From positions 124,001 through 188,000 of the forward strand of contig JAEPQO010000002.1 of NCBI GenBank assembly GCA_017640505.1: DNA of 64,000 nt, given 5' to 3'. The translations under genes were made by a program, and so were the position numbers. The DNA is from Rhodospirillales bacterium (GTDB taxonomy: Bacteria > Pseudomonadota > Alphaproteobacteria > Rhodospirillales > Casp-alpha2). Below, piece after piece: positions 1 to 64,000 of the stretch (its first letter is position 1; each line of letters opens with the position of its first letter). Below the pieces are notes generated by a model. That model made no database searches and was not told the DNA's origin. It saw nothing but the letters and a program-made list of their open reading frames with translations.

Positions 1-390
1 TCCGGCCGATGTGAGCGCCTGTTCCGCCTTGTCGCGGGCGATGCTGGCAACGGCCTCATGGGTGCCGACGGGGGCCGTGACGACGATGTCGGTGGTGCCG
101 GGGCGTTCGCAGAGGGCCTCTTTGAGCTTTGCCGAGATGGCGTCGGCCAGATAGCCGTCGGACATCATGAACGGCACGATGACGACGGTGTCGGCGTCGA
201 TATTGGCGGCGATATCCGCGGGTGCCGTGTCGCCCAGCAGAAAGGCCGCCTCGACCTGGCGGAACGGGCCTTCGGCGCGCATCTGCCGGGCGTGCGCCTC
301 GATGGTGGCGTTCGCATCGGGACGGCGCGTCGAGCCGTGCGCCGCGAGCACGATGCAGATATTCCGGGTTTGCGTGTCGGCTGGGGGCAT
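1..390 (-). CDS. Sirohydrochlorin chelatase (CbiX)-like protein, C-terminus cut by window edge
   Basis: A continuous 130-codon minus-strand frame runs from an ATG at 390 off the left edge without a stop. The N-terminus reads as a beta strand followed by AAHGSTRRPDAN, the family's metal-binding His with Gly-Ser next to it. A second conserved block, VPFMMSDGYLADAI, matches the P-x-F/L-x-x-x-G-x-x-x-x-D-I region of CbiX/SirB. These class II chelatases insert Co or Fe into sirohydrochlorin for cobalamin or siroheme synthesis. An AGGAAA ribosome-binding site lies about 10 bases upstream. It is divergent from the next gene. The family is fairly sure, the metal and pathway are not, and no other cobalamin gene is in view. 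Confidence 0.7.
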   Translation of the reverse strand, partial: MPPADTQTRNICIVLAAHGSTRRPDANATIEAHARQMRAEGPFRQVEAAFLLGDTAPADIAANIDADTVVIVPFMMSDGYLADAISAKLKEALCERPGTTDIVVTAPVGTHEAVASIARDKAEQALTSAG

Positions 391-549
391 GCGGCTCTGC
401 TTTCCTGGGGTTCAACTGTTATCCGTCCGGCAGGGCCCGGCGGATCACCGGCCGATCGTAATATTGTTGTATCATGGGCATGGCGGATCGCTTCTGCAAT
501 CCGCCCGTGCATACCCAATCTTAACGACCGCGAGGGTACGTTCCGTGCC

Positions 550-1338
550 ATGTATTCACGATTAGCCGCCGCACTGATACTTGCCGTTCTGGCCGGCACC
601 GCCGCTGCATCGGACGATATCGGCGACCTGAGCAGCGCCGTTGCCGCCGCCGGTCACGATGTCCCGGCGCCGGACGTGCTGCGCAAGGCTTGCGACCGCG
701 ATGCGCTCTGCGTCGCCCGGTTCCTGAAAGACCGCATCGGCGACGGTGCCGCGATCGTGCCAGTCGAACCGGAAAACGGAAAATCCACGGGCTGGAGCCG
801 GCCGCCGCCGGTCCGCATCGTGACGCTCGGCGCCGACGGGCGGCTGATCATCGTATTACGCCGGTTCGATACGCGTGCCGTCGCGAATGCGGTGCTGGGC
901 GCGGGGAAGGAGGACGAGACGAAGGTCAGCCGCATCGTTCTCGACCTCAGGCAGATGGAAGGGGACGGCAACCTCGATAACATGCGCCGTGTCGCGTCGC
1001 TGTTCATCGGCGAGCGTGCCCGCGCGTTCCAGCTCAGGCACGCGACCGGCCGGGTCGTCGACTGGACCGTGCCGAAACCGATGCTGAACCTCGCGCGCAC
1101 GCCGACCGAGGTCTGGGTCGACGGCGATGTGGACGCCGACGCCGAACTGTTCGCCGCCATCCTTCGGAAATACGCCGGTGCCAAGGTGCTAGGCGAGATC
1201 ACCCGCGCTCGCGGTTATCGGCTCGAAACCGTGCCTGTGACCCACGGATGGGCGCTTCAGATCCCGACCGGCCGGCTCTCTGTGCCGGGCGAGGACTTGA
1301 CCGGCGGCCTGATTCCCGACGGCCCTGTGCCGGAGTAG
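550..1338 (+). CDS. Secreted protein with degenerate S41 (tail-specific protease) fold
   Basis: 262 aa. The ATG at 550 was chosen because it opens a clear Sec signal peptide (MYSRLAAALILAVLAGTAAAS); the open frame extends further upstream but encodes nothing recognisable. The second half follows the S41 peptidase pattern: a strand ending in LDLRQMEGDGNLDNM (compare DLRGNPGG), then VWVDGDVDADAELFAAILRKY where active enzymes have the TASASE motif with the nucleophilic Ser, then KVLGEITRARGY (compare VVGxxTxGKG). The Ser and the downstream Lys are both absent, so it is probably a catalytically dead or divergent homologue. Its substrate is unknown. The resemblance is by eye and moderate. Confidence 0.6.
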   Translation: MYSRLAAALILAVLAGTAAASDDIGDLSSAVAAAGHDVPAPDVLRKACDRDALCVARFLKDRIGDGAAIVPVEPENGKSTGWSRPPPVRIVTLGADGRLIIVLRRFDTRAVANAVLGAGKEDETKVSRIVLDLRQMEGDGNLDNMRRVASLFIGERARAFQLRHATGRVVDWTVPKPMLNLARTPTEVWVDGDVDADAELFAAILRKYAGAKVLGEITRARGYRLETVPVTHGWALQIPTGRLSVPGEDLTGGLIPDGPVPE

Positions 1339-1381
1339 GCGCGCCCGCGTCACAAACTTTTCACTTGAGAATACGCTACAA

Positions 1382-1396
1382 ACATTCTTGTAATGT
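1382..1396. promoter_or_regulatory. Candidate ArsR operator
   Basis: ACATT-N5-AATGT inverted repeat lying 3 bases before the arsR start, in a locally AT-richer stretch that also holds the likely promoter. ArsR repressors commonly bind short inverted repeats over their own promoter. Assignment is inferred from position and symmetry only. Confidence 0.35.
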
Positions 1397-1399
1397 CGC

Positions 1400-1747
1400 A
1401 TGCAAAGCGACAGTGCGATAGCGGCGCTCGGCGCCCTTGCCCAAAGCGACCGGCTGGCAGCGTTCCGGCTTGTGCTCGGTGCCGGCAAGGCGGGCATGGC
1501 GTCCGGCCATATTGCCGACAGGCTCGGTGTGCAACCGACCCGCATGTCGTTCCATCTGAGTACACTGGAACGCGCCGGCGTGCTCTCGTCCAGGCGCGAC
1601 GGGCGCCATGTGCGCTACGCGGTCAATCTGGAACTCATGCGCGATCTGCTGGGTTTCCTGACCGAGGAATGCTGTGCCGGGCATCCGGAAATCTGCGCCG
1701 AACTAAGCGGCACCAAAACGGCCCGAGAACTGGAGGACATTTCATGA
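1400..1747 (+). CDS. arsR: ArsR-family metalloregulator
   Basis: 115 aa, a winged helix-turn-helix repressor. The recognition region GHIADRLGVQPTRMSFHLSTLERAGVLSSRRDGRHVRYAVN is typical of ArsR/SmtB. A C-terminal EECCAGHPEIC cluster (three Cys) could be the As(III) or Sb(III) ligand set, as some ArsR proteins use C-terminal thiols. It is the first gene of an arsenic operon and its TGA overlaps the ATG of arsC (ATGA). Autoregulation is likely through the inverted repeat just before the start. Family certain; inducer inferred from the neighbours. Confidence 0.9.
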   Translation: MQSDSAIAALGALAQSDRLAAFRLVLGAGKAGMASGHIADRLGVQPTRMSFHLSTLERAGVLSSRRDGRHVRYAVNLELMRDLLGFLTEECCAGHPEICAELSGTKTARELEDIS

Positions 1748-2268
1748 CGGATGGGGATGAAGACAACAAGGTGAAGAACGTCCTGTTTCTTTGCACCGGC
1801 AACTCGGCGCGCTCGATCCTCGCCGAAGCGATTCTCAACCGCGAGGGCATGGGCAAGTTCCGGGCGTTTTCGGCGGGATCCTTTCCGACCGGCAAGGTGC
1901 ATCCCTATGCGCTCGATCTTCTGAAGGCCCACAACCATCCGGTCGATGACCTGCGCTCCAAGAACTGGGACGAGTTCGCCGCCGAAGGCGCGCCGGAGCT
2001 CGATTTCGTGTTCACCGTCTGCGACAACGCGGCTGGCGAGGTCTGCCCGATCTGGCCGGGGCAGCCGATGACGGCGCACTGGGGCGTGCCGGATCCGGCG
2101 GCGGCCGAGGGGACGGAAGCCGAAAAGCGGCTGGCCTTTGCCGATACCTACCGTTTCATGACCAACCGCATTTCGATCTTCGTGAACCTGCCGATGCGAT
2201 CGCTCGACGTCATGAGCCTGCAGGCGCGCCTGAACGAGATCGGGCAGACGCTTTCCGACAGCGTCTGA
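1744..2268 (+). CDS. arsC: Arsenate reductase, low-molecular-weight phosphatase type
   Basis: 174 aa. Reduces As(V) to As(III), using thioredoxin- or glutathione/glutaredoxin-derived electrons depending on subtype. The phosphatase-like P-loop CTGNSARS (CX5R) is at about residues 16-23, and the second redox region VCDNAAGEVCPIWPG carries the extra Cys residues. The start is the ATG at 1744, overlapping the arsR stop; the open frame reaches further upstream but that part is antiparallel to arsR coding sequence. Followed 16 bases later by the aquaglyceroporin gene, so the As(III) product can leave through that channel. Confidence 0.93.
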   Translation: MTDGDEDNKVKNVLFLCTGNSARSILAEAILNREGMGKFRAFSAGSFPTGKVHPYALDLLKAHNHPVDDLRSKNWDEFAAEGAPELDFVFTVCDNAAGEVCPIWPGQPMTAHWGVPDPAAAEGTEAEKRLAFADTYRFMTNRISIFVNLPMRSLDVMSLQARLNEIGQTLSDSV

Positions 2269-2284
2269 GCGGAAAGCGAACCGA

Positions 2285-2962
2285 ATGAACACGCATCCGT
2301 TTCAACGCCGCCTGCTGTCGGAATTCGTCGGTACGGCAGGGCTTCTGGCGACCGTAATCGGTTCCGGCATCATGGCCGAACGCCTGGCCGGCGGGAACTT
2401 CGCCATCGCGCTTCTTGGCAACACCATCGCCACCGGGGCAATGCTGGTCGTGCTGATCACCGTTTTCGGCCCGCTCTCGGGCGCGCACTTCAACCCCGCC
2501 GTAACCTTCGCATTCATGCTGAGAAAAGAGATCGAGAAGAACCACGCGCTGATCTACATCGTTGTCCAGGTCGCGGGCGCGGTGACCGGCATGATCGTCG
2601 CGCACGCCATGTTCGAAGAACAGATCTTCCAGCTCTCGACCAAGGTCCGCTCGGGACCGGCGCAGATGTTTTCCGAAGCCGTGGCGACGTTCGGCCTCGT
2701 GCTGACGATTTTCGGCGCCGTCAAACACCGTCCCGACGCGGTGGCGTGGCTGGTCGGGCTATATATCACCGCGGCCTACTGGTTCACGGCATCGACCAGT
2801 TTCGCCAATCCGGCCGTCACCGTCGCGCGTTCGCTGACCGATACGTTTTCCGGCATTCAGCCCGCCGACGCGCCGTTTTTCATCCTGTTCCAGTTCCTGG
2901 GGGCGGCGTTCGCCGTCTTCGTGGGCACGAGGCTGGCGTATTTCGAAAAGGATGCGGATTAA
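2285..2962 (+). CDS. aqpS: MIP-family channel (AqpS-like aquaglyceroporin)
   Basis: 225 aa, six membrane segments plus two half-helices carrying the paired NPA motifs: HFNPAVTF at about residue 76 and FANPAVTVARS at about residue 178, the latter with the selectivity-filter Arg. In Sinorhizobium meliloti an arsR-aqpS-arsC operon uses an aquaglyceroporin rather than an ArsB/Acr3 pump to let As(III) leave the cell down its gradient. The same three functions are adjacent here and no ArsB or Acr3 is in the window. Substrate selectivity is inferred from that context. Confidence 0.88.
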   Translation: MNTHPFQRRLLSEFVGTAGLLATVIGSGIMAERLAGGNFAIALLGNTIATGAMLVVLITVFGPLSGAHFNPAVTFAFMLRKEIEKNHALIYIVVQVAGAVTGMIVAHAMFEEQIFQLSTKVRSGPAQMFSEAVATFGLVLTIFGAVKHRPDAVAWLVGLYITAAYWFTASTSFANPAVTVARSLTDTFSGIQPADAPFFILFQFLGAAFAVFVGTRLAYFEKDAD

Positions 2963-3031
2963 CGTCTGCCGGCCGTTTGCAAAACGGGGCGAGAGGGATA
3001 GGCTTTCCGTTCATCATCGGAAAGCCGCACC

Positions 3032-4402
3032 ATGCCGACCAAGACCGACCTGCCGCCCGTTTCGCAAACCCTTGCAGCATTCGCCGCCGACCTGACGTGG
3101 GCGGACCTGCCGGACGATGTCCGGCACAACACGAAACGCTCATTGCTCAATTTCTTCGGCACCGCGTTCGCCGGGGCGCACGACGTCGCGCTCGACCACA
3201 CGGCCGCGGTGCTCGATGAATTCAAGGGGGCAGGGGACACGACCCTGATCGGCCGCAGCGACGTCGCCGACCCGATGACCGCCGCGTTCATCAACGGCGC
3301 CGCCGGCAACGTGCACGACTACGACGATACGCATATCCGCACCGTGATTCATCCGACGGCGCCCGTGGCGCCGGCGATCCTGGCACTGGCCGAACGACAG
3401 CGGGTATCGGGTGCGGACTTCCTGCTAGCCCTCGCGCTTGGCATCGAGACGGCGTGCCGTGTCGGCAATGCCGTCTCGCCCGGTCACTATGCGCGCGGCT
3501 GGCATATCACCGCGACCTGCGGCGTGTTCGGCGCGGCGTTGGCGGTGGGCAAGCTGCTGGGTCTCGAAGCGGCACGAATGAACAATGCCCTTGGCGCGGC
3601 GTCAGCGCAGGCGTCCGGCCTTGTCGAGACGCTCGGCTTCATGGCCAAGAGCGTCGGCGTCGGGGGCGCCGCGCGCGGCGGTCTGCTGGCGGCGCTGCTG
3701 GCGGAACGCGGTCTGGACGGTCCGGCGCGGCCGTTGGAAGGGCCGCGCGGGTTCCTGCAGGTGACCGGCGACGACCCGGATTATGACGAGGTGACGGGCG
3801 ATCTCGGTGCCCGCTGGGAAGTGCTGAACAACATCCACAAGCCGTACCCGGGCGGCGTGGTGCTGTTCCCGGTGATCGATGCCTGCATGGAGTTGCTGGA
3901 ACGGGGCGTTTTCGCCGACGACATCGCAAAAATCACGCTTTACGGCCATCCGTTGCTCCGTCAGCGCGCCGACCGGCCGGGCGTGACGACGGGGCGCGAG
4001 GCCCAGGTCTCGGCCCAGCATGCGGTGGCGGCCGTCCTGCGGTCCGGCGAAGCGGGCCTCAAGCAGTTCACGGACGCCGCTGTTGCCGATCCGGGGAATG
4101 TGGGGTTCCGCCACAAGATCTTCATGGAAGACCGCGAAGGCATTGCCGTTGCGGGGGTATGCATGGCCGTCGAGCTGGCAACGGGCGAAACGCTCGAGAT
4201 CGTCATCGACGGGGCTCGCGGCACCGACGCCCGGCCGCTGACCGACGACGAGATCGAAACCAAGTTCCTCACCCTCGCTGCCGACTTCGCGTCGGACTGC
4301 AAACGTGCCGCAGAGATGGTCGAGGCGGTCTGGTCGCTCGAGACGTCCGGCGACGTGGGCGCGCTCATGAAAATGGCGCGGCCCGTGAAGGCCGCGCCAT
4401 AA
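3032..4402 (+). CDS. MmgE/PrpD family protein
   Basis: 456 aa, full length for the family that includes 2-methylcitrate dehydratase (PrpD), cis-aconitate decarboxylase and MmgE. Diagnostic segments are FINGAAGNVHDYDDTH near residues 88-103 and HITATCGVFGAALAVGKLLGL near residues 160-180; an all-helical N-terminal domain is followed by an alpha/beta C-terminal domain. No prpB, prpC or acnD lies nearby, so propionate catabolism cannot be claimed; many paralogues act in unknown catabolic routes. GGAAAG ribosome-binding site upstream. A strong hairpin covers the last codons and the stop. Confidence 0.85.
   Translation: MPTKTDLPPVSQTLAAFAADLTWADLPDDVRHNTKRSLLNFFGTAFAGAHDVALDHTAAVLDEFKGAGDTTLIGRSDVADPMTAAFINGAAGNVHDYDDTHIRTVIHPTAPVAPAILALAERQRVSGADFLLALALGIETACRVGNAVSPGHYARGWHITATCGVFGAALAVGKLLGLEAARMNNALGAASAQASGLVETLGFMAKSVGVGGAARGGLLAALLAERGLDGPARPLEGPRGFLQVTGDDPDYDEVTGDLGARWEVLNNIHKPYPGGVVLFPVIDACMELLERGVFADDIAKITLYGHPLLRQRADRPGVTTGREAQVSAQHAVAAVLRSGEAGLKQFTDAAVADPGNVGFRHKIFMEDREGIAVAGVCMAVELATGETLEIVIDGARGTDARPLTDDEIETKFLTLAADFASDCKRAAEMVEAVWSLETSGDVGALMKMARPVKAAP
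4373..4400 (-). terminator. Hairpin at convergent gene ends
   Basis: An 11-bp perfect GC-rich stem with a 6-base loop spans the last codons of the MmgE/PrpD gene. Read on the minus strand it is followed by TTTTC, so it fits best as the terminator of the minus-strand gene ending at 4425. It may also slow plus-strand transcription. Confidence 0.5.
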
Positions 4403-4424
4403 CGCTCTGGGGGAAGCAGGCGGC

Positions 4425-4751
4425 TCAGCCGCTCTTCTTTTTATCTTTCTTGTCCTTGTCGCCCTTGTCCTTCTTGGACTTGTCTTTTTCCTTATCCTTC
4501 TTCGACTTATCGGCGTCCTTGCGGTTTTCGTTGGCGTCGTTGCAGGGCTGGTCCTTGGAGCACTCTTTGCCCTCGGTGCCCTTCTGCATGTTTTCGTCTT
4601 TCTTGCCCTTGTTGTCCTTGTCCTTTTTCTTGGCGTCATCGGCGGCGGCGGTACTGAACGCGATGCCGGTGGCATCGATCTGAACGGGCAGGGCGCCGCC
4701 GGCGGCGAGAACGAAGGCGACGGCGAGGGGGGTGAAGAGTTTGGAACGCAT
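4425..4751 (-). CDS. Small exported Lys/Asp-rich low-complexity protein
   Basis: 108 aa. The start at 4751 gives a normal Sec signal peptide (MRSKLFTPLAVAFVLAAGGALP) with cleavage probably after ...FSTAAA. The mature part is almost entirely Lys, Asp, Glu and Asn, with many KKDK/DKSKKDK runs and a central KECSKDQPCND with two Cys. It is strongly cationic and probably unstructured. It ends 22 bases from the MmgE/PrpD stop (convergent). No family recognised. Charge suggests binding to polyanions such as peptidoglycan, LPS or nucleic acid, but this is a guess. Confidence 0.65.
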   Translation of the reverse strand: MRSKLFTPLAVAFVLAAGGALPVQIDATGIAFSTAAADDAKKKDKDNKGKKDENMQKGTEGKECSKDQPCNDANENRKDADKSKKDKEKDKSKKDKGDKDKKDKKKSG

Positions 4752-4917
4752 TGGAATACTCCGGAATACTGTTGTGAAGGACGGACGCCACCACGGTTGA
4801 AGTCTTGAGCAGGATTTTGACGGCAATAAGGCGTGCCGATGAATACGTAGTTCCCGCAATCACGGGCGATTGATCCAGATCATTCCGTCTTGTCCGCACA
4901 CGTGCTCTAAGGGCGTC

Positions 4918-5979
4918 ATGCAGGTGTACAGCCCGTCCAAGTTCGTGCATTTTCCGGACCACATCGCCGCGCTGCGGGCGGGGCGCGTCATCGCGCCCGT
5001 GCACGTGCGGATCAAGCCGATCAATCGCTGCAACCATGCGTGCTGGTATTGCGCTTACCGGGCCGATCACCTGGCGCTCGGCGAGGACATGGACCTCGGC
5101 GATCGCATTCCCGACGACAAGATGAAGGAAATCGTCGCCGATCTTGTCGGTATGGGCGTCAAGGCGGTGACGTTTTCGGGCGGCGGCGAACCGCTGCTCT
5201 ATAAGTCGTTGCCGGAGCGCATCCGCGACCTGGCCGAAGGCGGCGTGCGCGTCGCCAGCCTGACCAACGGATCGAACCTGAAAGGCCGCATGGCGGACGC
5301 GTTTGCCGAATACGGCACGTGGATCCGCGTCTCGCTGGATGCGTGGGACGACCGGAGCTATGCCAAGAGCCGCTCGATCAAGGAAGGCGCGTACACCGGC
5401 CTGATGCAGAACCTGCGCGACTTCGCGAAACGCGGCAGCCCCTGCGTGCTGGGGGTCAGCTTCATCATCGACGAAACCAACTGCGGTCACATCGCCGATG
5501 TTTGCCGGCAACTGCGCGACGTCGGCGTCGGGCACGTCAAGCTGTCGGCGGCGGTCGTCTCCAACGACGTCGCAGAGAACAACGTCTATCACCGCAAGCT
5601 CGCCGGTGTCGTCGCCGCCGAGATCGAACAGGCGCGCAGGCTCGAGTCTGAGACGTTCCGGATCGTCGATCATTACCACGAGATGGAAGACCGCTTCGAG
5701 AAGTCGTACGGCAGCTGCCCGTACCTTCAATTCCTGACCGTGATCGGCGCCGATTGCGCCGTCTACACCTGCCAGGACAAGGCCTATACGGAAAGTGGCA
5801 AGCTGGGCTCCATCGCCAAGCAGAGCTTTCGCGAGCTATGGGAATCCGATGCGCTCAGGGAGCGTGTACACGCGCTCGACCCGTCCAAGCGCTGCCGCCA
5901 TCACTGTGTGTCGCATGCCAAGAACCAGGCGCTGCACGAGCTCCTCTCTCTCGATCCCGACCACGTCCCATTCGTTTAG
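4918..5979 (+). CDS. Radical SAM protein with SPASM-like C-terminal cysteines
   Basis: 353 aa. The ATG at 4918 has an AAGGG site 5 bases upstream; an in-frame TTG at 4870 is less likely. The [4Fe-4S]-SAM motif CNHACWYC (CX3CX2C) lies at about residues 36-43, followed by the GGGEP segment (TFSGGGEPLLYKSL). The C-terminal CPYLQF...CAVYTCQDKAYTESGKLGSI...CRHHC pattern is typical of SPASM/twitch auxiliary-cluster domains. These enzymes modify peptides, proteins or small molecules. No precursor peptide or partner gene is adjacent, so the substrate is unknown. Confidence 0.85.
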   Translation: MQVYSPSKFVHFPDHIAALRAGRVIAPVHVRIKPINRCNHACWYCAYRADHLALGEDMDLGDRIPDDKMKEIVADLVGMGVKAVTFSGGGEPLLYKSLPERIRDLAEGGVRVASLTNGSNLKGRMADAFAEYGTWIRVSLDAWDDRSYAKSRSIKEGAYTGLMQNLRDFAKRGSPCVLGVSFIIDETNCGHIADVCRQLRDVGVGHVKLSAAVVSNDVAENNVYHRKLAGVVAAEIEQARRLESETFRIVDHYHEMEDRFEKSYGSCPYLQFLTVIGADCAVYTCQDKAYTESGKLGSIAKQSFRELWESDALRERVHALDPSKRCRHHCVSHAKNQALHELLSLDPDHVPFV

Positions 5980-5985
5980 GTTTTC

Positions 5986-6768
5986 TCAGGCCGCCGACCA
6001 GCCCTGATCGACCGGCAGCACCGCACCGTTGATGTCGCGGCCCGCGTCGCTGCAGAGGAAAGCGACCAGTTCGGCGACGCTTTCGGCGGCGGCGAAACGA
6101 CCCGACGGGTTCTTGCCGTCCAGAAATTTTGCCGTGGCGGCGGTTTCGTCGAGGCCGTCGGCTTCCATGATCGCGTTGATGGCGCTGTCGGCGTTGGTCG
6201 CTCGGACCGCGCCGGGGGCGACGGCGTTGCAGGTGATCTCCAGTTTGGCGACCTCGAGGGCAACCGCCCGCGTCAGGCCGATCAGCGCGTGCTTGGTGGT
6301 CACGTAGCTGGCGCGGTTCACGGCGCCAATGGAGCCGTAAATCGACGACATGTTGACGATTCGGCCCCAGCCTTTCTGCTTCATGCCCGGCATCGCATGG
6401 TGGATGGTGCGGAACGCCGCGTTCAGGTTGACGTCGACGGCGTGTTCCCAGTGATCCGGATCGGTGTCTTCGACGGCCCCGAAGACCCGCGTGACGGCAT
6501 TGTTGACGACGATGTCGATGCCGCCGAAACGGTCGAGCGCACGGCCGCAGAGCGCATCCATCGCCGCGCCGTCGCCGACGTCGCAGGCTTCGTAGACGGC
6601 GGTGACGCCGTGTGTTTCGGCAAGCGCGTCGGCGTTGGGACCGATCTCCGCCGCATCCTCGATCCCGTTCATCACCAGGTTGCAGCCGAGCGACGCCAGC
6701 TTGTCGGCGACCGCGTAGCCGATGCCGAGCGAGGACCCGGTAATGAGTGCCGTCTTTCCGTTCAGCAT
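5986..6768 (-). CDS. Short-chain dehydrogenase (3-hydroxybutyrate dehydrogenase-like)
   Basis: 260 aa classical SDR. The NAD-binding motif TGSSLGIG is at residues 10-17, with NNAV at about residue 90, the catalytic Ser in MSSIYGSIG and YVTTK as the Tyr-x-x-x-Lys pair. The layout resembles D-3-hydroxybutyrate dehydrogenases. It starts 5 bases after the stop of the upstream dehydrogenase gene on the same strand, so the two are an operon. Substrate not certain. Confidence 0.85.
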   Translation of the reverse strand: MLNGKTALITGSSLGIGYAVADKLASLGCNLVMNGIEDAAEIGPNADALAETHGVTAVYEACDVGDGAAMDALCGRALDRFGGIDIVVNNAVTRVFGAVEDTDPDHWEHAVDVNLNAAFRTIHHAMPGMKQKGWGRIVNMSSIYGSIGAVNRASYVTTKHALIGLTRAVALEVAKLEITCNAVAPGAVRATNADSAINAIMEADGLDETAATAKFLDGKNPSGRFAAAESVAELVAFLCSDAGRDINGAVLPVDQGWSAA

Positions 6769-6773
6769 CGGGG

Positions 6774-7667
6774 TCAGTCCCTCGGCTTGTCGATGACGTT
6801 AACCACGGCGGGCCAGTAATTGTCACCGAAGCCGGCCTCGATGGTCTGCTCGAACAGCGCCTTCACGTTCTCGGCGCCGGGCAGCCGGCGGCCGATGTCG
6901 TCGGCGAGGGCGAGGGCATAGGACAGGTCTTTCTGTGCATAGACGGTCGAGAACGCCTGCAGCGGGAATTCGCCCGGCAGCAGTGCCTTCATACCGTGGT
7001 TCCTGAGCGCGAAGCTGTCACCCGATCCCTGCGTCAGCGCATTGAACAGGACATCGCCGTCCATGCCCGCATGCCGCGCCACGGTGAGTGCCTCCGACAG
7101 CGCGACCACGTTCTGGAACAGCACCATGTTGTTGAGGATCTTGACCATCTGTCCGCAACCGACGCCGCCGCAATGGAGCACGTCGGACGCGACGCAGTCG
7201 AGCAGGGGCTTGATGCGCCGGAAGATGTCATCGCTGCTGCCGACCATGATGGCGAGTGTACCCTGTTCGGCGGCCTGGCGGGTCCGCGCGACCGGTGCGT
7301 CGGCGTACTGGATGCCCTTTGCTTCGGCCTTTTCCGCGAGTTCGCGCGAGAGCGTCACCGGCGAGGTCGAGAGATCGACGAACACGGCGCCCGGCTTCAT
7401 CGCATCGAGCAGGCCGCCCGATCCGGTCAGGATGTCCTCGACCTCCTTGCCGCCCGGCAACGAGACGAACACCACGTCCGCACCCGTCGCCGCGTCGCGT
7501 GCCGATGCCGAGGCGACGGCACCCTGTTCGGCGAGGCGTGCCAGCGGTTCTTCGCGGACGTCGAAGGCACGGACCTCGTCGAGGCCGGCCGTCTCTCGCT
7601 TGTGTGTCAGGTTGCGGCACATGGGCTCACCCATGACGCCGAGGCCAATAAAGGCGGCAGTGGTCAT
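6774..7667 (-). CDS. 3-hydroxyisobutyrate dehydrogenase family NAD(P)-dependent oxidoreductase
   Basis: 297 aa. N-terminal Rossmann motif FIGLGVMGEPM, then a substrate-binding DLSTSPVTLSRELAEKAEAKG segment, and the catalytic-Lys region GQMVKILNNMVLFQNVVALSEAL, all standard for beta-hydroxyacid dehydrogenases (HIBADH, GarR, GLYR). First gene of a two-gene minus-strand operon with the SDR. A paralogue of the same superfamily is encoded at 36858-37727. The substrate cannot be read from sequence. Confidence 0.87.
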   Translation of the reverse strand: MTTAAFIGLGVMGEPMCRNLTHKRETAGLDEVRAFDVREEPLARLAEQGAVASASARDAATGADVVFVSLPGGKEVEDILTGSGGLLDAMKPGAVFVDLSTSPVTLSRELAEKAEAKGIQYADAPVARTRQAAEQGTLAIMVGSSDDIFRRIKPLLDCVASDVLHCGGVGCGQMVKILNNMVLFQNVVALSEALTVARHAGMDGDVLFNALTQGSGDSFALRNHGMKALLPGEFPLQAFSTVYAQKDLSYALALADDIGRRLPGAENVKALFEQTIEAGFGDNYWPAVVNVIDKPRD

Positions 7668-7797
7668 GATCGTCGTTCCTCCCCGATTTATTGGCGAACA
7701 CAGTATCGTCGGCGGCGCGGGGGGCCAAGGTTGAATGGCGCCCGGTTGCGCTGATGCAGCCGCCTTTGTTTAATCGGCGGCAGACCGGGGAGCCTCG

Positions 7798-8367
7798 ATG
7801 AACTTTATCGGCATAATGGATCTGGAATTTACCGCTTGGGAAGGATCGCGGGCGCGCGGCTGGAGCGGGCAGGGCGAGGAGCGCGAAATCGTGCAGATCG
7901 GCGCCCTGAAGATCTCCGGCGACGACATGCTCAAGGAATGCGAGGCACTGGACATTCTGGTGAGGCCGCGGATCAACCCGCAACTGAGCGACTACTTCCG
8001 GAATCTGACGGGTATCACGCAACGGCAACTGGACCGCGAAGGACTTTCGTTCGAGGATGCGCTGATGCGGCTGGGTACGTTTCTCGGAGGAATAGACGGC
8101 CCCGTGTACTCAATGGGTACGGATTGTTTGGTTATCGAGGAAAACTGCAGCCTCTACGACGTGGCTTATCCGTTCGACAACACGCGCTTTGCGGATTTGC
8201 GGCCGATACTTGCGAATACGGTCGGCCGGAGCGTTGCCGCCGCCGACAGCAGTCAGCTGCCGCAGCACATGTCGTTCGATAATCCGGGCACCGCGCACCA
8301 GGGTATATTCGATTGCCGCTGCATTGCCGAGACACTGAGGATCCTGCGCCGACGCGGTCTTTTCTGA
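7798..8367 (+). CDS. DEDDh-family 3'-5' exonuclease-like protein
   Basis: 189 aa. Exonuclease motif I is MDLEFTAWE (acidic pair at residues 8 and 10), motif II falls in FRNLTGITQRQLD and the following GTD, and motif III is AHQGIFDCRCIAETL with the His and Asp five residues apart, as in DEDDh enzymes. Overall it resembles stand-alone ERI1/3'hExo-type or DnaQ-like exonuclease domains rather than the polymerase epsilon subunit. No polymerase or RNA partner is adjacent. Activity is probable from intact residues, target nucleic acid unknown. Confidence 0.75.
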   Translation: MNFIGIMDLEFTAWEGSRARGWSGQGEEREIVQIGALKISGDDMLKECEALDILVRPRINPQLSDYFRNLTGITQRQLDREGLSFEDALMRLGTFLGGIDGPVYSMGTDCLVIEENCSLYDVAYPFDNTRFADLRPILANTVGRSVAAADSSQLPQHMSFDNPGTAHQGIFDCRCIAETLRILRRRGLF

Positions 8368-8476
8368 GACCGTTGCCCGGCCGCACTTATTCTTTTTTTC
8401 CGGGAGCCCCTGCATTCGGTATACTGTTTCCGCGCATCACACGGGATGTGACGAGCGAAATGTTTGGGAGGCTTGC

Positions 8477-8683
8477 GTGAAGTACGACAGACGTCTGAGC
8501 GACAAGATCATTCTTGCCCATAAGCAGGCCTGCGAAGAAGGCGCCGTCGAAGTCGCCCGGCTGTTGTTCGATGCCCTCGAAATGCAGTTGACGTCGATCG
8601 GCGGTTCGCTTGCGGACAAACGCAAGGAAATGCCCGAGGTAAACGAGGCCTACGAACTGCACCACAAGTTTCTTCAGCAATAG
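8477..8683 (+). CDS. Small hypothetical protein (68 aa)
   Basis: 68 aa with a GTG start at 8477 and a GGGAG ribosome-binding site 6 bases upstream. It is predicted wholly helical (LSDKIILAHKQACEEGAVEVARLLFDALEMQL) with tetratricopeptide-like spacing. No signal peptide or Cys cluster. It lies alone between the exonuclease gene and a convergent PAS_5 gene. No family recognised; the good start signal and amphipathic pattern support a real gene. Confidence 0.65.
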   Translation: MKYDRRLSDKIILAHKQACEEGAVEVARLLFDALEMQLTSIGGSLADKRKEMPEVNEAYELHHKFLQQ

Positions 8684-8705
8684 TGCCGCCACGGCGCGGC
8701 CGGGC

Positions 8706-9215
8706 TCAGACGATGCAGAAAACAGGGTCGATGCTTTCCCGCGCGAAGTCGTAAAAGGCCAGGCCGATCCCGTAATCCACGTCGCCGGTCCCGGAAAAGC
8801 AGGTGAAGAACAGGGCGGTCGCCAGGCGGTACTTCTGGTCGTCGTTTTCTTCTTCGTACCTGACCACGCGGCGCGTGAAGAAGGATTCGCCGTGTTGGTA
8901 GGCGCGCCGGTACACGTTCATGAACAGTTCCTTGCTGTCATGGCCGGTATACGCCTTGTCGAGATAGTTGCCCTGCAGGCGGGTCGGATAGTTCCGCTCC
9001 ACCTCGGTACCGGCGAACTTCATCAGCAATCCGTCGTCGATGCCTTTTCTGAAATCCAGGATGTAGATATTGGGCACAAGCTTGGGCATCGCCATGAGAT
9101 CGATGTTCGCCATGTTGGGCCGATCCTCGCAGGGACCCGACGCGAGGACGCGTGTCGCAAAGTCCAGGAATCGCTGGTCGTCGGTAGTGCTTTTGATGAC
9201 GTCGAAACGCTTCAA
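8706..9215 (-). CDS. PAS_5-family protein
   Basis: 169 aa from a TTG at 9215, which has AAGGG 8 bases upstream; a TTG at 9272 gives 188 aa but no ribosome-binding site. The segment LVPNIYILDFRKGIDDGLLMKFAGTEVERNYPTRLQGNYLD is the hallmark of the PAS_5 domain, common in multiple copies in Rhodospirillales. Such proteins are stand-alone PAS folds with no output domain, and their ligands and partners are mostly unknown. The reading frame is convergent with the small gene before it. Confidence 0.75.
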   Translation of the reverse strand: MKRFDVIKSTTDDQRFLDFATRVLASGPCEDRPNMANIDLMAMPKLVPNIYILDFRKGIDDGLLMKFAGTEVERNYPTRLQGNYLDKAYTGHDSKELFMNVYRRAYQHGESFFTRRVVRYEEENDDQKYRLATALFFTCFSGTGDVDYGIGLAFYDFARESIDPVFCIV

Positions 9216-9310
9216 TTCTGTAGCCCTTGAATAGCCGAGTAATGAACTCGCGCGTATTCCCCGCAACGTCAAGATGTAGCAGGGCGTCCGGTGTCAAGAA
9301 ATGAGGGGCA

Positions 9311-9802
9311 CTACGTATGTGGTGGGAGGTCTTGGCCTTTGCGCGCCGATAGAACGCTTGTCAGCAGGCGGACCAGGATAAAAATCGCCCCCAGATTCAG
9401 CAGGAACATGAAGCCGACTTCTGAATAACGAATCATTGGCAGGGTGAAGCCGAAATTGTCGAGCGCGAGGAAGCCGAGGTCGACGACTTCGATGAAAATA
9501 CCCATCAGGATCAGGCCGACGCCGAACTTCTGACAGAGTTCCGAAAACGTCTGCTCGTGGTCGGGAACGTTGTCGCCGTAGCGGCCGCGTACAAGCCAGC
9601 GCCGGTTGTCGAGGAACACGCCGAATGCGGCGACGACAATGGCAATGTCCTCTTCCAGGTTCACTTCGCCCGGAACGAAGTTCATGTGCATGTTTTCCAT
9701 CAGGAACTGAAACTGCAGCACGCCTATACCGACGGCACCGAAAATGATACCGGCGCCGGCGAGGATGATGATCCATGGATTGATCGTCAGTGCGTAGAGC
9801 AA
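9311..9802 (-). CDS. Integral membrane protein of unknown function
   Basis: 163 aa from a TTG start at 9802, the only plausible initiator, with a weak ribosome-binding site. Four hydrophobic segments: residues 8-32, about 50-65, about 92-112 and about 125-147, separated by a cytoplasmic-type RRWLVRGRYGDN loop. No recognised domain. The reading frame ends 95 bases from the PAS_5 gene start on the same strand, so co-transcription is possible. Confidence 0.6.
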   Translation of the reverse strand: MLYALTINPWIIILAGAGIIFGAVGIGVLQFQFLMENMHMNFVPGEVNLEEDIAIVVAAFGVFLDNRRWLVRGRYGDNVPDHEQTFSELCQKFGVGLILMGIFIEVVDLGFLALDNFGFTLPMIRYSEVGFMFLLNLGAIFILVRLLTSVLSARKGQDLPPHT

Positions 9803-9870
9803 GGTGCGCAGGTTCCGTTCTGTTGACCGGAAAAAACTAGAAACAGTCCGGCATCAGCACAACAGGTTTT

Positions 9871-9889
9871 TGGCGGTGGGGGTGGGATT
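9871..9889 (-). repeat. 19-bp direct copy of the tRNA-Ser 3' end
   Basis: TGGCGGTGGGGGTGGGATT on the plus strand is identical to the last 19 bases of the tRNA-Ser gene (CCA, discriminator, 3' acceptor strand and part of the T arm) at 10001-10019. The two copies are 130 bases apart in direct orientation, the geometry of an att core left by a tRNA-targeting integrase or of a partial tRNA duplication. No integrase is between them. Confidence 0.6.
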
Positions 9890-9963
9890 GGCGGCTGCGC
9901 CGCCCGCATCGGCACCTGCGGCGCCTCGCGCACGAATGGCTCCGTTCACCGCACGCCGTGTCC

Positions 9964-10003
9964 CCATACACCAAGGGCCCCAGACGGGGCCCTTGGTGTA
10001 TGG
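9964..10003 (-). terminator. 18-bp hairpin directly after tRNA-Ser
   Basis: A perfect 18-bp inverted repeat with a 4-base loop begins at the encoded CCA of the tRNA. It lacks a T-run, so it may work as a processing or RNase-stop structure or a stem-dependent terminator. The stem includes the tRNA's own 3' CCA, which is unusual. Confidence 0.45.
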
Positions 10004-10090
10004 CGGTGGGGGTGGGATTCGAACCCACGGGACGCTCTCACGCCCAACGGTTTTCAAGACCGCCGCATTCGACCACTCTGCCACCCCACC
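10001..10090 (-). tRNA. tRNA-Ser (anticodon UGA)
   Basis: A 90-base class II tRNA including the encoded CCA. The 7-bp acceptor stem pairs GGTGGGG with CCCCACC, followed by a G discriminator. The anticodon stem-loop GCGGT-CTTGAAA-ACCGT gives anticodon UGA, reading UCA. A long variable arm (TGGGCGTGAGAGCGTCC) and a T arm GTGGG-TTCGAAT-CCCAC are present. Every stem checks by eye. Confidence 0.96.
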
Positions 10091-10286
10091 GGTTGCCAGG
10101 TCCGAAACGTTTGCTGCCGGTTGCCCGGGCGGCGGACTTTAGCCCCCGGCCATGCCGCGCTGCAAGGGCCAAGCGCCGTGCCGCTTCACGCCGCATGACG
10201 ATACGTGTATCATCGGAAAACCCTCATATGCCTGAAATCCTGCCGCCCCTAGGATGCTAGGGCAGCGAAAGCTTGGGAGAGCTCAA

Positions 10287-11543
10287 ATGCAGAGCATTGT
10301 TGAGTACCTTTTCGGTGCGGCGTCATTCATGCCGCACGGCTATTGTCTGTTGTGGCGGCCGGATCTGGTGGCGCTGCATGCGGTGTCCGATGCCCTGATA
10401 TTCCTTGCGTATGCATCGATCCCGGCGGCACTTGTGGTGCTCGTCCGCAAACGGCCTGAAATCGAGCACCGCACCACGGTGGTGCTGTTCGCGGCGTTCA
10501 TTCTTGCCTGCGGGCTCACGCATCTGGTGGCGGTCTTTACGCTCTGGCAGCCGATGTACGGGCTGCAGGGACTGGTCAAGGCCGCAACGGCGATCATTTC
10601 GCTGCTGACCGCGATCGCCATATGGCCGCTGCTCCCCAAGCTTTTGAAGATTCCGAGCCCGAGGGCGCTCCAGGTGCTGAACAGGGACCTCGAGAACGTG
10701 AACAACGAACTGAAGCACGAAATCGAGGAGCACGAAGTCACGCTTGCCGAGTTGCGCGCCATGCGCCGCGAGCTTGAGGTGCGCGTCGAAGAACGCACAC
10801 GCGAGCTCAATGTCGCGTACCGAGATCTCGAACGGGTCAACGAGGACCTGTCGACGTTCGTTCACGTCGCGTCGCATGACCTGAAAGAACCGCTGCGCGG
10901 CATCAGGCATTACGCGGAAATCGTTGCCGACGACCATGCGGAAACCCTCACCGAGCAGGGGAAAAAGGACCTGAACGGGATCATTCGCCTGGCCGACAGG
11001 TTGTCGGACCTGATCAATTCGCTTCGCGATTACAGCCGTGCCGGCAATACCGACGAAACGTTGGAAGACGTGGACCTGAACGGGGTTTTGAAGGAAGCCG
11101 TCGACAACCTTCACTCGCTGATCGTTGATTCAGGCCTGCAGATCGATGTGCCGCAACGCCTGCCGGTCATCCATTGCGCGCGGGCGCATGCCCTGGCGCT
11201 GATGCAGAATCTGATTTCCAATGCGGCGACGCATTCGAACGAAAACCCCCGCGTGCGGATCGAAGCCGAAGACGGTGGGGCCGGCATGGTCCGGATCGTC
11301 GTCAGCGACAACGGGCCGGGCATCCCCGAGAATCTGAACGAGGATATCTTCAAGATGTTCCGGCGCGTGGCCGGTCCCGCCAAGAGCCCGACCGGCGACC
11401 GATCGGAAGAAATCGCCGAGCGCACCACCGGCATGGGACTTGCGATCGTGAAGAGAATTGTCGAGCGCTATAACGGATCGATCAAACTGCTGCCGTCGAC
11501 CGGGGGCGGTGCGTCGTTCGAGTTGATGCTGAGGGCCATATAA
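10287..11543 (+). CDS. Sensor histidine kinase with ethylene-receptor-like N-terminal domain
   Basis: 418 aa from the ATG at 10287 (GGGAGA 6 bases upstream). Residues 1-115 hold three membrane segments that follow the plant ETR1 ethylene-binding domain with a constant offset of ten residues: Asp35, Tyr42, Pro46, Ile72, Cys75 and His79 match ETR1 Asp25, Tyr32, Pro36, Ile62, Cys65 and His69, in SDALIFLAYASIP and FILACGLTH. Cys and His are the Cu(I) ligands in ETR1. A coiled coil (about 130-190) leads to HisKA with His197 in SHDLKEPLRG, then HATPase_c (NLISNAATHS, DNGPGIPE, GMGLAIVKRI). It has no GAF domain. The next gene is a response regulator 5 bases on. Ligand is inferred. Confidence 0.88.
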   Translation: MQSIVEYLFGAASFMPHGYCLLWRPDLVALHAVSDALIFLAYASIPAALVVLVRKRPEIEHRTTVVLFAAFILACGLTHLVAVFTLWQPMYGLQGLVKAATAIISLLTAIAIWPLLPKLLKIPSPRALQVLNRDLENVNNELKHEIEEHEVTLAELRAMRRELEVRVEERTRELNVAYRDLERVNEDLSTFVHVASHDLKEPLRGIRHYAEIVADDHAETLTEQGKKDLNGIIRLADRLSDLINSLRDYSRAGNTDETLEDVDLNGVLKEAVDNLHSLIVDSGLQIDVPQRLPVIHCARAHALALMQNLISNAATHSNENPRVRIEAEDGGAGMVRIVVSDNGPGIPENLNEDIFKMFRRVAGPAKSPTGDRSEEIAERTTGMGLAIVKRIVERYNGSIKLLPSTGGGASFELMLRAI

Positions 11544-11548
11544 AAGCG

Positions 11549-11971
11549 ATGCGTCAGAATATCATCGTATTGGTCGAGGACAGCCCCGCGGACGCCCGCG
11601 TCGTGACCCGTGCGATCGACAAACTTGGCGATCCGAGCCTGATCGTCATGCATTTCGACACGGCCGAAGCAGCGATCGAATACTGCGAGAAAGATGCAAA
11701 ATGGACGTCGAACCAGCGGCAGATCGTGCTGATGGACCTCAATCTGCCCGGCGCTGACGGCCTGACGTGCCTGCGGCACTTCAAGAGTTCGCCCCGACTG
11801 AGGCATATCCCGGTGATTGTCTGGACCACGTCGGATCAGCCGCGGGATATTCAGCGGTCCTATGAAAGGGGCGCCAACAGCTTTGTAACCAAGCCGATGG
11901 GGCTGAAGGCCGTTTCCGAAATGGTCCGGGACCTCTGCCATTACTGGTTCGAGCGGACGACCCTGGCCTGA
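11549..11971 (+). CDS. Stand-alone response regulator (Rcp1-like)
   Basis: 140 aa, a single receiver domain with no output domain. Acidic pocket VEDS (Glu10-Asp11), phosphoacceptor Asp63 in LMDLNLPGADG, Thr in WTTSD and Lys in VTKPMG are all present. The long insertion before the phospho-Asp (CEKDAKWTSNQRQ) is characteristic of the Rcp1/CheY-like regulators that pair with phytochrome-type and ethylene-receptor-type kinases. It is transcribed with the kinase gene, spaced 5 bases, and is its probable partner. The downstream target is unknown. Confidence 0.9.
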   Translation: MRQNIIVLVEDSPADARVVTRAIDKLGDPSLIVMHFDTAEAAIEYCEKDAKWTSNQRQIVLMDLNLPGADGLTCLRHFKSSPRLRHIPVIVWTTSDQPRDIQRSYERGANSFVTKPMGLKAVSEMVRDLCHYWFERTTLA

Positions 11972-12112
11972 ACCGCGGGAATCACGGTCTATTACAAGAC
12001 CTTGTTTTTGCTGCCAAGCGGCGAGCCGTATGATAGATTATTTTAAAATTTTATAAGATTTCCGGCGCGCTCGGGGGCGCAAGTCGGACGTGTGGTGGCT
12101 GGGGTTGGTGAG

Positions 12113-12898
12113 ATGATGAATAAAAACATGATTTCAAAAGACTTTTTGCGTTCCGTCGGTATGTCGGCGGCACTTGTCGGCGTGCTGGCAGCGGGCACAG
12201 TGGCACATGTTGCTGTGGCCGACGAGGCCGGGTCTGGAACACAGACCGAAAATAGCGGTGACCCGCTGGAGCAGGTCAACCGGTTCACGTCCGGCTTTAA
12301 CCGGGCCGTCCGGGGGGCGCTGATCGACCCGCTGATCGACGGTTATCAATACGTGACACCGGAACCGGTGCAAAACTCGGTGTCCAACTTCTTTTCCAAC
12401 CTGTCCGAACCGGTAACGGCGGTCAGCTCGCTTTTGCAGGGCGATACCGAGAACGCGGAGAATGCGACCGGCCGGTTTTTTGTCAATTCGACGCTCGGCG
12501 TCGGCGGATTGAACGACCCCGCGACCGGCATGGGCATGGTCCAGCGGCGCGAGGATCTCGGGCAGGCGATGGCCGTGAACGGGATGAATCCGGGGCCGCA
12601 TATCGTGCTGCCGATCCTTGGGCCGAGCAATCTGCGGGATGCGACGGGCGATATCCTGACCGGTCTGGCCAGCCCGCTGCCGCTGGCGGTTCAGGCGGCG
12701 GACGGCGGTGTGCGGTATTCGACTTATCAGGACGATATTCAGGCGCTTGAGCGCGGTGCGCTGGACCCGTATGTCGCGGAGCGTGAAGCCTACGAGCAGA
12801 ACCGGGAGTATCAGGTCAGCAACGGCAACGTCGATGGGCAGAATTTCCCGGCCCTGGCCGACGGAGAGGGCCCGACGCTGGCGACCAATCCGCAATAA
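12113..12898 (+). CDS. mlaA: MlaA/VacJ-family outer-membrane lipid-asymmetry protein lacking a lipobox
   Basis: 261 aa from the first of two tandem ATGs (12113, 12116), preceded by GGTGAG. The core matches MlaA: DPLEQVNRFTSGFNRAVRGALIDPLIDGYQYVTPEPVQNSVSNFFSNLSEPVTAVSSLLQ, RFFVNSTLGVGGLNDPA and GPHIVLPILGPSNLRDATG. MlaA removes mislocalised phospholipid from the outer leaflet and passes it to MlaC. The signal peptide ends AAGTVAHVAVA-DEAG with no Cys, so the protein cannot be lipidated in the usual way. No mlaBCDEF gene lies nearby. An AT-rich promoter region precedes it. Confidence 0.88.
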   Translation: MMNKNMISKDFLRSVGMSAALVGVLAAGTVAHVAVADEAGSGTQTENSGDPLEQVNRFTSGFNRAVRGALIDPLIDGYQYVTPEPVQNSVSNFFSNLSEPVTAVSSLLQGDTENAENATGRFFVNSTLGVGGLNDPATGMGMVQRREDLGQAMAVNGMNPGPHIVLPILGPSNLRDATGDILTGLASPLPLAVQAADGGVRYSTYQDDIQALERGALDPYVAEREAYEQNREYQVSNGNVDGQNFPALADGEGPTLATNPQ

Positions 12899-13144
12899 CC
12901 CGGCCGGCGACGGGAACGAATCGACGCGCCTGCCGCGGTAGGCCGCGCCCGTATGGGACCGGCATCAAGATGCCGCCGTCTGCGGGCGCACCCTGCACGC
13001 TGCTATGTCGATGCAGATTAAGTCAATATAATCATAATCTTGCCTTATTAACCTCTTAGTCCGTGCGAGCTCCGGTTCGGCATGAGCACGGGACATCGTT
13101 GCCGACACACCCGGTGCGCGTTAAGCAGATTTCAGGTAGGCGCG

Positions 13145-13954
13145 ATGTTCTTTTATCTGTCCAAGGTTTTCTGGTTTGTTGCCAGTCCAGGCAATGCGTT
13201 TCTGATCGCGCTGCTGTCGGGGTTGTTCCTGACGTCGACGCGCTTCAAACGCATGGGGAAGTCGCTTGTGTGGCTGGCGGTCGTGTTCGCGCTGTTTTCG
13301 ACGTTCGTGCCGGCGGGCAGCTACATGATCAAGATCCTGGAGGATCGCTTTCCCCAACCGCAGTCGTTGCCGGATCGCATTGACGGCATTGTCGTGCTGG
13401 GCGGCGTCATCGACCCGGTGGGCACAGCCGAGAGAGGGCGCCCCATGATCGGCGGCGCCGTTGAGCGCATCATTGAGTCCGCGGCCCTTGCAAAGACGTA
13501 TCCAAACGCAAGGCTGGTCTATTCGGGCGGTTCCGCGTCGTTGACGCGTCAGGACGTGAAGGAAGCGGATTACGTGGCCGATCTATACGTATCGTTGGGC
13601 ATTGACCGCGACCGTCTGGTCCTCGAGCGTGAAGCCCGGAATACTTGGGAAAACGCGAAGTACACGATGGAAATGATGGCGCCGAAAACCGACGAGACAT
13701 GGATATTGGTGACGTCGGCGTTCCATATGCCGCGTTCCGTCGGCGCCTTCCGCCGCGTCGGCTGGGAAATGATCCCTTATCCCGTTGACTACCAGCGTGC
13801 CAAGATGCCGTCCTTTCCGAGCCCCGGCGACTTCGGGGTCGGTCTCAACGGTCTGGGGTACGCGGTGCACGAATGGATCGGGCTAATTTCTTACTGGCTG
13901 ACCGGCAAGAACAGCGCCGCATTTCCAAAACCCAGGGTATCGGAGACACAATGA
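13145..13954 (+). CDS. YdcF/ElyC family (DUF218) membrane protein
   Basis: 269 aa from the ATG at 13145 with an AGGTAGG site. Two N-terminal membrane segments (residues 1-25 and 37-60) precede a DUF218 domain: IDGIVVLGGV, RLVYSGGS, ERIIESAALA, EREARNTWENA and WILVTSAFHMPRSVGAFRRVGW. ElyC, the closest E. coli analogue in layout, supports peptidoglycan synthesis through undecaprenyl-phosphate metabolism. Its stop overlaps the ATG of a lytic transglycosylase gene (ATGA), which supports a cell-wall role here. Confidence 0.85.
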   Translation: MFFYLSKVFWFVASPGNAFLIALLSGLFLTSTRFKRMGKSLVWLAVVFALFSTFVPAGSYMIKILEDRFPQPQSLPDRIDGIVVLGGVIDPVGTAERGRPMIGGAVERIIESAALAKTYPNARLVYSGGSASLTRQDVKEADYVADLYVSLGIDRDRLVLEREARNTWENAKYTMEMMAPKTDETWILVTSAFHMPRSVGAFRRVGWEMIPYPVDYQRAKMPSFPSPGDFGVGLNGLGYAVHEWIGLISYWLTGKNSAAFPKPRVSETQ

Positions 13955-15153
13955 TCAAATTCCGCAACGTTCTGGCCGCGCTGGCCGTCGCATCTTCGCT
14001 GGCGCTGCCTGCGGCATCGCATGCGGCGGAACCTTTCGTGGACTGGCTCAAGGGATTTCGCGGCGAAGCCGCGCGCGCCGGCATCGCCGACGACGTGCTG
14101 GACAAGGCGCTTGGCGCCGTGGCGCCGATCCCGCGCGTGCTCGAACTCGACCGCCGCCAGCCGGAATTCATGCTGACGCTGTGGCGCTACATGGAACTCT
14201 ATGTGCCGGACGCGCGCATCGAGAAGGGCAAGGAACTTCTGAAAAAGCACGCCAGGCTGCTGGCCGAGGTTGAGAAGAAATACGGCGTTCCGCCCCGCTT
14301 CCTGGTCGCGTTCTGGGGCGTGGAGACGGATTTCGGCCGCAACTTCGGGGCCTTTCACATGTTGAGCGCCGTGGCCACCCTGGCGCACGATGCCAGGCGC
14401 GCGGATTTCTTCAAGACGCAGTTCATGTCGGCGATCCGCCTCGTCGGCACGGGCGACGTGCCGGTCGACGTGAAGTCGTCGTGGGCCGGCGCCATGGGCA
14501 ACATGCAGTTCATCCCGACCACGTTCGAGGCCTATGCCGTTGATCATGACGGTGACGGCAGGCGCGACTTGTGGAACAGTCTGCCGGATGCCTTTGCCTC
14601 CGCATCCAACTACCTGAGCCGTGTCGGCTGGCAGCCGGATTACACGTGGGGCCGCGAGGTGCAGATGCCGAAAGACTTCGACCTGTCGCTCGCCGGACTG
14701 CACACGAAGAAGAAACTCGCCGACTGGCAGAAACTCGGCATTCGCAAGGTCGGCGGCGGCGCTCTGCCGGCGGCCGATATCGATGCGTCACTGCTGCTGC
14801 CTGCCGGCGCCGAGGGGCCGTCGTTCCTGGTCTACCAGAATTTCCGTACCATCATGCGCTGGAACACGTCGCAACTGTATGCGATCGCCGTCGGCCATCT
14901 GGCCGACCGGTTTATCGGATTGCCGCCGCTGAGCGTGAAAAAGCCGGCCAACGCACAGATGCTGCGGTTCGTCGATATCGAGGAAATGCAGCGGCTGCTG
15001 ACGCGGATCGGCTTCGATACAGGCGGCATCGACGGCCGTGCCGGACCGATGACGCGGAATGCCATTCGCGCGTTCCAGAAGAGCGTCAATCTGCCGGCCG
15101 ACGCGCACCCGACCTTCGGGCTTTTGGAACGGCTGCGGGCGGCGGCGAATTAG
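13951..15153 (+). CDS. Lytic murein transglycosylase, MltB family, with C-terminal peptidoglycan-binding domain
   Basis: 400 aa. The ATG at 13951 overlaps the previous stop and opens a Sec signal peptide ending ASHAAEP. The SLT_2 domain has catalytic Glu125 in FWGVETDFGR and the conserved AMGNMQFIPTTF block. A PG_binding_1 domain follows at about residues 335-395 (LLTRIGFDTGGIDGRAGPMTRNAIRAFQKSVNLP). It cleaves the MurNAc-GlcNAc bond non-hydrolytically, forming 1,6-anhydro ends, in the periplasm. Family certain. Confidence 0.93.
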   Translation: MIKFRNVLAALAVASSLALPAASHAAEPFVDWLKGFRGEAARAGIADDVLDKALGAVAPIPRVLELDRRQPEFMLTLWRYMELYVPDARIEKGKELLKKHARLLAEVEKKYGVPPRFLVAFWGVETDFGRNFGAFHMLSAVATLAHDARRADFFKTQFMSAIRLVGTGDVPVDVKSSWAGAMGNMQFIPTTFEAYAVDHDGDGRRDLWNSLPDAFASASNYLSRVGWQPDYTWGREVQMPKDFDLSLAGLHTKKKLADWQKLGIRKVGGGALPAADIDASLLLPAGAEGPSFLVYQNFRTIMRWNTSQLYAIAVGHLADRFIGLPPLSVKKPANAQMLRFVDIEEMQRLLTRIGFDTGGIDGRAGPMTRNAIRAFQKSVNLPADAHPTFGLLERLRAAAN

Positions 15154-15272
15154 GCAAAGCGGACGTTGAGCTTCGGTTCGTTTTGTGACACAAGATGATG
15201 TGATTCGATTGCACTCTATGGCAAGATACAGTGCATTTTGAAAGGGGAGCAGGACGTGGGGACAGCACGGAA

Positions 15273-16289
15273 ATGACGGCACCGCGACTTCGGATAATCG
15301 GCGCGATGAGCGCCGTCCTGCTGCTCTTGGCCGGGTGCGCGGAAACCCAGTTCCTGATCCACACCGCGAAACGGGTTTCGCGCAGCGACGAGGCGCCGGA
15401 TCAGGGCCGCTACAAGGTTGGCAAGCCGTATCAGATCGACGGCATCTGGTATCATCCGGCGGAAAATTACGAGTACGACGAAACCGGCATCGCGTCTTGG
15501 TACGGTGCAGCCTTTCACGGCAAGCTCACGGCGAACGGCGAACAGTACGACATGAACGCGCTGACGGCGGCGCACCGCACGCTGCCGATGCCCAGCTTTG
15601 TGCGCGTGACGAACCTGGAAAACGGCCGCTCGCTCGTGCTCAAGGTCAACGACCGCGGCCCGTTCGCCAAGGGCCGCATCATCGATATCTCGAGGCGCGG
15701 GTCGCAGCTGCTCGGTTTCCAGAACCAGGGCACCGCGCGGGTCCGCGTGCAGATCCTTGCCGACCAGTCACGCGCTGTCGCAGCGCGGCTGCAGAACCGC
15801 GAGGACTTGGCACGTGTCGGTTCGCCGATCACCGTCGACAAGTTGCCGAAAGCGAGTGTGAGTGCGGAATCCCTGCCGGCACCCGGCGGTGCCGAGGCAT
15901 CGCCTTCGGTAAGCGGGACGGCAACCACGCAGACGATCGAGACCGCGTCCACCGCGCCCCTCAGCCCGACCGGCACGATCCCGAACACGACCGCGCCGTC
16001 GGAAACGGTGGCGCTGAATTCGAACCCGGAGGCCGCGGTGCGTCAGGAACCGGTCACGCCGACCTCGATCTATGTTCAGGCGGGCGCCTTCGGGGTCTAC
16101 GAGAATGCGAACAAGGTGCGCGCCCGGCTGAGCCCCATCGGCAGCGTGTTTCTTGACCAGGTATTGATCGACGGGAAGGACCTTTACCGTGTCCGCGTCG
16201 GGCCGCTGTCCGATGTGCAGAATGCCGACGACGTGCTGGCGCAGGTGATGGGCACCGGCTATCCCGATGCGCGCATCATCGTCGACTGA
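15273..16289 (+). CDS. rlpA: RlpA-like septal lytic transglycosylase lipoprotein with SPOR domain
   Basis: 338 aa from the ATG at 15273, giving a lipoprotein signal with lipobox LAGC (Cys22). The double-psi beta-barrel core reads GIASWYGAAFHGKLTANGEQYDM, then RVTNLENGRSLVLKVNDRGPFAKGRIIDIS, matching RlpA. After a Ser/Thr/Pro-rich linker (about 185-260) a C-terminal SPOR domain (SIYVQAGAFGVYENANKVRARL) should bind denuded septal glycan. Starts the block rlpA-dacA-tmk-holB, which is conserved in alphaproteobacteria. Confidence 0.93.
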   Translation: MTAPRLRIIGAMSAVLLLLAGCAETQFLIHTAKRVSRSDEAPDQGRYKVGKPYQIDGIWYHPAENYEYDETGIASWYGAAFHGKLTANGEQYDMNALTAAHRTLPMPSFVRVTNLENGRSLVLKVNDRGPFAKGRIIDISRRGSQLLGFQNQGTARVRVQILADQSRAVAARLQNREDLARVGSPITVDKLPKASVSAESLPAPGGAEASPSVSGTATTQTIETASTAPLSPTGTIPNTTAPSETVALNSNPEAAVRQEPVTPTSIYVQAGAFGVYENANKVRARLSPIGSVFLDQVLIDGKDLYRVRVGPLSDVQNADDVLAQVMGTGYPDARIIVD

Positions 16290-16329
16290 CGTCACGAAAT
16301 AGACAAAGTTCATGGCCTAGTATGGAGTT

Positions 16330-17505
16330 ATGCAGAATATAAAAACGACAACCGGAACGGCGATCGCAGCCATCGCGCTCATCGCCGGCGCCCTTGTGAT
16401 CCCCGCGAACGGCGCGGCGCAGGGGATTGAAACCCAGGCCCGGGAGGCCATCCTACTCGACCCGCAGACCGACACCGTGCTTCTGGACAAGAACGGCGAC
16501 GTGAGTATGCCGCCCGCGTCCATGAGCAAGATGATGACGATTTACATGCTGTTCGAAAGCCTCAAGGACGGCAGGGTCTCGCTCGAGGACAAGTTCCGGG
16601 TGTCGGAGAACGCCTGGCGCACGGGTGGCGCCAAGAGCGGGTCTTCGACCATGTTCCTGCCGCCGAATTCGGAGGTGAAGGTCGAGGATCTGATCCGCGG
16701 CATCATCGTGCAGTCCGGTAACGACGCCTGTATCGTCGTCGCCGAAAACCTTGCCGGATCCGAGGAAGCCTTCGCCAAGCGCATGACGGAGCGGGCGCGC
16801 GAACTCGGCATGATGAACTCCACGTTCGCCAATGCGACCGGCTGGCCGCATCCGGATCACCGTACGACGGCCCACGATCTGGCCATCCTCGCGGAACGTA
16901 CGATCAATGATTTTCCGGAGTATTTTCATTACTACGCGGAGCGCGAATTTACCTACAACGACATCCGCCAGGCGAACCGCAACCCGCTGCTTTACGGCTA
17001 TGCGGGCGCGGACGGGATGAAGACCGGCCATACCGAGGAAGCGGGGTACGGCCTGACCGGCACTGCAACGCAGGGCGAGCGCAGGCTGATCGCCGTCGTC
17101 AACGGCCTCGACAGCAACCGGGCACGGGGTGCGGAGGTGGCGCGCCTGCTGGACTGGGGCTTCCGGGAATTCGGCAACTACGCACTCTTCAAGTCCGGGG
17201 ACACGGTCGAGATCGCACCGGTGTGGCTCGGCACGGCGCCGACCGTCGAAATGAAGATCACCCGCGACGTGTACATCACCATGACCCGCAAGGCGCGGCG
17301 GAACATGAAGGTGACGGTGCGGTACGCTTCGCCCATTCCGGCACCGATCGCAGCTGGCCAGCAGATCGGCACACTGACCGTCGAGGCGCCCGGCTTCGAG
17401 ACCATCGAGGCGCCGCTGACGGCAGCCGCGGACATTGGCCAGCTTGGCATGTTCGGCAGGCTGGGTGCCGCGCTCGAGTTCCTGCTGTGGGGCGAGAGCG
17501 GTTGA
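16330..17505 (+). CDS. dacA: D-alanyl-D-alanine carboxypeptidase (PBP5/DacA family)
   Basis: 391 aa with a Sec signal peptide (cleavage near NGAAQG). Penicillin-binding motifs are in order: Ser64-Met-Ser-Lys67 in PASMSKMM, SGN in VQSGNDAC (about residue 126), and KTG in GMKTGHTEEAG (about residue 232). The C-terminal beta domain ends in an amphipathic segment that tethers DacA to the inner membrane. It trims the terminal D-Ala of pentapeptides in the periplasm. Lies 40 bases after rlpA and 12 before tmk. Confidence 0.95.
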   Translation: MQNIKTTTGTAIAAIALIAGALVIPANGAAQGIETQAREAILLDPQTDTVLLDKNGDVSMPPASMSKMMTIYMLFESLKDGRVSLEDKFRVSENAWRTGGAKSGSSTMFLPPNSEVKVEDLIRGIIVQSGNDACIVVAENLAGSEEAFAKRMTERARELGMMNSTFANATGWPHPDHRTTAHDLAILAERTINDFPEYFHYYAEREFTYNDIRQANRNPLLYGYAGADGMKTGHTEEAGYGLTGTATQGERRLIAVVNGLDSNRARGAEVARLLDWGFREFGNYALFKSGDTVEIAPVWLGTAPTVEMKITRDVYITMTRKARRNMKVTVRYASPIPAPIAAGQQIGTLTVEAPGFETIEAPLTAAADIGQLGMFGRLGAALEFLLWGESG

Positions 17506-17517
17506 GGTGCGCCTGAC

Positions 17518-18189
17518 ATGAGCGGTCCGGAACGCGGCCCAGAACAAGGAAAATTCATTACCTTCGAAGGCGGCGAGGGCGGCGGCAAATCGACCCAGGT
17601 GAAGACGCTTGCAGCGGCATTGCAAGATGCCGGGCATACCGTCGTCGTGACCCGCGAGCCCGGTGGCGCGCCGGCGGCGGAGGAAATCCGCGATCTGCTC
17701 GTATCGGGTGCGGTCGAACGCTGGTCGCCGATGGCCGAGGTGCTGCTGAACTACGCGGCGCGCGAGATGCATGTCCGTCAGACCATTCGTCCGGCCCTCG
17801 ACCGTGGCGACTGGGTCATTTCGGACCGGTTTTCGGATTCCACCATGGCCTATCAGGGTTACGGTGGCGGGGTCGACCCGGCGCGCATCGAGGCGATCCA
17901 TACCGCCGTGCTCGGCGAATTCAAGCCGGACCTGACGCTGATCCTCGATCTGGACGTGACGGACGGGCTGGCCCGTGCCGGCAAGCGGCTGGTGGAGGCG
18001 GGAAGCGCCGAGGACCGTTTTGAGCGCATGGAGCGGGACTTCCATCATCGCCTGCGCGACGGATTTCTTGAAATCGCAAAGTCGGAACCGCTACGCTGCC
18101 GTGTCATCGACGCATCCGGAGATATTACAGCCGTGGCCGAAAACGTGCGTAGAACCGTATCCGAGGTGCTCGGGGTGTCACTGCCATGA
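17518..18189 (+). CDS. tmk: Thymidylate kinase
   Basis: 223 aa. P-loop FEGGEGGGKST at about residues 14-24, the DR motif in VISDRFSDSTMAYQGYGGGVD, and TREPGG for the nucleotide pocket. Phosphorylates dTMP to dTDP. The TGA overlaps the ATG of holB (ATGA), the usual tmk-holB pair. Confidence 0.95.
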   Translation: MSGPERGPEQGKFITFEGGEGGGKSTQVKTLAAALQDAGHTVVVTREPGGAPAAEEIRDLLVSGAVERWSPMAEVLLNYAAREMHVRQTIRPALDRGDWVISDRFSDSTMAYQGYGGGVDPARIEAIHTAVLGEFKPDLTLILDLDVTDGLARAGKRLVEAGSAEDRFERMERDFHHRLRDGFLEIAKSEPLRCRVIDASGDITAVAENVRRTVSEVLGVSLP

Positions 18190-19316
18190 ACGCGGAAACG
18201 GCCCAGGTACTTGAAGATCAGGATTTCGGCCCGCGCCATACCGCTGAACTGATCGGCCATGCAGATGCCGAACGGACGCTCTTGAATGCCGCATCCGGCG
18301 GCCGTCTGCCGCACGCGTGGCTGTTCACCGGCCCGAAGGGGATCGGCAAGGCGACGCTGGCGTTCCGCTTCGCACGCTACCTGTTTACCCATTTGCCGGG
18401 CGGGGCCGAGGGCGGGACAAGTGCCGCCGGCGGACTGTTCGCCGACGACGAAATTCCGGCCCAGTTGCCGGACAGCCTGTATGTCGACCCGGAACGCCCG
18501 GTATTTCACCGTGTCGCGTCGGGCGGTCACGGCGACCTGATGACGGTGGAACGCAAGCTTAACGACCGCGGCAAGCTGTCGACCCAGATCCGCGTCGAGG
18601 ACGTGCGCGCCGCGATCGATTTCGCGCACCTGACGTCGAGCGAAGGCGGCTACAAGGTGATCATCGTCGATGGGGCGGAGCTGATGAACCGCTCGTCCGA
18701 GAATGCGTTCCTCAAGATTCTCGAAGAACCGCCCGCGCACTGCGTCATCATCATGGTGAGCCATAACCCGGGAAGGCTGCTGCCGACGACGCGCTCGCGC
18801 TGCCGCACGCTGGCGATGAAACCGCTGACAACGGAACAGGTCACCGACCTGATGACGCAGCACATGCCCGAGGTTGCCGCCAATGAGGCGCATGAACTGG
18901 CGCGCCTGTCCGAGGGCAGCATCGGCCGCGCCATGTCGCTGGCCGCGGGCGGCGGGCTCGAAATTTACCGGGATGTGGTTAATATCTTCGCGTCATTGCC
19001 CAATCTGGACGGTGCCGCGGTGCAGGCGCTGGCGACCAAGCTGTCGAAAGCCGGGGCCGACGACGCCTATTATTCCGGGATCGAGCTCTATCGCTGGTGG
19101 CTGTCCCGGGTGGTGCTTGCGGCATCCCGCGGCGCTGACGGGGACGTGAGCCTGAGCGCGGAGGAGCAGGGGATTGCCGCGCGCGTCGCGGCGACGTCGA
19201 TCCTGCCGATATGGCTGGCCCGGCTCGATCAGGCGGAAAGCCTGATCCGCAGCGCCGATCCGCTGAACCTGGATCGCAAGCAGGTTATCCTGTCGCTGTT
19301 CCTGTCGCTGGCCTAA
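18186..19316 (+). CDS. holB: DNA polymerase III subunit delta'
   Basis: 376 aa AAA+ clamp-loader subunit. Near-canonical Walker A GPKGIGKATLAF at about residue 44, the Walker B-like IIVDGAELMNRSSENAFLKILEEPP block and the SRC-like sensor TTRSRCRTLAMKPL. Longer than E. coli HolB, as in other alphaproteobacteria. Overlaps tmk by 4 bases. Confidence 0.92.
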   Translation: MNAETAQVLEDQDFGPRHTAELIGHADAERTLLNAASGGRLPHAWLFTGPKGIGKATLAFRFARYLFTHLPGGAEGGTSAAGGLFADDEIPAQLPDSLYVDPERPVFHRVASGGHGDLMTVERKLNDRGKLSTQIRVEDVRAAIDFAHLTSSEGGYKVIIVDGAELMNRSSENAFLKILEEPPAHCVIIMVSHNPGRLLPTTRSRCRTLAMKPLTTEQVTDLMTQHMPEVAANEAHELARLSEGSIGRAMSLAAGGGLEIYRDVVNIFASLPNLDGAAVQALATKLSKAGADDAYYSGIELYRWWLSRVVLAASRGADGDVSLSAEEQGIAARVAATSILPIWLARLDQAESLIRSADPLNLDRKQVILSLFLSLA

Positions 19317-19320
19317 GCGC

Positions 19321-19413
19321 CCCTCATCCTGTCCTTCTCCCGAGGGAGAAGGGACTCACGACGAAACGCCCCTCTCCTCGGGGTGAGGGTGGCGCGAAGC
19401 GCCGGGTGAGGGG
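19321..19413. repeat. Intergenic repeat with hairpins, copy 1
   Basis: A stretch of imperfect inverted repeats in the holB-metG gap: one built on CTTCTCCC...GGGAGAAGG and one on GGCGCGAAGCGCC within CTC-rich flanks. About 20 bases of the first unit recur in inverted orientation at 29340-29390, so this belongs to a dispersed family. Probable REP-type element; may also act as a terminator for holB. Confidence 0.55.
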
Positions 19414-19497
19414 TCCCGTCCGTATTCCTTGACCCGTCGCGTCCCGCGCCGTACCTAAGGGCGCGAATTTCGCGTGGAAATTTCCCAGGGAACACCG

Positions 19498-21054
19498 ATG
19501 TCCGACAAGCCGACCTACTACGTCACGACGCCGATCTACTACGTCAACGATGCGCCGCATATCGGCCATGCGTACACGACGCTGGCGTGCGACGTGCTGG
19601 CGCGGTTCAAGCGTCTCGACGGCTTCGACGTGCGTTTCCTGACTGGCACCGACGAGCACGGCCAGAAGGTCGAGAAATCGGCGCAGGCCGCGGGCAAGGA
19701 CCCGCAGACCTTTACCGACGAGGTGTCGCAGAACTTCCGCGATCTGGCGGATTTCATGAATTTCAGCCACGATGACTTCATCCGTACGACCGAGGACCGC
19801 CATATCAAGGCGTGTCAGGCGATCTGGAAGAAGCTGGAAGAGGCGGGCGACATCTACCTCGACAACTACGGCGGCTGGTACGCAGTCCGCGACGAGGCGT
19901 TCTACGGCGAGGATGAGCTGACCAAGACGCCGGACGGCAAGCGCATCGCGCCCTCGGGCGCCGAGGTGGAGTGGGTCGAGGAGCCAAGCTATTTCTTCAA
20001 GCTTTCGGAATGGGGCGACCGGCTTCTGGCGCACTACGACGCCAACCCGGATTTCATCCTGCCGGAAAGCCGCCGCAACGAAGTGACGAGCTTCGTGAAG
20101 GGCGGGCTGAACGATCTTTCGATCTCGCGCACGACGTTCAACTGGGGTGTGCCGGTGCCGGGTGACGACGCACATATTATGTACGTGTGGCTGGACGCGC
20201 TGACCAACTACATCACCGCCGTCGGTTACCCGGAAACGGAAAGCGGGAATTACGCCAAGTACTGGCCGGCCGACCTGCATATGGTCGGCAAGGATATCCT
20301 GCGCTTTCACGCCGTTTACTGGCCGGCGTTCCTGATGGCGGCCGGGCTCGAGCCGCCGAAACGTATATTCGCGCACGGCTGGTGGACCAACGAGGGCCAG
20401 AAGATTTCCAAGTCGCTGGGCAACGTGATCGATCCGATCGAGCTGTCGAACAAGTACGGCCTCGATCAGGTGCGCTATTTTCTGCTGCGCGAAGTGCCGT
20501 TCGGCAACGACGGCGATTTCTCGCACACCGCTATGGTCAACCGCATGAACGGCGAACTCGCCAACGACTTCGGTAATCTGGCGCAGCGCGTCCTTTCGAT
20601 GACCGCCAAGAACTGCGACGGGAAAGTGCCGAACCCGGGCGAACTGAGCGACGATGACAATGCGCTGCTGGGCCAGGCGCAGGGCCTGTTGGCGGCGGTC
20701 CGCGAACATATGGACCGCCAGGCCTTCAACCACGCCCTGGAGACGATCTGGATCGTGATTCGCGCCGCCAACGCCTATGTCGACCACCAGGCGCCGTGGA
20801 AACTGCGCAAGGAAGACCCGGCGCGCATGGAGACGGTGCTTTACGTGCTGGCCGAAACCATCCGCCATCTGGCCATCCTGTGTCAGCCGGTGATGCCGGG
20901 AACCATGGCCAAGATGCTGGATCAGCTTGGCGTTCCGGCCGATGCACGCGGTTTCGAGGCCCTGGGCGAGGCCGGGGCCCTCAAGCCCGGCGCCGAGCTG
21001 CCGAAGCCGGAAGGGGTTTTCCCCCGCTTCGTCGAGGAAGACGCCGGGGCTTAA
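19498..21054 (+). CDS. metG: Methionyl-tRNA synthetase
   Basis: 518 aa from the ATG at 19498 with CAGGGA upstream. Class I signature PHIGHAYT near residue 20 and the KMSKS equivalent KISKSLGN near residue 302. The connective peptide has no zinc-knuckle Cys set and no C-terminal tRNA-binding extension, the short MetG form common in alphaproteobacteria. Charges tRNA-Met in the cytoplasm. tatD follows 158 bases on. Confidence 0.95.
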   Translation: MSDKPTYYVTTPIYYVNDAPHIGHAYTTLACDVLARFKRLDGFDVRFLTGTDEHGQKVEKSAQAAGKDPQTFTDEVSQNFRDLADFMNFSHDDFIRTTEDRHIKACQAIWKKLEEAGDIYLDNYGGWYAVRDEAFYGEDELTKTPDGKRIAPSGAEVEWVEEPSYFFKLSEWGDRLLAHYDANPDFILPESRRNEVTSFVKGGLNDLSISRTTFNWGVPVPGDDAHIMYVWLDALTNYITAVGYPETESGNYAKYWPADLHMVGKDILRFHAVYWPAFLMAAGLEPPKRIFAHGWWTNEGQKISKSLGNVIDPIELSNKYGLDQVRYFLLREVPFGNDGDFSHTAMVNRMNGELANDFGNLAQRVLSMTAKNCDGKVPNPGELSDDDNALLGQAQGLLAAVREHMDRQAFNHALETIWIVIRAANAYVDHQAPWKLRKEDPARMETVLYVLAETIRHLAILCQPVMPGTMAKMLDQLGVPADARGFEALGEAGALKPGAELPKPEGVFPRFVEEDAGA

Positions 21055-21065
21055 GTTGTTCTCGC

Positions 21066-21158
21066 CGTCATCCTGAACTTGGTTCAGGATCCATAAAATT
21101 TCAGATCGCAGGTGCTTCCCGCGTCATTATGGGCCCTGAACCGAGTTCAGGGCGACGG
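21066..21158. repeat. Intergenic inverted-repeat element
   Basis: Two palindromic units, CCTGAACTTGGTTCAGG and CCCTGAACCGAGTTCAGGG, with CCATAAAA between them, fill most of the metG-tatD gap. Close relatives of both units occur at 52368-52480. This is the GAACT/AGTTC-type dispersed repeat often seen between alphaproteobacterial genes. Confidence 0.6.
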
Positions 21159-21212
21159 TTTGTTGTGCTTCCAAAGTTGACTCTCAGAGGCTGATCGACA
21201 ACATGGCAACCC

Positions 21213-22046
21213 ATGAGCGATGCTAAACAACCGCCCGTATTCGACACGCCGCTGATCGACAGCCACTGCCATCTGGATTTCCCGGATTTCGGTGAGGAAC
21301 TGGACGAGGTCGTGGCGCGCGCCGGCCGTGCCGGGATTTCGCACATGGTGACGATCTCGACGCACCTGAGCCGCTTCGAGGGCGTGCGTGCGGTCGCCGA
21401 GCGCTATCCGAACGTGTTCTGCACCGTCGGCATCCATCCCCACGAAGCCGGCACGGAAAAGGAAGTCTCCGCCGACGAGCTGGTCGAACTGACCCACCAT
21501 CCGAAGGTCGTCGGTATCGGCGAAACCGGGCTCGATTTCTATTACGAGCACAGCCCGCGCGACGTGCAGGAACGCCAGTTCAGAACACATATCGAGGCCG
21601 CGCGCCGCACCGGCCTGCCGCTGATCGTGCACACCCGCGACGCCGACACGGATACCATCCGGATCCTCGAGGAAGAGCACGGGAAGGGTGCTTTTCCCGG
21701 CCTGATCCACTGTTTCAGCGCGTCCAGGGAACTGGCCGAGCGGATGGTCGGCATCGGCCTTTACATCTCGTTTTCCGGTATCGTGACCTTCAAGAAGGCC
21801 GAAGAACTGCGCGATGTCGCCAAGATCCTGCCGGACGACCGCATCCTGGTGGAAACCGACAGCCCGTACCTGGCGCCGGTGCCGCGCCGCGGCAAACGGA
21901 ACGAGCCCGCGTTCACGGCGTTCACCGCGGCCAAGATCGCCGAGGTCCGCGGTGTTTCACCCGCCGACGTCGCGCGGACCACGACCGCAAACTTCAAACG
22001 CCTGTTCGCCAAGGCCGGCGCCGCCATCGACGCGGACGCCGCATGA
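21213..22046 (+). CDS. tatD: TatD-family metal-dependent DNase
   Basis: 277 aa TIM-barrel hydrolase. Metal ligands: SHCHLDF near residue 13, GETGLDFYY near residue 97, IVHTRDAD, IHCFSAS and the final ETDSPYLAPVP. TatD enzymes are Mg-dependent 3'-5' exonucleases linked to DNA repair. Its TGA overlaps the next gene's ATG, and the metG-tatD-MBL order is conserved in this class. Confidence 0.93.
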   Translation: MSDAKQPPVFDTPLIDSHCHLDFPDFGEELDEVVARAGRAGISHMVTISTHLSRFEGVRAVAERYPNVFCTVGIHPHEAGTEKEVSADELVELTHHPKVVGIGETGLDFYYEHSPRDVQERQFRTHIEAARRTGLPLIVHTRDADTDTIRILEEEHGKGAFPGLIHCFSASRELAERMVGIGLYISFSGIVTFKKAEELRDVAKILPDDRILVETDSPYLAPVPRRGKRNEPAFTAFTAAKIAEVRGVSPADVARTTTANFKRLFAKAGAAIDADAA

Positions 22047-22876
22047 GCACGAGCCCCGCGATCAAGCTCACGTTCCTGGGCAGCGGGTCGTCCAGCGGCG
22101 TGCCCGGGATCGGCATTGGCTGGGGCCGCTGCAACCCGGATAACCCGAAGAACGCGCGCCTCAGGCAGTCGATCCTGGTGGAAACCGGCGGCAAGCGGCT
22201 TCTTGTCGATACGTCGCCGGATCTGCGCCAGCAGTTGCTGCGTGCCGGCGTCGAGGACATCGACGCTGTGCTCTTCACGCATGCACATGCGGACCACCTG
22301 AACGGCATCGACGATCTCCGGGGCGTCAACAAGGCGATCAAGCGGCCGCTGCCGGTGTTCGCCAACCGGGCGACGCACGAACACATCCGCCGGTGTTTCG
22401 GCTACACGCTCAAACCGCTGCCGGACGACTTCAACGGGGTTTATATCCGTCCCGTGCTCGACATGACCGAATTCGTGCCGGGGAACGACCTGGACGTGCT
22501 CGGTGTCGGTGTCGGATCGTTTTTGCAGGATCACGGATATTCCGAGACGGTCGGGTTCGATTTCGGATCGTGCGTCTATTCAACCGATGTGAAGGTGCTG
22601 ACGGACGATGTTCTGGGGCGTCTTTCGGCGGCGAATTTGGACGTCTGGATCATCGGCGTGTTTCGATGGGAAACGCACTGGACGCATGCCCATGTCGATC
22701 TCGCGCTGGAATGGATCGATCGGGTGAAACCGAAAAGGGCGATCCTGACGCACATGTCGCCCGACATCGATTACGATGAGCTGAAGGCATTTTTACCCGA
22801 TGGCGTCGTGCCGGCTTTCGACGGCATGACGATCGAGATCGCATCGCGCGGGGGAGAGGTTTCCATTTCCGACTGA
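22043..22876 (+). CDS. Metallo-beta-lactamase-fold hydrolase (PhnP-like)
   Basis: 277 aa. N-terminal GSGSSSGVPGIG and the metal motif THAHADHLNGIDDL (HxHxDH) are typical of the PhnP/RNase Z-like branch, with C-terminal LTHMSPDIDYDEL providing further ligands. Related proteins are phosphodiesterases acting on cyclic phosphates or RNA ends. No phosphonate genes are nearby, so the name phnP is not used. Overlaps tatD by 4 bases; an AT-rich gap with no further gene follows. Confidence 0.85.
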   Translation: MSTSPAIKLTFLGSGSSSGVPGIGIGWGRCNPDNPKNARLRQSILVETGGKRLLVDTSPDLRQQLLRAGVEDIDAVLFTHAHADHLNGIDDLRGVNKAIKRPLPVFANRATHEHIRRCFGYTLKPLPDDFNGVYIRPVLDMTEFVPGNDLDVLGVGVGSFLQDHGYSETVGFDFGSCVYSTDVKVLTDDVLGRLSAANLDVWIIGVFRWETHWTHAHVDLALEWIDRVKPKRAILTHMSPDIDYDELKAFLPDGVVPAFDGMTIEIASRGGEVSISD

Positions 22877-23092
22877 CGCGCACCAGCGACCGCTTTTTAT
22901 TTTTGTCTGTGCTATATGACGTTATGTCAAAAACAACTAAGTCATTGTTATTATTATATAGTATATAATTTTCCATAATATACATTATGCGACTTTTGCG
23001 GATGGGAATTGGGGGCCGCCCCCCGCAACGGCAGCGGTTTTACGCCCCGCCCGTGACATGCTGACGAGCCCAAGATTGGAGAGACGCTGACT

Positions 23093-24454
23093 ATGAGAAC
23101 GCTCATCGACGGTGCCACCGTGATCACGATGGATGGTGACGAACGGATCATTCCCGACGGTGCGGTGCTGATTGCGGATGGCCGGATCACGGACATCGGC
23201 GACAGCGCGTCGGTCCATGCGCGTGCTGACGGGATGCCAATCGACCGGACCATCGATGCCCGTGGCAAGGTCGTGCTGCCGGGCTTCGTCAGCGTGCACA
23301 ATCACCTCGGGTATTCCGTCTTTCGTGGCCGTGCCGAGGATATCGGTCATACCGCCGTGCAGTCGCTTTACGTGCCGATGAGCACGATCCTGGCGCGCGA
23401 GGAACGCGGCGCGCTGGCCGCCCTTTCCACCGCCGAGCTGCTGCGCGGCGGCGTCACCACCGTGCTGCAGATGGAAGAAGACGCCGACGTCACGGCGCCC
23501 TTCGTCGAGCAATCGGGCATCCGCGCCCTACTCGGCATCATGGCGCACGACATCGACGTGGATGCGCTGAACCGGGGCAACACCGTGTTCGACGACCGTG
23601 TCCGCGCGCAGCAGCTTGAACAGGCAGTCACGTTCGCGGAGCACATCAATGGCCGCGCTGACGGGCGCCTTCGTGCCGTCATGGCGATCAACACCCTTTC
23701 CACCTCGTCCACCGATCTGATGCGCGAATTGCGCGATACGGCGGACCGGCTCGATATCCCCGTCTCGCTGCATCTCGGCATCGGTGAACAGGACGAGGTC
23801 CGCAAGGTGCATAACGGCGCCGATGCGTTCCAGCTGGCCCACGACAGCGGGTTTCTCGATGACCGCGCGGTCGCCGTGCACTGTTACATGGTCGACGACG
23901 ACGATATCGCGCTGATGGCACGCTCCGGCGCGGCGCTCGCGCATTGTCCGCTGATGAACCAGTTCCGCGGCTGCATCGCGCCGGCCGAGGCCATGCGCGC
24001 CGCCGGGATCGACATCGGCCTCGGCATCGACAACTACTTTTCCGACCATTTCGACGTGCTCAGGGCCTGCATCGCGGTGGCCCGCATCCGCGCCAATAAC
24101 CCGTCCGTGGCGCCGTCGGCGGAGATCCTGGCGCGCGCCACCATCGGTTCGGCCCGGGTGCTGGGCCTCGACGCCGAGATCGGCTCACTGGAAACCGGCA
24201 AGAAAGCGGACCTGCAGATCGTCGATGCGCGGCGTTACGGCCTCACGCCGTTGAACGACCCGGTGCGCACCCTCGTCTACCACGCCCACGCCAAGGATAT
24301 CGACCTGGTGATGGTCGACGGCCGCATCGTCGTCGAGGACGGCCGCGTCACCGCTGTCGACGAGGACGACCTGATCCGCCGTGCCGAGGCCGCCGGCACC
24401 GCCGCCTGGGCGCGCTTCGCGGACCAGCACGGCGGCTACGCGGTGCCGCACTGA
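23093..24454 (+). CDS. Amidohydrolase (deaminase/chlorohydrolase branch)
   Basis: 453 aa. Zinc ligands in order: VHNHLGYS (HxH, near residue 64), SLHLGIGEQD (His plus Glu), VAVHCYMVDDDDI (His) and GLGIDNYFSDHFD (Asp). This is the 5-methylthioadenosine/S-adenosylhomocysteine deaminase, guanine deaminase and TrzA/AtzA-like branch of the superfamily. Small beta-sandwich portions flank the barrel. It stands alone behind a long AT-rich leader (22877-23092). Substrate unknown. Confidence 0.87.
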   Translation: MRTLIDGATVITMDGDERIIPDGAVLIADGRITDIGDSASVHARADGMPIDRTIDARGKVVLPGFVSVHNHLGYSVFRGRAEDIGHTAVQSLYVPMSTILAREERGALAALSTAELLRGGVTTVLQMEEDADVTAPFVEQSGIRALLGIMAHDIDVDALNRGNTVFDDRVRAQQLEQAVTFAEHINGRADGRLRAVMAINTLSTSSTDLMRELRDTADRLDIPVSLHLGIGEQDEVRKVHNGADAFQLAHDSGFLDDRAVAVHCYMVDDDDIALMARSGAALAHCPLMNQFRGCIAPAEAMRAAGIDIGLGIDNYFSDHFDVLRACIAVARIRANNPSVAPSAEILARATIGSARVLGLDAEIGSLETGKKADLQIVDARRYGLTPLNDPVRTLVYHAHAKDIDLVMVDGRIVVEDGRVTAVDEDDLIRRAEAAGTAAWARFADQHGGYAVPH

Positions 24455-24508
24455 CGGGCCCGCGACCTGATCCTGCCACGCGCCTTCACCCCGCCGGATT
24501 GCCCTTTT

Positions 24509-24528
24509 GTTATCTACTAGTAGATAAC
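24509..24528. repeat. Perfect 20-bp palindrome (TCTACTAGTAGA family)
   Basis: GTTATCTACTAGTAGATAAC, preceded by CCTTTT. The 12-base core TCTACTAGTAGA recurs at 26061-26072 and 52267-52278, and a TCTACGCGTAGA variant at 28604-28615. Here it lies between convergent genes. CTAG is rare in bacterial DNA, so repeated occurrence is notable. Function unknown: protein-binding site, hairpin or small mobile repeat. Confidence 0.55.
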
Positions 24529-24585
24529 GGTGCCTTCATAATATTTTGCGAACACTTCGCCGCCAAGGTGGGCTCGCTATCGCTT

Positions 24586-25011
24586 TTATTGGCGTGTTAC
24601 GACCCGACGAGTACGGGGACTCTGTTTTACTGTTTCTGAGAACTTGATTTGCATTGGGACTTTGAATCTTATGCGGCTAGCCGTCGTATCCGTTGTCTCT
24701 CCAGATTTTCCGCCCTTAACACTGCCACTAAATGCGGAGAACACCTTTACTTCAGCCTTGGCCGCAGCTCCGGCTTCGCTCTTTTCCTCGGCGGTAACTG
24801 CAACATCAAACTCCACAATTGTTGCGTATTGCATTTCCCCATTTTCTCCACGGCCAGTGTAGATCAGATTTTGCTGGGCCCATTTCGACGTATCTGTCGT
24901 ACCGCTCAGTGTTGGAACGACCGTAAACCCGTCTTCACTGTCGTCCTCAAATTCACATAATCCCGCTTTGATTTGAGAGAGTGTTTCTCGAACAAAATCT
25001 TTCATATCCAT
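24586..25011 (-). CDS. Low-GC orphan protein, possible Trypco2-like domain
   Basis: 141 aa from the ATG at 25011, which has GAGGAGA 8 bases upstream. Base composition is clearly lower in GC than its neighbours, a sign of transfer. The N-terminus KDFVRETLSQIKAGLCEFEDD is an amphipathic helix; the rest is beta-rich, with ATIVEFDVAVTAEEKSEAG, a Gly/Ala/Lys-rich loop and SRIRFKVPMQI. This helix-then-barrel layout with a V-x-F-x-V-x-V strand and a closing S-R-I-K/R-F strand reminds me of the trypsin-co-occurring domain found in conflict systems. That link is by eye and weak. No protease or NTPase partner is adjacent. Confidence 0.6.
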   Translation of the reverse strand: MDMKDFVRETLSQIKAGLCEFEDDSEDGFTVVPTLSGTTDTSKWAQQNLIYTGRGENGEMQYATIVEFDVAVTAEEKSEAGAAAKAEVKVFSAFSGSVKGGKSGETTDTTASRIRFKVPMQIKFSETVKQSPRTRRVVTRQ

Positions 25012-25156
25012 GAAGTGGGTCTCCTCAGAGAATTTTGTGCGAAGGGAGGTTAATGTTTGCATCTCCCTTGATAAGTTGTGGCATGTGAGTCGTTTCTACC
25101 CCGTGAACATACCGCATTTTTGCTGTATGCAGGAGCAAGACACGACGGGAGCCCCC

Positions 25157-26002
25157 ATGGACGACACTAAACCGAGCCCGAACCCCGCCTGGCCGACCGA
25201 AACGACGGACGATCTGCTGCGCATCATGGCCAAGCTGCGCGACCCCGACGGCGGCTGCCCGTGGGACGTCGAACAGGATTTCGCAACCATCGCGCCCTAC
25301 ACCATCGAGGAAGCCTACGAGGTCGCCGACGCGATCGAGCAGAACGACATGGAAAGCCTCAAGGGTGAGTTGGGCGATCTGCTGCTGCAGGTCGTCTTCC
25401 ATGCGCAGATGGCGGCCGAGGCCGGGCATTTCGATTACGCCGACGTGGTGCACGGGATCTCGGAAAAGATGGTCGTGCGGCATCCGCACGTGTTCGGTGA
25501 CGTCTCGGTCGAGGATGCGGACGCGCAGACCCGCGCCTGGGAAGACCAGAAAGCGGCCGAACGCGCCAAGAAGGCCGAGGCCGAGGGGCGCACGCCCTCG
25601 GTGCTGGACGACGTGGCACGCGGCCTCCCGGCCCTGATGCGCGCCGAGAAGCTGCAGAAGCGTGCGGCGCGAGTCGGCTTCGACTGGCCGACGCCGGCCC
25701 CCGTGTTCGACAAGGTGCGCGAGGAACTGGACGAGGTCCGTGACGTGCTGGACGCCGGCGGCGATCCGGCCACGGTCGCGGACCGGCTCGAGGACGAGTT
25801 GGGCGACCTGCTGTTCACCTGCGTCAACCTGGCGCGCAAGCTGGGCGCCGATCCGGAAACGGCGCTCCGCCGCACGATTTCCAAGTTCGAACGCCGCTTC
25901 CGCGCCGTCGAGGAGATGGTGGCCAAGGACGGCAAGTCGATGAAGGACTACGACATCGACGGCCTGGAAGCGATGTGGGTCAAGGCCAAGGCGACGGACT
26001 GA
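25157..26002 (+). CDS. mazG: Nucleoside triphosphate pyrophosphohydrolase MazG
   Basis: 281 aa from the ATG at 25157 with GGGAG upstream; an ATG at 25127 is possible. Two MazG domains: the first with GGCPWDVEQ and the EExxE...ExxD metal set in TIEEAYEVADAIEQNDMESLKGELGDLLLQVVFHA, the second with VREELDEVRDVL and LEDELGDLLFTCVNLARKL. Hydrolyses noncanonical and regulatory NTPs to NMP and PPi. Its N-terminal region abuts the low-GC orphan gene on the other strand. Confidence 0.93.
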   Translation: MDDTKPSPNPAWPTETTDDLLRIMAKLRDPDGGCPWDVEQDFATIAPYTIEEAYEVADAIEQNDMESLKGELGDLLLQVVFHAQMAAEAGHFDYADVVHGISEKMVVRHPHVFGDVSVEDADAQTRAWEDQKAAERAKKAEAEGRTPSVLDDVARGLPALMRAEKLQKRAARVGFDWPTPAPVFDKVREELDEVRDVLDAGGDPATVADRLEDELGDLLFTCVNLARKLGADPETALRRTISKFERRFRAVEEMVAKDGKSMKDYDIDGLEAMWVKAKATD

Positions 26003-26059
26003 GGCCACGGCCTGCGTGATGGCCCGGGCCCCGCGCTCTTCCCGAAACCGCCTTTTGTT

Positions 26060-26073
26060 GTCTACTAGTAGAC
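26060..26073. repeat. 14-bp palindrome (TCTACTAGTAGA family)
   Basis: GTCTACTAGTAGAC, preceded by CCTTTTGTT as at 24509. With the leading bases, about 22 positions match the first copy with one difference. It again lies between convergent genes (mazG and the cupredoxin gene). Confidence 0.5.
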
Positions 26074-26096
26074 GATCTGGTGATGGATGTGGGCGC

Positions 26097-26468
26097 CTAG
26101 CCGACGACCCGCACGACGGCCTTCATCGCCGGGTGGAAGCGGCAGAAATATTGCGTCGTCATGCCCGGTTTGACCGTGATGCTGCCCTGTTCGCCCCGCT
26201 TCAGGAGCCCGGTGTCCCAGCTTTTGTCGGCGGCCGTCGCCGTGTGCGGCGCGATGTCGTGGTTGACCCAGGTGATCGTATCCCCTGCCCTGACGTCGAG
26301 GGTTGCCGGTCGGAATGTGAGATCGCGGATGTCGATGACGTGTTCGGCGCCGCCATCCGCAGCGCGTGTCCTGGACGGCCAGGCCGGCAGGGCCACGGCG
26401 GCGAGCGCCGCCATGACCCGTGCCAAGAACGCCCGGCGGCCCACCTGATACGTGGGCTTTGGTGTCAT
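26097..26468 (-). CDS. Plastocyanin-like cupredoxin with Tat signal
   Basis: 123 aa. Twin-arginine signal VGRRAFLARVMAALAAVALP. The blue-copper fold shows the ligand His in NHDIAPHTA and the C-terminal YFCRFHPAMKAVV, giving Cys, His and Met. A type 1 copper electron carrier or copper-binding protein exported folded to the periplasm. It is in an operon with the DUF4142 gene (ATGA overlap). Confidence 0.85.
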   Translation of the reverse strand: MTPKPTYQVGRRAFLARVMAALAAVALPAWPSRTRAADGGAEHVIDIRDLTFRPATLDVRAGDTITWVNHDIAPHTATAADKSWDTGLLKRGEQGSITVKPGMTTQYFCRFHPAMKAVVRVVG

Positions 26469-26998
26469 TTCAGGCTGCTCACCATCTGTTCGGCGTGGCT
26501 TTCGTGCGCCTTGAAGATCTGGAGCCCGGCCTCGAACAGGTCTTTCACCTCCGCGTTCTCGATGTTCGGGATGAACGCGTTCTCGACCAGGCCGTTGACC
26601 GCCTGGTGATAGGCCAGCTCGTTGGCCGCGTAGCGCTTGTCGAAGGCGGCGCCGCGCAGGCTGCTCATCTCGTCGATCAGCTTGGCCGCGTTCTTTTGCA
26701 GGTCCTGGCTCAGGAAGTTGTCCTGCGGCTGGGCGTTCAGCTTCTTCAAGAGCGCCAGCGCCTGTTCGTTGACCGCCGTGTGGTCGCGGATCATGGTGCG
26801 CGCGAAGTCTCGTACCGCTTCGTTCTCCGAGATTGCCAGCGCCAGATGCGCATAGCGGATGTCGATGTTGTCGGCAACGTAGGCGACGTGCGCGATCTCA
26901 AGGTCGTTGAGGTCGGCGGCCTTCATGGTGTCGGCGGTGGCGCAGGCCGGGAGCGCGACCATCAGGCCGAGCGCGAGGATCGTGGATTTGAGTTTCAT
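26465..26998 (-). CDS. DUF4142 exported protein
   Basis: 177 aa. The signal peptide ends LPACATADT; the Cys could be lipidated. The mature part is a ferritin-like four-helix DUF4142 domain: AHVAYVADNIDIRYAHLALAISENEAVRDFARTMIRDHTAVNEQALALLKKL and a matching second half with AHESHAEQM. DUF4142 proteins are often stress-related periplasmic proteins and commonly neighbour cupredoxins. Function unknown. Confidence 0.85.
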   Translation of the reverse strand: MKLKSTILALGLMVALPACATADTMKAADLNDLEIAHVAYVADNIDIRYAHLALAISENEAVRDFARTMIRDHTAVNEQALALLKKLNAQPQDNFLSQDLQKNAAKLIDEMSSLRGAAFDKRYAANELAYHQAVNGLVENAFIPNIENAEVKDLFEAGLQIFKAHESHAEQMVSSLK

Positions 26999-27196
26999 GG
27001 TCGATGTTTCCTTTAATCTGAACTACATGGGACCGCGGTGCGGCCTTGACTCGATTTGATTAAAGAGAAAGTGATCGGATTTTTTAATGACCTTAAGTTC
27101 ATTAAAATTGATCGATCGTACAAATCCGGGCTACGATCACGATATTGTTGATTTCGGCCTTATTGATTTCGATCTGCCGATGGAAGGCACAAGCCG

Positions 27197-28141
27197 ATGG
27201 ACCTGCTCAGCGATATTCTGTCCCGTCTCCGGCTGGCCGGGACGCTCTATTTCCGGACCTCGTTCACGTCGCCGTGGAGTGTGCGGGTACCGCCCTACCA
27301 CCATGTCGCGCGCTTTCACTATGCGCATTCGGGGCGCTGTTTCGTGCGGGTTGACGACGCGCCGGAGCCGGTGCTGCTCGACCAGGGCGATCTGATCATC
27401 ATCACCCGCGGCGCCACGCATACGCTGTTCTGCGACCCGATCACCGAAGGCGCGGCGCTGACGGTCGATCAGGTGGTCGAGAAATCGGGCTTTACCGGGC
27501 GCGGCACGCTGGTCTACGGCGAACCGGGCACGAACTTCGAGACGCAGCTCGTGTGCGGGCATTTCTCGTTCGACGAACACGCCCGTCATCCGCTGATCGA
27601 GGCCCTGCCCGCGCACCTGCTGATCAGGGATTACGGCGAAACCGCCGGACCGTGGATGGAGAACACACTCCGCGTCATCGGGGCCGAGGCCGGCCGCGAG
27701 CGCATGGGCAGCGACCTGATCGCGCTCAAGATGTCGGAGATCATCTTCGCCCAGGCGCTGCGCTCCTACCTGATCGACGAAGGTGCGGACAAGCCGGTGC
27801 TGGCGGGGTTCTCCGATCCGGCGATCGCCGCCGCGCTGGGTGCCATACACGAGGCCCCGGACCGGGCATGGACGCTCAACGATCTGGCGCGTATCGCCGG
27901 TATGTCGCGGACTGCATTCGCGGGCCGTTTCGGCCAGTTGCTGGGCATGACGCCGATGACCTACATCACCGACTGGCGCATGCAGATCGCCCGTCAGATG
28001 CTGGCCGACAGCGATGCCGCGATCATCGATATCGCCGAGGAAACCGGCTATCAGTCCGAAGCCGCCTTCGGCCGCGTGTTCAAGAAGCACTTCGGGACGC
28101 CGCCGGCGACGTATCGGCGCGAGGTCAAAGCGGCGGCGTAG
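27197..28141 (+). CDS. AraC-family regulator with cupin sensor domain
   Basis: 314 aa. The N-terminal cupin (residues about 15-190) includes PPYHHVARFHYAHSGRCFVRVDD and LLDQGDLIIITRGATHTLFCD. A linker leads to the C-terminal double helix-turn-helix: WTLNDLARIAGMSRTAFAGRFGQLLGMTPMTYITDWRM and AIIDIAEETGYQSEAAFGRVFKKHFGTPPATYRRE. Resembles regulators with the AraC_binding/cupin_6 domain. Probable target: the downstream cupin and methyltransferase genes, or itself. AT-rich promoter region 27030-27130. Confidence 0.9.
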   Translation: MDLLSDILSRLRLAGTLYFRTSFTSPWSVRVPPYHHVARFHYAHSGRCFVRVDDAPEPVLLDQGDLIIITRGATHTLFCDPITEGAALTVDQVVEKSGFTGRGTLVYGEPGTNFETQLVCGHFSFDEHARHPLIEALPAHLLIRDYGETAGPWMENTLRVIGAEAGRERMGSDLIALKMSEIIFAQALRSYLIDEGADKPVLAGFSDPAIAAALGAIHEAPDRAWTLNDLARIAGMSRTAFAGRFGQLLGMTPMTYITDWRMQIARQMLADSDAAIIDIAEETGYQSEAAFGRVFKKHFGTPPATYRREVKAAA

Positions 28142-28207
28142 CATTTGGGCATGGCCGGTGCGCCCGGTTTCGCCGTATATTCCGGTCTTCCGGCATAAGG
28201 AGGACCC

Positions 28208-28600
28208 ATGACCGACCTGGCCAAGACTCCCGATATCCGCCCCTGGCAGAACCAGTTCTTGGTCGCCAACGTCGACGTGGTCGCGGAAACGCCGGCGCTT
28301 CGTGTCATCGAGCTTACGCTCGAACCCGGCCAGTGCGTGCCGTGGCACGCCCACCCGGAAAACGCCGACATCTTCTATCCGATTGCCGGCGTGATCGACA
28401 TTCACGAGAAGATGCCGGAAACGGTGACGCGGATCGGCGTCGGTGAGACGCATACGGTCCCGGCCCGCCGTGCCCATCTGGTGCACAACCCGACGGACGC
28501 GACGATCCGCTTTCTGAACATCCAGGGACCGGGCGCCTACGACTATCTTGCCATCGGCAATCAGGCGGCGCCCGACTTCACGCCGAAGCCGATGGATTGA
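28208..28600 (+). CDS. Small cupin-domain protein
   Basis: 130 aa single-domain cupin. Motif 1 is GQCVPWHAHPENADIFYPIAG with the His-x-His and the Glu in place; motif 2 is ARRAHLVHNPTD with the final His. The metal site therefore looks intact. It lies 66 bases after the AraC gene and 30 before the methyltransferase gene, so it may be co-transcribed. Substrate or ligand unknown. Confidence 0.8.
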   Translation: MTDLAKTPDIRPWQNQFLVANVDVVAETPALRVIELTLEPGQCVPWHAHPENADIFYPIAGVIDIHEKMPETVTRIGVGETHTVPARRAHLVHNPTDATIRFLNIQGPGAYDYLAIGNQAAPDFTPKPMD

Positions 28601-28603
28601 ATC

Positions 28604-28615
28604 TCTACGCGTAGA
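28604..28615. promoter_or_regulatory. TCTACGCGTAGA palindrome before the TPMT-family gene
   Basis: Perfect 12-base palindrome between the cupin stop and the methyltransferase start, 15 bases before the ATG. It shares the TCTAC...GTAGA arms with three TCTACTAGTAGA sites elsewhere in the window. A repressor site is possible; no direct evidence. Confidence 0.35.
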
Positions 28616-28630
28616 TAGACCGGTGATTTG

Positions 28631-29269
28631 ATGGAGCACGATTTCTGGCGCGACCGCTGGGCCAACAACCAGATCGGTTTTCACGAAAAGGACGGCAACA
28701 AGCTGCTTTTGCGGCATTTCGATGCCATCGCACTGCCCGAGGGCGCGCGCTATTTCGTGCCGCTCTGCGGCAAGACCGGCGACATCGCGCAGCTGCTGAT
28801 CAAGGGCTACCGCGTCGTCGGCGTGGAACTGGTCGAGGACGCCATCCGCCAGCTTTTCGAAGAGCTCGGCGTGGCGCCCGAAATCACGGAGATCGGCCCG
28901 TTCAAGCGTTATGCCGCCGAGGATATCGTGATCTTCGTCGGTGACGTGTTTGCGCTGACGCCTGAGATCCTGGGTCCCGTCGATGCGGTCTATGACCGCG
29001 CCGCGCTGGTCGCCTTCCCGGCCGGGATGCGGGCCAGATACGCGGCGCACGTCGCCGCGATCACCGGCAACGCCCGGCAGATGCTGCTGACGTTCGAATA
29101 CGACCAGTCGGAAATGGATGGCCCGCCGTTCGATGTCGACGCCGATGAAATCCGCGCCCTCTATGCCGATATCTATGACATCGACCTTGTCCGCCGCAAG
29201 GTCATCCCGCAGGGTCTCAAGGGCCAGGTCGACGCCAACGAGGTGGTGTGGCTGCTGACGCCGCGTTAA
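28631..29269 (+). CDS. TPMT-family (thiopurine S-methyltransferase-like) methyltransferase
   Basis: 212 aa from the ATG at 28631 rather than the TTG just before it. The N-terminus FWRDRWANNQIGFHEKDGNKLLLRHF is diagnostic of the TPMT family; the SAM site reads FVPLCGKTGDIAQLLIKGYRVVGVELVEDAI, followed by YDRAALVAFP. Bacterial members methylate thiopurines, tellurite, selenite or other thiols. The true substrate is unknown. Confidence 0.88.
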   Translation: MEHDFWRDRWANNQIGFHEKDGNKLLLRHFDAIALPEGARYFVPLCGKTGDIAQLLIKGYRVVGVELVEDAIRQLFEELGVAPEITEIGPFKRYAAEDIVIFVGDVFALTPEILGPVDAVYDRAALVAFPAGMRARYAAHVAAITGNARQMLLTFEYDQSEMDGPPFDVDADEIRALYADIYDIDLVRRKVIPQGLKGQVDANEVVWLLTPR

Positions 29270-29278
29270 GCAAGTGGC

Positions 29279-29392
29279 CACCCCCTCACCTAACCTCTCC
29301 CCCTCAAGGGGGAGAGGGACGAACGATGGCTGATCCGAGAGTCCCTTCTCCACCATTCATGGGGGAGAAGGACAGGATGAGGGGGCCTACTC
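29279..29392. repeat. Intergenic repeat with hairpins, copy 2
   Basis: CTC-rich inverted repeats (CTCCCCCTC...GAGGGGGAG-like and CTTCTCC...GGAGAAGG) in the gap between convergent genes. Shares about 20 bases, inverted, with 19321-19341. It may serve as a bidirectional terminator. Confidence 0.55.
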
Positions 29393-30952
29393 CGCCGCCG
29401 ATTTCTTGCCGATCGCGCCGTCCATGAGGAAGTCCGGGACGCGGCAGCCGACGGTGCAACAGCGGCCGGGCTGGCGGTCGGGGCGTTTGCCGCCATCCTT
29501 ACTGTATTGGCGTTCGGTCAGGTCTCGGTCCATCAGCTGCTGGGCGATTTCCTTCTTCTCGGCGACCGGATAGTTGCGCCAGATTTCGCGCTTCATGGCC
29601 TCCGGCGAGCCGCCGCCGTGCAGCGAAATCACCGAGTACCAGCCGCCCTGGTGCGATGCGGTCAGATCCTCGATCAGGCGTGCCGCCTGCAGGCGCTGGC
29701 TGGCGGGGATGTCGTCGCGCCCTTTCAGGACGTCGGAAAGCGTGCCGGCGGTTTCCGGGTTGTGGTCCTCGTCCGGGCCCGGCAGCGCGACGATCAGGCC
29801 GCCCGACACCGTGTGCGCGAGGCGGTGCATGTCGTAGATCTGCGTCGCCATCAGCAACTTGCCGATGTTGGAAAAGACCGGTTCCGGCATGATGTTCCCC
29901 GACCCGTCCTTCTGGCCGTAGATCGACGCCGCGACGCCGGTGGCGAAGAACCCCTCGACGATCTTGATCAGCTCGACCATGTCGTCGCGCAGATGTCCGT
30001 GGCGGTCGCAATCCAGCCCGTTGGCCTCGATCATCAGGGCGCCAGCGCCGATCAGCAGGTCGCCGAACCCGGCGCGCGCCGCGATGCAGGACTGGCGGTG
30101 GTGCGTGGCGTAGTTCTTGGTGACGTCCTCGGAATGCGCCGTCTCGCCCGACAGGAACACGCGTTCATGCGGGATGAACACGTTGTCGAAGATGACGACG
30201 CCGGTGGTCTGGCCGTAGCGCTTGGAAAACACTGCCGCGTCCTCGCCGGGCCGGCCCGACGGGCGGCAGATGATGGTGACGCCCTCGGCATCCACCGGGA
30301 CCACGCCGCAGACGGCGAACGCCTTGTCTTCCGGGCCCATGGCGCGGCACGGCATGACGAGGAAGCCATGCACATAGGGCGCCGACGTGACGATGGCCTT
30401 GGTGCCGGAGATGACGATGCCGTCAGATCGTTCCTCAACCACGTGGACGTAGGTGTCCGCGTTCGCCTGCTGGTGCGGCTTTTTCGAGCGGTCGCCCTTC
30501 GCATCCGTCATGGCGATGGCGTAGTTATAGCCGTTTTCCTGGGTTTCGATCATGAAGTCGCGGAAGCGTTCGAAGTAATTCGTCCCCTCTTCCGCGTCGC
30601 ACTTCTTGGTCGCCTGGTAGAGCCCGTTGAAGGCGTCGTGCACCAGGTAACGCTGCGAGCAGCCCGACTCCCGGCACATGATGCGGACGGCTTCGAGCTT
30701 CTTCAACAGGTCGTCCGGCGTGCGGTCGATCTGCGTCATGCGATCCACCGTCTTGCCGGTTTCCTGTTCGACCGCCTTCATCAGCGGCGCCAGTTCCGGG
30801 TCGGCCGCCATATCGTAGGTCACGCCGATGGCGTTGATGCCCGGCTGCAGGCGCGGCTCGTCGGCGACGCTTTCGATGCGCTCACCGTCGATGAACACGC
30901 GCGGCTTGAACGGACGCAGGCTTTCACGGTATTCGGCAAGTGAGGCAATCAT
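29387..30952 (-). CDS. 4-hydroxybutyryl-CoA dehydratase/4-HPA 3-hydroxylase family flavoprotein, with incomplete Fe-S ligands
   Basis: 521 aa. The whole length follows the AbfD family: YRESLRPFKPRVFIDGERIES, AMTDAKGDRSKKPHQQ, FDNVFIPHERVFL and SISLHGGGSP-like end. In clostridial AbfD, as I recall it, the [4Fe-4S] ligands are Cys99, Cys103, His292 and Cys299. Here Cys98 and the His of HHRQS are kept, but the second Cys is Tyr102 and the last is Ala. So either the cluster is ligated differently or the enzyme is a flavin-only monooxygenase or dehydratase. A C-terminal extension (GRCCTVGCRVPDF) adds three Cys. Third gene of an acyl-CoA operon. Confidence 0.8.
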   Translation of the reverse strand: MIASLAEYRESLRPFKPRVFIDGERIESVADEPRLQPGINAIGVTYDMAADPELAPLMKAVEQETGKTVDRMTQIDRTPDDLLKKLEAVRIMCRESGCSQRYLVHDAFNGLYQATKKCDAEEGTNYFERFRDFMIETQENGYNYAIAMTDAKGDRSKKPHQQANADTYVHVVEERSDGIVISGTKAIVTSAPYVHGFLVMPCRAMGPEDKAFAVCGVVPVDAEGVTIICRPSGRPGEDAAVFSKRYGQTTGVVIFDNVFIPHERVFLSGETAHSEDVTKNYATHHRQSCIAARAGFGDLLIGAGALMIEANGLDCDRHGHLRDDMVELIKIVEGFFATGVAASIYGQKDGSGNIMPEPVFSNIGKLLMATQIYDMHRLAHTVSGGLIVALPGPDEDHNPETAGTLSDVLKGRDDIPASQRLQAARLIEDLTASHQGGWYSVISLHGGGSPEAMKREIWRNYPVAEKKEIAQQLMDRDLTERQYSKDGGKRPDRQPGRCCTVGCRVPDFLMDGAIGKKSAAE

Positions 30953-30980
30953 CGAAGTCTCTCCCGTAACCTATTGAAAT

Positions 30981-31865
30981 TTATATTTTCCCGAGCTTCC
31001 TCAGGACACTGGCGAGGTCGACCGTGCGCTGCGCCTTTTCGACGATCGGATAGTCGACGAAATAGCCGTCGACCTGGATCGAGGCGACGCCGGCGGCTTC
31101 GGCCTCGGCGAACGCGGCGACGATCTTTTCGGACCACTGGATGCTGTCTGCGGTGGGCGTGAAAGCGGTGTTGGCCGGGCCGATTTGATCGGGGTGGATG
31201 CACATCTTGCCCTGGAAGCCGAGCGCGCGGACAGTCGCGCAGGATTTGGCGAACAGGTCATGCTCCTTGATGTGGATGTAGACCGTGTCGATAGGCGGCT
31301 CGAGCCCGCCGAGACGGGACGCCAGCACCATTTCGGAGCGGATCGGCAGCAGTTCTTCCTCGGTCATCGACCAGTCCATGCCGAGGTCGCGGGTGTAATC
31401 CCCGGCCCCGAAGGCAAAGCGTTTCACGCGGGAGCCGCATTGCACCATATCGCGCAGGTTGGCCGCCCCCTTGGCGGTTTCGATGATCGGCAGCAGGTCG
31501 ATCGTTCCCGGCTCCATGCCCTGATCGCGTTCCAGGTTGGCGATCAGCCATTCCACGGATTTCAGGTCTTCGACGCTTTCCAGCTTGGGCAGCATGACGC
31601 CATCGAGATCCGGGCAGACGACGGCGCAGATATCGCCGTAGCAGTATGGGGTGTCGTACGCGTTGACCCGCACGAACGCCGCCACGTCGCGGGGCGGGCT
31701 CAGGGTTTCCCTGACGAGGTCGCGGGTCTTGACCTTCTCGGCGATGGCGACGGCGTCCTCGAGATCCAGGATCACCACGTCGGTATCGAGACCGAGCGCC
31801 TTTTCGACACGCCGGGGGTGATTGCCCGGCGTGAACAGGTACGTGCGGTGTGCGTGCGCTCTCAT
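30981..31865 (-). CDS. CitE-like HpcH/HpaI-family CoA lyase
   Basis: 294 aa from the ATG at 31865, which overlaps the stop of the CoA-transferase gene. The TIM barrel reads RTYLFTPGNHPRRVEKAL at the N-terminus, then VILDLEDAVAIAEK, the metal ligands in PIIETAKGAANL and AFGAGDYTRDLGMDW, and GKMCIHPDQI. These are landmarks of citrate lyase beta, malyl-CoA lyase and citramalyl-CoA lyase. Cleaves or forms a 3-hydroxyacyl-CoA ester. Acts with the neighbouring CoA-transferase in an unknown catabolic route. Confidence 0.88.
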   Translation of the reverse strand: MRAHAHRTYLFTPGNHPRRVEKALGLDTDVVILDLEDAVAIAEKVKTRDLVRETLSPPRDVAAFVRVNAYDTPYCYGDICAVVCPDLDGVMLPKLESVEDLKSVEWLIANLERDQGMEPGTIDLLPIIETAKGAANLRDMVQCGSRVKRFAFGAGDYTRDLGMDWSMTEEELLPIRSEMVLASRLGGLEPPIDTVYIHIKEHDLFAKSCATVRALGFQGKMCIHPDQIGPANTAFTPTADSIQWSEKIVAAFAEAEAAGVASIQVDGYFVDYPIVEKAQRTVDLASVLRKLGKI

Positions 31866-33076
31866 ATCACGCCCTCCTTGGTCAGCTGGTCGATCTCGGC
31901 GTCGCTGAGGCCTAGCCATTCGCCGTAGACCATCTCGTTGGCCTCGCCCAGCGTGGGCCCAAGGTGCGTGATCTCGCCGGGGGTTTCCGACAGCCGCGGC
32001 AGCGCCGTCGGCACGACGACGGGGCCGACACCCGGCACTTCGACGGTTTCCAGCGTGCCGCGTTCCTTGAAGTGCGGGTCGGCGAAGATGTCGGCGATGG
32101 AATTGATGGCGCCGCAGGGCACACCGGACGCGGTGCAGGTGTCGATCACCTCGTCACGCGGCATCGACGACGTCCATGCCTCGACCTCGGCCAGCACGGT
32201 TTCCCGGTTGGCGAGCCGTTCCGCCTGGTCGCCGTATTTTTCCCAGAGATCGGGGCGTTTCATGGCGTGTGTCAGGCGTTCGAACATCTTGTCGGTGGTG
32301 CACGCGATGGAGAGATACTTGCCGTCGCCGGACGGGAAATGACCATGCGGGCACGCATTGACCGTGCCGGTGCCTTCCGGTTGCCGGACGAAGCCGTCCG
32401 TGGCATAACGCGGCGCGATCTCGTCCAGCGCGCGGAAAATGCTTTCATAGAGCGCGCAATCGACGACCTGCCCCTGTCCCGTCGTGTCGCGGTGCCTGAG
32501 CGCCATCATGATGCCGATACAGCCGTACATACCGGTCATGTAATCGCCCAAGGACGTCGAGCCCGGCGTCACCGGCGTCTCGCCCGGTGTGCCGGACAGG
32601 AACGTGAGCCCGCCATACGCATGCGCGATACGCGCGAAGCCCGGCCGGTCCTTGTACGGCCCTGTCTGGCCATAACCGGACACGCGCAGCAACACGAGAC
32701 CCGGATTGATTTCCTTCAGGACATCCCAGCCGAGGCCCCATTTTTCCAGCGTGCCGGGCCGGAAGTTCTCGCACACCACGTCGGCGCTTTTCACCAGTTC
32801 CTTGAACAGTTCGGCGCCCTTCTCTTCGCGCAGGTTGAGCGTGATGGAACGCTTGTTGCGGGCTTCCGTCAGCCAGGCGAGCGAGCAGTCCTCGAGCGGT
32901 GTCTTGGTGCCGTATCTGCGCCACGGATCGCCGCCACCGGGCTGTTCGATCTTGATCACCTCGGCGCCGAATTCGGCCATGATCGAGGCGGCAAAGGGCG
33001 CGGCGATGAAGCTCGCGATGTCCAGCACGCGGACGCCGCTGAGGGGTTTCGGATTGGGGTTTTCGTTGTTGGTCAT
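31862..33076 (-). CDS. Family III CoA-transferase (CaiB/BaiF)
   Basis: 404 aa from the ATG at 33076. Signature segments: GVRVLDIASFIAAPFAASIMAEFGAEVIKIEQPGGGDPWR, NKRSITLNLREEKG, ENFRPGTLEKWGLGWD, SGYGQTGPYKDRPGF and the catalytic Asp in GSTSLGDYMTGMYG. Moves CoA between carboxylic acids. First gene of the three-gene operon with a CitE-like lyase and an AbfD-like enzyme, divergent from a TetR regulator, so it probably activates the acid substrate. Confidence 0.92.
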   Translation of the reverse strand: MTNNENPNPKPLSGVRVLDIASFIAAPFAASIMAEFGAEVIKIEQPGGGDPWRRYGTKTPLEDCSLAWLTEARNKRSITLNLREEKGAELFKELVKSADVVCENFRPGTLEKWGLGWDVLKEINPGLVLLRVSGYGQTGPYKDRPGFARIAHAYGGLTFLSGTPGETPVTPGSTSLGDYMTGMYGCIGIMMALRHRDTTGQGQVVDCALYESIFRALDEIAPRYATDGFVRQPEGTGTVNACPHGHFPSGDGKYLSIACTTDKMFERLTHAMKRPDLWEKYGDQAERLANRETVLAEVEAWTSSMPRDEVIDTCTASGVPCGAINSIADIFADPHFKERGTLETVEVPGVGPVVVPTALPRLSETPGEITHLGPTLGEANEMVYGEWLGLSDAEIDQLTKEGVI

Positions 33077-33135
33077 AAGGTCGGATGCTCTCCCCAAGCA
33101 TTTTGCAGGCGTTATTGTGCGCCCGTTCGACAAAA

Positions 33136-33170
33136 TTCAAACACTGTTTAAAAAATAAATCAATGTTGAA
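33136..33170. promoter_or_regulatory. Candidate TetR operator between divergent genes
   Basis: AT-rich segment with imperfect arms TTCAAACA and TGTTGAA about 20 bases apart, in the divergent gap between the CoA-transferase operon and the TetR gene. The spacing is wide for a single TetR dimer, so the assignment is tentative. Confidence 0.3.
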
Positions 33171-33223
33171 ATCTCGACGGAACACGGCGAAACTGATGGC
33201 TGATTTTGATCCCGGAGTCCGAC

Positions 33224-33901
33224 ATGAGCAAGTCCGCTACCAGTAAGCAGCAAGACAAGCGCCAGGCTGCCGTCTCCAGCATGAAGCAGTCGCTGATCCT
33301 GGACGCGGCGCGCGCCATCTTCGAGGCCGACGGGATCGAGGGCGCCTCGATCCGTGCCATCGCCAAGCGCGCGGGCTATACGCCGGGCGCGATCTATTTC
33401 CATTTCTCGTCCAAGGAAGACATCTACGCCGCCCTGCTCGACCAGTCCCTCGACCAGGTGGTGGCATATGTGCTGGACGATTTCCCGGCCGACAGGGCGC
33501 CTCTGGAGCGCATGCGGATCGCCGGCCGGCGCATTTTTGATTTCTACGCCGACAATCCGGGCGAACTTGACCTCGGGTTCTACCTGTTCCGGGGCGGCAT
33601 GAAGCCGCATGGCCTCGGCCGCGACCGTGACCGTGACCTGAACGCCAAGTTCCTGGCCGCCCTCGCCCCCTTCAAGTCGGCGCTGATCGATTACGGCTAT
33701 CCCGAGGACGAAGCGGACGCGGAAACCGCAGCATTCTTCGCCCATGTCGCCGGTCTGCTGCTGTTGAAACAGACCGGCCGGATGCGTCTGTTCGCGACAG
33801 ACGTCGATACGCGGATCGACGCCTATGTCGATCAGCTGGAACAGCGCGCGGCGCGCGACGGTGCCGTTCGCGAATGGACCGAAACCCACGGGGACTCCTG
33901 A
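33224..33901 (+). CDS. TetR-family transcriptional regulator
   Basis: 225 aa from the ATG at 33224 (CGGAG upstream). The helix-turn-helix is LDAARAIFEADGIEGASIRAIAKRAGYTPGAIYFHFSSKEDIYAAL at about residues 25-70; the C-terminal ligand domain is of the common all-helical type. Likely represses the divergent acyl-CoA operon and its own operon with the quinone reductase gene 2 bases downstream. Ligand unknown, possibly an acyl-CoA. Confidence 0.9.
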   Translation: MSKSATSKQQDKRQAAVSSMKQSLILDAARAIFEADGIEGASIRAIAKRAGYTPGAIYFHFSSKEDIYAALLDQSLDQVVAYVLDDFPADRAPLERMRIAGRRIFDFYADNPGELDLGFYLFRGGMKPHGLGRDRDRDLNAKFLAALAPFKSALIDYGYPEDEADAETAAFFAHVAGLLLLKQTGRMRLFATDVDTRIDAYVDQLEQRAARDGAVREWTETHGDS

Positions 33902-33903
33902 AA

Positions 33904-34605
33904 ATGCACATCCACCTCGTTCACGCGCACCCCGATTCCGCCTCCTTCACTGCCGCGATGCGCGACATGATCGTCGAAACGGCGACCGGCATCGGGCACA
34001 CGGTCACCGTTTCCGACCTCTACAAGATGAACTTCAACCCGGTGCTGTCGGCGGCGGATTTCGGCGAGCGGCGCGACCCCGACCACCTGACGTATGCGCT
34101 GGAGCAGCGCCACAACTGGAAGCAAAACACCCTCGCCCCGGATATCGCGTCGGAAATCGCGCGCGTGCTGGCCGCCGACGTGCTGGCGTTCACGTTTCCA
34201 CTGCACTGGTTCGGCACGCCGGCGATCCTCAAGGGCTGGATCGAGCGCGTGTTCATCTCCGGCCCGTTCTATGGCGGCAAACGCGTCTATGGCGCGGGCG
34301 GTCTTGCGGGCAAGCGCGCGTTCGCGGCGTTCGGCCTCGGCGGGCGGCCGCATATGTTCGGGCCCGGGTCGATCCATGGGCCGCTGGTCGACGGTATGAT
34401 GAAGCACTTCTTCCAGGGAACGCTAGGCTACGTCGGGCTCCGGGTCCTGGAACCGTTCATCGCCTGGCATGTGCCCTACGTCGCCGAGGACGACCGCACG
34501 CTGATGTTGGCCGATCTCGCGCAGTATGTCCGCACGCTGGACGATCAACCCGTGCTCGAGATGCCGGACCTGGCCAGCTTCGACGAGACATTTGGACCAA
34601 AGTAA
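33904..34605 (+). CDS. NAD(P)H:quinone oxidoreductase-like flavodoxin-fold protein
   Basis: 233 aa from the ATG at 33904, 2 bases after the TetR stop. Flavodoxin_2 features: MHIHLVHAHPDSASFTAAM at the FMN/FAD phosphate site, DVLAFTFPLHWFGTPAILKGWIERVF as the classical ring-binding segment, and YGGKRVYGAGGLAGKRAFAAFGLGG. Reduces quinones or similar electrophiles by two electrons. Physiological substrate inferred from nothing more than the TetR pairing. Confidence 0.88.
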   Translation: MHIHLVHAHPDSASFTAAMRDMIVETATGIGHTVTVSDLYKMNFNPVLSAADFGERRDPDHLTYALEQRHNWKQNTLAPDIASEIARVLAADVLAFTFPLHWFGTPAILKGWIERVFISGPFYGGKRVYGAGGLAGKRAFAAFGLGGRPHMFGPGSIHGPLVDGMMKHFFQGTLGYVGLRVLEPFIAWHVPYVAEDDRTLMLADLAQYVRTLDDQPVLEMPDLASFDETFGPK

Positions 34606-34677
34606 CCGGTCATGCTTGACCTTCCGGTTACTGGAAGCCCTATCTGATCGTTGATTGCCACTGTCCACGGAAACATC

Positions 34678-36093
34678 ATGCGAAGACGTGACTTCCTCGG
34701 TCTGACCGGCGCTGCGGCGCTTGTGCCCGCGTTTCAGGCCTTGCTGCCGCGCCTCTCATACGCTGACGGCAAGCCGCACCGCACGCTCAGGCCGGGCGTG
34801 GGACGGGCGCCGCTGATGGGGGCTGATAAACCGCCGACCGAGGTCTGGTCCTACAACGACCTGTGCCCGGGGCCGATCATCCGGATTCCGCGCAACCGGG
34901 AAGTTCATGTGCGCGTCGAAAACGCGCTTGCCGAACCGACATCCGTACACTGGCACGGCATCCGCATCGACAACGCCATGGACGGGGTAACCGGTCTGAC
35001 CCAGGATCCGATCGCTCCGGGGGAAAGCTTCGATTATAGGTTCACGTCGCCGGACGCCGGGACCTTCTGGTATCACTCGCACCACCGGTCATGGGAACAG
35101 GTCGGCCGCGGGCTTTACGGGGCGCTGATCGTCGAGGAAGACGACCCCGTCGCGGTCGATCACGACCTGCTGTTCATTGCCGACGACTGGCGGCTCGATG
35201 ACCGGGGCGAGATTTCGCCCGAGTTCGGCGCCCTTCACGACGCGTCGCACGGCGGCCGCCTGGGCAACTGGTTGACGGTCAACGGCGACACCAAACCGGC
35301 GTTCAAGGTCCGGCCCGGTGCGCGGGTGCGGCTGCGCTGCATGTCCGTGACCAACGCGCGGATCATGGCGTTCGCCTTTCCCGGTCTAAAGCCGATGATC
35401 GCGGCCATCGACGGGCAGCCGCTGGAAACGCCGACACCGCTGGGCGATGCACTTGTGCTTGGCTCGGCGCAGCGCGCCGACCTGATCATCGATATCCCGG
35501 TGACGGCGGGAACGCAGTTCGATATCCACGAGGTTTCCGTCGGCGAGCCGATCGATGCCGCGCTGCTGGTCGTCGACGGCGAACCGGTGCGCGAAACGCC
35601 GCTGGCGGAACCGCTGACCTTGCCGGCCAATCCGCTGAATAAAATTAACCTTGATTTGGTTGAACCCCTGCACGTCGATCTGTTGATGGAGGGCGGTGCC
35701 ATGGGCGGCATGCGCCAGGCCATGCACGGCGGGCGGATGTTCGACATGCGCTCGCTGGTCGTCGAAAAGGGCCAGGCCTGGGCGTTCAACGGTATCGCCG
35801 GCAAGACGGACACGCCGCTCGTCTCGGTGCCTGAGGGGCGCACGCTGGTGCTCAACATGATCAACGACACGCGCTGGGCGCACGCGATGCACATGCACGG
35901 CCATCATTTCCGGGTCATCGAGCGCAACGGCCAAAAGGTCACGGGGGCGCCGTGGCGCGACACCGAGCTTGTCGATGCCGGCGAGCGGGTCCGCGTTGCC
36001 TTTGTCGCCGACAATCCGGGCAAGTGGCTGTTCCACTGCCACATGCTGGAACACCACATGGCCGGCATGGGCACGTGGATTTCGGTCGGCTGA
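34678..36093 (+). CDS. Multicopper oxidase with Tat signal
   Basis: 471 aa. The Tat signal is MRRRDFLGLTGAAALVPAFQ. All copper motifs are present: VHWHGIRIDN and FWYHSHHRSWEQ in the first domain, and HAMHMHGHHFRV and FHCHMLEHHMAGMG in the last, the latter with the type 1 Cys and the two flanking His. Similar in length and layout to CueO/CopA-type periplasmic oxidases and to laccase-like enzymes. The His-Met-rich segment AMGGMRQAMHGGRMFDM near residue 345 could bind extra Cu(I). Confidence 0.9.
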   Translation: MRRRDFLGLTGAAALVPAFQALLPRLSYADGKPHRTLRPGVGRAPLMGADKPPTEVWSYNDLCPGPIIRIPRNREVHVRVENALAEPTSVHWHGIRIDNAMDGVTGLTQDPIAPGESFDYRFTSPDAGTFWYHSHHRSWEQVGRGLYGALIVEEDDPVAVDHDLLFIADDWRLDDRGEISPEFGALHDASHGGRLGNWLTVNGDTKPAFKVRPGARVRLRCMSVTNARIMAFAFPGLKPMIAAIDGQPLETPTPLGDALVLGSAQRADLIIDIPVTAGTQFDIHEVSVGEPIDAALLVVDGEPVRETPLAEPLTLPANPLNKINLDLVEPLHVDLLMEGGAMGGMRQAMHGGRMFDMRSLVVEKGQAWAFNGIAGKTDTPLVSVPEGRTLVLNMINDTRWAHAMHMHGHHFRVIERNGQKVTGAPWRDTELVDAGERVRVAFVADNPGKWLFHCHMLEHHMAGMGTWISVG

Positions 36094-36138
36094 TCTGGTC
36101 GCTTGGCCCGAGGGCCGACCCGGATTATCATTCAGCCC

Positions 36139-36780
36139 ATGACCAACAACCTCCCTCGCCGCCCGCTCAAGGCGCTCTGCGCGCTGGCTCTGATCCTTGT
36201 TCTTTCGAGCTGCTATATGCCGATCCGCTTCGATGCCGAGATCGACATCAACCGCACCGGTTACTACGACTTCATCTTTGACGGTTATCTGGCCAAGGTG
36301 CAGCTCTATCAGGACCTGAAAGACGGCAAGATCGGCCGCGACGAGGAAGCCGAGCAGGTCAAGCTGATCAAGGAGGACTTCGGGCGCGACCCGGCGGCGT
36401 CCGAGTTCAAGTACTACGAAAAGGGTCACTTCCATATCGCCTACAAGCGGTCAGGCGATTTGCTGAAGACCAAGACGATGACGTTCTTCCGCCGGAACGA
36501 GTACATCCTCGGCATCAGCTACAACAAGAACACCGGCCAGATCACCATGCTTGGTAAGTCCCTGAAGCGCGATACCAAGGACCGGCTGCGCGCGGCTGGC
36601 CTGGATACGTCGGGCGAACTCAGGCTGTTCACGGACGGCCGCGTCGTCAGCCACAACGCGACGTCTGTGAAGCCGTTCAATTCCAAGGGACCGAATTACA
36701 AGATGTATACCTGGAAGATCCCGAACCTGCTGGCGCCGACGCCGGTTCTGAAGATCCAGATTCACGACCCGCAGTCCTAG
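36139..36780 (+). CDS. Hypothetical lipoprotein
   Basis: 213 aa. The signal peptide ends in the lipobox LVLSSC, so it should be anchored in a membrane by its N-terminal Cys. The mature part alternates charged helices and strands (DAEIDINRTGYYDFIFDGYLAKV, EFKYYEKGHFHIAYKR, FFRRNEYILGISYNKNTGQITML). No family recognised. Follows the multicopper oxidase by 45 bases on the same strand, so it may be co-transcribed. Confidence 0.75.
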   Translation: MTNNLPRRPLKALCALALILVLSSCYMPIRFDAEIDINRTGYYDFIFDGYLAKVQLYQDLKDGKIGRDEEAEQVKLIKEDFGRDPAASEFKYYEKGHFHIAYKRSGDLLKTKTMTFFRRNEYILGISYNKNTGQITMLGKSLKRDTKDRLRAAGLDTSGELRLFTDGRVVSHNATSVKPFNSKGPNYKMYTWKIPNLLAPTPVLKIQIHDPQS

Positions 36781-36805
36781 TTACAGAGCCGTCGCCTCAA
36801 ACGAA

Positions 36806-36831
36806 ACGGCCCCTCCCGCAGGAGAGGCCGT
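36806..36831 (-). terminator. Hairpin between convergent genes
   Basis: An 11-bp stem with one mismatch and a CGCA loop, followed on the minus strand by TTCGTTT. Placed 27 bases after the stop of the minus-strand dehydrogenase gene, so it is probably its intrinsic terminator. Confidence 0.55.
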
Positions 36832-36857
36832 CTCAATGCATTCGATATCCCGAAGAT

Positions 36858-37727
36858 CTATTTGCGTGTCAGGCGGCGGATAAGGCTCGACGTATCCCAG
36901 CGCTTGCCGCCCATGCTGACGACCTCGCCATAGAACTGATCGACCAGCGCCGTCACCGGCAGGAGCGCGCCGTTGTTCTTGGATTCTTCAAGCGCGATGC
37001 CCAGATCCTTGCGCATCCATTCGACCGCGAAGCCGAAATCGAACTTGTCGTCGGCCATCGTGTAGCCGCGGTTTTCCATCTGCCACGATCCGGCGGCACC
37101 CTTGGAAATGCAGTCGACCACCAGCTTGGCATCGAGGCCGGACTTCTGCGCAAACGCAAGACCTTCGGAAAGGCCCTGCACGAGACCGGCGATGCAGATC
37201 TGGTTTACCATCTTGGTCAGCTGCCCGGCGCCCGCCTTGCCCATCAGGGTCACGGCGACGGCATAGCTGTCGATCACCGGCTTGGCGGCGGTGAAGGTTT
37301 TCTTGGTGCCACCGACCATGACGGTCAGCTTGCCGTTCTCGGCACCCGCCTGGCCGCCGGAAACGGGGCCGTCGAGGAAGTTGATGCCCTTCTTCTTGCA
37401 CTCGGCATCGATTTCGCGGGCGACGATGGCCGACGCCGTCGTGTGGTCGCAGTAGGTCGCGCCCTTCTTCATACCGGCAAGGATACCGTCCTTGCCGTAA
37501 ACCACCGAGCGCAGGTCGTCGTCGTTGCCGACGCATGAGAACACGAAATCGGCACCCTTGGCGGCTTCCGCCGGGGTCTTGGCGGCCTTGCCGCCGTATT
37601 CCTTGGCCCACTTCTTGGCCTTCGCGCCGGTGCGGTTATAGACGGTAACGTCGTGGCCGTTGTTTTGCAGGTGGCCGGCCATCGGATAACCCATGACGCC
37701 GAGACCGATGAATGCTGCTTTTGCCAT
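36858..37727 (-). CDS. NAD-binding beta-hydroxyacid dehydrogenase (GarR/HIBADH family)
   Basis: 289 aa from the ATG at 37727. AFIGLGVMGYPMAGHL at the N-terminus, the substrate motif FLDGPVSGGQAGAENGKLTVMVGG, and the catalytic-Lys segment GAGQLTKMVNQICIAGLVQGLSEGL. It is a paralogue of the gene at 6774-7667 and is closer to the tartronate-semialdehyde reductase pattern. Monocistronic. Substrate not determined. Confidence 0.88.
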   Translation of the reverse strand: MAKAAFIGLGVMGYPMAGHLQNNGHDVTVYNRTGAKAKKWAKEYGGKAAKTPAEAAKGADFVFSCVGNDDDLRSVVYGKDGILAGMKKGATYCDHTTASAIVAREIDAECKKKGINFLDGPVSGGQAGAENGKLTVMVGGTKKTFTAAKPVIDSYAVAVTLMGKAGAGQLTKMVNQICIAGLVQGLSEGLAFAQKSGLDAKLVVDCISKGAAGSWQMENRGYTMADDKFDFGFAVEWMRKDLGIALEESKNNGALLPVTALVDQFYGEVVSMGGKRWDTSSLIRRLTRK

Positions 37728-37885
37728 GATGGAATGCCCCCCAGGGAAAGTTTGTGAAAACGGGAAAAATGAAATTGTTAGTCGCAATATAGGGATTGCC
37801 CCGGCGCCCTGCCAACCCCCCACACGGCCGGGATCATCGCGCCCTTAAGACTTGATTGCGGTTCATCGATGGTGGACAAACCCTT

Positions 37886-38935
37886 ATGGTCGCCGAAACG
37901 CTCATTGCACCTGCATTGCCTGCCCATCCGTTTTCGACGGCGGACCTGCCGCCAATTGCGAAACTGGCGCGCGCGGCACATCACCGCTATCGCAAACGCT
38001 GGACGAAGCGCCTCGGCAAGAAGCCGGTCCGGTTCGTTTACGACCTTGCGCAGGATGTCCTGAAACTGGGTGGCCGCGGCCGCGTGACGCTGGCGGCACC
38101 AAACGGCGAACGAACCGGTACGTTCGATGCGCGTCATCCGCACTTTGGCAGCATCTACTTCGGGCACGACGCCGCGGGATATGAACCGGACGTCTCCACC
38201 CTGCTCTCGTCCCTGCTGACCGATTCGCGGACGTTTTTCGACATCGGCGCCAACTGGGGGTATTTCAGTTTCTACGCGGCATCGCTGCCGGGGTTCGAGG
38301 GACCGATCCACAGTTTCGAGCCCGCGCCCGTGACCCGCGCGGACCTGACGGGACTGATCGAGGATTTCGGCCTTGCCGAACGGATTACGGTTCACGGCGT
38401 TGCGCTCTCCGACGCGGAAGGCAGCGCGGTCATGGCGATCCACGACAAGGAAACCGGGCTCAACCGGATTGCCGGTAGCGGCTTCGGGCGCGAGGGGGCG
38501 GGCCGGGTCGAGGTGCCGTTGCATCGCCTGGACGATCTGAATGTGAAACCGGACGTCATCAAGATGGATGTCGAGGATCATGAGTTCGAGGCGTTGTCGG
38601 GCGCGCGGGAAATGTTGGCCGGGCAAAAGCCCTTCATCATTGTCGAAAGCTGGCTGACATACGAGAAGCCGATCCGCACGCTCAGGGCCCTACGGTTACT
38701 GGAAGATGCAGGGTACGTGCTGTTCCAGCCGGCCTGGCAGGTAGAGGCGGACGAAGGGACGGTCATTCTTCCCGACATCGGCGGACGTATGCCGGGTAAC
38801 GGTTGCCGGCTTGCCATTGTGCCGTTCGCGAGCGAACAACGCTTCATGCTGTCGCAGCAGATGAATGTCTTCGCGTGCCATGCGGACCGTCTCGATGACC
38901 TCAAGTCCGGCGGTTTTGCCGTCACCGGGGCGTGA
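37886..38935 (+). CDS. FkbM-family methyltransferase
   Basis: 349 aa from the ATG at 37886; the open frame extends 30 bases further. SAM motif FFDIGANWGYFSFYAA near residue 115, then IHSFEPAPVTRADL and VIKMDVEDHEFEALSGAREML, all typical of FkbM O-methyltransferases that often act on glycans. Four bases before the next gene, a polyprenyl-type membrane glycosyltransferase, so a role in glycan decoration is likely. Confidence 0.85.
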   Translation: MVAETLIAPALPAHPFSTADLPPIAKLARAAHHRYRKRWTKRLGKKPVRFVYDLAQDVLKLGGRGRVTLAAPNGERTGTFDARHPHFGSIYFGHDAAGYEPDVSTLLSSLLTDSRTFFDIGANWGYFSFYAASLPGFEGPIHSFEPAPVTRADLTGLIEDFGLAERITVHGVALSDAEGSAVMAIHDKETGLNRIAGSGFGREGAGRVEVPLHRLDDLNVKPDVIKMDVEDHEFEALSGAREMLAGQKPFIIVESWLTYEKPIRTLRALRLLEDAGYVLFQPAWQVEADEGTVILPDIGGRMPGNGCRLAIVPFASEQRFMLSQQMNVFACHADRLDDLKSGGFAVTGA

Positions 38936-38938
38936 GCA

Positions 38939-40462
38939 ATGGATAAGGCGGCCGGTTCCCTCGGAAAAGCCATCGACCGTGTATTGATCGCCCTTGCGTG
39001 CGTTGCGGTTCTTTACGTCGTCGCGGCAGCGGTCGTTTACGGCATCTATCCTGGATACGTCGACCACGGTGAGCCGATCGTGGCCGCTGCGGCGTTCCGC
39101 ATGCTGGATGGCGCGCTCGTGTACCCGCCGTTCGATGGGCCCGATTTCACCAGTAACATTTACGGGCCGTTCACGTACCTTTTCAATGGGCTCGTCATGG
39201 CCATGTTCGGTGGCACGTCGCTTACCGGCAAGCTTGCCGGTTTGCTGGCGCTGCTGGGTGCGGTCCTCGCCGTTTGGGCGACCTACCGGCATCACGGGCC
39301 GCGGACCCTGGCCCTCGCGCTGCTGATGATCGCCGGTTTTCTGGTGCTGCTCGTGCCGTACTCGATCTGGAACCGTCCCGACCCCTTTCTCGTCGCCGCC
39401 GCGGCAATCGCCGTGTTGGCGGTCCGGTATCCACCAAAGGGCGCGCGCTGGCTCCTGTGGGTGCTGATCGGCGTCATCGGCGGCGTGGCATGCGGTTTGA
39501 AGCTTTATGGGCCGCTTTTCATCGCCCCGCTCGGGCTTTACGTCGCGCTCCGCGACAGAAGTGTCCTGTCGCTGGTCGTCATGACCGCTGCCGGTATCAC
39601 GACCGCGCTGGTGCCGTTCCTGCTGCCGATGTTTCCGCTTGAGAATTACGTCAAATGGTTCGGCATCGTCGCCGAGAAACCGACGGACGGCGAGATGGTC
39701 ACCAAGGCGTTCCGCTACGGTGTATTCTTCCTTTTGCCCGCGCTGGCGCTGCTGATCCGACGCTTCATGAGCTTGTCCCGTATGTCCGAAGCGTTGCAGG
39801 ATCCGGAAACCGTTTATGCCGGTGCGACCGTGATCGGCATGCTTCTTTGCGGCTATGTCGCATCCAAACCCGGTGCCGGCATGTATTACCTTTTGCCGTT
39901 TGCCGCACTATCGATCGACATGGCGGTGCGGTTCGGTGCCTCCTTTCCGGCGGACCGAAACGGCCGCGCGGCCGCCTTCGCTCCTGCGCTGGCCGCGGTT
40001 CTGGCGGCTGTCATGCTGGTGTCGGCGGTCCCGGTGCAGAAGCGGTTTTTCCGCGCCCTCGAATGGGACCGGGTGCAGTCCATCAAGGATGATCTGCTGG
40101 CCATCATGGCGCAGTACCCGGAACGGAAAATCCAGATGGCGGTCGGTTCGTCCATCGGCGGGTATCACAACACGCTACAGAAGACCGAGCTGATTTATGC
40201 CGGTCATCCGTACAACGTGGATTTCGGAGTTATGATCGAAACCAGTTTTCTCGGCATTCCGCTGTCCGACCCGCTGGTTGCAACGATTGCCGCGTGCGAG
40301 ACCGACATCTGGCTTGTACCCGAGGGCGAAGTGCCGCTGAGCCTGAACGGCTATTACGGTAACACGGTGGTCGCCGGCAATTTTCGGGACGCGTTCATGA
40401 CGGCATATGCCAAGGTCGGATCGACGGCCCATTTCGACCTGTGGGCGTGCCGTAAGAACTAG
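38939..40462 (+). CDS. GT-C-like integral membrane glycosyltransferase (GT39/ArnT-like layout)
   Basis: 507 aa with about ten hydrophobic segments. The first extracytoplasmic loop YPGYVDHGEPIVAAAAFRMLDGALVYPPFDGPDF has acidic residues in the place of the catalytic Asp of GT-C enzymes such as ArnT and PMT. A soluble C-terminal region (about 390-507) follows. It would use a lipid-linked sugar at the periplasmic face. Co-directional with the FkbM gene. Donor and acceptor unknown. Confidence 0.7.
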   Translation: MDKAAGSLGKAIDRVLIALACVAVLYVVAAAVVYGIYPGYVDHGEPIVAAAAFRMLDGALVYPPFDGPDFTSNIYGPFTYLFNGLVMAMFGGTSLTGKLAGLLALLGAVLAVWATYRHHGPRTLALALLMIAGFLVLLVPYSIWNRPDPFLVAAAAIAVLAVRYPPKGARWLLWVLIGVIGGVACGLKLYGPLFIAPLGLYVALRDRSVLSLVVMTAAGITTALVPFLLPMFPLENYVKWFGIVAEKPTDGEMVTKAFRYGVFFLLPALALLIRRFMSLSRMSEALQDPETVYAGATVIGMLLCGYVASKPGAGMYYLLPFAALSIDMAVRFGASFPADRNGRAAAFAPALAAVLAAVMLVSAVPVQKRFFRALEWDRVQSIKDDLLAIMAQYPERKIQMAVGSSIGGYHNTLQKTELIYAGHPYNVDFGVMIETSFLGIPLSDPLVATIAACETDIWLVPEGEVPLSLNGYYGNTVVAGNFRDAFMTAYAKVGSTAHFDLWACRKN

Positions 40463-41466
40463 GTGTTTCGCTTGAGACCGATCCAGCGCGCAAAGCAGAG
40501 GAATACTTCGCTCAGGTAATGATCGGTGTTGAAGTTGTCGCGGTCGACGCCGTCGAGCCCGTAGCCCGGGACATCTTCGGGCGGGTGGTAGGTGCCGAAC
40601 AGCTTGTCCCAGATCGTCAGGATCGACATGTTCTTGTTGAAATGGCGGGGTTCGGTCGAGTGGTGAATCCGATGCAGCGCTGGTGTCACGACGATGTATT
40701 CCGTCCATTTCGGCCAGTCGATCTTTGAATGGACCATCGACTGGTAGAACGCGTTGATCCCCATCCACGCGATCAGCACGCTCGGCTCGATCCCGAACAG
40801 CGAGAGCGACGCCGTGGTGTAGACGCGCGCCAGGTAATGATCCAGCGGGTGCGCGCGGAACGGCAGCAGCACGCCGAGATGCTCCGCCGAGTGATGAACC
40901 TTGTGCAGTTCGAAAAACCAGCGCGAGTGCAACAGCCGGTGCGTCCAGTAATTGCAGAACGTGATCGCGAGGACGAGCACGAAGAACTGCACAACCGGAT
41001 GCGTTCCGTGTATCAGGCTGAAATCCAGCCCAAGGGCGGTCATCGCATCGACATGCAAGGCGGTGCCGAGGGTCATCACGAACGTGACCAGCGTGGCGAC
41101 ACCGCTGACCCGAAGAAACAGGTAGAACAGATCGCTCCGGACCGAGCGGTTATCCCCTTCGATCACGAGGAACAGCGTGGAGTCCCGATACCCGAGACCT
41201 ATCGCCTCCACGACCAGGCAGATGACGGCGACGCCGACCATTGCCGTCGGGAACAGTAGAACATGCATGCCGGGCGTCTTGATGCCGAGGAATTCGTATA
41301 CCGGGGCGAGCGTATCGACATAGGGCCCGCCGAAAAACATCAGCCACGGCAACGCCGTGCCGACGATCAGGGAAGCGGCAAGGACGCCGATAAAATTCAA
41401 CAGGCCGCGTTTGCGCAGCTGCACGTGCTCGGCGAACCCTGTCATGGCAATCTGCAATGCGCTCAT
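40459..41466 (-). CDS. Sterol desaturase/fatty acid hydroxylase family protein
   Basis: 335 aa from the ATG at 41466. The di-iron His boxes are present: HRLLHSRWFFELHKVHHSAEH (HxxxH-type plus HxxHH) and HRIHHSTEPRHFNKN downstream, in a protein with four to five membrane segments. Members hydroxylate or desaturate membrane lipids using O2. Converges with and overlaps the previous gene by 4 bases, and is divergent from the methyltransferase gene. Substrate unknown; the neighbourhood suggests an envelope lipid. Confidence 0.88.
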   Translation of the reverse strand: MSALQIAMTGFAEHVQLRKRGLLNFIGVLAASLIVGTALPWLMFFGGPYVDTLAPVYEFLGIKTPGMHVLLFPTAMVGVAVICLVVEAIGLGYRDSTLFLVIEGDNRSVRSDLFYLFLRVSGVATLVTFVMTLGTALHVDAMTALGLDFSLIHGTHPVVQFFVLVLAITFCNYWTHRLLHSRWFFELHKVHHSAEHLGVLLPFRAHPLDHYLARVYTTASLSLFGIEPSVLIAWMGINAFYQSMVHSKIDWPKWTEYIVVTPALHRIHHSTEPRHFNKNMSILTIWDKLFGTYHPPEDVPGYGLDGVDRDNFNTDHYLSEVFLCFARWIGLKRNT

Positions 41467-41623
41467 GTGTCCTCTGCGCCGCCGGGGCGGGTACTCCGGA
41501 AATACCCCAACCAGATAACACCGGTCCGGGATTTGCTCAAGTTGCTCGACATTCCTGCGGGTGTAGGTCATGTTCCGGCGCGTTTTCGCGAAGGAACCGA
41601 TAGTCGGTTGTACGGGGGATATG

Positions 41624-42499
41624 ATGCGCAAATGTAACGCCTGCGGTCATCGTTACGACGAGGAAACCTGGACATGTCCGGCGTGCGGCCACGCACCCGG
41701 TCAGATCGCCGGATTCCCGACGATGGTCGAGGACAGCGGCGTCGAGCACCCGCGCGAATTCGACGAAGAGACCTATCGCCAGATGACGGCCTATGAGGAC
41801 GGCAGCTTCTACATCACCTCGCGGTTCGACCTGATGTACTGGTGTTTCCGGCGCTTTTTCCCGGATACCAAGCGATTCCTCGACTTTGGCGGCGGCACCG
41901 GATTCTGGCTTGAGGCACTTGCCACCCGGCATCCCGAAATCGACCTCTTCGGCAGCGATCTCGCGGTCGAATCGCTGCACAACATGAAGCGGCGGCTGGG
42001 CGACAAGGCGACGATTTTCCATACGGATGCCGAACATCTGCCGTTCGACGCCCATTTCGACCTGATCGGGTCTTTCGACGTGGTCGAGCACATCGAAGAC
42101 GATATCGGCGTCATTGAGCAGTTCCGCCCTGCCCTTCGTGACGGCGGCGGAATCATGCTGACCGTGCCGCAGCACATGTCGCTCTGGTCCGTGCTGGATG
42201 ACAAGACCGGTCACAAGCGCCGATACGTGGGCGACGAGCTCGCGCGCAAAGTCAGGAAGGCCGGCTTCGACGTGTTGCTGGATACCAGTTTCATGGCCTC
42301 GCTGTTCGTGCCGCAGTGGATTTCCCGCCGCTTCATGAGCCAGAGCGCGGACAGCGTCGCGGACACCGAACATTCTCTCCCGGGGCCTCTCAATGCGGCA
42401 TTCCGAGCGGCGCTTGTCGCGGAACTTGCTACGATCAAGGCGGGTGCGAGGTATCCGTTTGGGGGCATGCGAATTGTCGCCGCCCGGAAGCTTTCCTGA
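41624..42499 (+). CDS. SAM-dependent methyltransferase with N-terminal zinc ribbon
   Basis: 291 aa from the second of two tandem ATGs (41621, 41624), 5 bases after a GGGGG tract. The N-terminus holds two CxxC knuckles (CNACGHRYDEETWTCPAC). The class I methyltransferase fold begins near residue 80: FLDFGGGTGFWLEAL, then GSDLAVESL, FDLIGSFDVVEHIEDD and GGGIMLTVPQH. This ribbon-plus-methyltransferase form is frequent in surface-glycan loci. It lies just upstream of the deoxy-sugar cluster and may belong to it. Confidence 0.82.
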   Translation: MRKCNACGHRYDEETWTCPACGHAPGQIAGFPTMVEDSGVEHPREFDEETYRQMTAYEDGSFYITSRFDLMYWCFRRFFPDTKRFLDFGGGTGFWLEALATRHPEIDLFGSDLAVESLHNMKRRLGDKATIFHTDAEHLPFDAHFDLIGSFDVVEHIEDDIGVIEQFRPALRDGGGIMLTVPQHMSLWSVLDDKTGHKRRYVGDELARKVRKAGFDVLLDTSFMASLFVPQWISRRFMSQSADSVADTEHSLPGPLNAAFRAALVAELATIKAGARYPFGGMRIVAARKLS

Positions 42500-42576
42500 C
42501 AACACCTTGCGACATTCGGATAACTCAGGGATTTCCGGGCCTTAGAGGGCGATTAGACCTTGGCCGGGAGGTGCGA

Positions 42577-42636
42577 ATGTTGTATACGCCGGACAATCCT
42601 GAAGGTTCAATTCCGCATGCGTCCGGCATCTGGTGA
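42577..42636 (+). CDS. Candidate 19-aa leader peptide or small ORF
   Basis: Starts with ATG at 42577, preceded by GGGAGG with 6 bases of spacing, the best ribosome-binding site in the 180-base gap before the TPP enzyme gene. Encodes MLYTPDNPEGSIPHASGIW. No codon run that would suggest classic attenuation. Could be a leader peptide for the sugar operon or chance. Confidence 0.3.
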   Translation: MLYTPDNPEGSIPHASGIW

Positions 42637-42681
42637 TCGGTCGGCGGCGCGGGCGAAATCCACGAATGGGGACGAGGGTTT

Positions 42682-44574
42682 ATGAAGCTAGCTGACTATG
42701 TCATCGATTTTCTGGGCGATCAGGGAATCGACAAGGTTTTCGTTTTGTACGGATCGGCGAACGGCCATCTGATCGATGCGTTTACGCGCGCCGAAAAGAC
42801 CGAATACGTGGCAACCATGCACGAACAGGGCGCGGGTTTCGCCGCAGAGTGCTTTGGCCGTGTTAAAGGTATTCCGGGTGCCGCCATTGCGACGTCGGGT
42901 CCGGGGGCACTCAACCTCGTCAACCCGATCGCCAACTGCTTCTATGAATCGGTGCCGTGCATCTTCATTACCGGCAACATCAATTCCCAGTTCATGCGCC
43001 CCGATCCCAGCGTGCGTCAGGTCGGTTTCCAGGAAACCGATGTCGTCTCGATCGTCGAATCGATCACCAAGAACGCGGTCATGATTACCGATCCGAAGGA
43101 CATCCGCTATGAGATGGAAAAAGCCTTCCATCTCGCCAAGGAAGGCCGTCCCGGCCCCTGCGTGATTGATATCCCGATCGACATCCAGAAGGCCGAGATC
43201 GAGCCGGACGAGCTGTTCAGCTTCGATTCAGACGCCGCTCGCGTGCACTATTCGACCGATGTCGTCGATCAACAGGTTGAGCAGTACATCGAGGACCTGA
43301 AAAAAGCCGAACGTCCGACGTTCATCGTCGGCGGCGGCGCGCGCATCGGCAACGCGGTCGATCTGGTCCGAGAAATCGCCGAAGTGGCGATGGTCCCCGC
43401 CTACCCCACCTGGAACGCGCTCGACATCATTACCTCCGATTTCGAGTATTACGGTGGCCGCATCGGCACCTATGGCGGCGCCGGGCGCAATTTCGGCATC
43501 CAGAATTCGGACCTGCTGATGGGCATCGGTTCGCGGATTTCCGGGCGTATCACGGGCGGCAACATTCACACCTTCGCCCGCGAAGCGAAGAAGTACGTCG
43601 TCGACCTCGACAAGGCGCTGCTGCAGCCGCGCCTCCAGCAGGTGCCGTTCGACGTCAACATCCTCTGCGACGTGCGCGACTTCTGCGAGCGTCTGCTGAA
43701 GCGCCTCAAGGAAGAGCGCGCCGCTGGCAACCTGCCGACACACGAAAAGTGGAACGCGCAGTGCCGCGAATGGCGGGTCAAGTACGACCCGGTCCGTCCG
43801 GAAATGTTCGAGGACGGCGCCTACACCCACGACAACAAGGAATACGTGCACCCGTATGCGTTCATGCGGCGCCTTTCCGAGAAGATGAGCCCGAACGACA
43901 TTCTGGTGTGCGACCTCGGTGGGACGTCCGTGGTTGTGGCGCATGCGTTCGAGACCAAGTTCGGCGAGCTTTACCTGACCAACAACGGTAACGCGCCGAT
44001 GGGTTTCTCGATGTGTGCCGCGATGGGGGCCTGGATGGCCGATCCGAGCCGCAACGTGGTCGCCATTATCGGTGACGGCGGCATGATCCTGAACATCCAG
44101 GAACTGCAGACCATGAAGAATTACGGGATGAAGGTGAAGACGTTCATCCTCAACAACCACATCTACGGCATCACCAAGGCGTTCCAGGAAACCAACTTCC
44201 AGGGCCGCTGCGAGGCCTGCGGCCCGGTCGGCTACAACCCGCCGAACTTCGTCAACGTGGCCAAGGGTTTCGACGTGCAGACGTTCGAGATTTCCAAGAA
44301 CGCCGAGATCGACAGCATGATCGACACCGTTATGGCATTCGACGACGGCCCGGTGGTGTGCGACGTCAACATGCACGAATACCACACCTACGAGCCGCGT
44401 ATCTTCGGCTGGTCGACACCTGTCGAGGATATGTACCCGTATCTGCCGCGCGACGAGTTCCGCCAGAACATGTACATCGAGCCGATCGAGGGCTGGGAAA
44501 ATCCGGCGATGCCGGACATCGTCAACCCGAACTCCGCCACGCCGGGTACCGAAGGTACCCGCACCATGGAGTAA
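42682..44574 (+). CDS. Thiamine-diphosphate-dependent enzyme (acetolactate-synthase-like)
   Basis: 630 aa with three domains of the acetolactate synthase/pyruvate decarboxylase fold. Catalytic Glu48 sits in MHEQGAGFAAE; SGPGALNLVNPIANCFYESVP is the usual pyrimidine-domain block; the diphosphate motif GDG (about 463) to NN (about 491) is intact as GDGGMILNIQ...FILNN. The central domain is FAD-type in position but the adenine site is not clear. First gene of the sugar cluster, so it is unlikely to be the valine-pathway enzyme. By analogy with YerE, it could transfer a two-carbon unit from pyruvate to a 4-ketosugar. That is inference. Confidence 0.85.
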   Translation: MKLADYVIDFLGDQGIDKVFVLYGSANGHLIDAFTRAEKTEYVATMHEQGAGFAAECFGRVKGIPGAAIATSGPGALNLVNPIANCFYESVPCIFITGNINSQFMRPDPSVRQVGFQETDVVSIVESITKNAVMITDPKDIRYEMEKAFHLAKEGRPGPCVIDIPIDIQKAEIEPDELFSFDSDAARVHYSTDVVDQQVEQYIEDLKKAERPTFIVGGGARIGNAVDLVREIAEVAMVPAYPTWNALDIITSDFEYYGGRIGTYGGAGRNFGIQNSDLLMGIGSRISGRITGGNIHTFAREAKKYVVDLDKALLQPRLQQVPFDVNILCDVRDFCERLLKRLKEERAAGNLPTHEKWNAQCREWRVKYDPVRPEMFEDGAYTHDNKEYVHPYAFMRRLSEKMSPNDILVCDLGGTSVVVAHAFETKFGELYLTNNGNAPMGFSMCAAMGAWMADPSRNVVAIIGDGGMILNIQELQTMKNYGMKVKTFILNNHIYGITKAFQETNFQGRCEACGPVGYNPPNFVNVAKGFDVQTFEISKNAEIDSMIDTVMAFDDGPVVCDVNMHEYHTYEPRIFGWSTPVEDMYPYLPRDEFRQNMYIEPIEGWENPAMPDIVNPNSATPGTEGTRTME

Positions 44575-44582
44575 GCGGCGCG

Positions 44583-45758
44583 ATGTTCTATCCGCTCGCG
44601 GCGTCCAGCTGGGACGACAAGGAAATCGCCGCCATTCAGCGCATCATCGATGGCGACATGTACACCATGGGGCCGGAGGTGGCCGCCTTCGAAGCCGAAT
44701 TCGCCGCCTACCATGGCAAAAAATACGGCGTCATGGTGAACTCGGGTTCGAGCGCGAACCTGATTGCCGTCGCGGCGCAATTCTTCAAGAAAGACAACCC
44801 CTTGAAGCGCGGTGATGAAGTGATTGTTCCGGCGGTTTCGTGGGCGACGACGTATCATCCGCTGCAGCAGTACGGCCTCAAGCTGAAGATCGTCGATGTC
44901 GAACTCGACACGCTCAACATGGACGTCTCGCAGCTCGAAGATGCGCTATCGCCGGACACCAAGATGCTGGTCGCCGTCTCGATCCTCGGCAATCCGTGCG
45001 AACTCGACGTCATGCGGGCGTTTTGCGACAAGCACGGCCTTGTTTTCATGGAAGACAACTGCGAGAGCCTGGATGCGGAACTGAACGGCAAGAAAGCCGG
45101 TTCGTTCGGCGATGTGAATACGTCGAGCTTCTTCTTCTCGCACCACATCGCGACCATGGAAGGCGGTATGATCGTCACCGACGATCTGGAACTCTGCCAC
45201 ATCATGCGCGCGCTCAGGGCGCACGGCTGGACCCGGGACCTGCCCAAGGACTCGCCCATTTTCGAGAACCGGGACGACGACTTTTTCGAGGCCTACCGCT
45301 TCATCCTGCCGGGCTACAACGTGCGGCCGACCGAAATGGCGGGTGCCATCGGGCGCGAACAACTGAAGAAACTTCCCGGTTTCACGGCGCAGCGGCGCAA
45401 GAACCTGGCGCTGCTCACGGAACTGCTTGGCGGCGATGAACGTTTCATCATCCAGCGTGAAAACGGCGTCCATTCCAGCTTCTGCTTCCCGATCATCCTC
45501 AACCCGGCGATGAACATCGACCGCAAGCGCGTGTTCGATGCGTTGGTGGCCGCGGATATCGGGTACCGGATCATCACCGGCGGCTGCATCCTGCGCCACG
45601 ACGTGATGAAGTTCTACGATTACGAGACCGTCGGCGAGATCGCCAACGCCAACATCGCGCACGACAACGGCTTCTTCTGCGGCAACCACCCGCACGACCT
45701 GGAGCCGCAGATCCGCAAGCTCTACGAAGTGCTGGACGAGGCCGCGCAGCCCGCCTGA
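44583..45758 (+). CDS. DegT/DnrJ-fold PMP-dependent sugar 3-dehydratase (ColD-like)
   Basis: 391 aa from the ATG at 44583 (GGAG upstream, 8 bases after the previous stop). DegT fold with YGVMVNSGSSANL, EDNCESLDAEL for PLP pyridine contact, and SSFFFSHHIATMEGG where aminotransferases have the Schiff-base Lys. The Lys is replaced by His187-His188. ColD (GDP-4-keto-6-deoxymannose 3-dehydratase) uses His at this place, at position 188 as I recall. There is no Cys cluster of the DdhC/E1 type, so it should be the Fe-S-free, glutamate-using form. Predicted to remove the C3 hydroxyl of a 4-ketosugar nucleotide. Confidence 0.85.
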   Translation: MFYPLAASSWDDKEIAAIQRIIDGDMYTMGPEVAAFEAEFAAYHGKKYGVMVNSGSSANLIAVAAQFFKKDNPLKRGDEVIVPAVSWATTYHPLQQYGLKLKIVDVELDTLNMDVSQLEDALSPDTKMLVAVSILGNPCELDVMRAFCDKHGLVFMEDNCESLDAELNGKKAGSFGDVNTSSFFFSHHIATMEGGMIVTDDLELCHIMRALRAHGWTRDLPKDSPIFENRDDDFFEAYRFILPGYNVRPTEMAGAIGREQLKKLPGFTAQRRKNLALLTELLGGDERFIIQRENGVHSSFCFPIILNPAMNIDRKRVFDALVAADIGYRIITGGCILRHDVMKFYDYETVGEIANANIAHDNGFFCGNHPHDLEPQIRKLYEVLDEAAQPA

Positions 45759-45779
45759 CGAATTAGGAAAGGCTCACCC

Positions 45780-46724
45780 ATGAGCGATAAACTGAACATT
45801 CTTGTCACCGGCGGTGCCGGTTATCTGGGGTCCATCATGGTGCCGGCGTTTCTGGACCGGGGGCACCGGGTCACCGTTCTCGACAACTTCATGTTCAAGC
45901 AGAACCCCCTCGCCCATGTCTGCGCCAATCCGGACTTCGACGTGGTGCGCGGCGATGCCCGCGACGAAGGTCTGATCAAGGGATTGATCAAGGACGCCGA
46001 CGTGGTGATCCCGCTGGCCGCCCTTGTCGGCGCGCCGCTCTGCAACAACGACCAGCTCGGCACCACGAGCATCAACCGCGACGCGGTCTTGATGCTGACC
46101 GAGCTGCTGTCCAAGGATCAGCGGATCCTGATGCCGATCACCAATTCCGGCTACGGTATCGGTGAAAAAGGAAAATTCTGTACCGAGGAGACGCCGCTCC
46201 GGCCGATCTCGCTCTACGGCACGACCAAGGTCGAAGCCGAGGCCGCCGTGCTTGAGCGTGGCAACGCGATCAGCTTCCGGCTCGCCACCGTGTTCGGCAT
46301 GGCACCGCGCTTCCGGCTCGATCTGCTGGTCAACGATTTCGTCTATCGCGCCGTCAACGACCGCGCGGTGGTGCTGTTCGAAGCCGACTTCAAGCGCAAC
46401 TACATCCACATCCGCGACGTGGCACGTGCCTTTATCCACGGCCTAGAGAACTTCGAGAGCATGAAGGACGAGCCCTATAACGTCGGCCTTTCGGATGCGA
46501 ACCTGTCCAAGCGCGAGCTTTGCGAGAAGATCCGTGAACATCTGCCGAACTTCGTGTTCATGGAAGCCCCCATCGGCGAAGACCCGGACAAGCGCGACTA
46601 CATCGTCTCGAACGAGAAGATCGAGGCGACCGGCTTCAAGCCTGCCTATTCCCTCGACGACGGGATTGTGGAACTGATCAAGGGCTATCGCATGATCCGC
46701 AACAGCCAGTACGGAAATGTGTGA
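45780..46724 (+). CDS. Extended SDR, NAD-dependent epimerase/reductase
   Basis: 314 aa. NAD motif TGGAGYLG at residues 11-18, ITNSGYGIG for the catalytic Ser position and YGTTK for the Tyr-x-x-x-Lys pair, then RNYIHIRDVARAFIHGL. The TDE motif of 4,6-dehydratases is absent, so it is more likely an epimerase or 4-ketoreductase. Preceded by AGGAAAGG and 21 bases from the dehydratase gene, in the same operon. A role reducing the 4-keto group after deoxygenation or branching is plausible. Confidence 0.85.
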   Translation: MSDKLNILVTGGAGYLGSIMVPAFLDRGHRVTVLDNFMFKQNPLAHVCANPDFDVVRGDARDEGLIKGLIKDADVVIPLAALVGAPLCNNDQLGTTSINRDAVLMLTELLSKDQRILMPITNSGYGIGEKGKFCTEETPLRPISLYGTTKVEAEAAVLERGNAISFRLATVFGMAPRFRLDLLVNDFVYRAVNDRAVVLFEADFKRNYIHIRDVARAFIHGLENFESMKDEPYNVGLSDANLSKRELCEKIREHLPNFVFMEAPIGEDPDKRDYIVSNEKIEATGFKPAYSLDDGIVELIKGYRMIRNSQYGNV

Positions 46725-46798
46725 TCGCCCTGAAGTGGTGACGCTGGCCCGCCGAAGCGGTATAAAATCGCAGTTAAACCGGACTTAACGGAGCCCGA

Positions 46799-48301
46799 AT
46801 GACCTCGACCCGACCCGATCTCGTCCTCGTCAATCCCGGCGGCCGCGAACGCATTTACCAGCAGCTCGGCAACGAGTTGACGGCGATCGAGCCGCCGCTC
46901 TGGTGCCGCCTGATCGGCGGCTACGTGCGCGACAAGGGCCGCGAGATCGTGATCCTGGATTCCGAGGCCGAAAGCATGGGGCCGGAAAGTGTCGCCCAGC
47001 GCATCAAGGAACTGAATCCGAAACTGGTCGCCATGATCGTGTTCGGCCACCAGCCGTCGGCCTCCACGCAGCAGATGGTCGCCGCCGGCGAAACCACGCG
47101 CGTCATCAAGGACGTGACCCCGGATATTCCGGTGATCTTCGTTGGCGGGCACGTCTCCGCGCTTCCGGAGCAGACGCTCAGCGAGGAAGCGGCGGAATAC
47201 GCCTGCAAGGGCGAAGGACCGGAAACGGTAAACGGGTTGCTGGACGCCATCGATGCGGGATCGTCCGATGACGCCTTAAGCGACGTGCCGGGCCTCGTCT
47301 GGATGAAGGACGGCGCTTTCACGATCAATCCGGCGGCGCCGCTGATCAAGGACCTGGACGCGGAACTGCACGGCGACGTGTGGGACCTGTTGCCGATGGA
47401 GAAATACCGCGCCCATAACTGGCAGTGTTTCGGCGAGCTTGAAAACCGGATGCCTTACGCGTCGATCTATACGTCGCTCGGCTGCCCGTTCAAATGCGTG
47501 TTCTGCTGCATCAACGCGCCCTTCGACATCAACCGGTACCGCATGCGCAAGCCCGAGAAGGTGGTCGAGGAAATCGCCATGCTGCGCGAGAAATACGGCG
47601 TGAAGACCTTCAAGATCATCGACGAGATGTTCGTCCTCAACGAACGCCATGTGATGGCCGTCTGCGATGGCATTATCGAGCGCGGCATCACGGACCTGAA
47701 CATCTGGGCCTACGCGCGGGTCGACACCGTGAAACCGCAGATGCTGGAAAAGCTGCGCAAGGCAGGGTTCCAGTGGCTGGCACTGGGCATCGAGTCCGGC
47801 TCCGATCTGGTTCGTGACGGCGCCGACAAGGCCTTCGACCAGGAAGAAATCGTCGGTATCGTCCGCATGATTCAGAAAGCCGGCATCAAGGTCGCCGGGA
47901 ACTTCATCTTCGGCCTGCCCGACGACGATATGGAGAGCATGCAGGCGACACTCGACCTCGCGGTGGAACTCAACTGCGAATACGCCAACTTCTATTCGGC
48001 GATGGCCTATCCCGGCTCGCCGCTCTATGCGATGGCGATCCAGAACGACTGGCCGCTGCCGGAAAGCTGGGCCGGGTATTCGCAGCACAGCTATGACTGC
48101 CGCCCGCTGCCAACGGAAAAGGTCTCCGCGGCCGAGGTGCTTCGTTTCCGCGACCTGGCGTTCCACGAATATTTCGAAGGCAAGCGTTACCTCGACATGG
48201 TGACGCAACAGTTCGGCTGGGACACGCGCAAACATATCGAGGAAATGGCTGAACACCGCCTCAAGCGCCGTCTCGTCGAGGAACTGGAGGCAGCGGAGTG
48301 A
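46799..48301 (+). CDS. B12-binding-domain radical SAM protein
   Basis: 500 aa. The N-terminal Rossmann-like domain (residues 1-135) reads PDLVLVNPGGRE...VAMIVFGHQPSAS...VIFVGGHVSALPE, matching BchE-type cobalamin-binding domains. The radical SAM core has CPFKCVFC (CX3CX2C) near residue 230 and GIESGSD. A C-terminal helical tail follows. Relatives methylate unactivated carbons or phosphinate groups. In the middle of the sugar operon it may C-methylate or rearrange the sugar. Substrate unproven. Confidence 0.85.
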   Translation: MTSTRPDLVLVNPGGRERIYQQLGNELTAIEPPLWCRLIGGYVRDKGREIVILDSEAESMGPESVAQRIKELNPKLVAMIVFGHQPSASTQQMVAAGETTRVIKDVTPDIPVIFVGGHVSALPEQTLSEEAAEYACKGEGPETVNGLLDAIDAGSSDDALSDVPGLVWMKDGAFTINPAAPLIKDLDAELHGDVWDLLPMEKYRAHNWQCFGELENRMPYASIYTSLGCPFKCVFCCINAPFDINRYRMRKPEKVVEEIAMLREKYGVKTFKIIDEMFVLNERHVMAVCDGIIERGITDLNIWAYARVDTVKPQMLEKLRKAGFQWLALGIESGSDLVRDGADKAFDQEEIVGIVRMIQKAGIKVAGNFIFGLPDDDMESMQATLDLAVELNCEYANFYSAMAYPGSPLYAMAIQNDWPLPESWAGYSQHSYDCRPLPTEKVSAAEVLRFRDLAFHEYFEGKRYLDMVTQQFGWDTRKHIEEMAEHRLKRRLVEELEAAE

Positions 48302-48313
48302 CAATGCGGTCCG

Positions 48314-49057
48314 ATGTCTGAGACCGCCCTTTCCAACATCGACGTCGTCGTTCTGGCCGGCGGACTGGGGACGCGCATCCAGCCCGTACTTGGCGATGTG
48401 CCCAAGCTGCTGGCGCCGGTCAACGAGCGCACCTACCTCGATTATCTGCTCGACTGGCTGCAAGGTTTTGGCGCCCGGCGCGTGATCCTCAGCCTTGGTC
48501 ATCAGGCGACGCGTATCGTCGACTATGTGACGGCGATGCCGCGTGACGGTATGGAAATCGTTCCCGTCATCGAAGACGCGCCGCTGGGCACCGCCGGTGC
48601 GCTCCGGCACGTCAGACCGCATGTTCAAACCGGCATTTCACTGGTGATGAATGGCGACAGTTGGATCGATGCCGATCTCGGCATGCTGGTGCAGGCACAC
48701 GAGGCCGAAGGCGCACCGGCGACGCTTCTGTGTGTGCGGGTACCGGACGCCGGGCGTTTCGGACAGATCGAGACCGACTCGGCCGGGCGGATTCGTGCGT
48801 TTCGCGAGAAAGACCCGGATGCCGGCGCCGGCCTGATCAACGCGGGCGTCTATGCGTTCGGGCCGGAAGCTTGGGATTTGCTGGCGGACATGGCGGGCCC
48901 GTCGCTTGAACGTGACGTTTTTCAGACCCTGCCGCCCTCCTCGCTTGCCGCTTACGACGCCGGTGACGTAACTTTTATCGACATCGGCACGCCTGACAGC
49001 CTGGCCCGTGCAGCCCGGGTGATCGGTGGTGCTGCCGCAGACAGGGGGACGACATGA
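48314..49057 (+). CDS. hddC: Sugar nucleotidyltransferase (HddC-like)
   Basis: 247 aa. Pyrophosphorylase signature VVLAGGLGTRIQPVLGDVPKLLAPV, then DAPLGTAGAL and VMNGDSWIDADLG with the metal Asp. Similar in length and layout to D-glycero-alpha-D-manno-heptose 1-phosphate guanylyltransferase. The stop overlaps the ATG of a GHMP kinase gene of HddA type, the usual hddC-hddA pairing, which supports a GDP-heptose route. The base specificity (GTP or CTP) is not readable. Confidence 0.75.
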   Translation: MSETALSNIDVVVLAGGLGTRIQPVLGDVPKLLAPVNERTYLDYLLDWLQGFGARRVILSLGHQATRIVDYVTAMPRDGMEIVPVIEDAPLGTAGALRHVRPHVQTGISLVMNGDSWIDADLGMLVQAHEAEGAPATLLCVRVPDAGRFGQIETDSAGRIRAFREKDPDAGAGLINAGVYAFGPEAWDLLADMAGPSLERDVFQTLPPSSLAAYDAGDVTFIDIGTPDSLARAARVIGGAAADRGTT

Positions 49058-50058
49058 TTATCTGCCGGACACCGTTTCGTGTCTCGCTCTTCGGCGGCGG
49101 AACCGACTACCCGAAATGGTACGAACAGCACGGCGGCGCCGTCCTCGGCTTCGCCATCGACAAGTACTGTTACATCTCGGTCCGGCGCCTGCCGCCGTTC
49201 TTCGAACACAAGCACCGGATCGTCTATTCGGTGGTCGAAAACGTGAAGTCCATCGACGAAATCCAGCACCCGGCCGTCAAGGGCGTGCTGTCGGAACACA
49301 AACCCGACGAAGGCGTGGAAATCCACCACGACGGCGATCTGCCGGCGCGTTCGGGGCTCGGTTCGTCGTCGTCCTTTACCGTCGGCCTGACCAATGCGCT
49401 GGCCGCGTTCAAAGGCAAGATGATTTCCAAGCGCGATCTGGCGCGCGAAGCCATCCGCATCGAACACGAGGTCATCAACGAGAAAGTCGGTTGCCAGGAT
49501 CAGATCTGGGCGGCCTACGGCGGGCTCAACAGGATCGATTTCCTGAAAACCGGCGATTTCGATGTACAGCCGGTGATGGTCGACCGCGACCGCCGCGAAG
49601 ACCTGCAGGACCACCTGCTGCTGGTCTTCACCGGCCTTTCGCGCCTCGCCCCCGTGATGGCGGAAAAGCAGATCGAGAACATCGATGCCCGCGAAAAACA
49701 GCTTTCCGCCATGCATGCCATGGTCGACGAGGCACAGGCGATCTTGGTCGACGAAAACCGCCCGATCACGGACGTCGGCAAGCTGCTGGACCAGTCATGG
49801 CAGCTGAAGCGCGAGCTCGCTGATGGCGTGACGACGCCGCTGGTCGATGAAATCTACGAGGCGGCCATGGGTGCAGGTGCATCCGGCGGCAAGTTGCTTG
49901 GTGCCGGCGGCGGCGGTTTCATGCTGTTCATCGTCGCACCTGAAAAGCAGGCCAAGGTGCGTGCCGCGCTGAAGGATCTGGTATCGGTCAAGATCGGGAT
50001 CGACAACGTCGGTTCCAAGATCGTCGTTTATGAACCGGACGGGCTCGAATACGCCTAG
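49054..50058 (+). CDS. hddA: GHMP kinase (HddA-like heptose 7-phosphate kinase)
   Basis: 334 aa. N-terminus IICRTPFRVSLFGGGTDYPKWYEQHGG is the HddA pattern. The ATP loop is LPARSGLGSSSSFTVGLTNAL near residue 97, and the C-terminal motif is GAGGGGFMLFI. HddA phosphorylates D-glycero-D-manno-heptose 7-phosphate at O1. gmhA is not in the window; the phosphatase step may be done elsewhere or by the monophosphatase-family protein downstream. Confidence 0.8.
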   Translation: MIICRTPFRVSLFGGGTDYPKWYEQHGGAVLGFAIDKYCYISVRRLPPFFEHKHRIVYSVVENVKSIDEIQHPAVKGVLSEHKPDEGVEIHHDGDLPARSGLGSSSSFTVGLTNALAAFKGKMISKRDLAREAIRIEHEVINEKVGCQDQIWAAYGGLNRIDFLKTGDFDVQPVMVDRDRREDLQDHLLLVFTGLSRLAPVMAEKQIENIDAREKQLSAMHAMVDEAQAILVDENRPITDVGKLLDQSWQLKRELADGVTTPLVDEIYEAAMGAGASGGKLLGAGGGGFMLFIVAPEKQAKVRAALKDLVSVKIGIDNVGSKIVVYEPDGLEYA

Positions 50059-50127
50059 GTGCTGCAAACCTTGACACTTTCGTGTCGGCGCGGATATTGA
50101 CGCCATCGACTTTCCGGGGGATCCGAC

Positions 50128-51081
50128 GTGACCGACGCGCGCAATGACAAGAGCATGATTTCGCTGGTGTTTTCGTTTCGCAACGAAGCGGACGTGCTGG
50201 AAGAACTGATCGCGCGGGTCACCAAGATGTTTGCCGGCGTCGGCTGTCCGTACGAGGTCATTTTCGTCAACGACCTCTCCACCGACGATTCGCTCAAGAT
50301 CCTCGAGAAACACGCCGCCGCCAACAAGGCGATCAAGATCATCAACATGTCGCGGAACTTCGGCGTCAGCGAGTGCGTGCTGGCCGGCATGAAGTACGCC
50401 AAGGGCGACGCCATCATCTACATGGACACCGATCTCCAGGATCCGCCCGAGGTCATTCCCGAAATGATCGAAAAATGGCGCGAAGGCGCCGACCTCGTCT
50501 ATACGCGGCGCCTCAGCCGCGACGGCGAGACCGCTTTTCGCCTGTGGGCGACCAAGGTGGCGTACAAGATCATCAATTTCCGTTCCGAGATCGAACTGCC
50601 GATCGAGGCCGGCGATTTTCGGCTGCTGTCGCGCCGGGCCGTCGATAAGCTCCTGACGCTGGAAGAATCACAGCCTTACCTGCGCGGGATCACGCAGTGG
50701 ATCGGTTTCGAACGCGCCGAAGTACCGTATCGCCGCCAGCCGCGTGCCGCCGGCGAAACCCATTTCCCGGGCGTGTTCTCACGCGGTCCCGTGAAGACCT
50801 TCGTCGACGGACTGACGTCGTTTTCCATGTTCCCGCTCCACTTGGTTCTGTATGCCGGGCTTGCTGGCACCGCGTTGGGTGCGGGCGGTCTGGTGCTCAC
50901 CGGTTTGGCCGCATTGATCGGCTGGGGCTGTGCGGTGGCGGGCTGGGTGTTCTTCGCCCTGCTGCTGTGGGGCGGGCTGATGAGTGGTATGGGGATTCTC
51001 GGGCTCTATATTTCGAGGATCTACCGCGATACCCGCAATCGCCCGCTCTATATCGTCAAGGATACCGTCAATTTCGACTGA
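50128..51081 (+). CDS. Family 2 glycosyltransferase, GtrB/ArnC type
   Basis: 317 aa from a GTG at 50128 with GGGGG 7 bases upstream. GT-A fold with SLVFSFRNEADVLEELI, EVIFVNDLSTDDSL and IIYMDTDLQDPPEV (DxD-like), followed by two C-terminal membrane helices (about 228-250 and 262-290). GtrB/ArnC/dolichol-phosphate-mannose-type enzymes load a sugar onto polyprenyl phosphate. It would transfer the sugar made by the cluster to a lipid carrier, which the GT-C-like protein upstream could then use. Confidence 0.88.
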   Translation: MTDARNDKSMISLVFSFRNEADVLEELIARVTKMFAGVGCPYEVIFVNDLSTDDSLKILEKHAAANKAIKIINMSRNFGVSECVLAGMKYAKGDAIIYMDTDLQDPPEVIPEMIEKWREGADLVYTRRLSRDGETAFRLWATKVAYKIINFRSEIELPIEAGDFRLLSRRAVDKLLTLEESQPYLRGITQWIGFERAEVPYRRQPRAAGETHFPGVFSRGPVKTFVDGLTSFSMFPLHLVLYAGLAGTALGAGGLVLTGLAALIGWGCAVAGWVFFALLLWGGLMSGMGILGLYISRIYRDTRNRPLYIVKDTVNFD

Positions 51082-51150
51082 CCGGCCGCGAGGCCGGATT
51101 TCGACTGACTGACCGCGCGGTCAGATTTCGACTGACTGACGTTACGTCAG
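51071..51150. repeat. Three tandem ~27-bp repeats, each ending in a different perfect hairpin
   Basis: Copies at 51071-51097, 51098-51124 and 51125-51150 each begin ATTTCGACTG and end in an inverted repeat: CCGGCC-GCGA-GGCCGG, CTGACCGC-GCGGTCAG and CTGACGT-T-ACGTCAG. The first copy overlaps the 3' end of the glycosyltransferase gene and its stop; the last covers the stop of the convergent phosphatase gene. The hairpin arms differ between copies yet each stays perfectly self-complementary. Confidence 0.75.
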
Positions 51151-51987
51151 TTCGTCGGCGCGGATCGCCAGTGCCGCGAAGTCGTCCCACTGCGCGCGCG
51201 CGCCACATACCCCGAGCGACTGCGAATTCAGCTTTGTCGACAGCCGGTAAGGTTCGTCTGCGTCGATACGCTGCGCCCTGCCCCCGGCTTCCTCGACGAT
51301 CAGCACGCCGGCCGCGTGGTCCCATGGCTTGAGCAGCCCGCCGTAGCGCGCAAAATCGAGCTTGCCGGCGGCGATATCCATGTATTCACGCCCGACGCAG
51401 CGGTAGCGTTCGGTGATCTTCGGTAGCGGCTGCGACAGCTCGCGGGCCGCCCGTTCCAGCCGGCCGCGCAGCTTCCATCCCGCCGTCATGGTGCCGTCGG
51501 TGAACGGTTTTTCCAGGCGTGCAGGCTGTGTCACCGTCCCTGCGGCATCGCTTATCCACGTGCCGCCGCCACGGATCGCCCAAACCGCGTCTTTTGCGAC
51601 CGGATCGATGATCCATCCCGCGGTGATTTCTCTGTCCATGGCGAGCGCAACGATGACCGTGAACGGCGATTTGCCGTGCGCGAAGTTGTACGTGCCGTCG
51701 ACCGGGTCGACGATCCAGACCGGCCCCGGCTCGGCCAGTGCCTTAAGCATCCCGTGGTCGGCCTCGTAGCCTTCCTCGCCGACGACGCGGCTATCGGGCA
51801 GCAGTGCCGTCAGGTGCCGGCTCAGTGCTGCTTCGGATTCCTTGTCGGCGATGGTAACGAGGTCACCCGGCTTTTTTTCCGAGATTTCATGATCGGCAAG
51901 CGAGCGGTAGCGCGGCAGAATTTCCGCATCCGCCACCTCGCGCATGATGTCGAGCACCTGCGCCGGATTGTCGAGAACGTGCTGCAT
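51142..51987 (-). CDS. Inositol monophosphatase family phosphatase
   Basis: 281 aa. Metal-binding motifs: VGEEGYE, WIVDPVDGTYNFAHG (DPVDGT) and LLKPWDHAAGVLIVEEAGG (WDHAAG). The family includes inositol monophosphatases, CysQ and sugar phosphatases. Convergent with the sugar operon and starting at the stop of the small gene upstream (TGATG). It might dephosphorylate a sugar phosphate intermediate or adenosine 3',5'-bisphosphate. Confidence 0.9.
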   Translation of the reverse strand: MQHVLDNPAQVLDIMREVADAEILPRYRSLADHEISEKKPGDLVTIADKESEAALSRHLTALLPDSRVVGEEGYEADHGMLKALAEPGPVWIVDPVDGTYNFAHGKSPFTVIVALAMDREITAGWIIDPVAKDAVWAIRGGGTWISDAAGTVTQPARLEKPFTDGTMTAGWKLRGRLERAARELSQPLPKITERYRCVGREYMDIAAGKLDFARYGGLLKPWDHAAGVLIVEEAGGRAQRIDADEPYRLSTKLNSQSLGVCGARAQWDDFAALAIRADELT

Positions 51988-52256
51988 CAGTTGATATAGA
52001 GGTCCCTGTCACGGTGATAGGCCGCCGCCGCATCGTCGAGGATCTTTTTGGCCTCGTCGGAGAACTCGCTCCGCTGCATCAGCGCCTGCGTCACGAAGGC
52101 AGCGAAGGTCACCGCCTCGCCCTTGCCGCGAAGATCGAAGGCGTTCGCGAATTCATCCAGTCTGATGTGGATATGCTCGCGCGCCATCACGTTCAACTGA
52201 CGTTTGACGTAGCGGTTCGTCATCCGCCACCTGCTTTGAGCCTCGCGGGTCGCCAT
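51987..52256 (-). CDS. Small hypothetical protein (89 aa)
   Basis: 89 aa from the ATG at 52256, preceded by AGGAGG with good spacing. Sequence is helical and mixed-charge (MTNRYVKRQLNVMAREHIHIRLDEFANAFDL, EAVTFAAFVTQALMQRSEFSDEAKKILDDAAAAYHRDRDLY). The N-terminal half could be a ribbon-helix-helix or similar small DNA-binding unit, but I do not recognise it. The TCTACTAGTAGA palindrome lies directly before its ribosome-binding site. Translationally coupled to the phosphatase gene. Confidence 0.65.
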   Translation of the reverse strand: MATREAQSRWRMTNRYVKRQLNVMAREHIHIRLDEFANAFDLRGKGEAVTFAAFVTQALMQRSEFSDEAKKILDDAAAAYHRDRDLYIN

Positions 52257-52266
52257 CGGCGCCTCC

Positions 52267-52278
52267 TCTACTAGTAGA
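52267..52278. promoter_or_regulatory. TCTACTAGTAGA palindrome next to a ribosome-binding site
   Basis: Perfect 12-base palindrome ending 10 bases before the ATG of the 89-aa gene and touching its AGGAGG. A protein bound here would block translation-site exposure or transcription. Same core as 24509 and 26060. Confidence 0.4.
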
Positions 52279-52367
52279 TTGCGCATTTCGATGGGTAGCG
52301 TGTTTGGCGCGGCCGGGCAATATCCTATTTCAGCAAGTAGGTGCATGAATTGAAGTTGAGGCGGTAT

Positions 52368-52480
52368 GGACCCTGAATCAAGTTCAGGGTGACGGGTTTG
52401 GAGGCTGATCGGGCTAAAATACATCGTCGTCCTGAACTTGCCCCGGATAAATTCCGGGGCTTGGTTCAGGACCCATAAAA
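52368..52480. repeat. Intergenic inverted-repeat element, second copy
   Basis: Contains CCCTGAATCAAGTTCAGGG, then a CCTGAACTTG...TTGGTTCAGG pair enclosing a CCCCGGA...TCCGGGG stem, then CCATAAAA. Matches both units at 21066-21158. Fills most of the gap between the 89-aa gene and hflX. Confidence 0.6.
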
Positions 52481-52512
52481 GCCGGCAAGGTGGACGACCG
52501 AGTTCTTATTCC

Positions 52513-53892
52513 TCACCGCGGTTCCAGCGGCGTTTCGAACTTCTGCTCGAAGCGGGCGGCGACATCGGGTGCGATACGCAGGTCGAGGTGGACGCCCTGC
52601 TCGCCGTCCTCGCGCGACAGCACTTCGGCGCGTTCGTACAACCATGCCAGCGCGGCGCCGTTCTCGAACGGCAGGTCGATGGCGCGGTGCAGGTAATGGC
52701 TGGTCAGGATATCGTCGACCACGTCCAGCAGTTCAGCGCAGCCCGTCCCCATCATGGCCGAAATCGGCACGGCGGCCTGATTGCCGAAACGCGCCCGGTT
52801 GGTGACGAATTCGCGGCTTTCGTCGTCCAGCAGGTCGATCTTGTTGAGCGCCTCGACCACCGGTTTGGCGTGAGCATCGTCGTCGTTGGCGGCGCCGCCC
52901 GCCGGCACCACGTGCAGTTCCGCCATCACGTTCAGCACGTCGGCTTTCTGGGCCTCGGTATCCGGGTGCGCGACATCGCGGACATGGACAATAACATCGG
53001 CCTCGATCACCTCTTCCAGCGTGGCATGGAAAGCCTGCACCAGCTCGTGCGGCAGGTTGGAAACGAACCCGACCGTGTCGGAAATGATGGCATCGCGGCC
53101 GCTCGGCAGCCGGAGACCCCGCATGGTCGGATCGAGGGTCGCGAAAAGCTGGTCCTGCGCCACCACGCCGGCTTCGGTTAACCTGTTGAAAAGCGTGGAT
53201 TTTCCGGCGTTTGTGTAGCCGACAAGCGCGATCACCGGATGCGGCACCCGGCGCCGGGCAGCGCGGTGCAGATCGCGCGTGCGCGAGACGTCGGCGAGGT
53301 CCTTTTTGAGCCTGTCGATGCGCTGGCGGATCAGGCGCCGGTCGGTTTCGATCTGGGTTTCGCCGGGACCGCCCATGAAGCCGACACCGCCGCGCTGGCG
53401 CTCAAGGTGGGTCCAGGACCGCACAAGCCGGCCCAGTTGATAGGTCAGCTGCGCGAGTTCGACCTGCAGCCGCCCTTCCCGCGTGCGGGCGCGCGCGCCG
53501 AAGATTTCCAGGATGAGCCCGGTCCGGTCGAGGACCTTGGCGCTCCAGTCACGTTCCAGGTTGCGCTGCTGCACCGGCGTCAGCTGCGCATCGACGATGA
53601 TGACCGGTTTCGGCGCATCTTCGTCGGCGTGATAAAGCTCGTCGAGGACGTCCGAGATGCGCTCGACAACGCCACCGCCGATCAGGGTCGCGGGCTTCGG
53701 CTGTTTGATCGTGAAGGCTTCGGCGTGCGCAATATCGAGGTCGATGGCCATGGCAAGACCGACGGCTTCCTCAAGCCGGGCCTCGCGCGCGCGGCCATCG
53801 GTCGCGTCTGCGCCGATTTCAGGGTGCACGACAACGCAGCGTTCGCGCTGCGGACGCCGATCGATGCCGCCGCCAGCGCCCTGCTTACTCAC
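52513..53892 (-). CDS. hflX: GTPase HflX
   Basis: 459 aa from a GTG at 53892 that overlaps the hfq stop (GTGA). The N-terminal HflX domain ends in [22 protein letters not shown]; the G domain has G1 [10 protein letters not shown]2 and G3 [10 protein letters not shown], and G4 NKID. HflX splits stalled or heat-damaged ribosomes. hfq-hflX is the usual order in proteobacteria. Confidence 0.96.
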
Positions 53893-54146
53893 GCATCCTC
53901 GGCTGCGTCGTCCTTTTCCGGCTCGAACAGCTGAACGGGCGTCGACGGCATAATCGTCGAGATCGCGTGTTTGTAGACAAGCTGAGTGTGACCGTCCCGC
54001 CGCAGCAGGACCGAGAAGTTGTCGAACCAGGTCACGATGCCCTGAAGCTTGACGCCATTGACCAGAAACACGGTGACCGGCGTCTTGTTCTTGCGAATGT
54101 AATTAAGGAAAACGTCCTGCACGTTTTGGGGTTTATCTGCGGACAT
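53889..54146 (-). CDS. hfq: RNA chaperone Hfq
   Basis: 85 aa. Sm1 motif [37 protein letters not shown] and Sm2 [10 protein letters not shown] are both complete, with a short acidic C-terminal tail. Forms hexamers that pair small RNAs with mRNAs. Encoded between a HAD phosphatase gene and hflX. Confidence 0.97.
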
Positions 54147-54238
54147 TCTTTATTCCCCCTGTTCGTCGCCACATTTTGCAGCGGTTTATAGGTTTTTCCG
54201 TGCCTTAGGCGCGGATTTTTTGTTCCAAGCGATGGAGA

Positions 54239-54895
54239 TTACATGGATTGCAGGAAATTGCAAAGCGATTGGCAGTTCCCGAAATGATGGACCGGCGGGT
54301 GTGCGCCGAACTCCCCGTCACCGGGCGCTTCGGGGCGCAACAGCACGGGAATGCATCCCGTGTTGACCGCGCATGTCAGGTCGATGTCGGCATCGCCCAC
54401 GAACCACACCTTCGGCCCCGGGTTGAAGTCGCCCTGTTCGAGCGCCATGTGCACGGGTGCCGGGTCCGGCTTGTCCCGGTCCGCGTCGAACGCGCCGATC
54501 AGGGCCGAGAAATGCCGGTGCCAGCCGAGCGCCTTGGCTTCCTTGCGCAGGTAATCGCCACGCTTGTTGGAAACGATGCTGAGATAAAATCCGGCGTCCG
54601 CCAGTTGTTTCAGCATGTCGTCCGCGCCCTCGGTGGGCTTGATCGCGTCGGCGTGAATATTGGCATAGCGCTTGTAGAATACGTCGGACGCCGCTTCCCA
54701 TTCGTCACCGAAGATCTTGGGGAAGCGGTCGCGGACGGATTCCCTGACGTTGGCGCGGGTTTCGTCGAGGGTCCATTCCCTGAGGCCGAAGGCGCGGTAC
54801 GTGGTGTTCAGCGCGTCGTGGATCACGGGCCAGCTGTCGACCAGCGTGTTGTCCCAGTCGAAGATGAGGGCGCGGGGTTTCTCTGATGCGGTCAC
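54239..54895 (-). CDS. HAD-superfamily hydrolase (Gph-like)
   Basis: 218 aa. Motif I FDWDNTLVDSW, motif II IVSNKRGDYL and motif III-IV VGDADIDLTCAVNTG are intact, with an inserted helical cap (about residues 20-85). Phosphoglycolate-phosphatase-like, but substrate range in this family is wide. Begins 3 bases after the trkA stop, in the ntr-trkA-hfq run. Confidence 0.87.
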   Translation of the reverse strand: MTASEKPRALIFDWDNTLVDSWPVIHDALNTTYRAFGLREWTLDETRANVRESVRDRFPKIFGDEWEAASDVFYKRYANIHADAIKPTEGADDMLKQLADAGFYLSIVSNKRGDYLRKEAKALGWHRHFSALIGAFDADRDKPDPAPVHMALEQGDFNPGPKVWFVGDADIDLTCAVNTGCIPVLLRPEAPGDGEFGAHPPVHHFGNCQSLCNFLQSM

Positions 54896-54898
54896 GGT

Positions 54899-56275
54899 CT
54901 AGAAATACTCAAGCTGGACCGAGAACATCTTTTCGACCTTGCGGATGACGTCGGCGGCTGCGAACAGCACCACCCGGTCGCCGGCCTCGACGACGGTGTT
55001 TCCGCTCGGATAGATCGTCGCGCCGTCGCGCACGATGGCACCGATGAGCACGCCCTGCGGCAGTTTCGCCTCGCGTAGCGGCGTGCCGACGAGTTCCGAC
55101 GTCTGCAAGGCCTCGGCCTCGATCAGCTCGCCGAAATCTTCGCGCAGCGTGTGCACTGAATGAATCCGGCCGCGGCGGACATGCTGCAGGATCTTCGACA
55201 CCGTGATATTTCGGGGGCTGACCGTCACGTCGATGCCGATCGAGCCGACGAGATCCTCGTAGCTTTGGTTATTGACCAGCGTCACGACGCGTGAACAGCC
55301 GAACTTCTTGGCCAGCAGGCTGGACAGGATATTCGTCTCGTCGTCGTTGGTGACGGCGACCACGGTTTCCGTGCCGGCGACGTTGGCCTCTTCGAGGATA
55401 TCCTGGTCGATGACGCTGCCGTTGATGACGATGGTTTTGTCCAGTTCGCCGGCAATGGCTTCGGCGCGTTCCTTGTTGGCCTCGATGATCTTGGCCCGCA
55501 CCCAGTCGTGGTTTTCCTCGAGTTCCTTGGCGAGGAACATCCCGATGTTGCCGCCGCCGAAGATCAGAAGGTTGCGGGCTTCGCGCTCCTCGTGGCCAAA
55601 GGCCACCATGGCGCGGTCAATCTGGTCGCTGTCGACGACGAAATAGACTTCGTCACCGGCCAGCATCTGGTCTTCGCCCTTGGGCACGATCGGTTTGCCG
55701 TCGCGGATCAGGCCAACGATGACGATGTTGAGGTCCGGGAACAGCTGCGACAACTGCCTGAGCGGCGTGTTGACCAGTGGGCAGTCTTCCTTGCAGCGCA
55801 CGCCGAGCAGTTTCACCTTGTTGTCGACCAGCGGGATCATTTCGAACGCGCCCGGCACCTCGAGACGGCGCGTGACGGCACGGGCGACCTCGATCTCCGG
55901 CGAGATAATGACGTCGATCGGCATGTGATCGCGCGAGAACATGTTGGCCCACATCGGCTGCAGGTAACTCTGGTGGCGGATGCGTGCGATCTTGGTCGGC
56001 ACCCCGAACAGCGAATGCGCGACCTGACAGGCGACCATGTTGGTTTCGTCGGCCAGCGTCACGGCGATGATCAGGTCGGCGTCGCCGACGCCCGCGCGTT
56101 CCAGCACGTCCGGGTGCGAGCCGTGCCCGACGATTCCGTTGACGTCATGCGCGTCGGAAATCTGCCGCACGAGGTTCTCCGACTGGTCGACGACGGTTAC
56201 GTCGTGGTTTTCGAGCGCGAGATGACGGGCGATGTTTGACCCCACCTTCCCTGCGCCGCATACGATGATCTTCAT
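54899..56275 (-). CDS. trkA: Trk potassium uptake NAD-binding subunit TrkA
   Basis: 458 aa with two tandem RCK units: the N-terminal IIVCGAGKVGSNIARHLALENHDVTVVDQ and the second LLIFGGGNIGMFLAKELEEN, each followed by an RCK_C domain (about 145-225 and 370-455). Gates the TrkG/TrkH potassium channel from the cytoplasmic side. Its place after ntrX is conserved in alphaproteobacteria. Confidence 0.95.
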   Translation of the reverse strand: MKIIVCGAGKVGSNIARHLALENHDVTVVDQSENLVRQISDAHDVNGIVGHGSHPDVLERAGVGDADLIIAVTLADETNMVACQVAHSLFGVPTKIARIRHQSYLQPMWANMFSRDHMPIDVIISPEIEVARAVTRRLEVPGAFEMIPLVDNKVKLLGVRCKEDCPLVNTPLRQLSQLFPDLNIVIVGLIRDGKPIVPKGEDQMLAGDEVYFVVDSDQIDRAMVAFGHEEREARNLLIFGGGNIGMFLAKELEENHDWVRAKIIEANKERAEAIAGELDKTIVINGSVIDQDILEEANVAGTETVVAVTNDDETNILSSLLAKKFGCSRVVTLVNNQSYEDLVGSIGIDVTVSPRNITVSKILQHVRRGRIHSVHTLREDFGELIEAEALQTSELVGTPLREAKLPQGVLIGAIVRDGATIYPSGNTVVEAGDRVVLFAAADVIRKVEKMFSVQLEYF

Positions 56276-56324
56276 GCCGGAACCCGTACCTGTTGATTGC
56301 TGCCCAGTTCTACTGCGCTTGGAG

Positions 56325-57704
56325 CTACTGTTTGTCCTGACCGCGAACGCCGAGCGATTTCAGCTTCCGGTGCAATGCCGACCGCTCCATACCGACGAAC
56401 TGCGCGGTTTGCGAGATGTTACCCCCGAAACGCTCCACCTGGGCAAGCAGATACTCGCGTTCGAACATTTCGCGGGCGTCCCGCAACGGCAGCGACATGA
56501 TCTCGGCATTGCGCTCGACGTCAACCGATGGTGCATTCCCCATGATCTCGGGCGGCAGCATGTTGCCCGAAATCGGCTGCGACGGGTCGCCCGGCGCCAT
56601 GATCAGAAGCCGCTCGATAACGTTCCGGAGCTCGCGTACGTTGCCCGGCCAGCCGTAGGTCTGCAGCGCCGCCAGTGCATCGTCCGAAAAGTCCCTGACC
56701 GTCTGGCCCGTGGCGTTAGCCGCCGTGTTCATGAAATGGCGGGCCAGAACGGGGATGTCGTCGCGCCGCTCAATCAGCGCCGGGATGTGGATCGGAACCA
56801 CGTTCAGGCGGTAATAGAGATCTTCACGCAGGTTGCCGGCGTTGATCTCCGCGGTCAGGTCCTTGGTTGTCGATGCCATCACACGGACATCGACCTGGAC
56901 CTGGGCGTTGCCGCCGACGCGTTCGAATATCTGTTCCTGAAGGACACGCACTATCTTGCCCTGGGTTTCCAGCGGCATGTCGCCGATCTCGTCCAGCAGC
57001 AGCGTTCCCTGGTGCGCGCGTTCGAACATGCCGACCTTGCGGCCGCTGCCCTCGCCGCCCTCGACGCCGAACAGTTCGGTTTCCATCCGGTCCGGGTGCA
57101 TGGCGGCGCAGTTGACGACGCAGAACGGCCCCTCGGGCCGTTTCGAATGCGCGTGGACCAGCCGTGCGATGACTTCCTTACCGGCGCCGGGTGGGCCGGA
57201 AATGATGATGCGCGAGTTGGTCGGCGCGGCGCGATCGACGGCCTGGCGTACTTCCTTGATGGAGGCCGAATTGCCCAGCAGGTCGAGCGATGTCCCGGCG
57301 CGCGTGCGCAATTCGGCATTTTCGCGCCGCAACTGTGCCGCCTCCGTTGCACGTTCGATCAGCAGCAACAGACGGTCGGCGGTAAACGGTTTCTCGATGA
57401 AATCGTAGGCGCCGTATTTGATGGCCTGAACCGCGGTTTCGACCGTGCCGTGGCCGCTCATCATGAGCACCGGTACGTCCGGGTGGTTTTCCTTGATCTT
57501 CTTCAGGATGCCGATGCCGTCGAGTTGGCTGCCCTGCAGCCAGATATCGAGCAGAACCAGACTCGGTTCCCGCTTTTCGACAGCATCGAGTGCCGAGCGG
57601 GAATCGCGCGCCTCGCGGGTATCGAAACCTTCGTCGCGAAGAATTTCCGACGTGAGTACGCGGATATCTTGCTCGTCGTCGACGATGAGAATGTCTTTAG
57701 CCAT
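56325..57704 (-). CDS. ntrX: Nitrogen regulation response regulator NtrX
   Basis: 459 aa: receiver (phospho-Asp in LVLLDIWLQGSQLDG), AAA+ domain (Walker A GPPGAGKE, DEIGDMPLETQG), and a Fis-type helix-turn-helix (NISQTAQFVGMERSALHRKLKSLG). The sigma54 contact loop is not GAFTGA: the segment between ELFG and FERA reads VEGGEGSGRKVGM. As for other alphaproteobacterial NtrX proteins, sigma54-independent regulation is likely. Partner kinase NtrY is 32 bases upstream. Confidence 0.95.
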   Translation of the reverse strand: MAKDILIVDDEQDIRVLTSEILRDEGFDTREARDSRSALDAVEKREPSLVLLDIWLQGSQLDGIGILKKIKENHPDVPVLMMSGHGTVETAVQAIKYGAYDFIEKPFTADRLLLLIERATEAAQLRRENAELRTRAGTSLDLLGNSASIKEVRQAVDRAAPTNSRIIISGPPGAGKEVIARLVHAHSKRPEGPFCVVNCAAMHPDRMETELFGVEGGEGSGRKVGMFERAHQGTLLLDEIGDMPLETQGKIVRVLQEQIFERVGGNAQVQVDVRVMASTTKDLTAEINAGNLREDLYYRLNVVPIHIPALIERRDDIPVLARHFMNTAANATGQTVRDFSDDALAALQTYGWPGNVRELRNVIERLLIMAPGDPSQPISGNMLPPEIMGNAPSVDVERNAEIMSLPLRDAREMFEREYLLAQVERFGGNISQTAQFVGMERSALHRKLKSLGVRGQDKQ

Positions 57705-57736
57705 CTGCGTTCGTTTCTTTTCTTTTTTCGTTCTTG

Positions 57737-59983
57737 TCAGGTCGCCGAGGCGGAAGATACGGCGTCGACGTCATCGCTATCGGCGATTCCCTCTGCCTCC
57801 ATGCGAGGGAACCGAAGCGTGACGTTTGCCCCGCGTGGCGAGCGGTTCGTCAGGGTCAACGAGCCGCCGTGTTCTTCCATGATCTTTTTCACGATGGCAA
57901 GGCCAAGTCCAGTCCCCTTCTCGCGCGTCGTGACATACGGTTCGGTGAGGCGGTCCTGGTCTTCCTCCGGAAGGCCGCGCCCATCGTCGCTTACGACAAT
58001 GATCGCCGACCTGTCGGTGTCGTCGGCGTCGATGCGCAACGTTACCTTGCCGTCGACACCCTCGTCCCCCGCTTCGCGGGCACCATCGATGGATTCGGCG
58101 CCGTTCTTCAGGACGTTAGTCAGCACCCGCGAGACCTGCCGTGCATCGCACGGCACGATCACGTCGTCGTCGGGAAGGATGAGTTCATAGTCGATATCGC
58201 CGTCGCGGTTGCGTTCGAGGAACACCGCCTGGCGGCACAGTTCTGACAGGTTCTCCATCTTGATGCTCGGTTGCGGCATGCGTGCGAACGACGAGAACTC
58301 GTCGACCATGCGGCCGATATCTCCGACCTGGCGAATGATGGTTTCGGTCAGTTTGTCGAAGGTTTCCTTGTCGCTGGAAATCTCCTTCAGGTACTTGCGG
58401 TTCAGGCGCTCGGCGGAGAGCTGGATCGGCGTCAGCGGATTCTTGATCTCGTGGGCAATGCGGCGCGCGACGTCCGCCCATGCCGCCTTTCGCTGCGCGG
58501 AAAGAAGCTCGGTCACGTCGTCGAACGTCACCACGAAGCCGACGATGCTGTTGTCCAGATGTTCGGCGGCGACACGGACCAGGAACGTTTTCTGACCGTC
58601 TTTCCGGTGCACGGTAATTTCAGCCTGCTGAAGCCGGTCGGGGCGTGCCTTCGACTGTTCGACCATCACTTCCAGTTCCGGCACGACGTCGACAAGTTTC
58701 TCGCCGATATGGTCCTGCAGGTTCATGCCCAGCAGGTTCGATGCCGACCGGTTCGGCAGGTTGATCCGCGCCTCCGCATCGAGACCGACGACGCCCGCCG
58801 AAACGCCCGCCAGCACGGTTTCGGTAAAATGCCGCCGTTCGTCCAGTTCGACGTTCGCCGCGATCAGGCCCTGCTGCTGGGAATAGATGCGCTCAGTCAT
58901 GTTGTTGAACGCATGGCCCAGTGTCGCGATTTCGTCTTTGGCCTCCTTGGCGTCGACGCGGACGGAAAGATCACCCTTCGAGACCTTGTCCGTGGCATCG
59001 ATCAGCCTGGTGACCGGCTCGGCGAGTTGTGCCGAGACCGTCATCCCGATCCAGATCGCCGCCAGGATCAGGATGAGGACGGCGATGGCATAGATCAGCA
59101 CGAAGCTGATCTGCACACCGCTGCGCGTCGCTTCAAGCTGGTTATACTCGTCGAATGCCTTGCGAATGCCGGTGATGTGTTGGAGCACACGCGGGTCGAC
59201 GAACCGTTCGACCAGCAGGTATGCATTCACGAACCGGTTGAGTTTGACCAGGGCGCGGACCTTGTCCTCGTTTTCCGAGCCGAGCAGCGTGACTTCGCCC
59301 TTGTCCGCCTGTTCGAACGCGGTCGGCGGGATTTCCTCGATCACCGTCGAAAGTGCAAATTCGGAACGTGCCAGCGTGTTTCCGAGGCTGTCGATCACGA
59401 CGGCTTCCGGGAGTTCGCGGAGCGTCGCATTGGCGGTCAGGATGCGGTTGAATTCCCAAGGGTTGGCGATCAGCGTCGGCGCATTCAGGTTCAGAACGTA
59501 GGCAACGCTGTATGCCTGGTTGGCGATATTCTGACGGTGTTCCTTGAGGTAGGCCTCCGTCACACCCGCCGACTCCCGCAGTGCGCCGGACACCCGGTCG
59601 TTGAACCACGCTTCCAGTCCGAAGTTGAGCGACAGGTAGGAAAAGACGGCGACGAGCAGCGCCGGCGTGACCGCGATCATCGCGAACAGCATCACCAGCC
59701 GGCCCTGAAGCCCGGCGCCGGCACGGCCGCTGGTGCGCGCGAGCCAGAGCGTGATGACCCGTCTTGCGACGACGATGCAGAGCGCCAGCAACAGGATACT
59801 GTCGATGGCCAGAAGCCAGCGCAATTCTTCGACGCGCTCGCGCACCGCGGTGGTGTCGGTCATCAGCGAGACGGTGGCGACCCCCGAAACCACGGCGGCG
59901 ATCGCGAGCAGAGAGGCGAAGCGGCGTTGCAGGCTGCTGTTGGAGAGCCTTTCCCTGAAGTTCGCTGCCGGCTTGGCCGTCAT
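57737..59983 (-). CDS. ntrY: Sensor histidine kinase NtrY
   Basis: 748 aa. Four N-terminal membrane segments and a periplasmic region (about 110-290), a HAMP linker ([23 protein letters not shown]), a PAS domain (about 385-490), HisKA with [21 protein letters not shown] and HATPase_c ([33 protein letters not shown]). Phosphorylates NtrX. Overlaps ntrC by 4 bases. Confidence 0.95.
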
Positions 59984-61431
59984 TCGGATCCCTTGATGAT
60001 CGGAATGCCGAGCTCGCGGATCTTCTTGCGTAGCGTATTCCGGTTCAGGCCCAGAACCTCGGACGCCTTGACCTGGTTGCCGCGCGTCACCTGCAGTGTC
60101 TGCATGATCAACGGCCGTTCGACTTCCCGCAGCACGCGGCCATAAAGGCCGGCAGCCGGCAGCGCGCCGTCATGAGCGCTGAAGTAGTTCTTCATGTGCG
60201 CATCCACGGCGTCGGCGAGACCGCTGGTCTGCACCACGGCGTTGTCGCCTTGCCCGCGGCCGTCGTTGAGCTCGGTCGAGATGATCTCGGCGTCAATGAC
60301 CTCTTCCGAGTAAAGCGCCGCCAGACGCTGCATCATGTTTTCCAACTCGCGGACGTTGCCCGGCCAGTCATGCTGCTGCAGAAGGTCGAGCGCATCGGGT
60401 TCGATGATCTTCCACGGCAGCCCTTCGTTTGCGGCACGGCCAAGAAAATGGCGCACCAGCTCCGGAATGTCCTCTGTCCGTTCTCGCAGCGGCGGAAGGC
60501 GGATCGGCACGACGTTGAGCCGGAAGTAAAGGTCTTCGCGGAACAGGCCGCGGCGGATCAGCCGCTTCAGATCGTGGTGCGTGGCGGCGATGACGCGGAC
60601 GTTGGCCTGGATCGCGTTGCGCCCGCCGACGGTGGTGTATTCGCCTTCCTGCAGTACGCGAAGCAGGCGTGTTTGCGCTTCCATCGGCATGTCGCCGATT
60701 TCGTCGAGGAACAGCGTACCGCCGTTGGCCTGTTCGAACCGACCCGACGAGCGGTTGACCGCGCCGGTGAACGAACCCTTCTCGTGGCCGAACAGTTCAC
60801 TTTCGATCAGGTCGCGCGGGATGGCGGCGACGTTCACGGCAACGAACGGCTTGCCCTTGCGTTTGCCGTAATCGTGAAGCGCACGGGCAACGAGTTCCTT
60901 CCCGGTCCCCGATTCACCGGTGATCATCACCGTCAGGTCCGTCGGCATCAGGCGCGCCAGGGTACGATAGATTTCCTGCATCGCCGGCGAACGGCCGATC
61001 AGCGGCAGGTTTTCCTCCATGCCCTGCTCCGCGCGCTCGCCGCCCAGGCTCGGATCCTTGGTGCGGGCTTCCAAACCGCGCTTCACCACCGATACCAACT
61101 CGGCGAGATCGAACGGTTTAGGGAGGTATTCAAAAGCGCCGCGCTCGGTCGCCTTGACGGCGGTCAGCAGCGTGTTCTGCGCGCTCATGACGACGATCCG
61201 CAGATTGGGGCGGATGCGGCGGATTTTCGGCACCAGGTCGAGACCGTTTTCGTCGGGCATGACGACATCCGTAATGACCAGGTCGCCGTCGCCGTTTTCC
61301 ACCCATTGCCAAAGCGTCGCCGCATTGCCGGTCGAACGCACTTCATACCCGGCGCGCGACAGCGCCTGCGTTACGACGGTGCGGATGCTGTCGTCGTCGT
61401 CGGCAACGAGGATGGTTGCGGTTTCAGCCAT
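59980..61431 (-). CDS. ntrC: Nitrogen regulation protein NtrC (NR(I))
   Basis: 483 aa from the ATG at 61431. Receiver with phospho-Asp in [16 protein letters not shown]+ domain with Walker A GESGTGKE, sigma54 loop GSFTGA, and [11 protein letters not shown], then a Fis-type helix-turn-helix ([25 protein letters not shown]). Activates sigma54 promoters under nitrogen limitation. Overlaps ntrB by 8 bases. Confidence 0.96.
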
Positions 61432-62557
61432 CTTTTCCCCCAGTTTCATCCTCCGGCTTGAACATCGGGAGCATGATCCGGAATACCGTGCGCCCTGGAA
61501 TACTGTCGAATTCGATGACGCCGCCATGATCGCCGATGATCTTGGCGACGAGCGCAAGACCGAGGCCGCTGCCCTTCGGCTTCGATGTGACGAAGGCATC
61601 GAACATGTATCGTTTCATGTCATCCGGAATGCCCGGACCGTTGTCGCGGACCCAGATGGTCAGCGGCAGGTGGACCCGGTTCTCGAGGCCGGGCAGCGCA
61701 AAGCGCACGCCCTGGCTGTATGCGGTGCCGAGCGTGATTTCGCCGCCCACGCTGCCGACGGCTTCGGCGGCGTTCTTGACGAGGTTGAGGAACACCTGCA
61801 CGAGCTGGTCGTGGTTCCCCCAGACCGGCGGCAGCGACGGGTCGAACTGGTTGTGGAAGCGGACATGTGAGCCAAAGCCCGTTTCCGCAAGACGTTGCAC
61901 CCGGTCCAGAACCTTGTGGATGTTGACGGCTTCGCGCTGTAACGGCACGCGGTCGGAAAAGACCTCCATCCGGTCGACGAGACCGACGATGCGGTCCGCT
62001 TCGTCGCAGATGAGCGTCGTCAGCTTCTTGTCTTCTTCGTCAGCGCCCTGCTCCAGCAACTGCGCGGCACCGCGGATCCCGGAAAGCGGGTTCTTGACCT
62101 CGTGCGCCAGCATCGCCGCCATGGCGGTCACCGAACGCGCCGCGCCCATGTGGTTGAGCTGGTGATTGATCTTTTCGGCGATGGAGCGGAGCTGGATCAC
62201 GATCGCGACCGCATCCGGTTCCTCGGGGATGCATGATACCTGCACGTCGACCGCGTGCGAGCCGATGCGCGGACTTTCCAGCGTGACATCGTATTCTGCG
62301 ACGACGCTGCGGAAACGCCGTGCCTGATTGACGAGGGCCAGGATCGGGCTGTCGGCGGGCATCAGCGCATCGAGCGATTGTCCCTGCAGATATGTCGCGC
62401 TGCCCCGGAAAAGCTGCTCCGCCGCCTGGTTGATGCGACGGATCACATTGTCGCCGTCGACGACGACGACGGTGCTGGCGAGCGAATTCAGGACGGCTTC
62501 CGCGTCGACGCCGGCGCGCGATGATTTGTCGGCGAGTGCGGTGGTGTTCTCGGCCAT
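61424..62557 (-). CDS. ntrB: Nitrogen-sensing histidine kinase NtrB (NR(II))
   Basis: 377 aa, soluble. PAS domain (about 20-130), HisKA with [24 protein letters not shown], HATPase_c with [21 protein letters not shown] and [12 protein letters not shown]. Phosphorylates or dephosphorylates NtrC in response to PII. Starts 2 bases after the dusB stop, so it belongs to the same operon. Confidence 0.96.
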
Positions 62558-62559
62558 AT

Positions 62560-63558
62560 TTACGCCGCGAGCTGGTCGAGGTTGGCGTTGTAGAAGTCCC
62601 GGATCAGGGCCTTCACGGCGTCGGGGTCGGTCATCTGATTGACCTGAGAACGAAAATCAGATGAATCACGTAACCCCTTGGAATACCATCCGATATGCTT
62701 GCGCGCGATGCGAATGCCGGCGTGGACGCCATAGTGTTCCAGGATGTCTTCGTAGTGTGTCAGCACGGTTTCCATCTGATCTTCCAAAGACGGGTCCGGC
62801 AGTTCGCCGCCCTCGCTCAGGAAGTGCTGAACCTGCGCCGGAAACCACGGCCGTCCATAGGTGCCGCGCCCGATCAACACGCCATCGGCGCCGGACTGCG
62901 CGAGTGCTTCTTTCGCGTCTTCCAGTGTGTTGATGTCGCCGTTCGCGAACACCGGCAGGCTGACGGCTTCCTTGACGTTGCGGATGAAACGCCAGTCCGC
63001 GTGCCCCTTGTAGAACTGGCAGCGTGTACGGCCATGCACGGCGAGCGCCTGGATGCCGCTTTCCTCGGCGATGCGGGCGAGTTCAGGTGCGTTGCGGGAA
63101 ACGTCGTCCCAGCCCGTCCGCATCTTCAGCGTGACCGGAATCTTGACCGCCTTGACGGTCGCTTCGAGCAACTTGCCAGCGTGCACCAGATCGCGCATCA
63201 GCGCGGACCCGGCGTCGCCGTTGGTCACCTTCTTGACCGGGCAGCCCATGTTGATGTCGATCAGCGCCGCGCCGCGGTCTTCGTTCAGGCGCGCGGCCTC
63301 GGCCATGACATCGGGTTCGCAGCCCGCCAACTGCACCGACATGGGGTGTTCCTCGGCACAGTGCGTTGCCATTTTCATGGTCTTTTTGGCGGCATAGACC
63401 ATGGCCTTGGAGGCGATCATCTCGGACACCACCAGACCCACGCCCCAGCGTTTCACGAGCCGTCGGAACGGCATGTCGGTCACGCCGGACATGGGCGCCA
63501 AAACGACCTGTCCGTCCAGCTGCACCGGACCGATGCTAATCGGTTTCAAATTCGACAA
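62560..63558 (-). CDS. dusB: tRNA-dihydrouridine synthase DusB
   Basis: 332 aa from a TTG at 63558 with GGAGGGG 7 bases upstream; the longer GTG start at 63585 has no such site. FMN TIM barrel: [29 protein letters not shown] with the catalytic Cys within [20 protein letters not shown] and [13 protein letters not shown]. Reduces uridines in tRNA D loops. dusB-ntrB-ntrC-ntrY-ntrX order is conserved in alphaproteobacteria. Confidence 0.94.
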
Positions 63559-63632
63559 TGTTGCACCCCTCCAAGAGTTGCACACAAATTAGGCATATCC
63601 GGCCAAAATGCAATGATTTTTAGGTGCTTAAA

Positions 63633-64000
63633 TCAGCCCAGGAGGACGTCGGTGACGAACTTCACGCCGGGATAGCCAAGAGTGAGCATCAGGTAGGCTA
63701 AAAGCACGACACGCGCGGCTTTGCGGCCCCGCAGGCCATATTTCGCCTGGGCGAAAAGCAGCAGTCCGATGACGGCGAACGCGGCCAGGGTGAAGATGGT
63801 CTTGTGATCGGGGGTTAAAAGCGCGCCGCCGGCGATCGCATTGAGCACGACACCGCTGACCAGACCGAGACCGAGCACGATCTCGCCGACCAGCAGGAAG
63901 CGCAGCACAAGTCGGTCGCAATCCGTGATCGACGGCAGCACGCCGCCGAGTGTCGGCCGGTCCTTGCGTTTCAGCGCACGTTCCTGGAGGAACGCCGCCC
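63633..64000 (-). CDS. CcsA/YpjD-like cytochrome c assembly membrane protein, 5' end beyond window
   Basis: The frame is open to the right edge (122 codons plus stop seen). A GTG at 63941 gives 102 aa, but the upstream codons (AAFLQERALKRKDRPTLGG) fit the family and continue off the window. Three membrane segments are visible, with the conserved DHKTIFTLAAF and AKYGLRGRKAARVVLLAYLMLTLGYPGVKFVTDVLL that mark the YpjD/CcsA family. Its exact role outside cytochrome c assembly is unclear. Confidence 0.8.
   Translation of the reverse strand, partial: AAFLQERALKRKDRPTLGGVLPSITDCDRLVLRFLLVGEIVLGLGLVSGVVLNAIAGGALLTPDHKTIFTLAAFAVIGLLLFAQAKYGLRGRKAARVVLLAYLMLTLGYPGVKFVTDVLLG

Follow-up and report, generated by a model that had tools for sequence, protein, structure and literature searches.

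The window analysed here, the whole stretch of 64,000 nucleotides from a Rhodospirillales bacterium, carries seven co-directional genes (42682-51081) followed by a convergent phosphatase gene, and every gene named in the preliminary description of this DNA is present. Together with a membrane glycosyltransferase gene lying upstream, the features are as follows:

38939-40462, forward strand: PMT_2 membrane glycosyltransferase (PF13231 at 2.5e-06; kin at 7 of the 80 loci compared below)
42682-44574, forward strand: YerE/JanthE-like ThDP carboligase, the TPP enzyme (630 aa; PF02776/PF00205/PF02775)
44583-45758, forward strand: ColD-type 3-dehydratase of DegT fold (ATG at 44583; best solved chain ColD 2gms)
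45780-46724, forward strand: Cj1427-like SDR, predicted C4 dehydrogenase (best solved chain 6vo6)
46799-48301, forward strand: cobalamin-binding radical SAM enzyme, rSAM (PF02310 and PF04055)
48314-49057, forward strand: HddC-like sugar-1-phosphate nucleotidyltransferase, GTP use predicted (solved chains 6jq8/5xhw)
49054-50058, forward strand: HddA-like D-glycero-D-manno-heptose 7-phosphate kinase of GHMP fold (solved chains 3k85, 4usk, 4n3o)
50128-51081, forward strand: PgfS/ArnC-type GT2
51142-51987, reverse strand: HisN/IMPase-type phosphatase (TIGR02067 at 114 bits, below the cut-off)

The genes were compared with 80 named loci around the rSAM gene (81 stretches with the window), 49 of these loci being well flanked. 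Kin of the phosphatase occur at just 3 of the 80, so that this gene is probably a chromosomal neighbour, and its place as a fixed part of the pathway was given up.

The opening step would be the supply of GDP-D-glycero-D-manno-heptose by the GHMP kinase and the nucleotidyltransferase, together with genes that lie elsewhere in the genome and resemble gmhA (183.8 bits, short of the 209.45 required) and gmhB (46% identity). The best solved chains for the kinase are named heptose-phosphate or sugar kinases, and those for the nucleotidyltransferase are titled 'Putative 6-deoxy-D-mannoheptose pathway protein'. Neither protein reaches its NCBIfam equivalog cut-off (140.5 bits against 600 for the kinase with NF049969; 104.5 against 300 for the nucleotidyltransferase with NF049965, the HddC model, with a further 146 bits, also below cut-off, for NF052502, mannose-1-phosphate guanylyltransferase), and both are therefore filed as HddA-like and HddC-like rather than as members.

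The SDR aligns over 307 residues at 55% identity (E 3.5e-115) with 6vo6, which we take to be Cj1427 of C. jejuni. Cj1427 oxidises C4 of GDP-D-glycero-D-manno-heptose directly, and in vitro, combined with a C3-dehydratase, it gives exactly GDP-3-deoxy-4-keto-heptose, as described in PMC10680097, where the latter compound is reported at 616.08 in negative mode. The SDR is thus a likely C4 dehydrogenase of GDP-D-glycero-D-manno-heptose, which would carry out the second step. With this likely assignment no 4,6-dehydratase is lacking, and the gap seen in the preliminary description, where one step was thought to be encoded elsewhere or to be different, disappears. The third step, removal of O3 to give GDP-3-deoxy-4-keto-heptose, would fall to the ColD-like PLP/PMP enzyme, which matches ColD at 49% identity (E 1.5e-118) and aligns SHHIATMEGG with SHHIATMEGG of ColD, placing His at the usual Schiff-base Lys position. 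This His-type DegT is found at 52 of the 56 DegT-bearing stretches among the 81 (window included); at three loci (L057, L076, L085) the sole DegT seen is Lys-type, which counts against the model. These three steps rest on homology to enzymes with reported activity, and the opening steps are shared with GDP-heptose modification in C. jejuni, although there, according to PMC10680097, the 4-ketone is reduced, unlike in the predicted route, and Cj1427 (HS:2) and the C3-dehydratase (HS:5) belong to separate serotypes, whereas in the window the corresponding genes adjoin.

The TPP enzyme shows the three-domain ThDP fold of the decarboxylase superfamily with a GDG...NN motif (IIGDGGMILNIQELQTMKNYGMKVKTFILNN in the translation), and its best solved chain is JanthE (8rph, E 4e-98, 34% identity), against 4e-77 for acetolactate synthase; the best oxalyl-CoA decarboxylase chain reaches 110 bits versus 332 for JanthE. 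A tree of 11 rows, where JanthE is the sole representative of its family and the rows comprise neither YerE nor oxalyl-CoA decarboxylase, groups the protein with JanthE at 98/97 and not with the genome's own IlvB. Its kin are L043 (74%), L034 (69%) and L095 (49%), and all three loci have an rSAM gene; searches of the plasmid collection (at 1e-90) and of the other 288 genomes of the class (at 1e-120) gave no match to the protein. In the predicted fourth step, argued from homology, from the tree and from the way other ThDP enzymes recur, this carboligase would add a two-carbon acyl unit (probably acetyl, with pyruvate as the most likely donor) to C4, leaving a tertiary alcohol that bears the acetyl group. 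Likewise, in YerE-type pathways (yersiniose A and erwiniose; PMC12247030), a ThDP enzyme adds an acyl group to C4 of a 3-deoxy 4-keto nucleotide sugar, but the substrates there are CDP-hexoses, in contrast to the predicted GDP-heptose of the window with an rSAM acting afterwards.

The expectation that the TPP enzyme and the dehydratase would be conserved beside the heptose genes held for the dehydratase and failed for the TPP protein itself, which occurs at 3/80 loci; other kinds of ThDP enzyme stand at 52 more, so that the ThDP function seems to be kept. Specifically, a ThDP gene is seen at 55 loci (E1 alpha/beta 46, split transketolase 6, YerE-like 3) with none in range at 25, and, for the well-flanked loci, at 42/49 with none in range at 7; the loci with none count against the model. 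On the rSAM tree the kinds require 8 changes, and at the window's sister, L026, E1 alpha/beta replaces the TPP gene. Pairs of the E1 type (alpha-KADH2), such as KbDH-alpha/beta of Kibdelosporangium, add C2 units to keto sugars, and such pairs are also present at the related loci, although in Kibdelosporangium they serve antibiotic sugars, a difference from the window. A split transketolase, the version seen in Magnetospirillum-type strains at L029, L033 and L041, is expected to yield a hydroxyacetyl branch, not an acetyl one, which also counts against the model.

ThDP, SDR, DegT, GHMP and rSAM genes are found together in 36 of 50 well-flanked stretches (49 loci and the window), and the DegT is His-type in every one of these, while the NTP gene is present in 31 of them. 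Unguided clustering returned, at 13 stretches or more, only rSAM, GHMP, DegT, SDR, NTP, E1 alpha, E1 beta, a GDP-fucose-synthase-like SDR (25) and GT2 (13; kin at 14/80 loci). The core recurs at loci with about a dozen phylum-level names in their record titles, which argues that the grouping is more than chance. The rSAM gene lies with the whole or part of the set in Azospirillum (for instance A. lipoferum 4B), Magnetospirillum-type strains, Tistlia (T. consotensis) and Solidesulfovibrio magneticus RS-1; plasmids gave matches from Azospirillum, Sinorhizobium and Solidesulfovibrio only, and a search of 399 genomes from the order of the L096 genome gave 17 matches. A GDP-heptose-derived, 3-deoxy, C4-branched sugar, in line with the 3-deoxy, branched or C-methylated one proposed from the start, is thus supported by homology and gene linkage, and we regard the four steps taken together as very probable.

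The role of the rSAM is considerably less certain. The protein combines a B12-binding domain (PF02310) with a radical SAM domain (PF04055), from which cobalamin binding is predicted, and C229, C233 and C236 of its CX3CX2C motif are invariant in 13 aligned sequences. Its best NCBIfam models are BchE (175.5 bits, cut-off 481.35) and HpnJ (156.5 bits, cut-off 577.6), both matched by all 13 members; the scores lie far under the family cut-offs. According to PMC13142503, BchE, HpnJ and ladderane synthase are non-methylating cobalamin radical-SAM enzymes that all form or rearrange rings. OxsB is likewise a non-methylating enzyme of ring formation or rearrangement, and the substrates of HpnJ, BchE and OxsB differ from that predicted for the window enzyme.

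By analogy, in a fifth step the rSAM might abstract a hydrogen from C7 and join this carbon to C8, the carbonyl carbon of the added branch, which would close a cyclopentane and give a caryose-type 4,8-cyclo-3,9-dideoxynonose. We put this ring closure forward tentatively, at slightly less than even weight, and the whole explanation, that is, a GDP-activated 3-deoxy 4-C-branched heptose tailored by the rSAM to a caryose-type ring, is likewise a near-balanced proposal leaning to the doubtful side. A more specific statement, that closure is a redox-neutral radical addition of the heptose C7 hydroxymethyl carbon to the ketone placed on C4 by the ThDP enzyme, in a caryose-type route that occurs in about a dozen phylum-level groups, with repeated exchange of the ThDP partner, is possible but still more tentative. 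The GT2 (NF047588 217 bits, ArnC model 131.6 bits, both under cut-off) is predicted from its family to load the sugar onto polyprenyl phosphate in a sixth step, and the PMT_2 glycosyltransferase is a possible user of the loaded sugar.

Caryose, from the LPS of Pseudomonas (Trinickia) caryophylli, matches the predicted steps in carbon count, in its 3- and 9-deoxy positions, in its quaternary C4 and in its C4-C8-C7 ring. By a hand reading of the names, its configuration is that of D,D-heptose at C2 and C6 and the opposite at C5, so an epimerase would be needed. No C5 epimerase is found in the cluster of the window; the GDP-fucose-synthase-like SDR, a candidate for this role, is present at 26 of the 81 stretches and also elsewhere in this genome. 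We know of no described biosynthesis of caryose. A literature search over titles and abstract openings found no paper on caryose synthesis and several on mycobacterial lipooligosaccharides bearing caryophyllose; in the open-licence literature, at the same depth, no fitting radical-SAM step in the synthesis of branched sugars of sugar nucleotides or LPS was found. The cluster for bradyrhizose, another bicyclic sugar, in photosynthetic Bradyrhizobium (PMC4743980), located by the published gdh primers, resembles the related loci in its heptose-type genes, NTP transferase, SDRs and ThDP pair, but it has a split transketolase and an HldE-like gene, with no ColD-like or rSAM kin found within 10 kb, which implies that such a ring may close without an rSAM. 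Three genomes with rSAM kin at 40% (G321, G372, G641) had been considered as bradyrhizose makers; this was dropped because the gdh primers were absent at up to 6 mismatches in the stretches searched, reaction-centre genes were lacking in two of the three, and the DegT carries a His-His motif (L121, L123).

Other roles for the rSAM on the same branched heptose have to be weighed. It may be a C-methylase acting on an unactivated sugar carbon, since most cobalamin radical-SAM enzymes are methylases (PMC13142503), all 13 members match several methylase models (e.g. Sden_1168, MJ_0865), and MgmA, CysS and TsrM are near by fold; the top methylase model, however, scores 111 bits against 175 and 156 for the non-methylases BchE and HpnJ, and we consider methylation unlikely. 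A diol dehydratase or epimerase like AprD4, working at the C6-C7 end of the heptose, has the closest fold on its side: with the AlphaFold model (pLDDT 88), AprD4, whose solved structure contains paromamine, an aminoglycoside precursor, leads at Z 28.4, ahead of MgmA (26.7), CysS (25.9) and OxsB (25.6), and it is second by sequence. No solved HpnJ or BchE stood among the matches listed, so this ranking cannot weigh them, and the AprD4 NCBIfam model reaches 71.5 bits versus 175 for BchE; a role of this kind is improbable too.

More doubtful still is an outcome with no ring, in which an open 4-C-acetyl or 4-C-hydroxyethyl 3-deoxyheptose, an analogue of yersiniose, is made and the rSAM acts on another substrate. 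In its favour, E1, DegT and SDR genes stand together in 4 of 11 class genomes that have the SDR without the rSAM (E 1e-60; one genome is only 70% complete), and at some loci (L044, L053) the rSAM is alone in range. The same four genomes also serve the main reading, in which the rSAM looks like a late tailoring addition. Among the 289 class genomes, however, the rSAM (in 13) is always accompanied by the Cj1427-like SDR (in 24; 13/13, hypergeometric 2e-16), in 4 of the 13 on another contig, and beyond the Cj1427-like and GDP-fucose-synthase-like SDRs no reductase was recognised among the identified families, a part of those listed at 6 stretches or more. Finally, the TPP enzyme is very unlikely to be a common acetolactate synthase, or another housekeeping carboligase, that lies here by chance: it does match TIGR00118, but at 356 bits, under the cut-off of 538, while the true IlvB encoded elsewhere scores 803, and the tree joins it with JanthE and with its counterparts at L034, L043 and L095, so that an identity with IlvB was rejected, and its separateness from true IlvB, on which the preliminary description had depended, is borne out.

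The predicted pathway would carry the YerE type of sugar branching beyond hexoses, to GDP-heptoses, and would give a natural setting to GDP-3-deoxy-4-keto-heptose, which was made by mixing the enzymes of two serotypes, as PMC10680097 reports. It is in itself uncommon for a pathway that is otherwise stable to swap ThDP enzymes of different superfamilies repeatedly. Since the set, or the rSAM with part of it, is present in named cultured bacteria that we consider harmless, the sugar can be sought directly. If the rSAM does close the ring, this would explain the bacterial synthesis of caryose and other carbocyclic sugars, add to radical-SAM chemistry a new reaction that makes a C-C bond, and provide the first genetic route to these rare ring-bearing sugars.

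The preliminary description had placed seven genes in one direction ahead of a convergent phosphatase gene in this 3.95-Mb genome, and this arrangement was borne out:

40459-42499, fatty acid hydroxylase gene (-) and methyltransferase gene (+), with an overlap of about 60 bases at the start of the latter, whose product has a zinc-ribbon-like CxxC N-terminus
42682-51081 (+), seven co-directional genes: TPP enzyme, ColD-like DegT protein, SDR, cobalamin-binding radical SAM protein, HddC-like nucleotidyltransferase, HddA-like GHMP kinase and GT2 glycosyltransferase
44583 (+), ATG set as the DegT start, eight bases past the TPP stop, where the ColD match begins
51142-51987, convergent phosphatase gene
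52513-56275 and beyond, HflX-, HAD-, TrkA- and NtrX-like housekeeping genes downstream of the cluster

Kin of this housekeeping block are present in 5 to 9 related stretches, so the insertion site of the cluster may be shared with them.

The early enzymes can be read as activating a heptose, oxidising C4 and deoxygenating C3. Heptose-pathway enzymes are the top solved matches of both the kinase and the nucleotidyltransferase, whose HddA and HddC scores lie under the respective NCBIfam cut-offs. The SDR has a sole close solved match, 6vo6 (E 3.5e-115, 55% identity over 307 residues; next match 3.7e-22), which we take to be Cj1427 of C. jejuni. C4 is therefore probably oxidised directly, to judge from this similarity, and the dehydratase step earlier regarded as absent is probably not missing. 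ColD and the DegT protein share 49% identity; in the motif SHHIATMEGG of the latter, His replaces the Lys of transaminases.

A scan with an alignment of the radical SAM proteins found at least 546 stretches encoding a relative, and the best 80 of these (L026-L105) span, by record titles, about a dozen phylum-level groups. Among these best 80 loci, GHMP genes are present at 64, SDR at 51, nucleotidyltransferase at 45 and ColD matches of at least 40% at 35, while 55 encode some TPP-dependent (ThDP) enzyme (E1 alpha/beta pair 44, partial E1 2, split transketolase 6, YerE-type TPP 3) and 25 none. A well-flanked subset, defined by a minimum of 6 kb upstream and 4 kb downstream, comprises 49 loci (31 of the 80 dropped); in it a ThDP gene occurs at 42 (E1 36, transketolase 4, YerE-type 2; none at 7), SDR at 41, GHMP at 41 and nucleotidyltransferase at 35. 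Conservation beside the heptose genes, on which the preliminary description depended, thus holds for DegT (43 of the 49) and for ThDP enzymes generally, though not for the YerE-type itself. ThDP, SDR, DegT, GHMP and radical SAM genes stand together in 36 of 50 stretches (the 49 and the window), all 36 with a His-type DegT and 31 with the nucleotidyltransferase. Over all 81 stretches including the window, 52 of the 56 that bear a DegT have His in place of Lys, with more than one form of the motif; three have a Lys-type alone (L057, L076, L085), one is ambiguous (L081), and a few loci (L046, L068, L077) have a Lys-type copy additional to the His-type. Unguided clustering of neighbours returned, at 13 or more stretches, only the radical SAM, GHMP, DegT, SDR, nucleotidyltransferase and E1 alpha/beta families, a GDP-fucose-synthase-like SDR (25; 26 of 81 by tblastn), so named in plasmid records, and GT2 (13), followed by a family of about 190 aa (10), GmhA kin (9) and an NtrX-like regulator (9).

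Several variants were also seen. A second B12-binding radical SAM gene, about 25% identical, adjoins the first at several loci (L025:6323-7870, L030, L036, L087, L092, L102). In L212, L214 and L215 (A. lipoferum 4B AZO_p6, A. ramasamyi, S. magneticus pDMC1) the radical SAM and kinase genes have a NUDIX hydrolase gene close by; on both Azospirillum plasmids among these, about 20 kb separate the radical SAM gene from the SDR and E1 genes. Loci L121-L124, from four genomes in the family of G289, combine a radical SAM family about 40% identical with heptose genes, a split transketolase and a DegT of another sort, which is His-type in L121 and L123; they are likely a sister pathway using another ThDP donor.

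The top solved match of the TPP enzyme is JanthE (8rph; E 4e-98, 34% identity), followed by an acetolactate synthase (4e-77); JanthE is a YerE-like enzyme that couples acyl units to ketones, according to PMC12247030 and PMC12188165. The possibility that the enzyme is a true IlvB is not upheld: on TIGR00118 it scores 356 bits against 803 for the genome's own IlvB (cut-off 538), and a tree of 11 sequences groups it with L043, L034 and L095 (100/99), then with JanthE (98/97), leaving IlvB outside. The closest relative of the cluster, L026 (ColD 87%, SDR 90%, radical SAM 83%), also has the GHMP, nucleotidyltransferase, GT2 and phosphatase genes, but it lacks a TPP gene and has an E1 alpha/beta pair. 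A quick tree of the 81 radical SAM proteins (SH-aLRT support only; rows without a ThDP gene excluded) requires at least 8 changes among the three ThDP kinds, which we read as different enzymes taking the same role, C2 transfer to C4. E1-type enzymes performing C2 transfer in antibiotic sugars are described in PMC12247030.

Among 289 genomes of the class, the radical SAM protein occurs in 13 (E 1e-60) and the SDR in 24 (E 1e-100), and all 13 lie within the 24 (hypergeometric 2e-16, with genomes treated as independent); all 13 have a ThDP gene and a His-type DegT in the stretches examined. In G044, G096, G099 and G274 the two genes are on different contigs, which in these draft assemblies do not give the true distance. 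The SDR contig holds ColD in four of these four, GHMP and nucleotidyltransferase in three each and E1 in two (the G099 contig being short), and in G044 and G099 the E1 pair adjoins the radical SAM gene. Four of the 11 SDR genomes without a radical SAM match (G056, G128, G164, G226; three at least 95% complete, G226 70%) keep E1 alpha/beta, DegT, SDR, GHMP and nucleotidyltransferase together. The radical SAM gene accompanies the pathway and the reverse is not always true, which suggests a late step.

As to that step, BchE (175.5 bits) leads the NCBIfam models, ahead of HpnJ (156.5), ApyD (135.9) and a ladderane-type model (122.3); no methylase model exceeds 111, and every one of the 13 aligned members matches both BchE and HpnJ. 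These two, like ladderane synthase, are non-methylating cobalamin radical SAM enzymes that form or rearrange rings, according to a preprint (PMC13142503). Against this ring-forming reading we count the nearest fold of the AlphaFold model (pLDDT 88), AprD4 (Z 28.4, rmsd 3.8 over 416), a diol dehydratase solved with paromamine; MgmA (26.7), CysS (25.9) and OxsB (25.6) follow, and no BchE or HpnJ structure is among the fold matches listed.

Ring formation would fit caryose by chemical reasoning: a heptose deoxygenated at C3, given an acetyl unit (C8, C9) on C4 and then closed by a C7-C8 bond would share with caryose the carbon count, the 3- and 9-deoxy positions, the quaternary C4 and the C4-C8-C7 ring. 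By hand comparison of configurational prefixes, C2 and C6 of caryose are as in D,D-heptose and C5 is opposite, and caryose itself would therefore need a C5 epimerase. The GDP-fucose-synthase-like SDR could be that enzyme; it is absent from the window cluster, with one copy elsewhere in the genome, so the product here may be the 5-epimer of caryose, or something else.

Bradyrhizose offers a comparison. The gdh primers given in PMC4743980 match exactly, forward and reverse, in L141 (a 7.80-Mb genome, genus of G641), while L142-L144 show one or two mismatches to them; with as many as 3 mismatches allowed, the forward primer has a site in 13 of 265 genomes. The cluster in L142 and L143 has HldE-like, NTP transferase and GmhA-like genes, two SDRs and a split transketolase (Zn-dehydrogenase, APH-type and methyltransferase genes were also scanned in one of them), with no ColD or radical SAM kin within about 10 kb. 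Across L141-L144 the primer-matched cluster comprises a split transketolase, a methyltransferase, a Zn-alcohol dehydrogenase and HldE-like, GmhA-like, NTP transferase and SDR genes, a set from which bradyrhizose (C10) may be built as heptose plus C2 plus C1. This comparison favours the joining of a heptose with a ThDP enzyme as a widespread route to bicyclic sugars, and cautions that ring closure may be possible without a radical enzyme.

The GT2 resembles PgfS and ArnC, and a PMT_2-type membrane glycosyltransferase is encoded upstream of the cluster; both are minority features among the best 80 of at least 546 loci (14 and 7). On plasmid pDMC1 of Solidesulfovibrio magneticus RS-1 the radical SAM, kinase, E1 pair, DegT, SDR and nucleotidyltransferase genes lie by a phospholipid carrier-dependent glycosyltransferase. 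The predicted use of the sugar is in an envelope glycan. To our knowledge no pathway with this gene set has been described, as the preliminary description had also held, and none was found in the open-licence literature searched. YerE-type branching is already known; the radical step, in its bold reading, would be categorically new.
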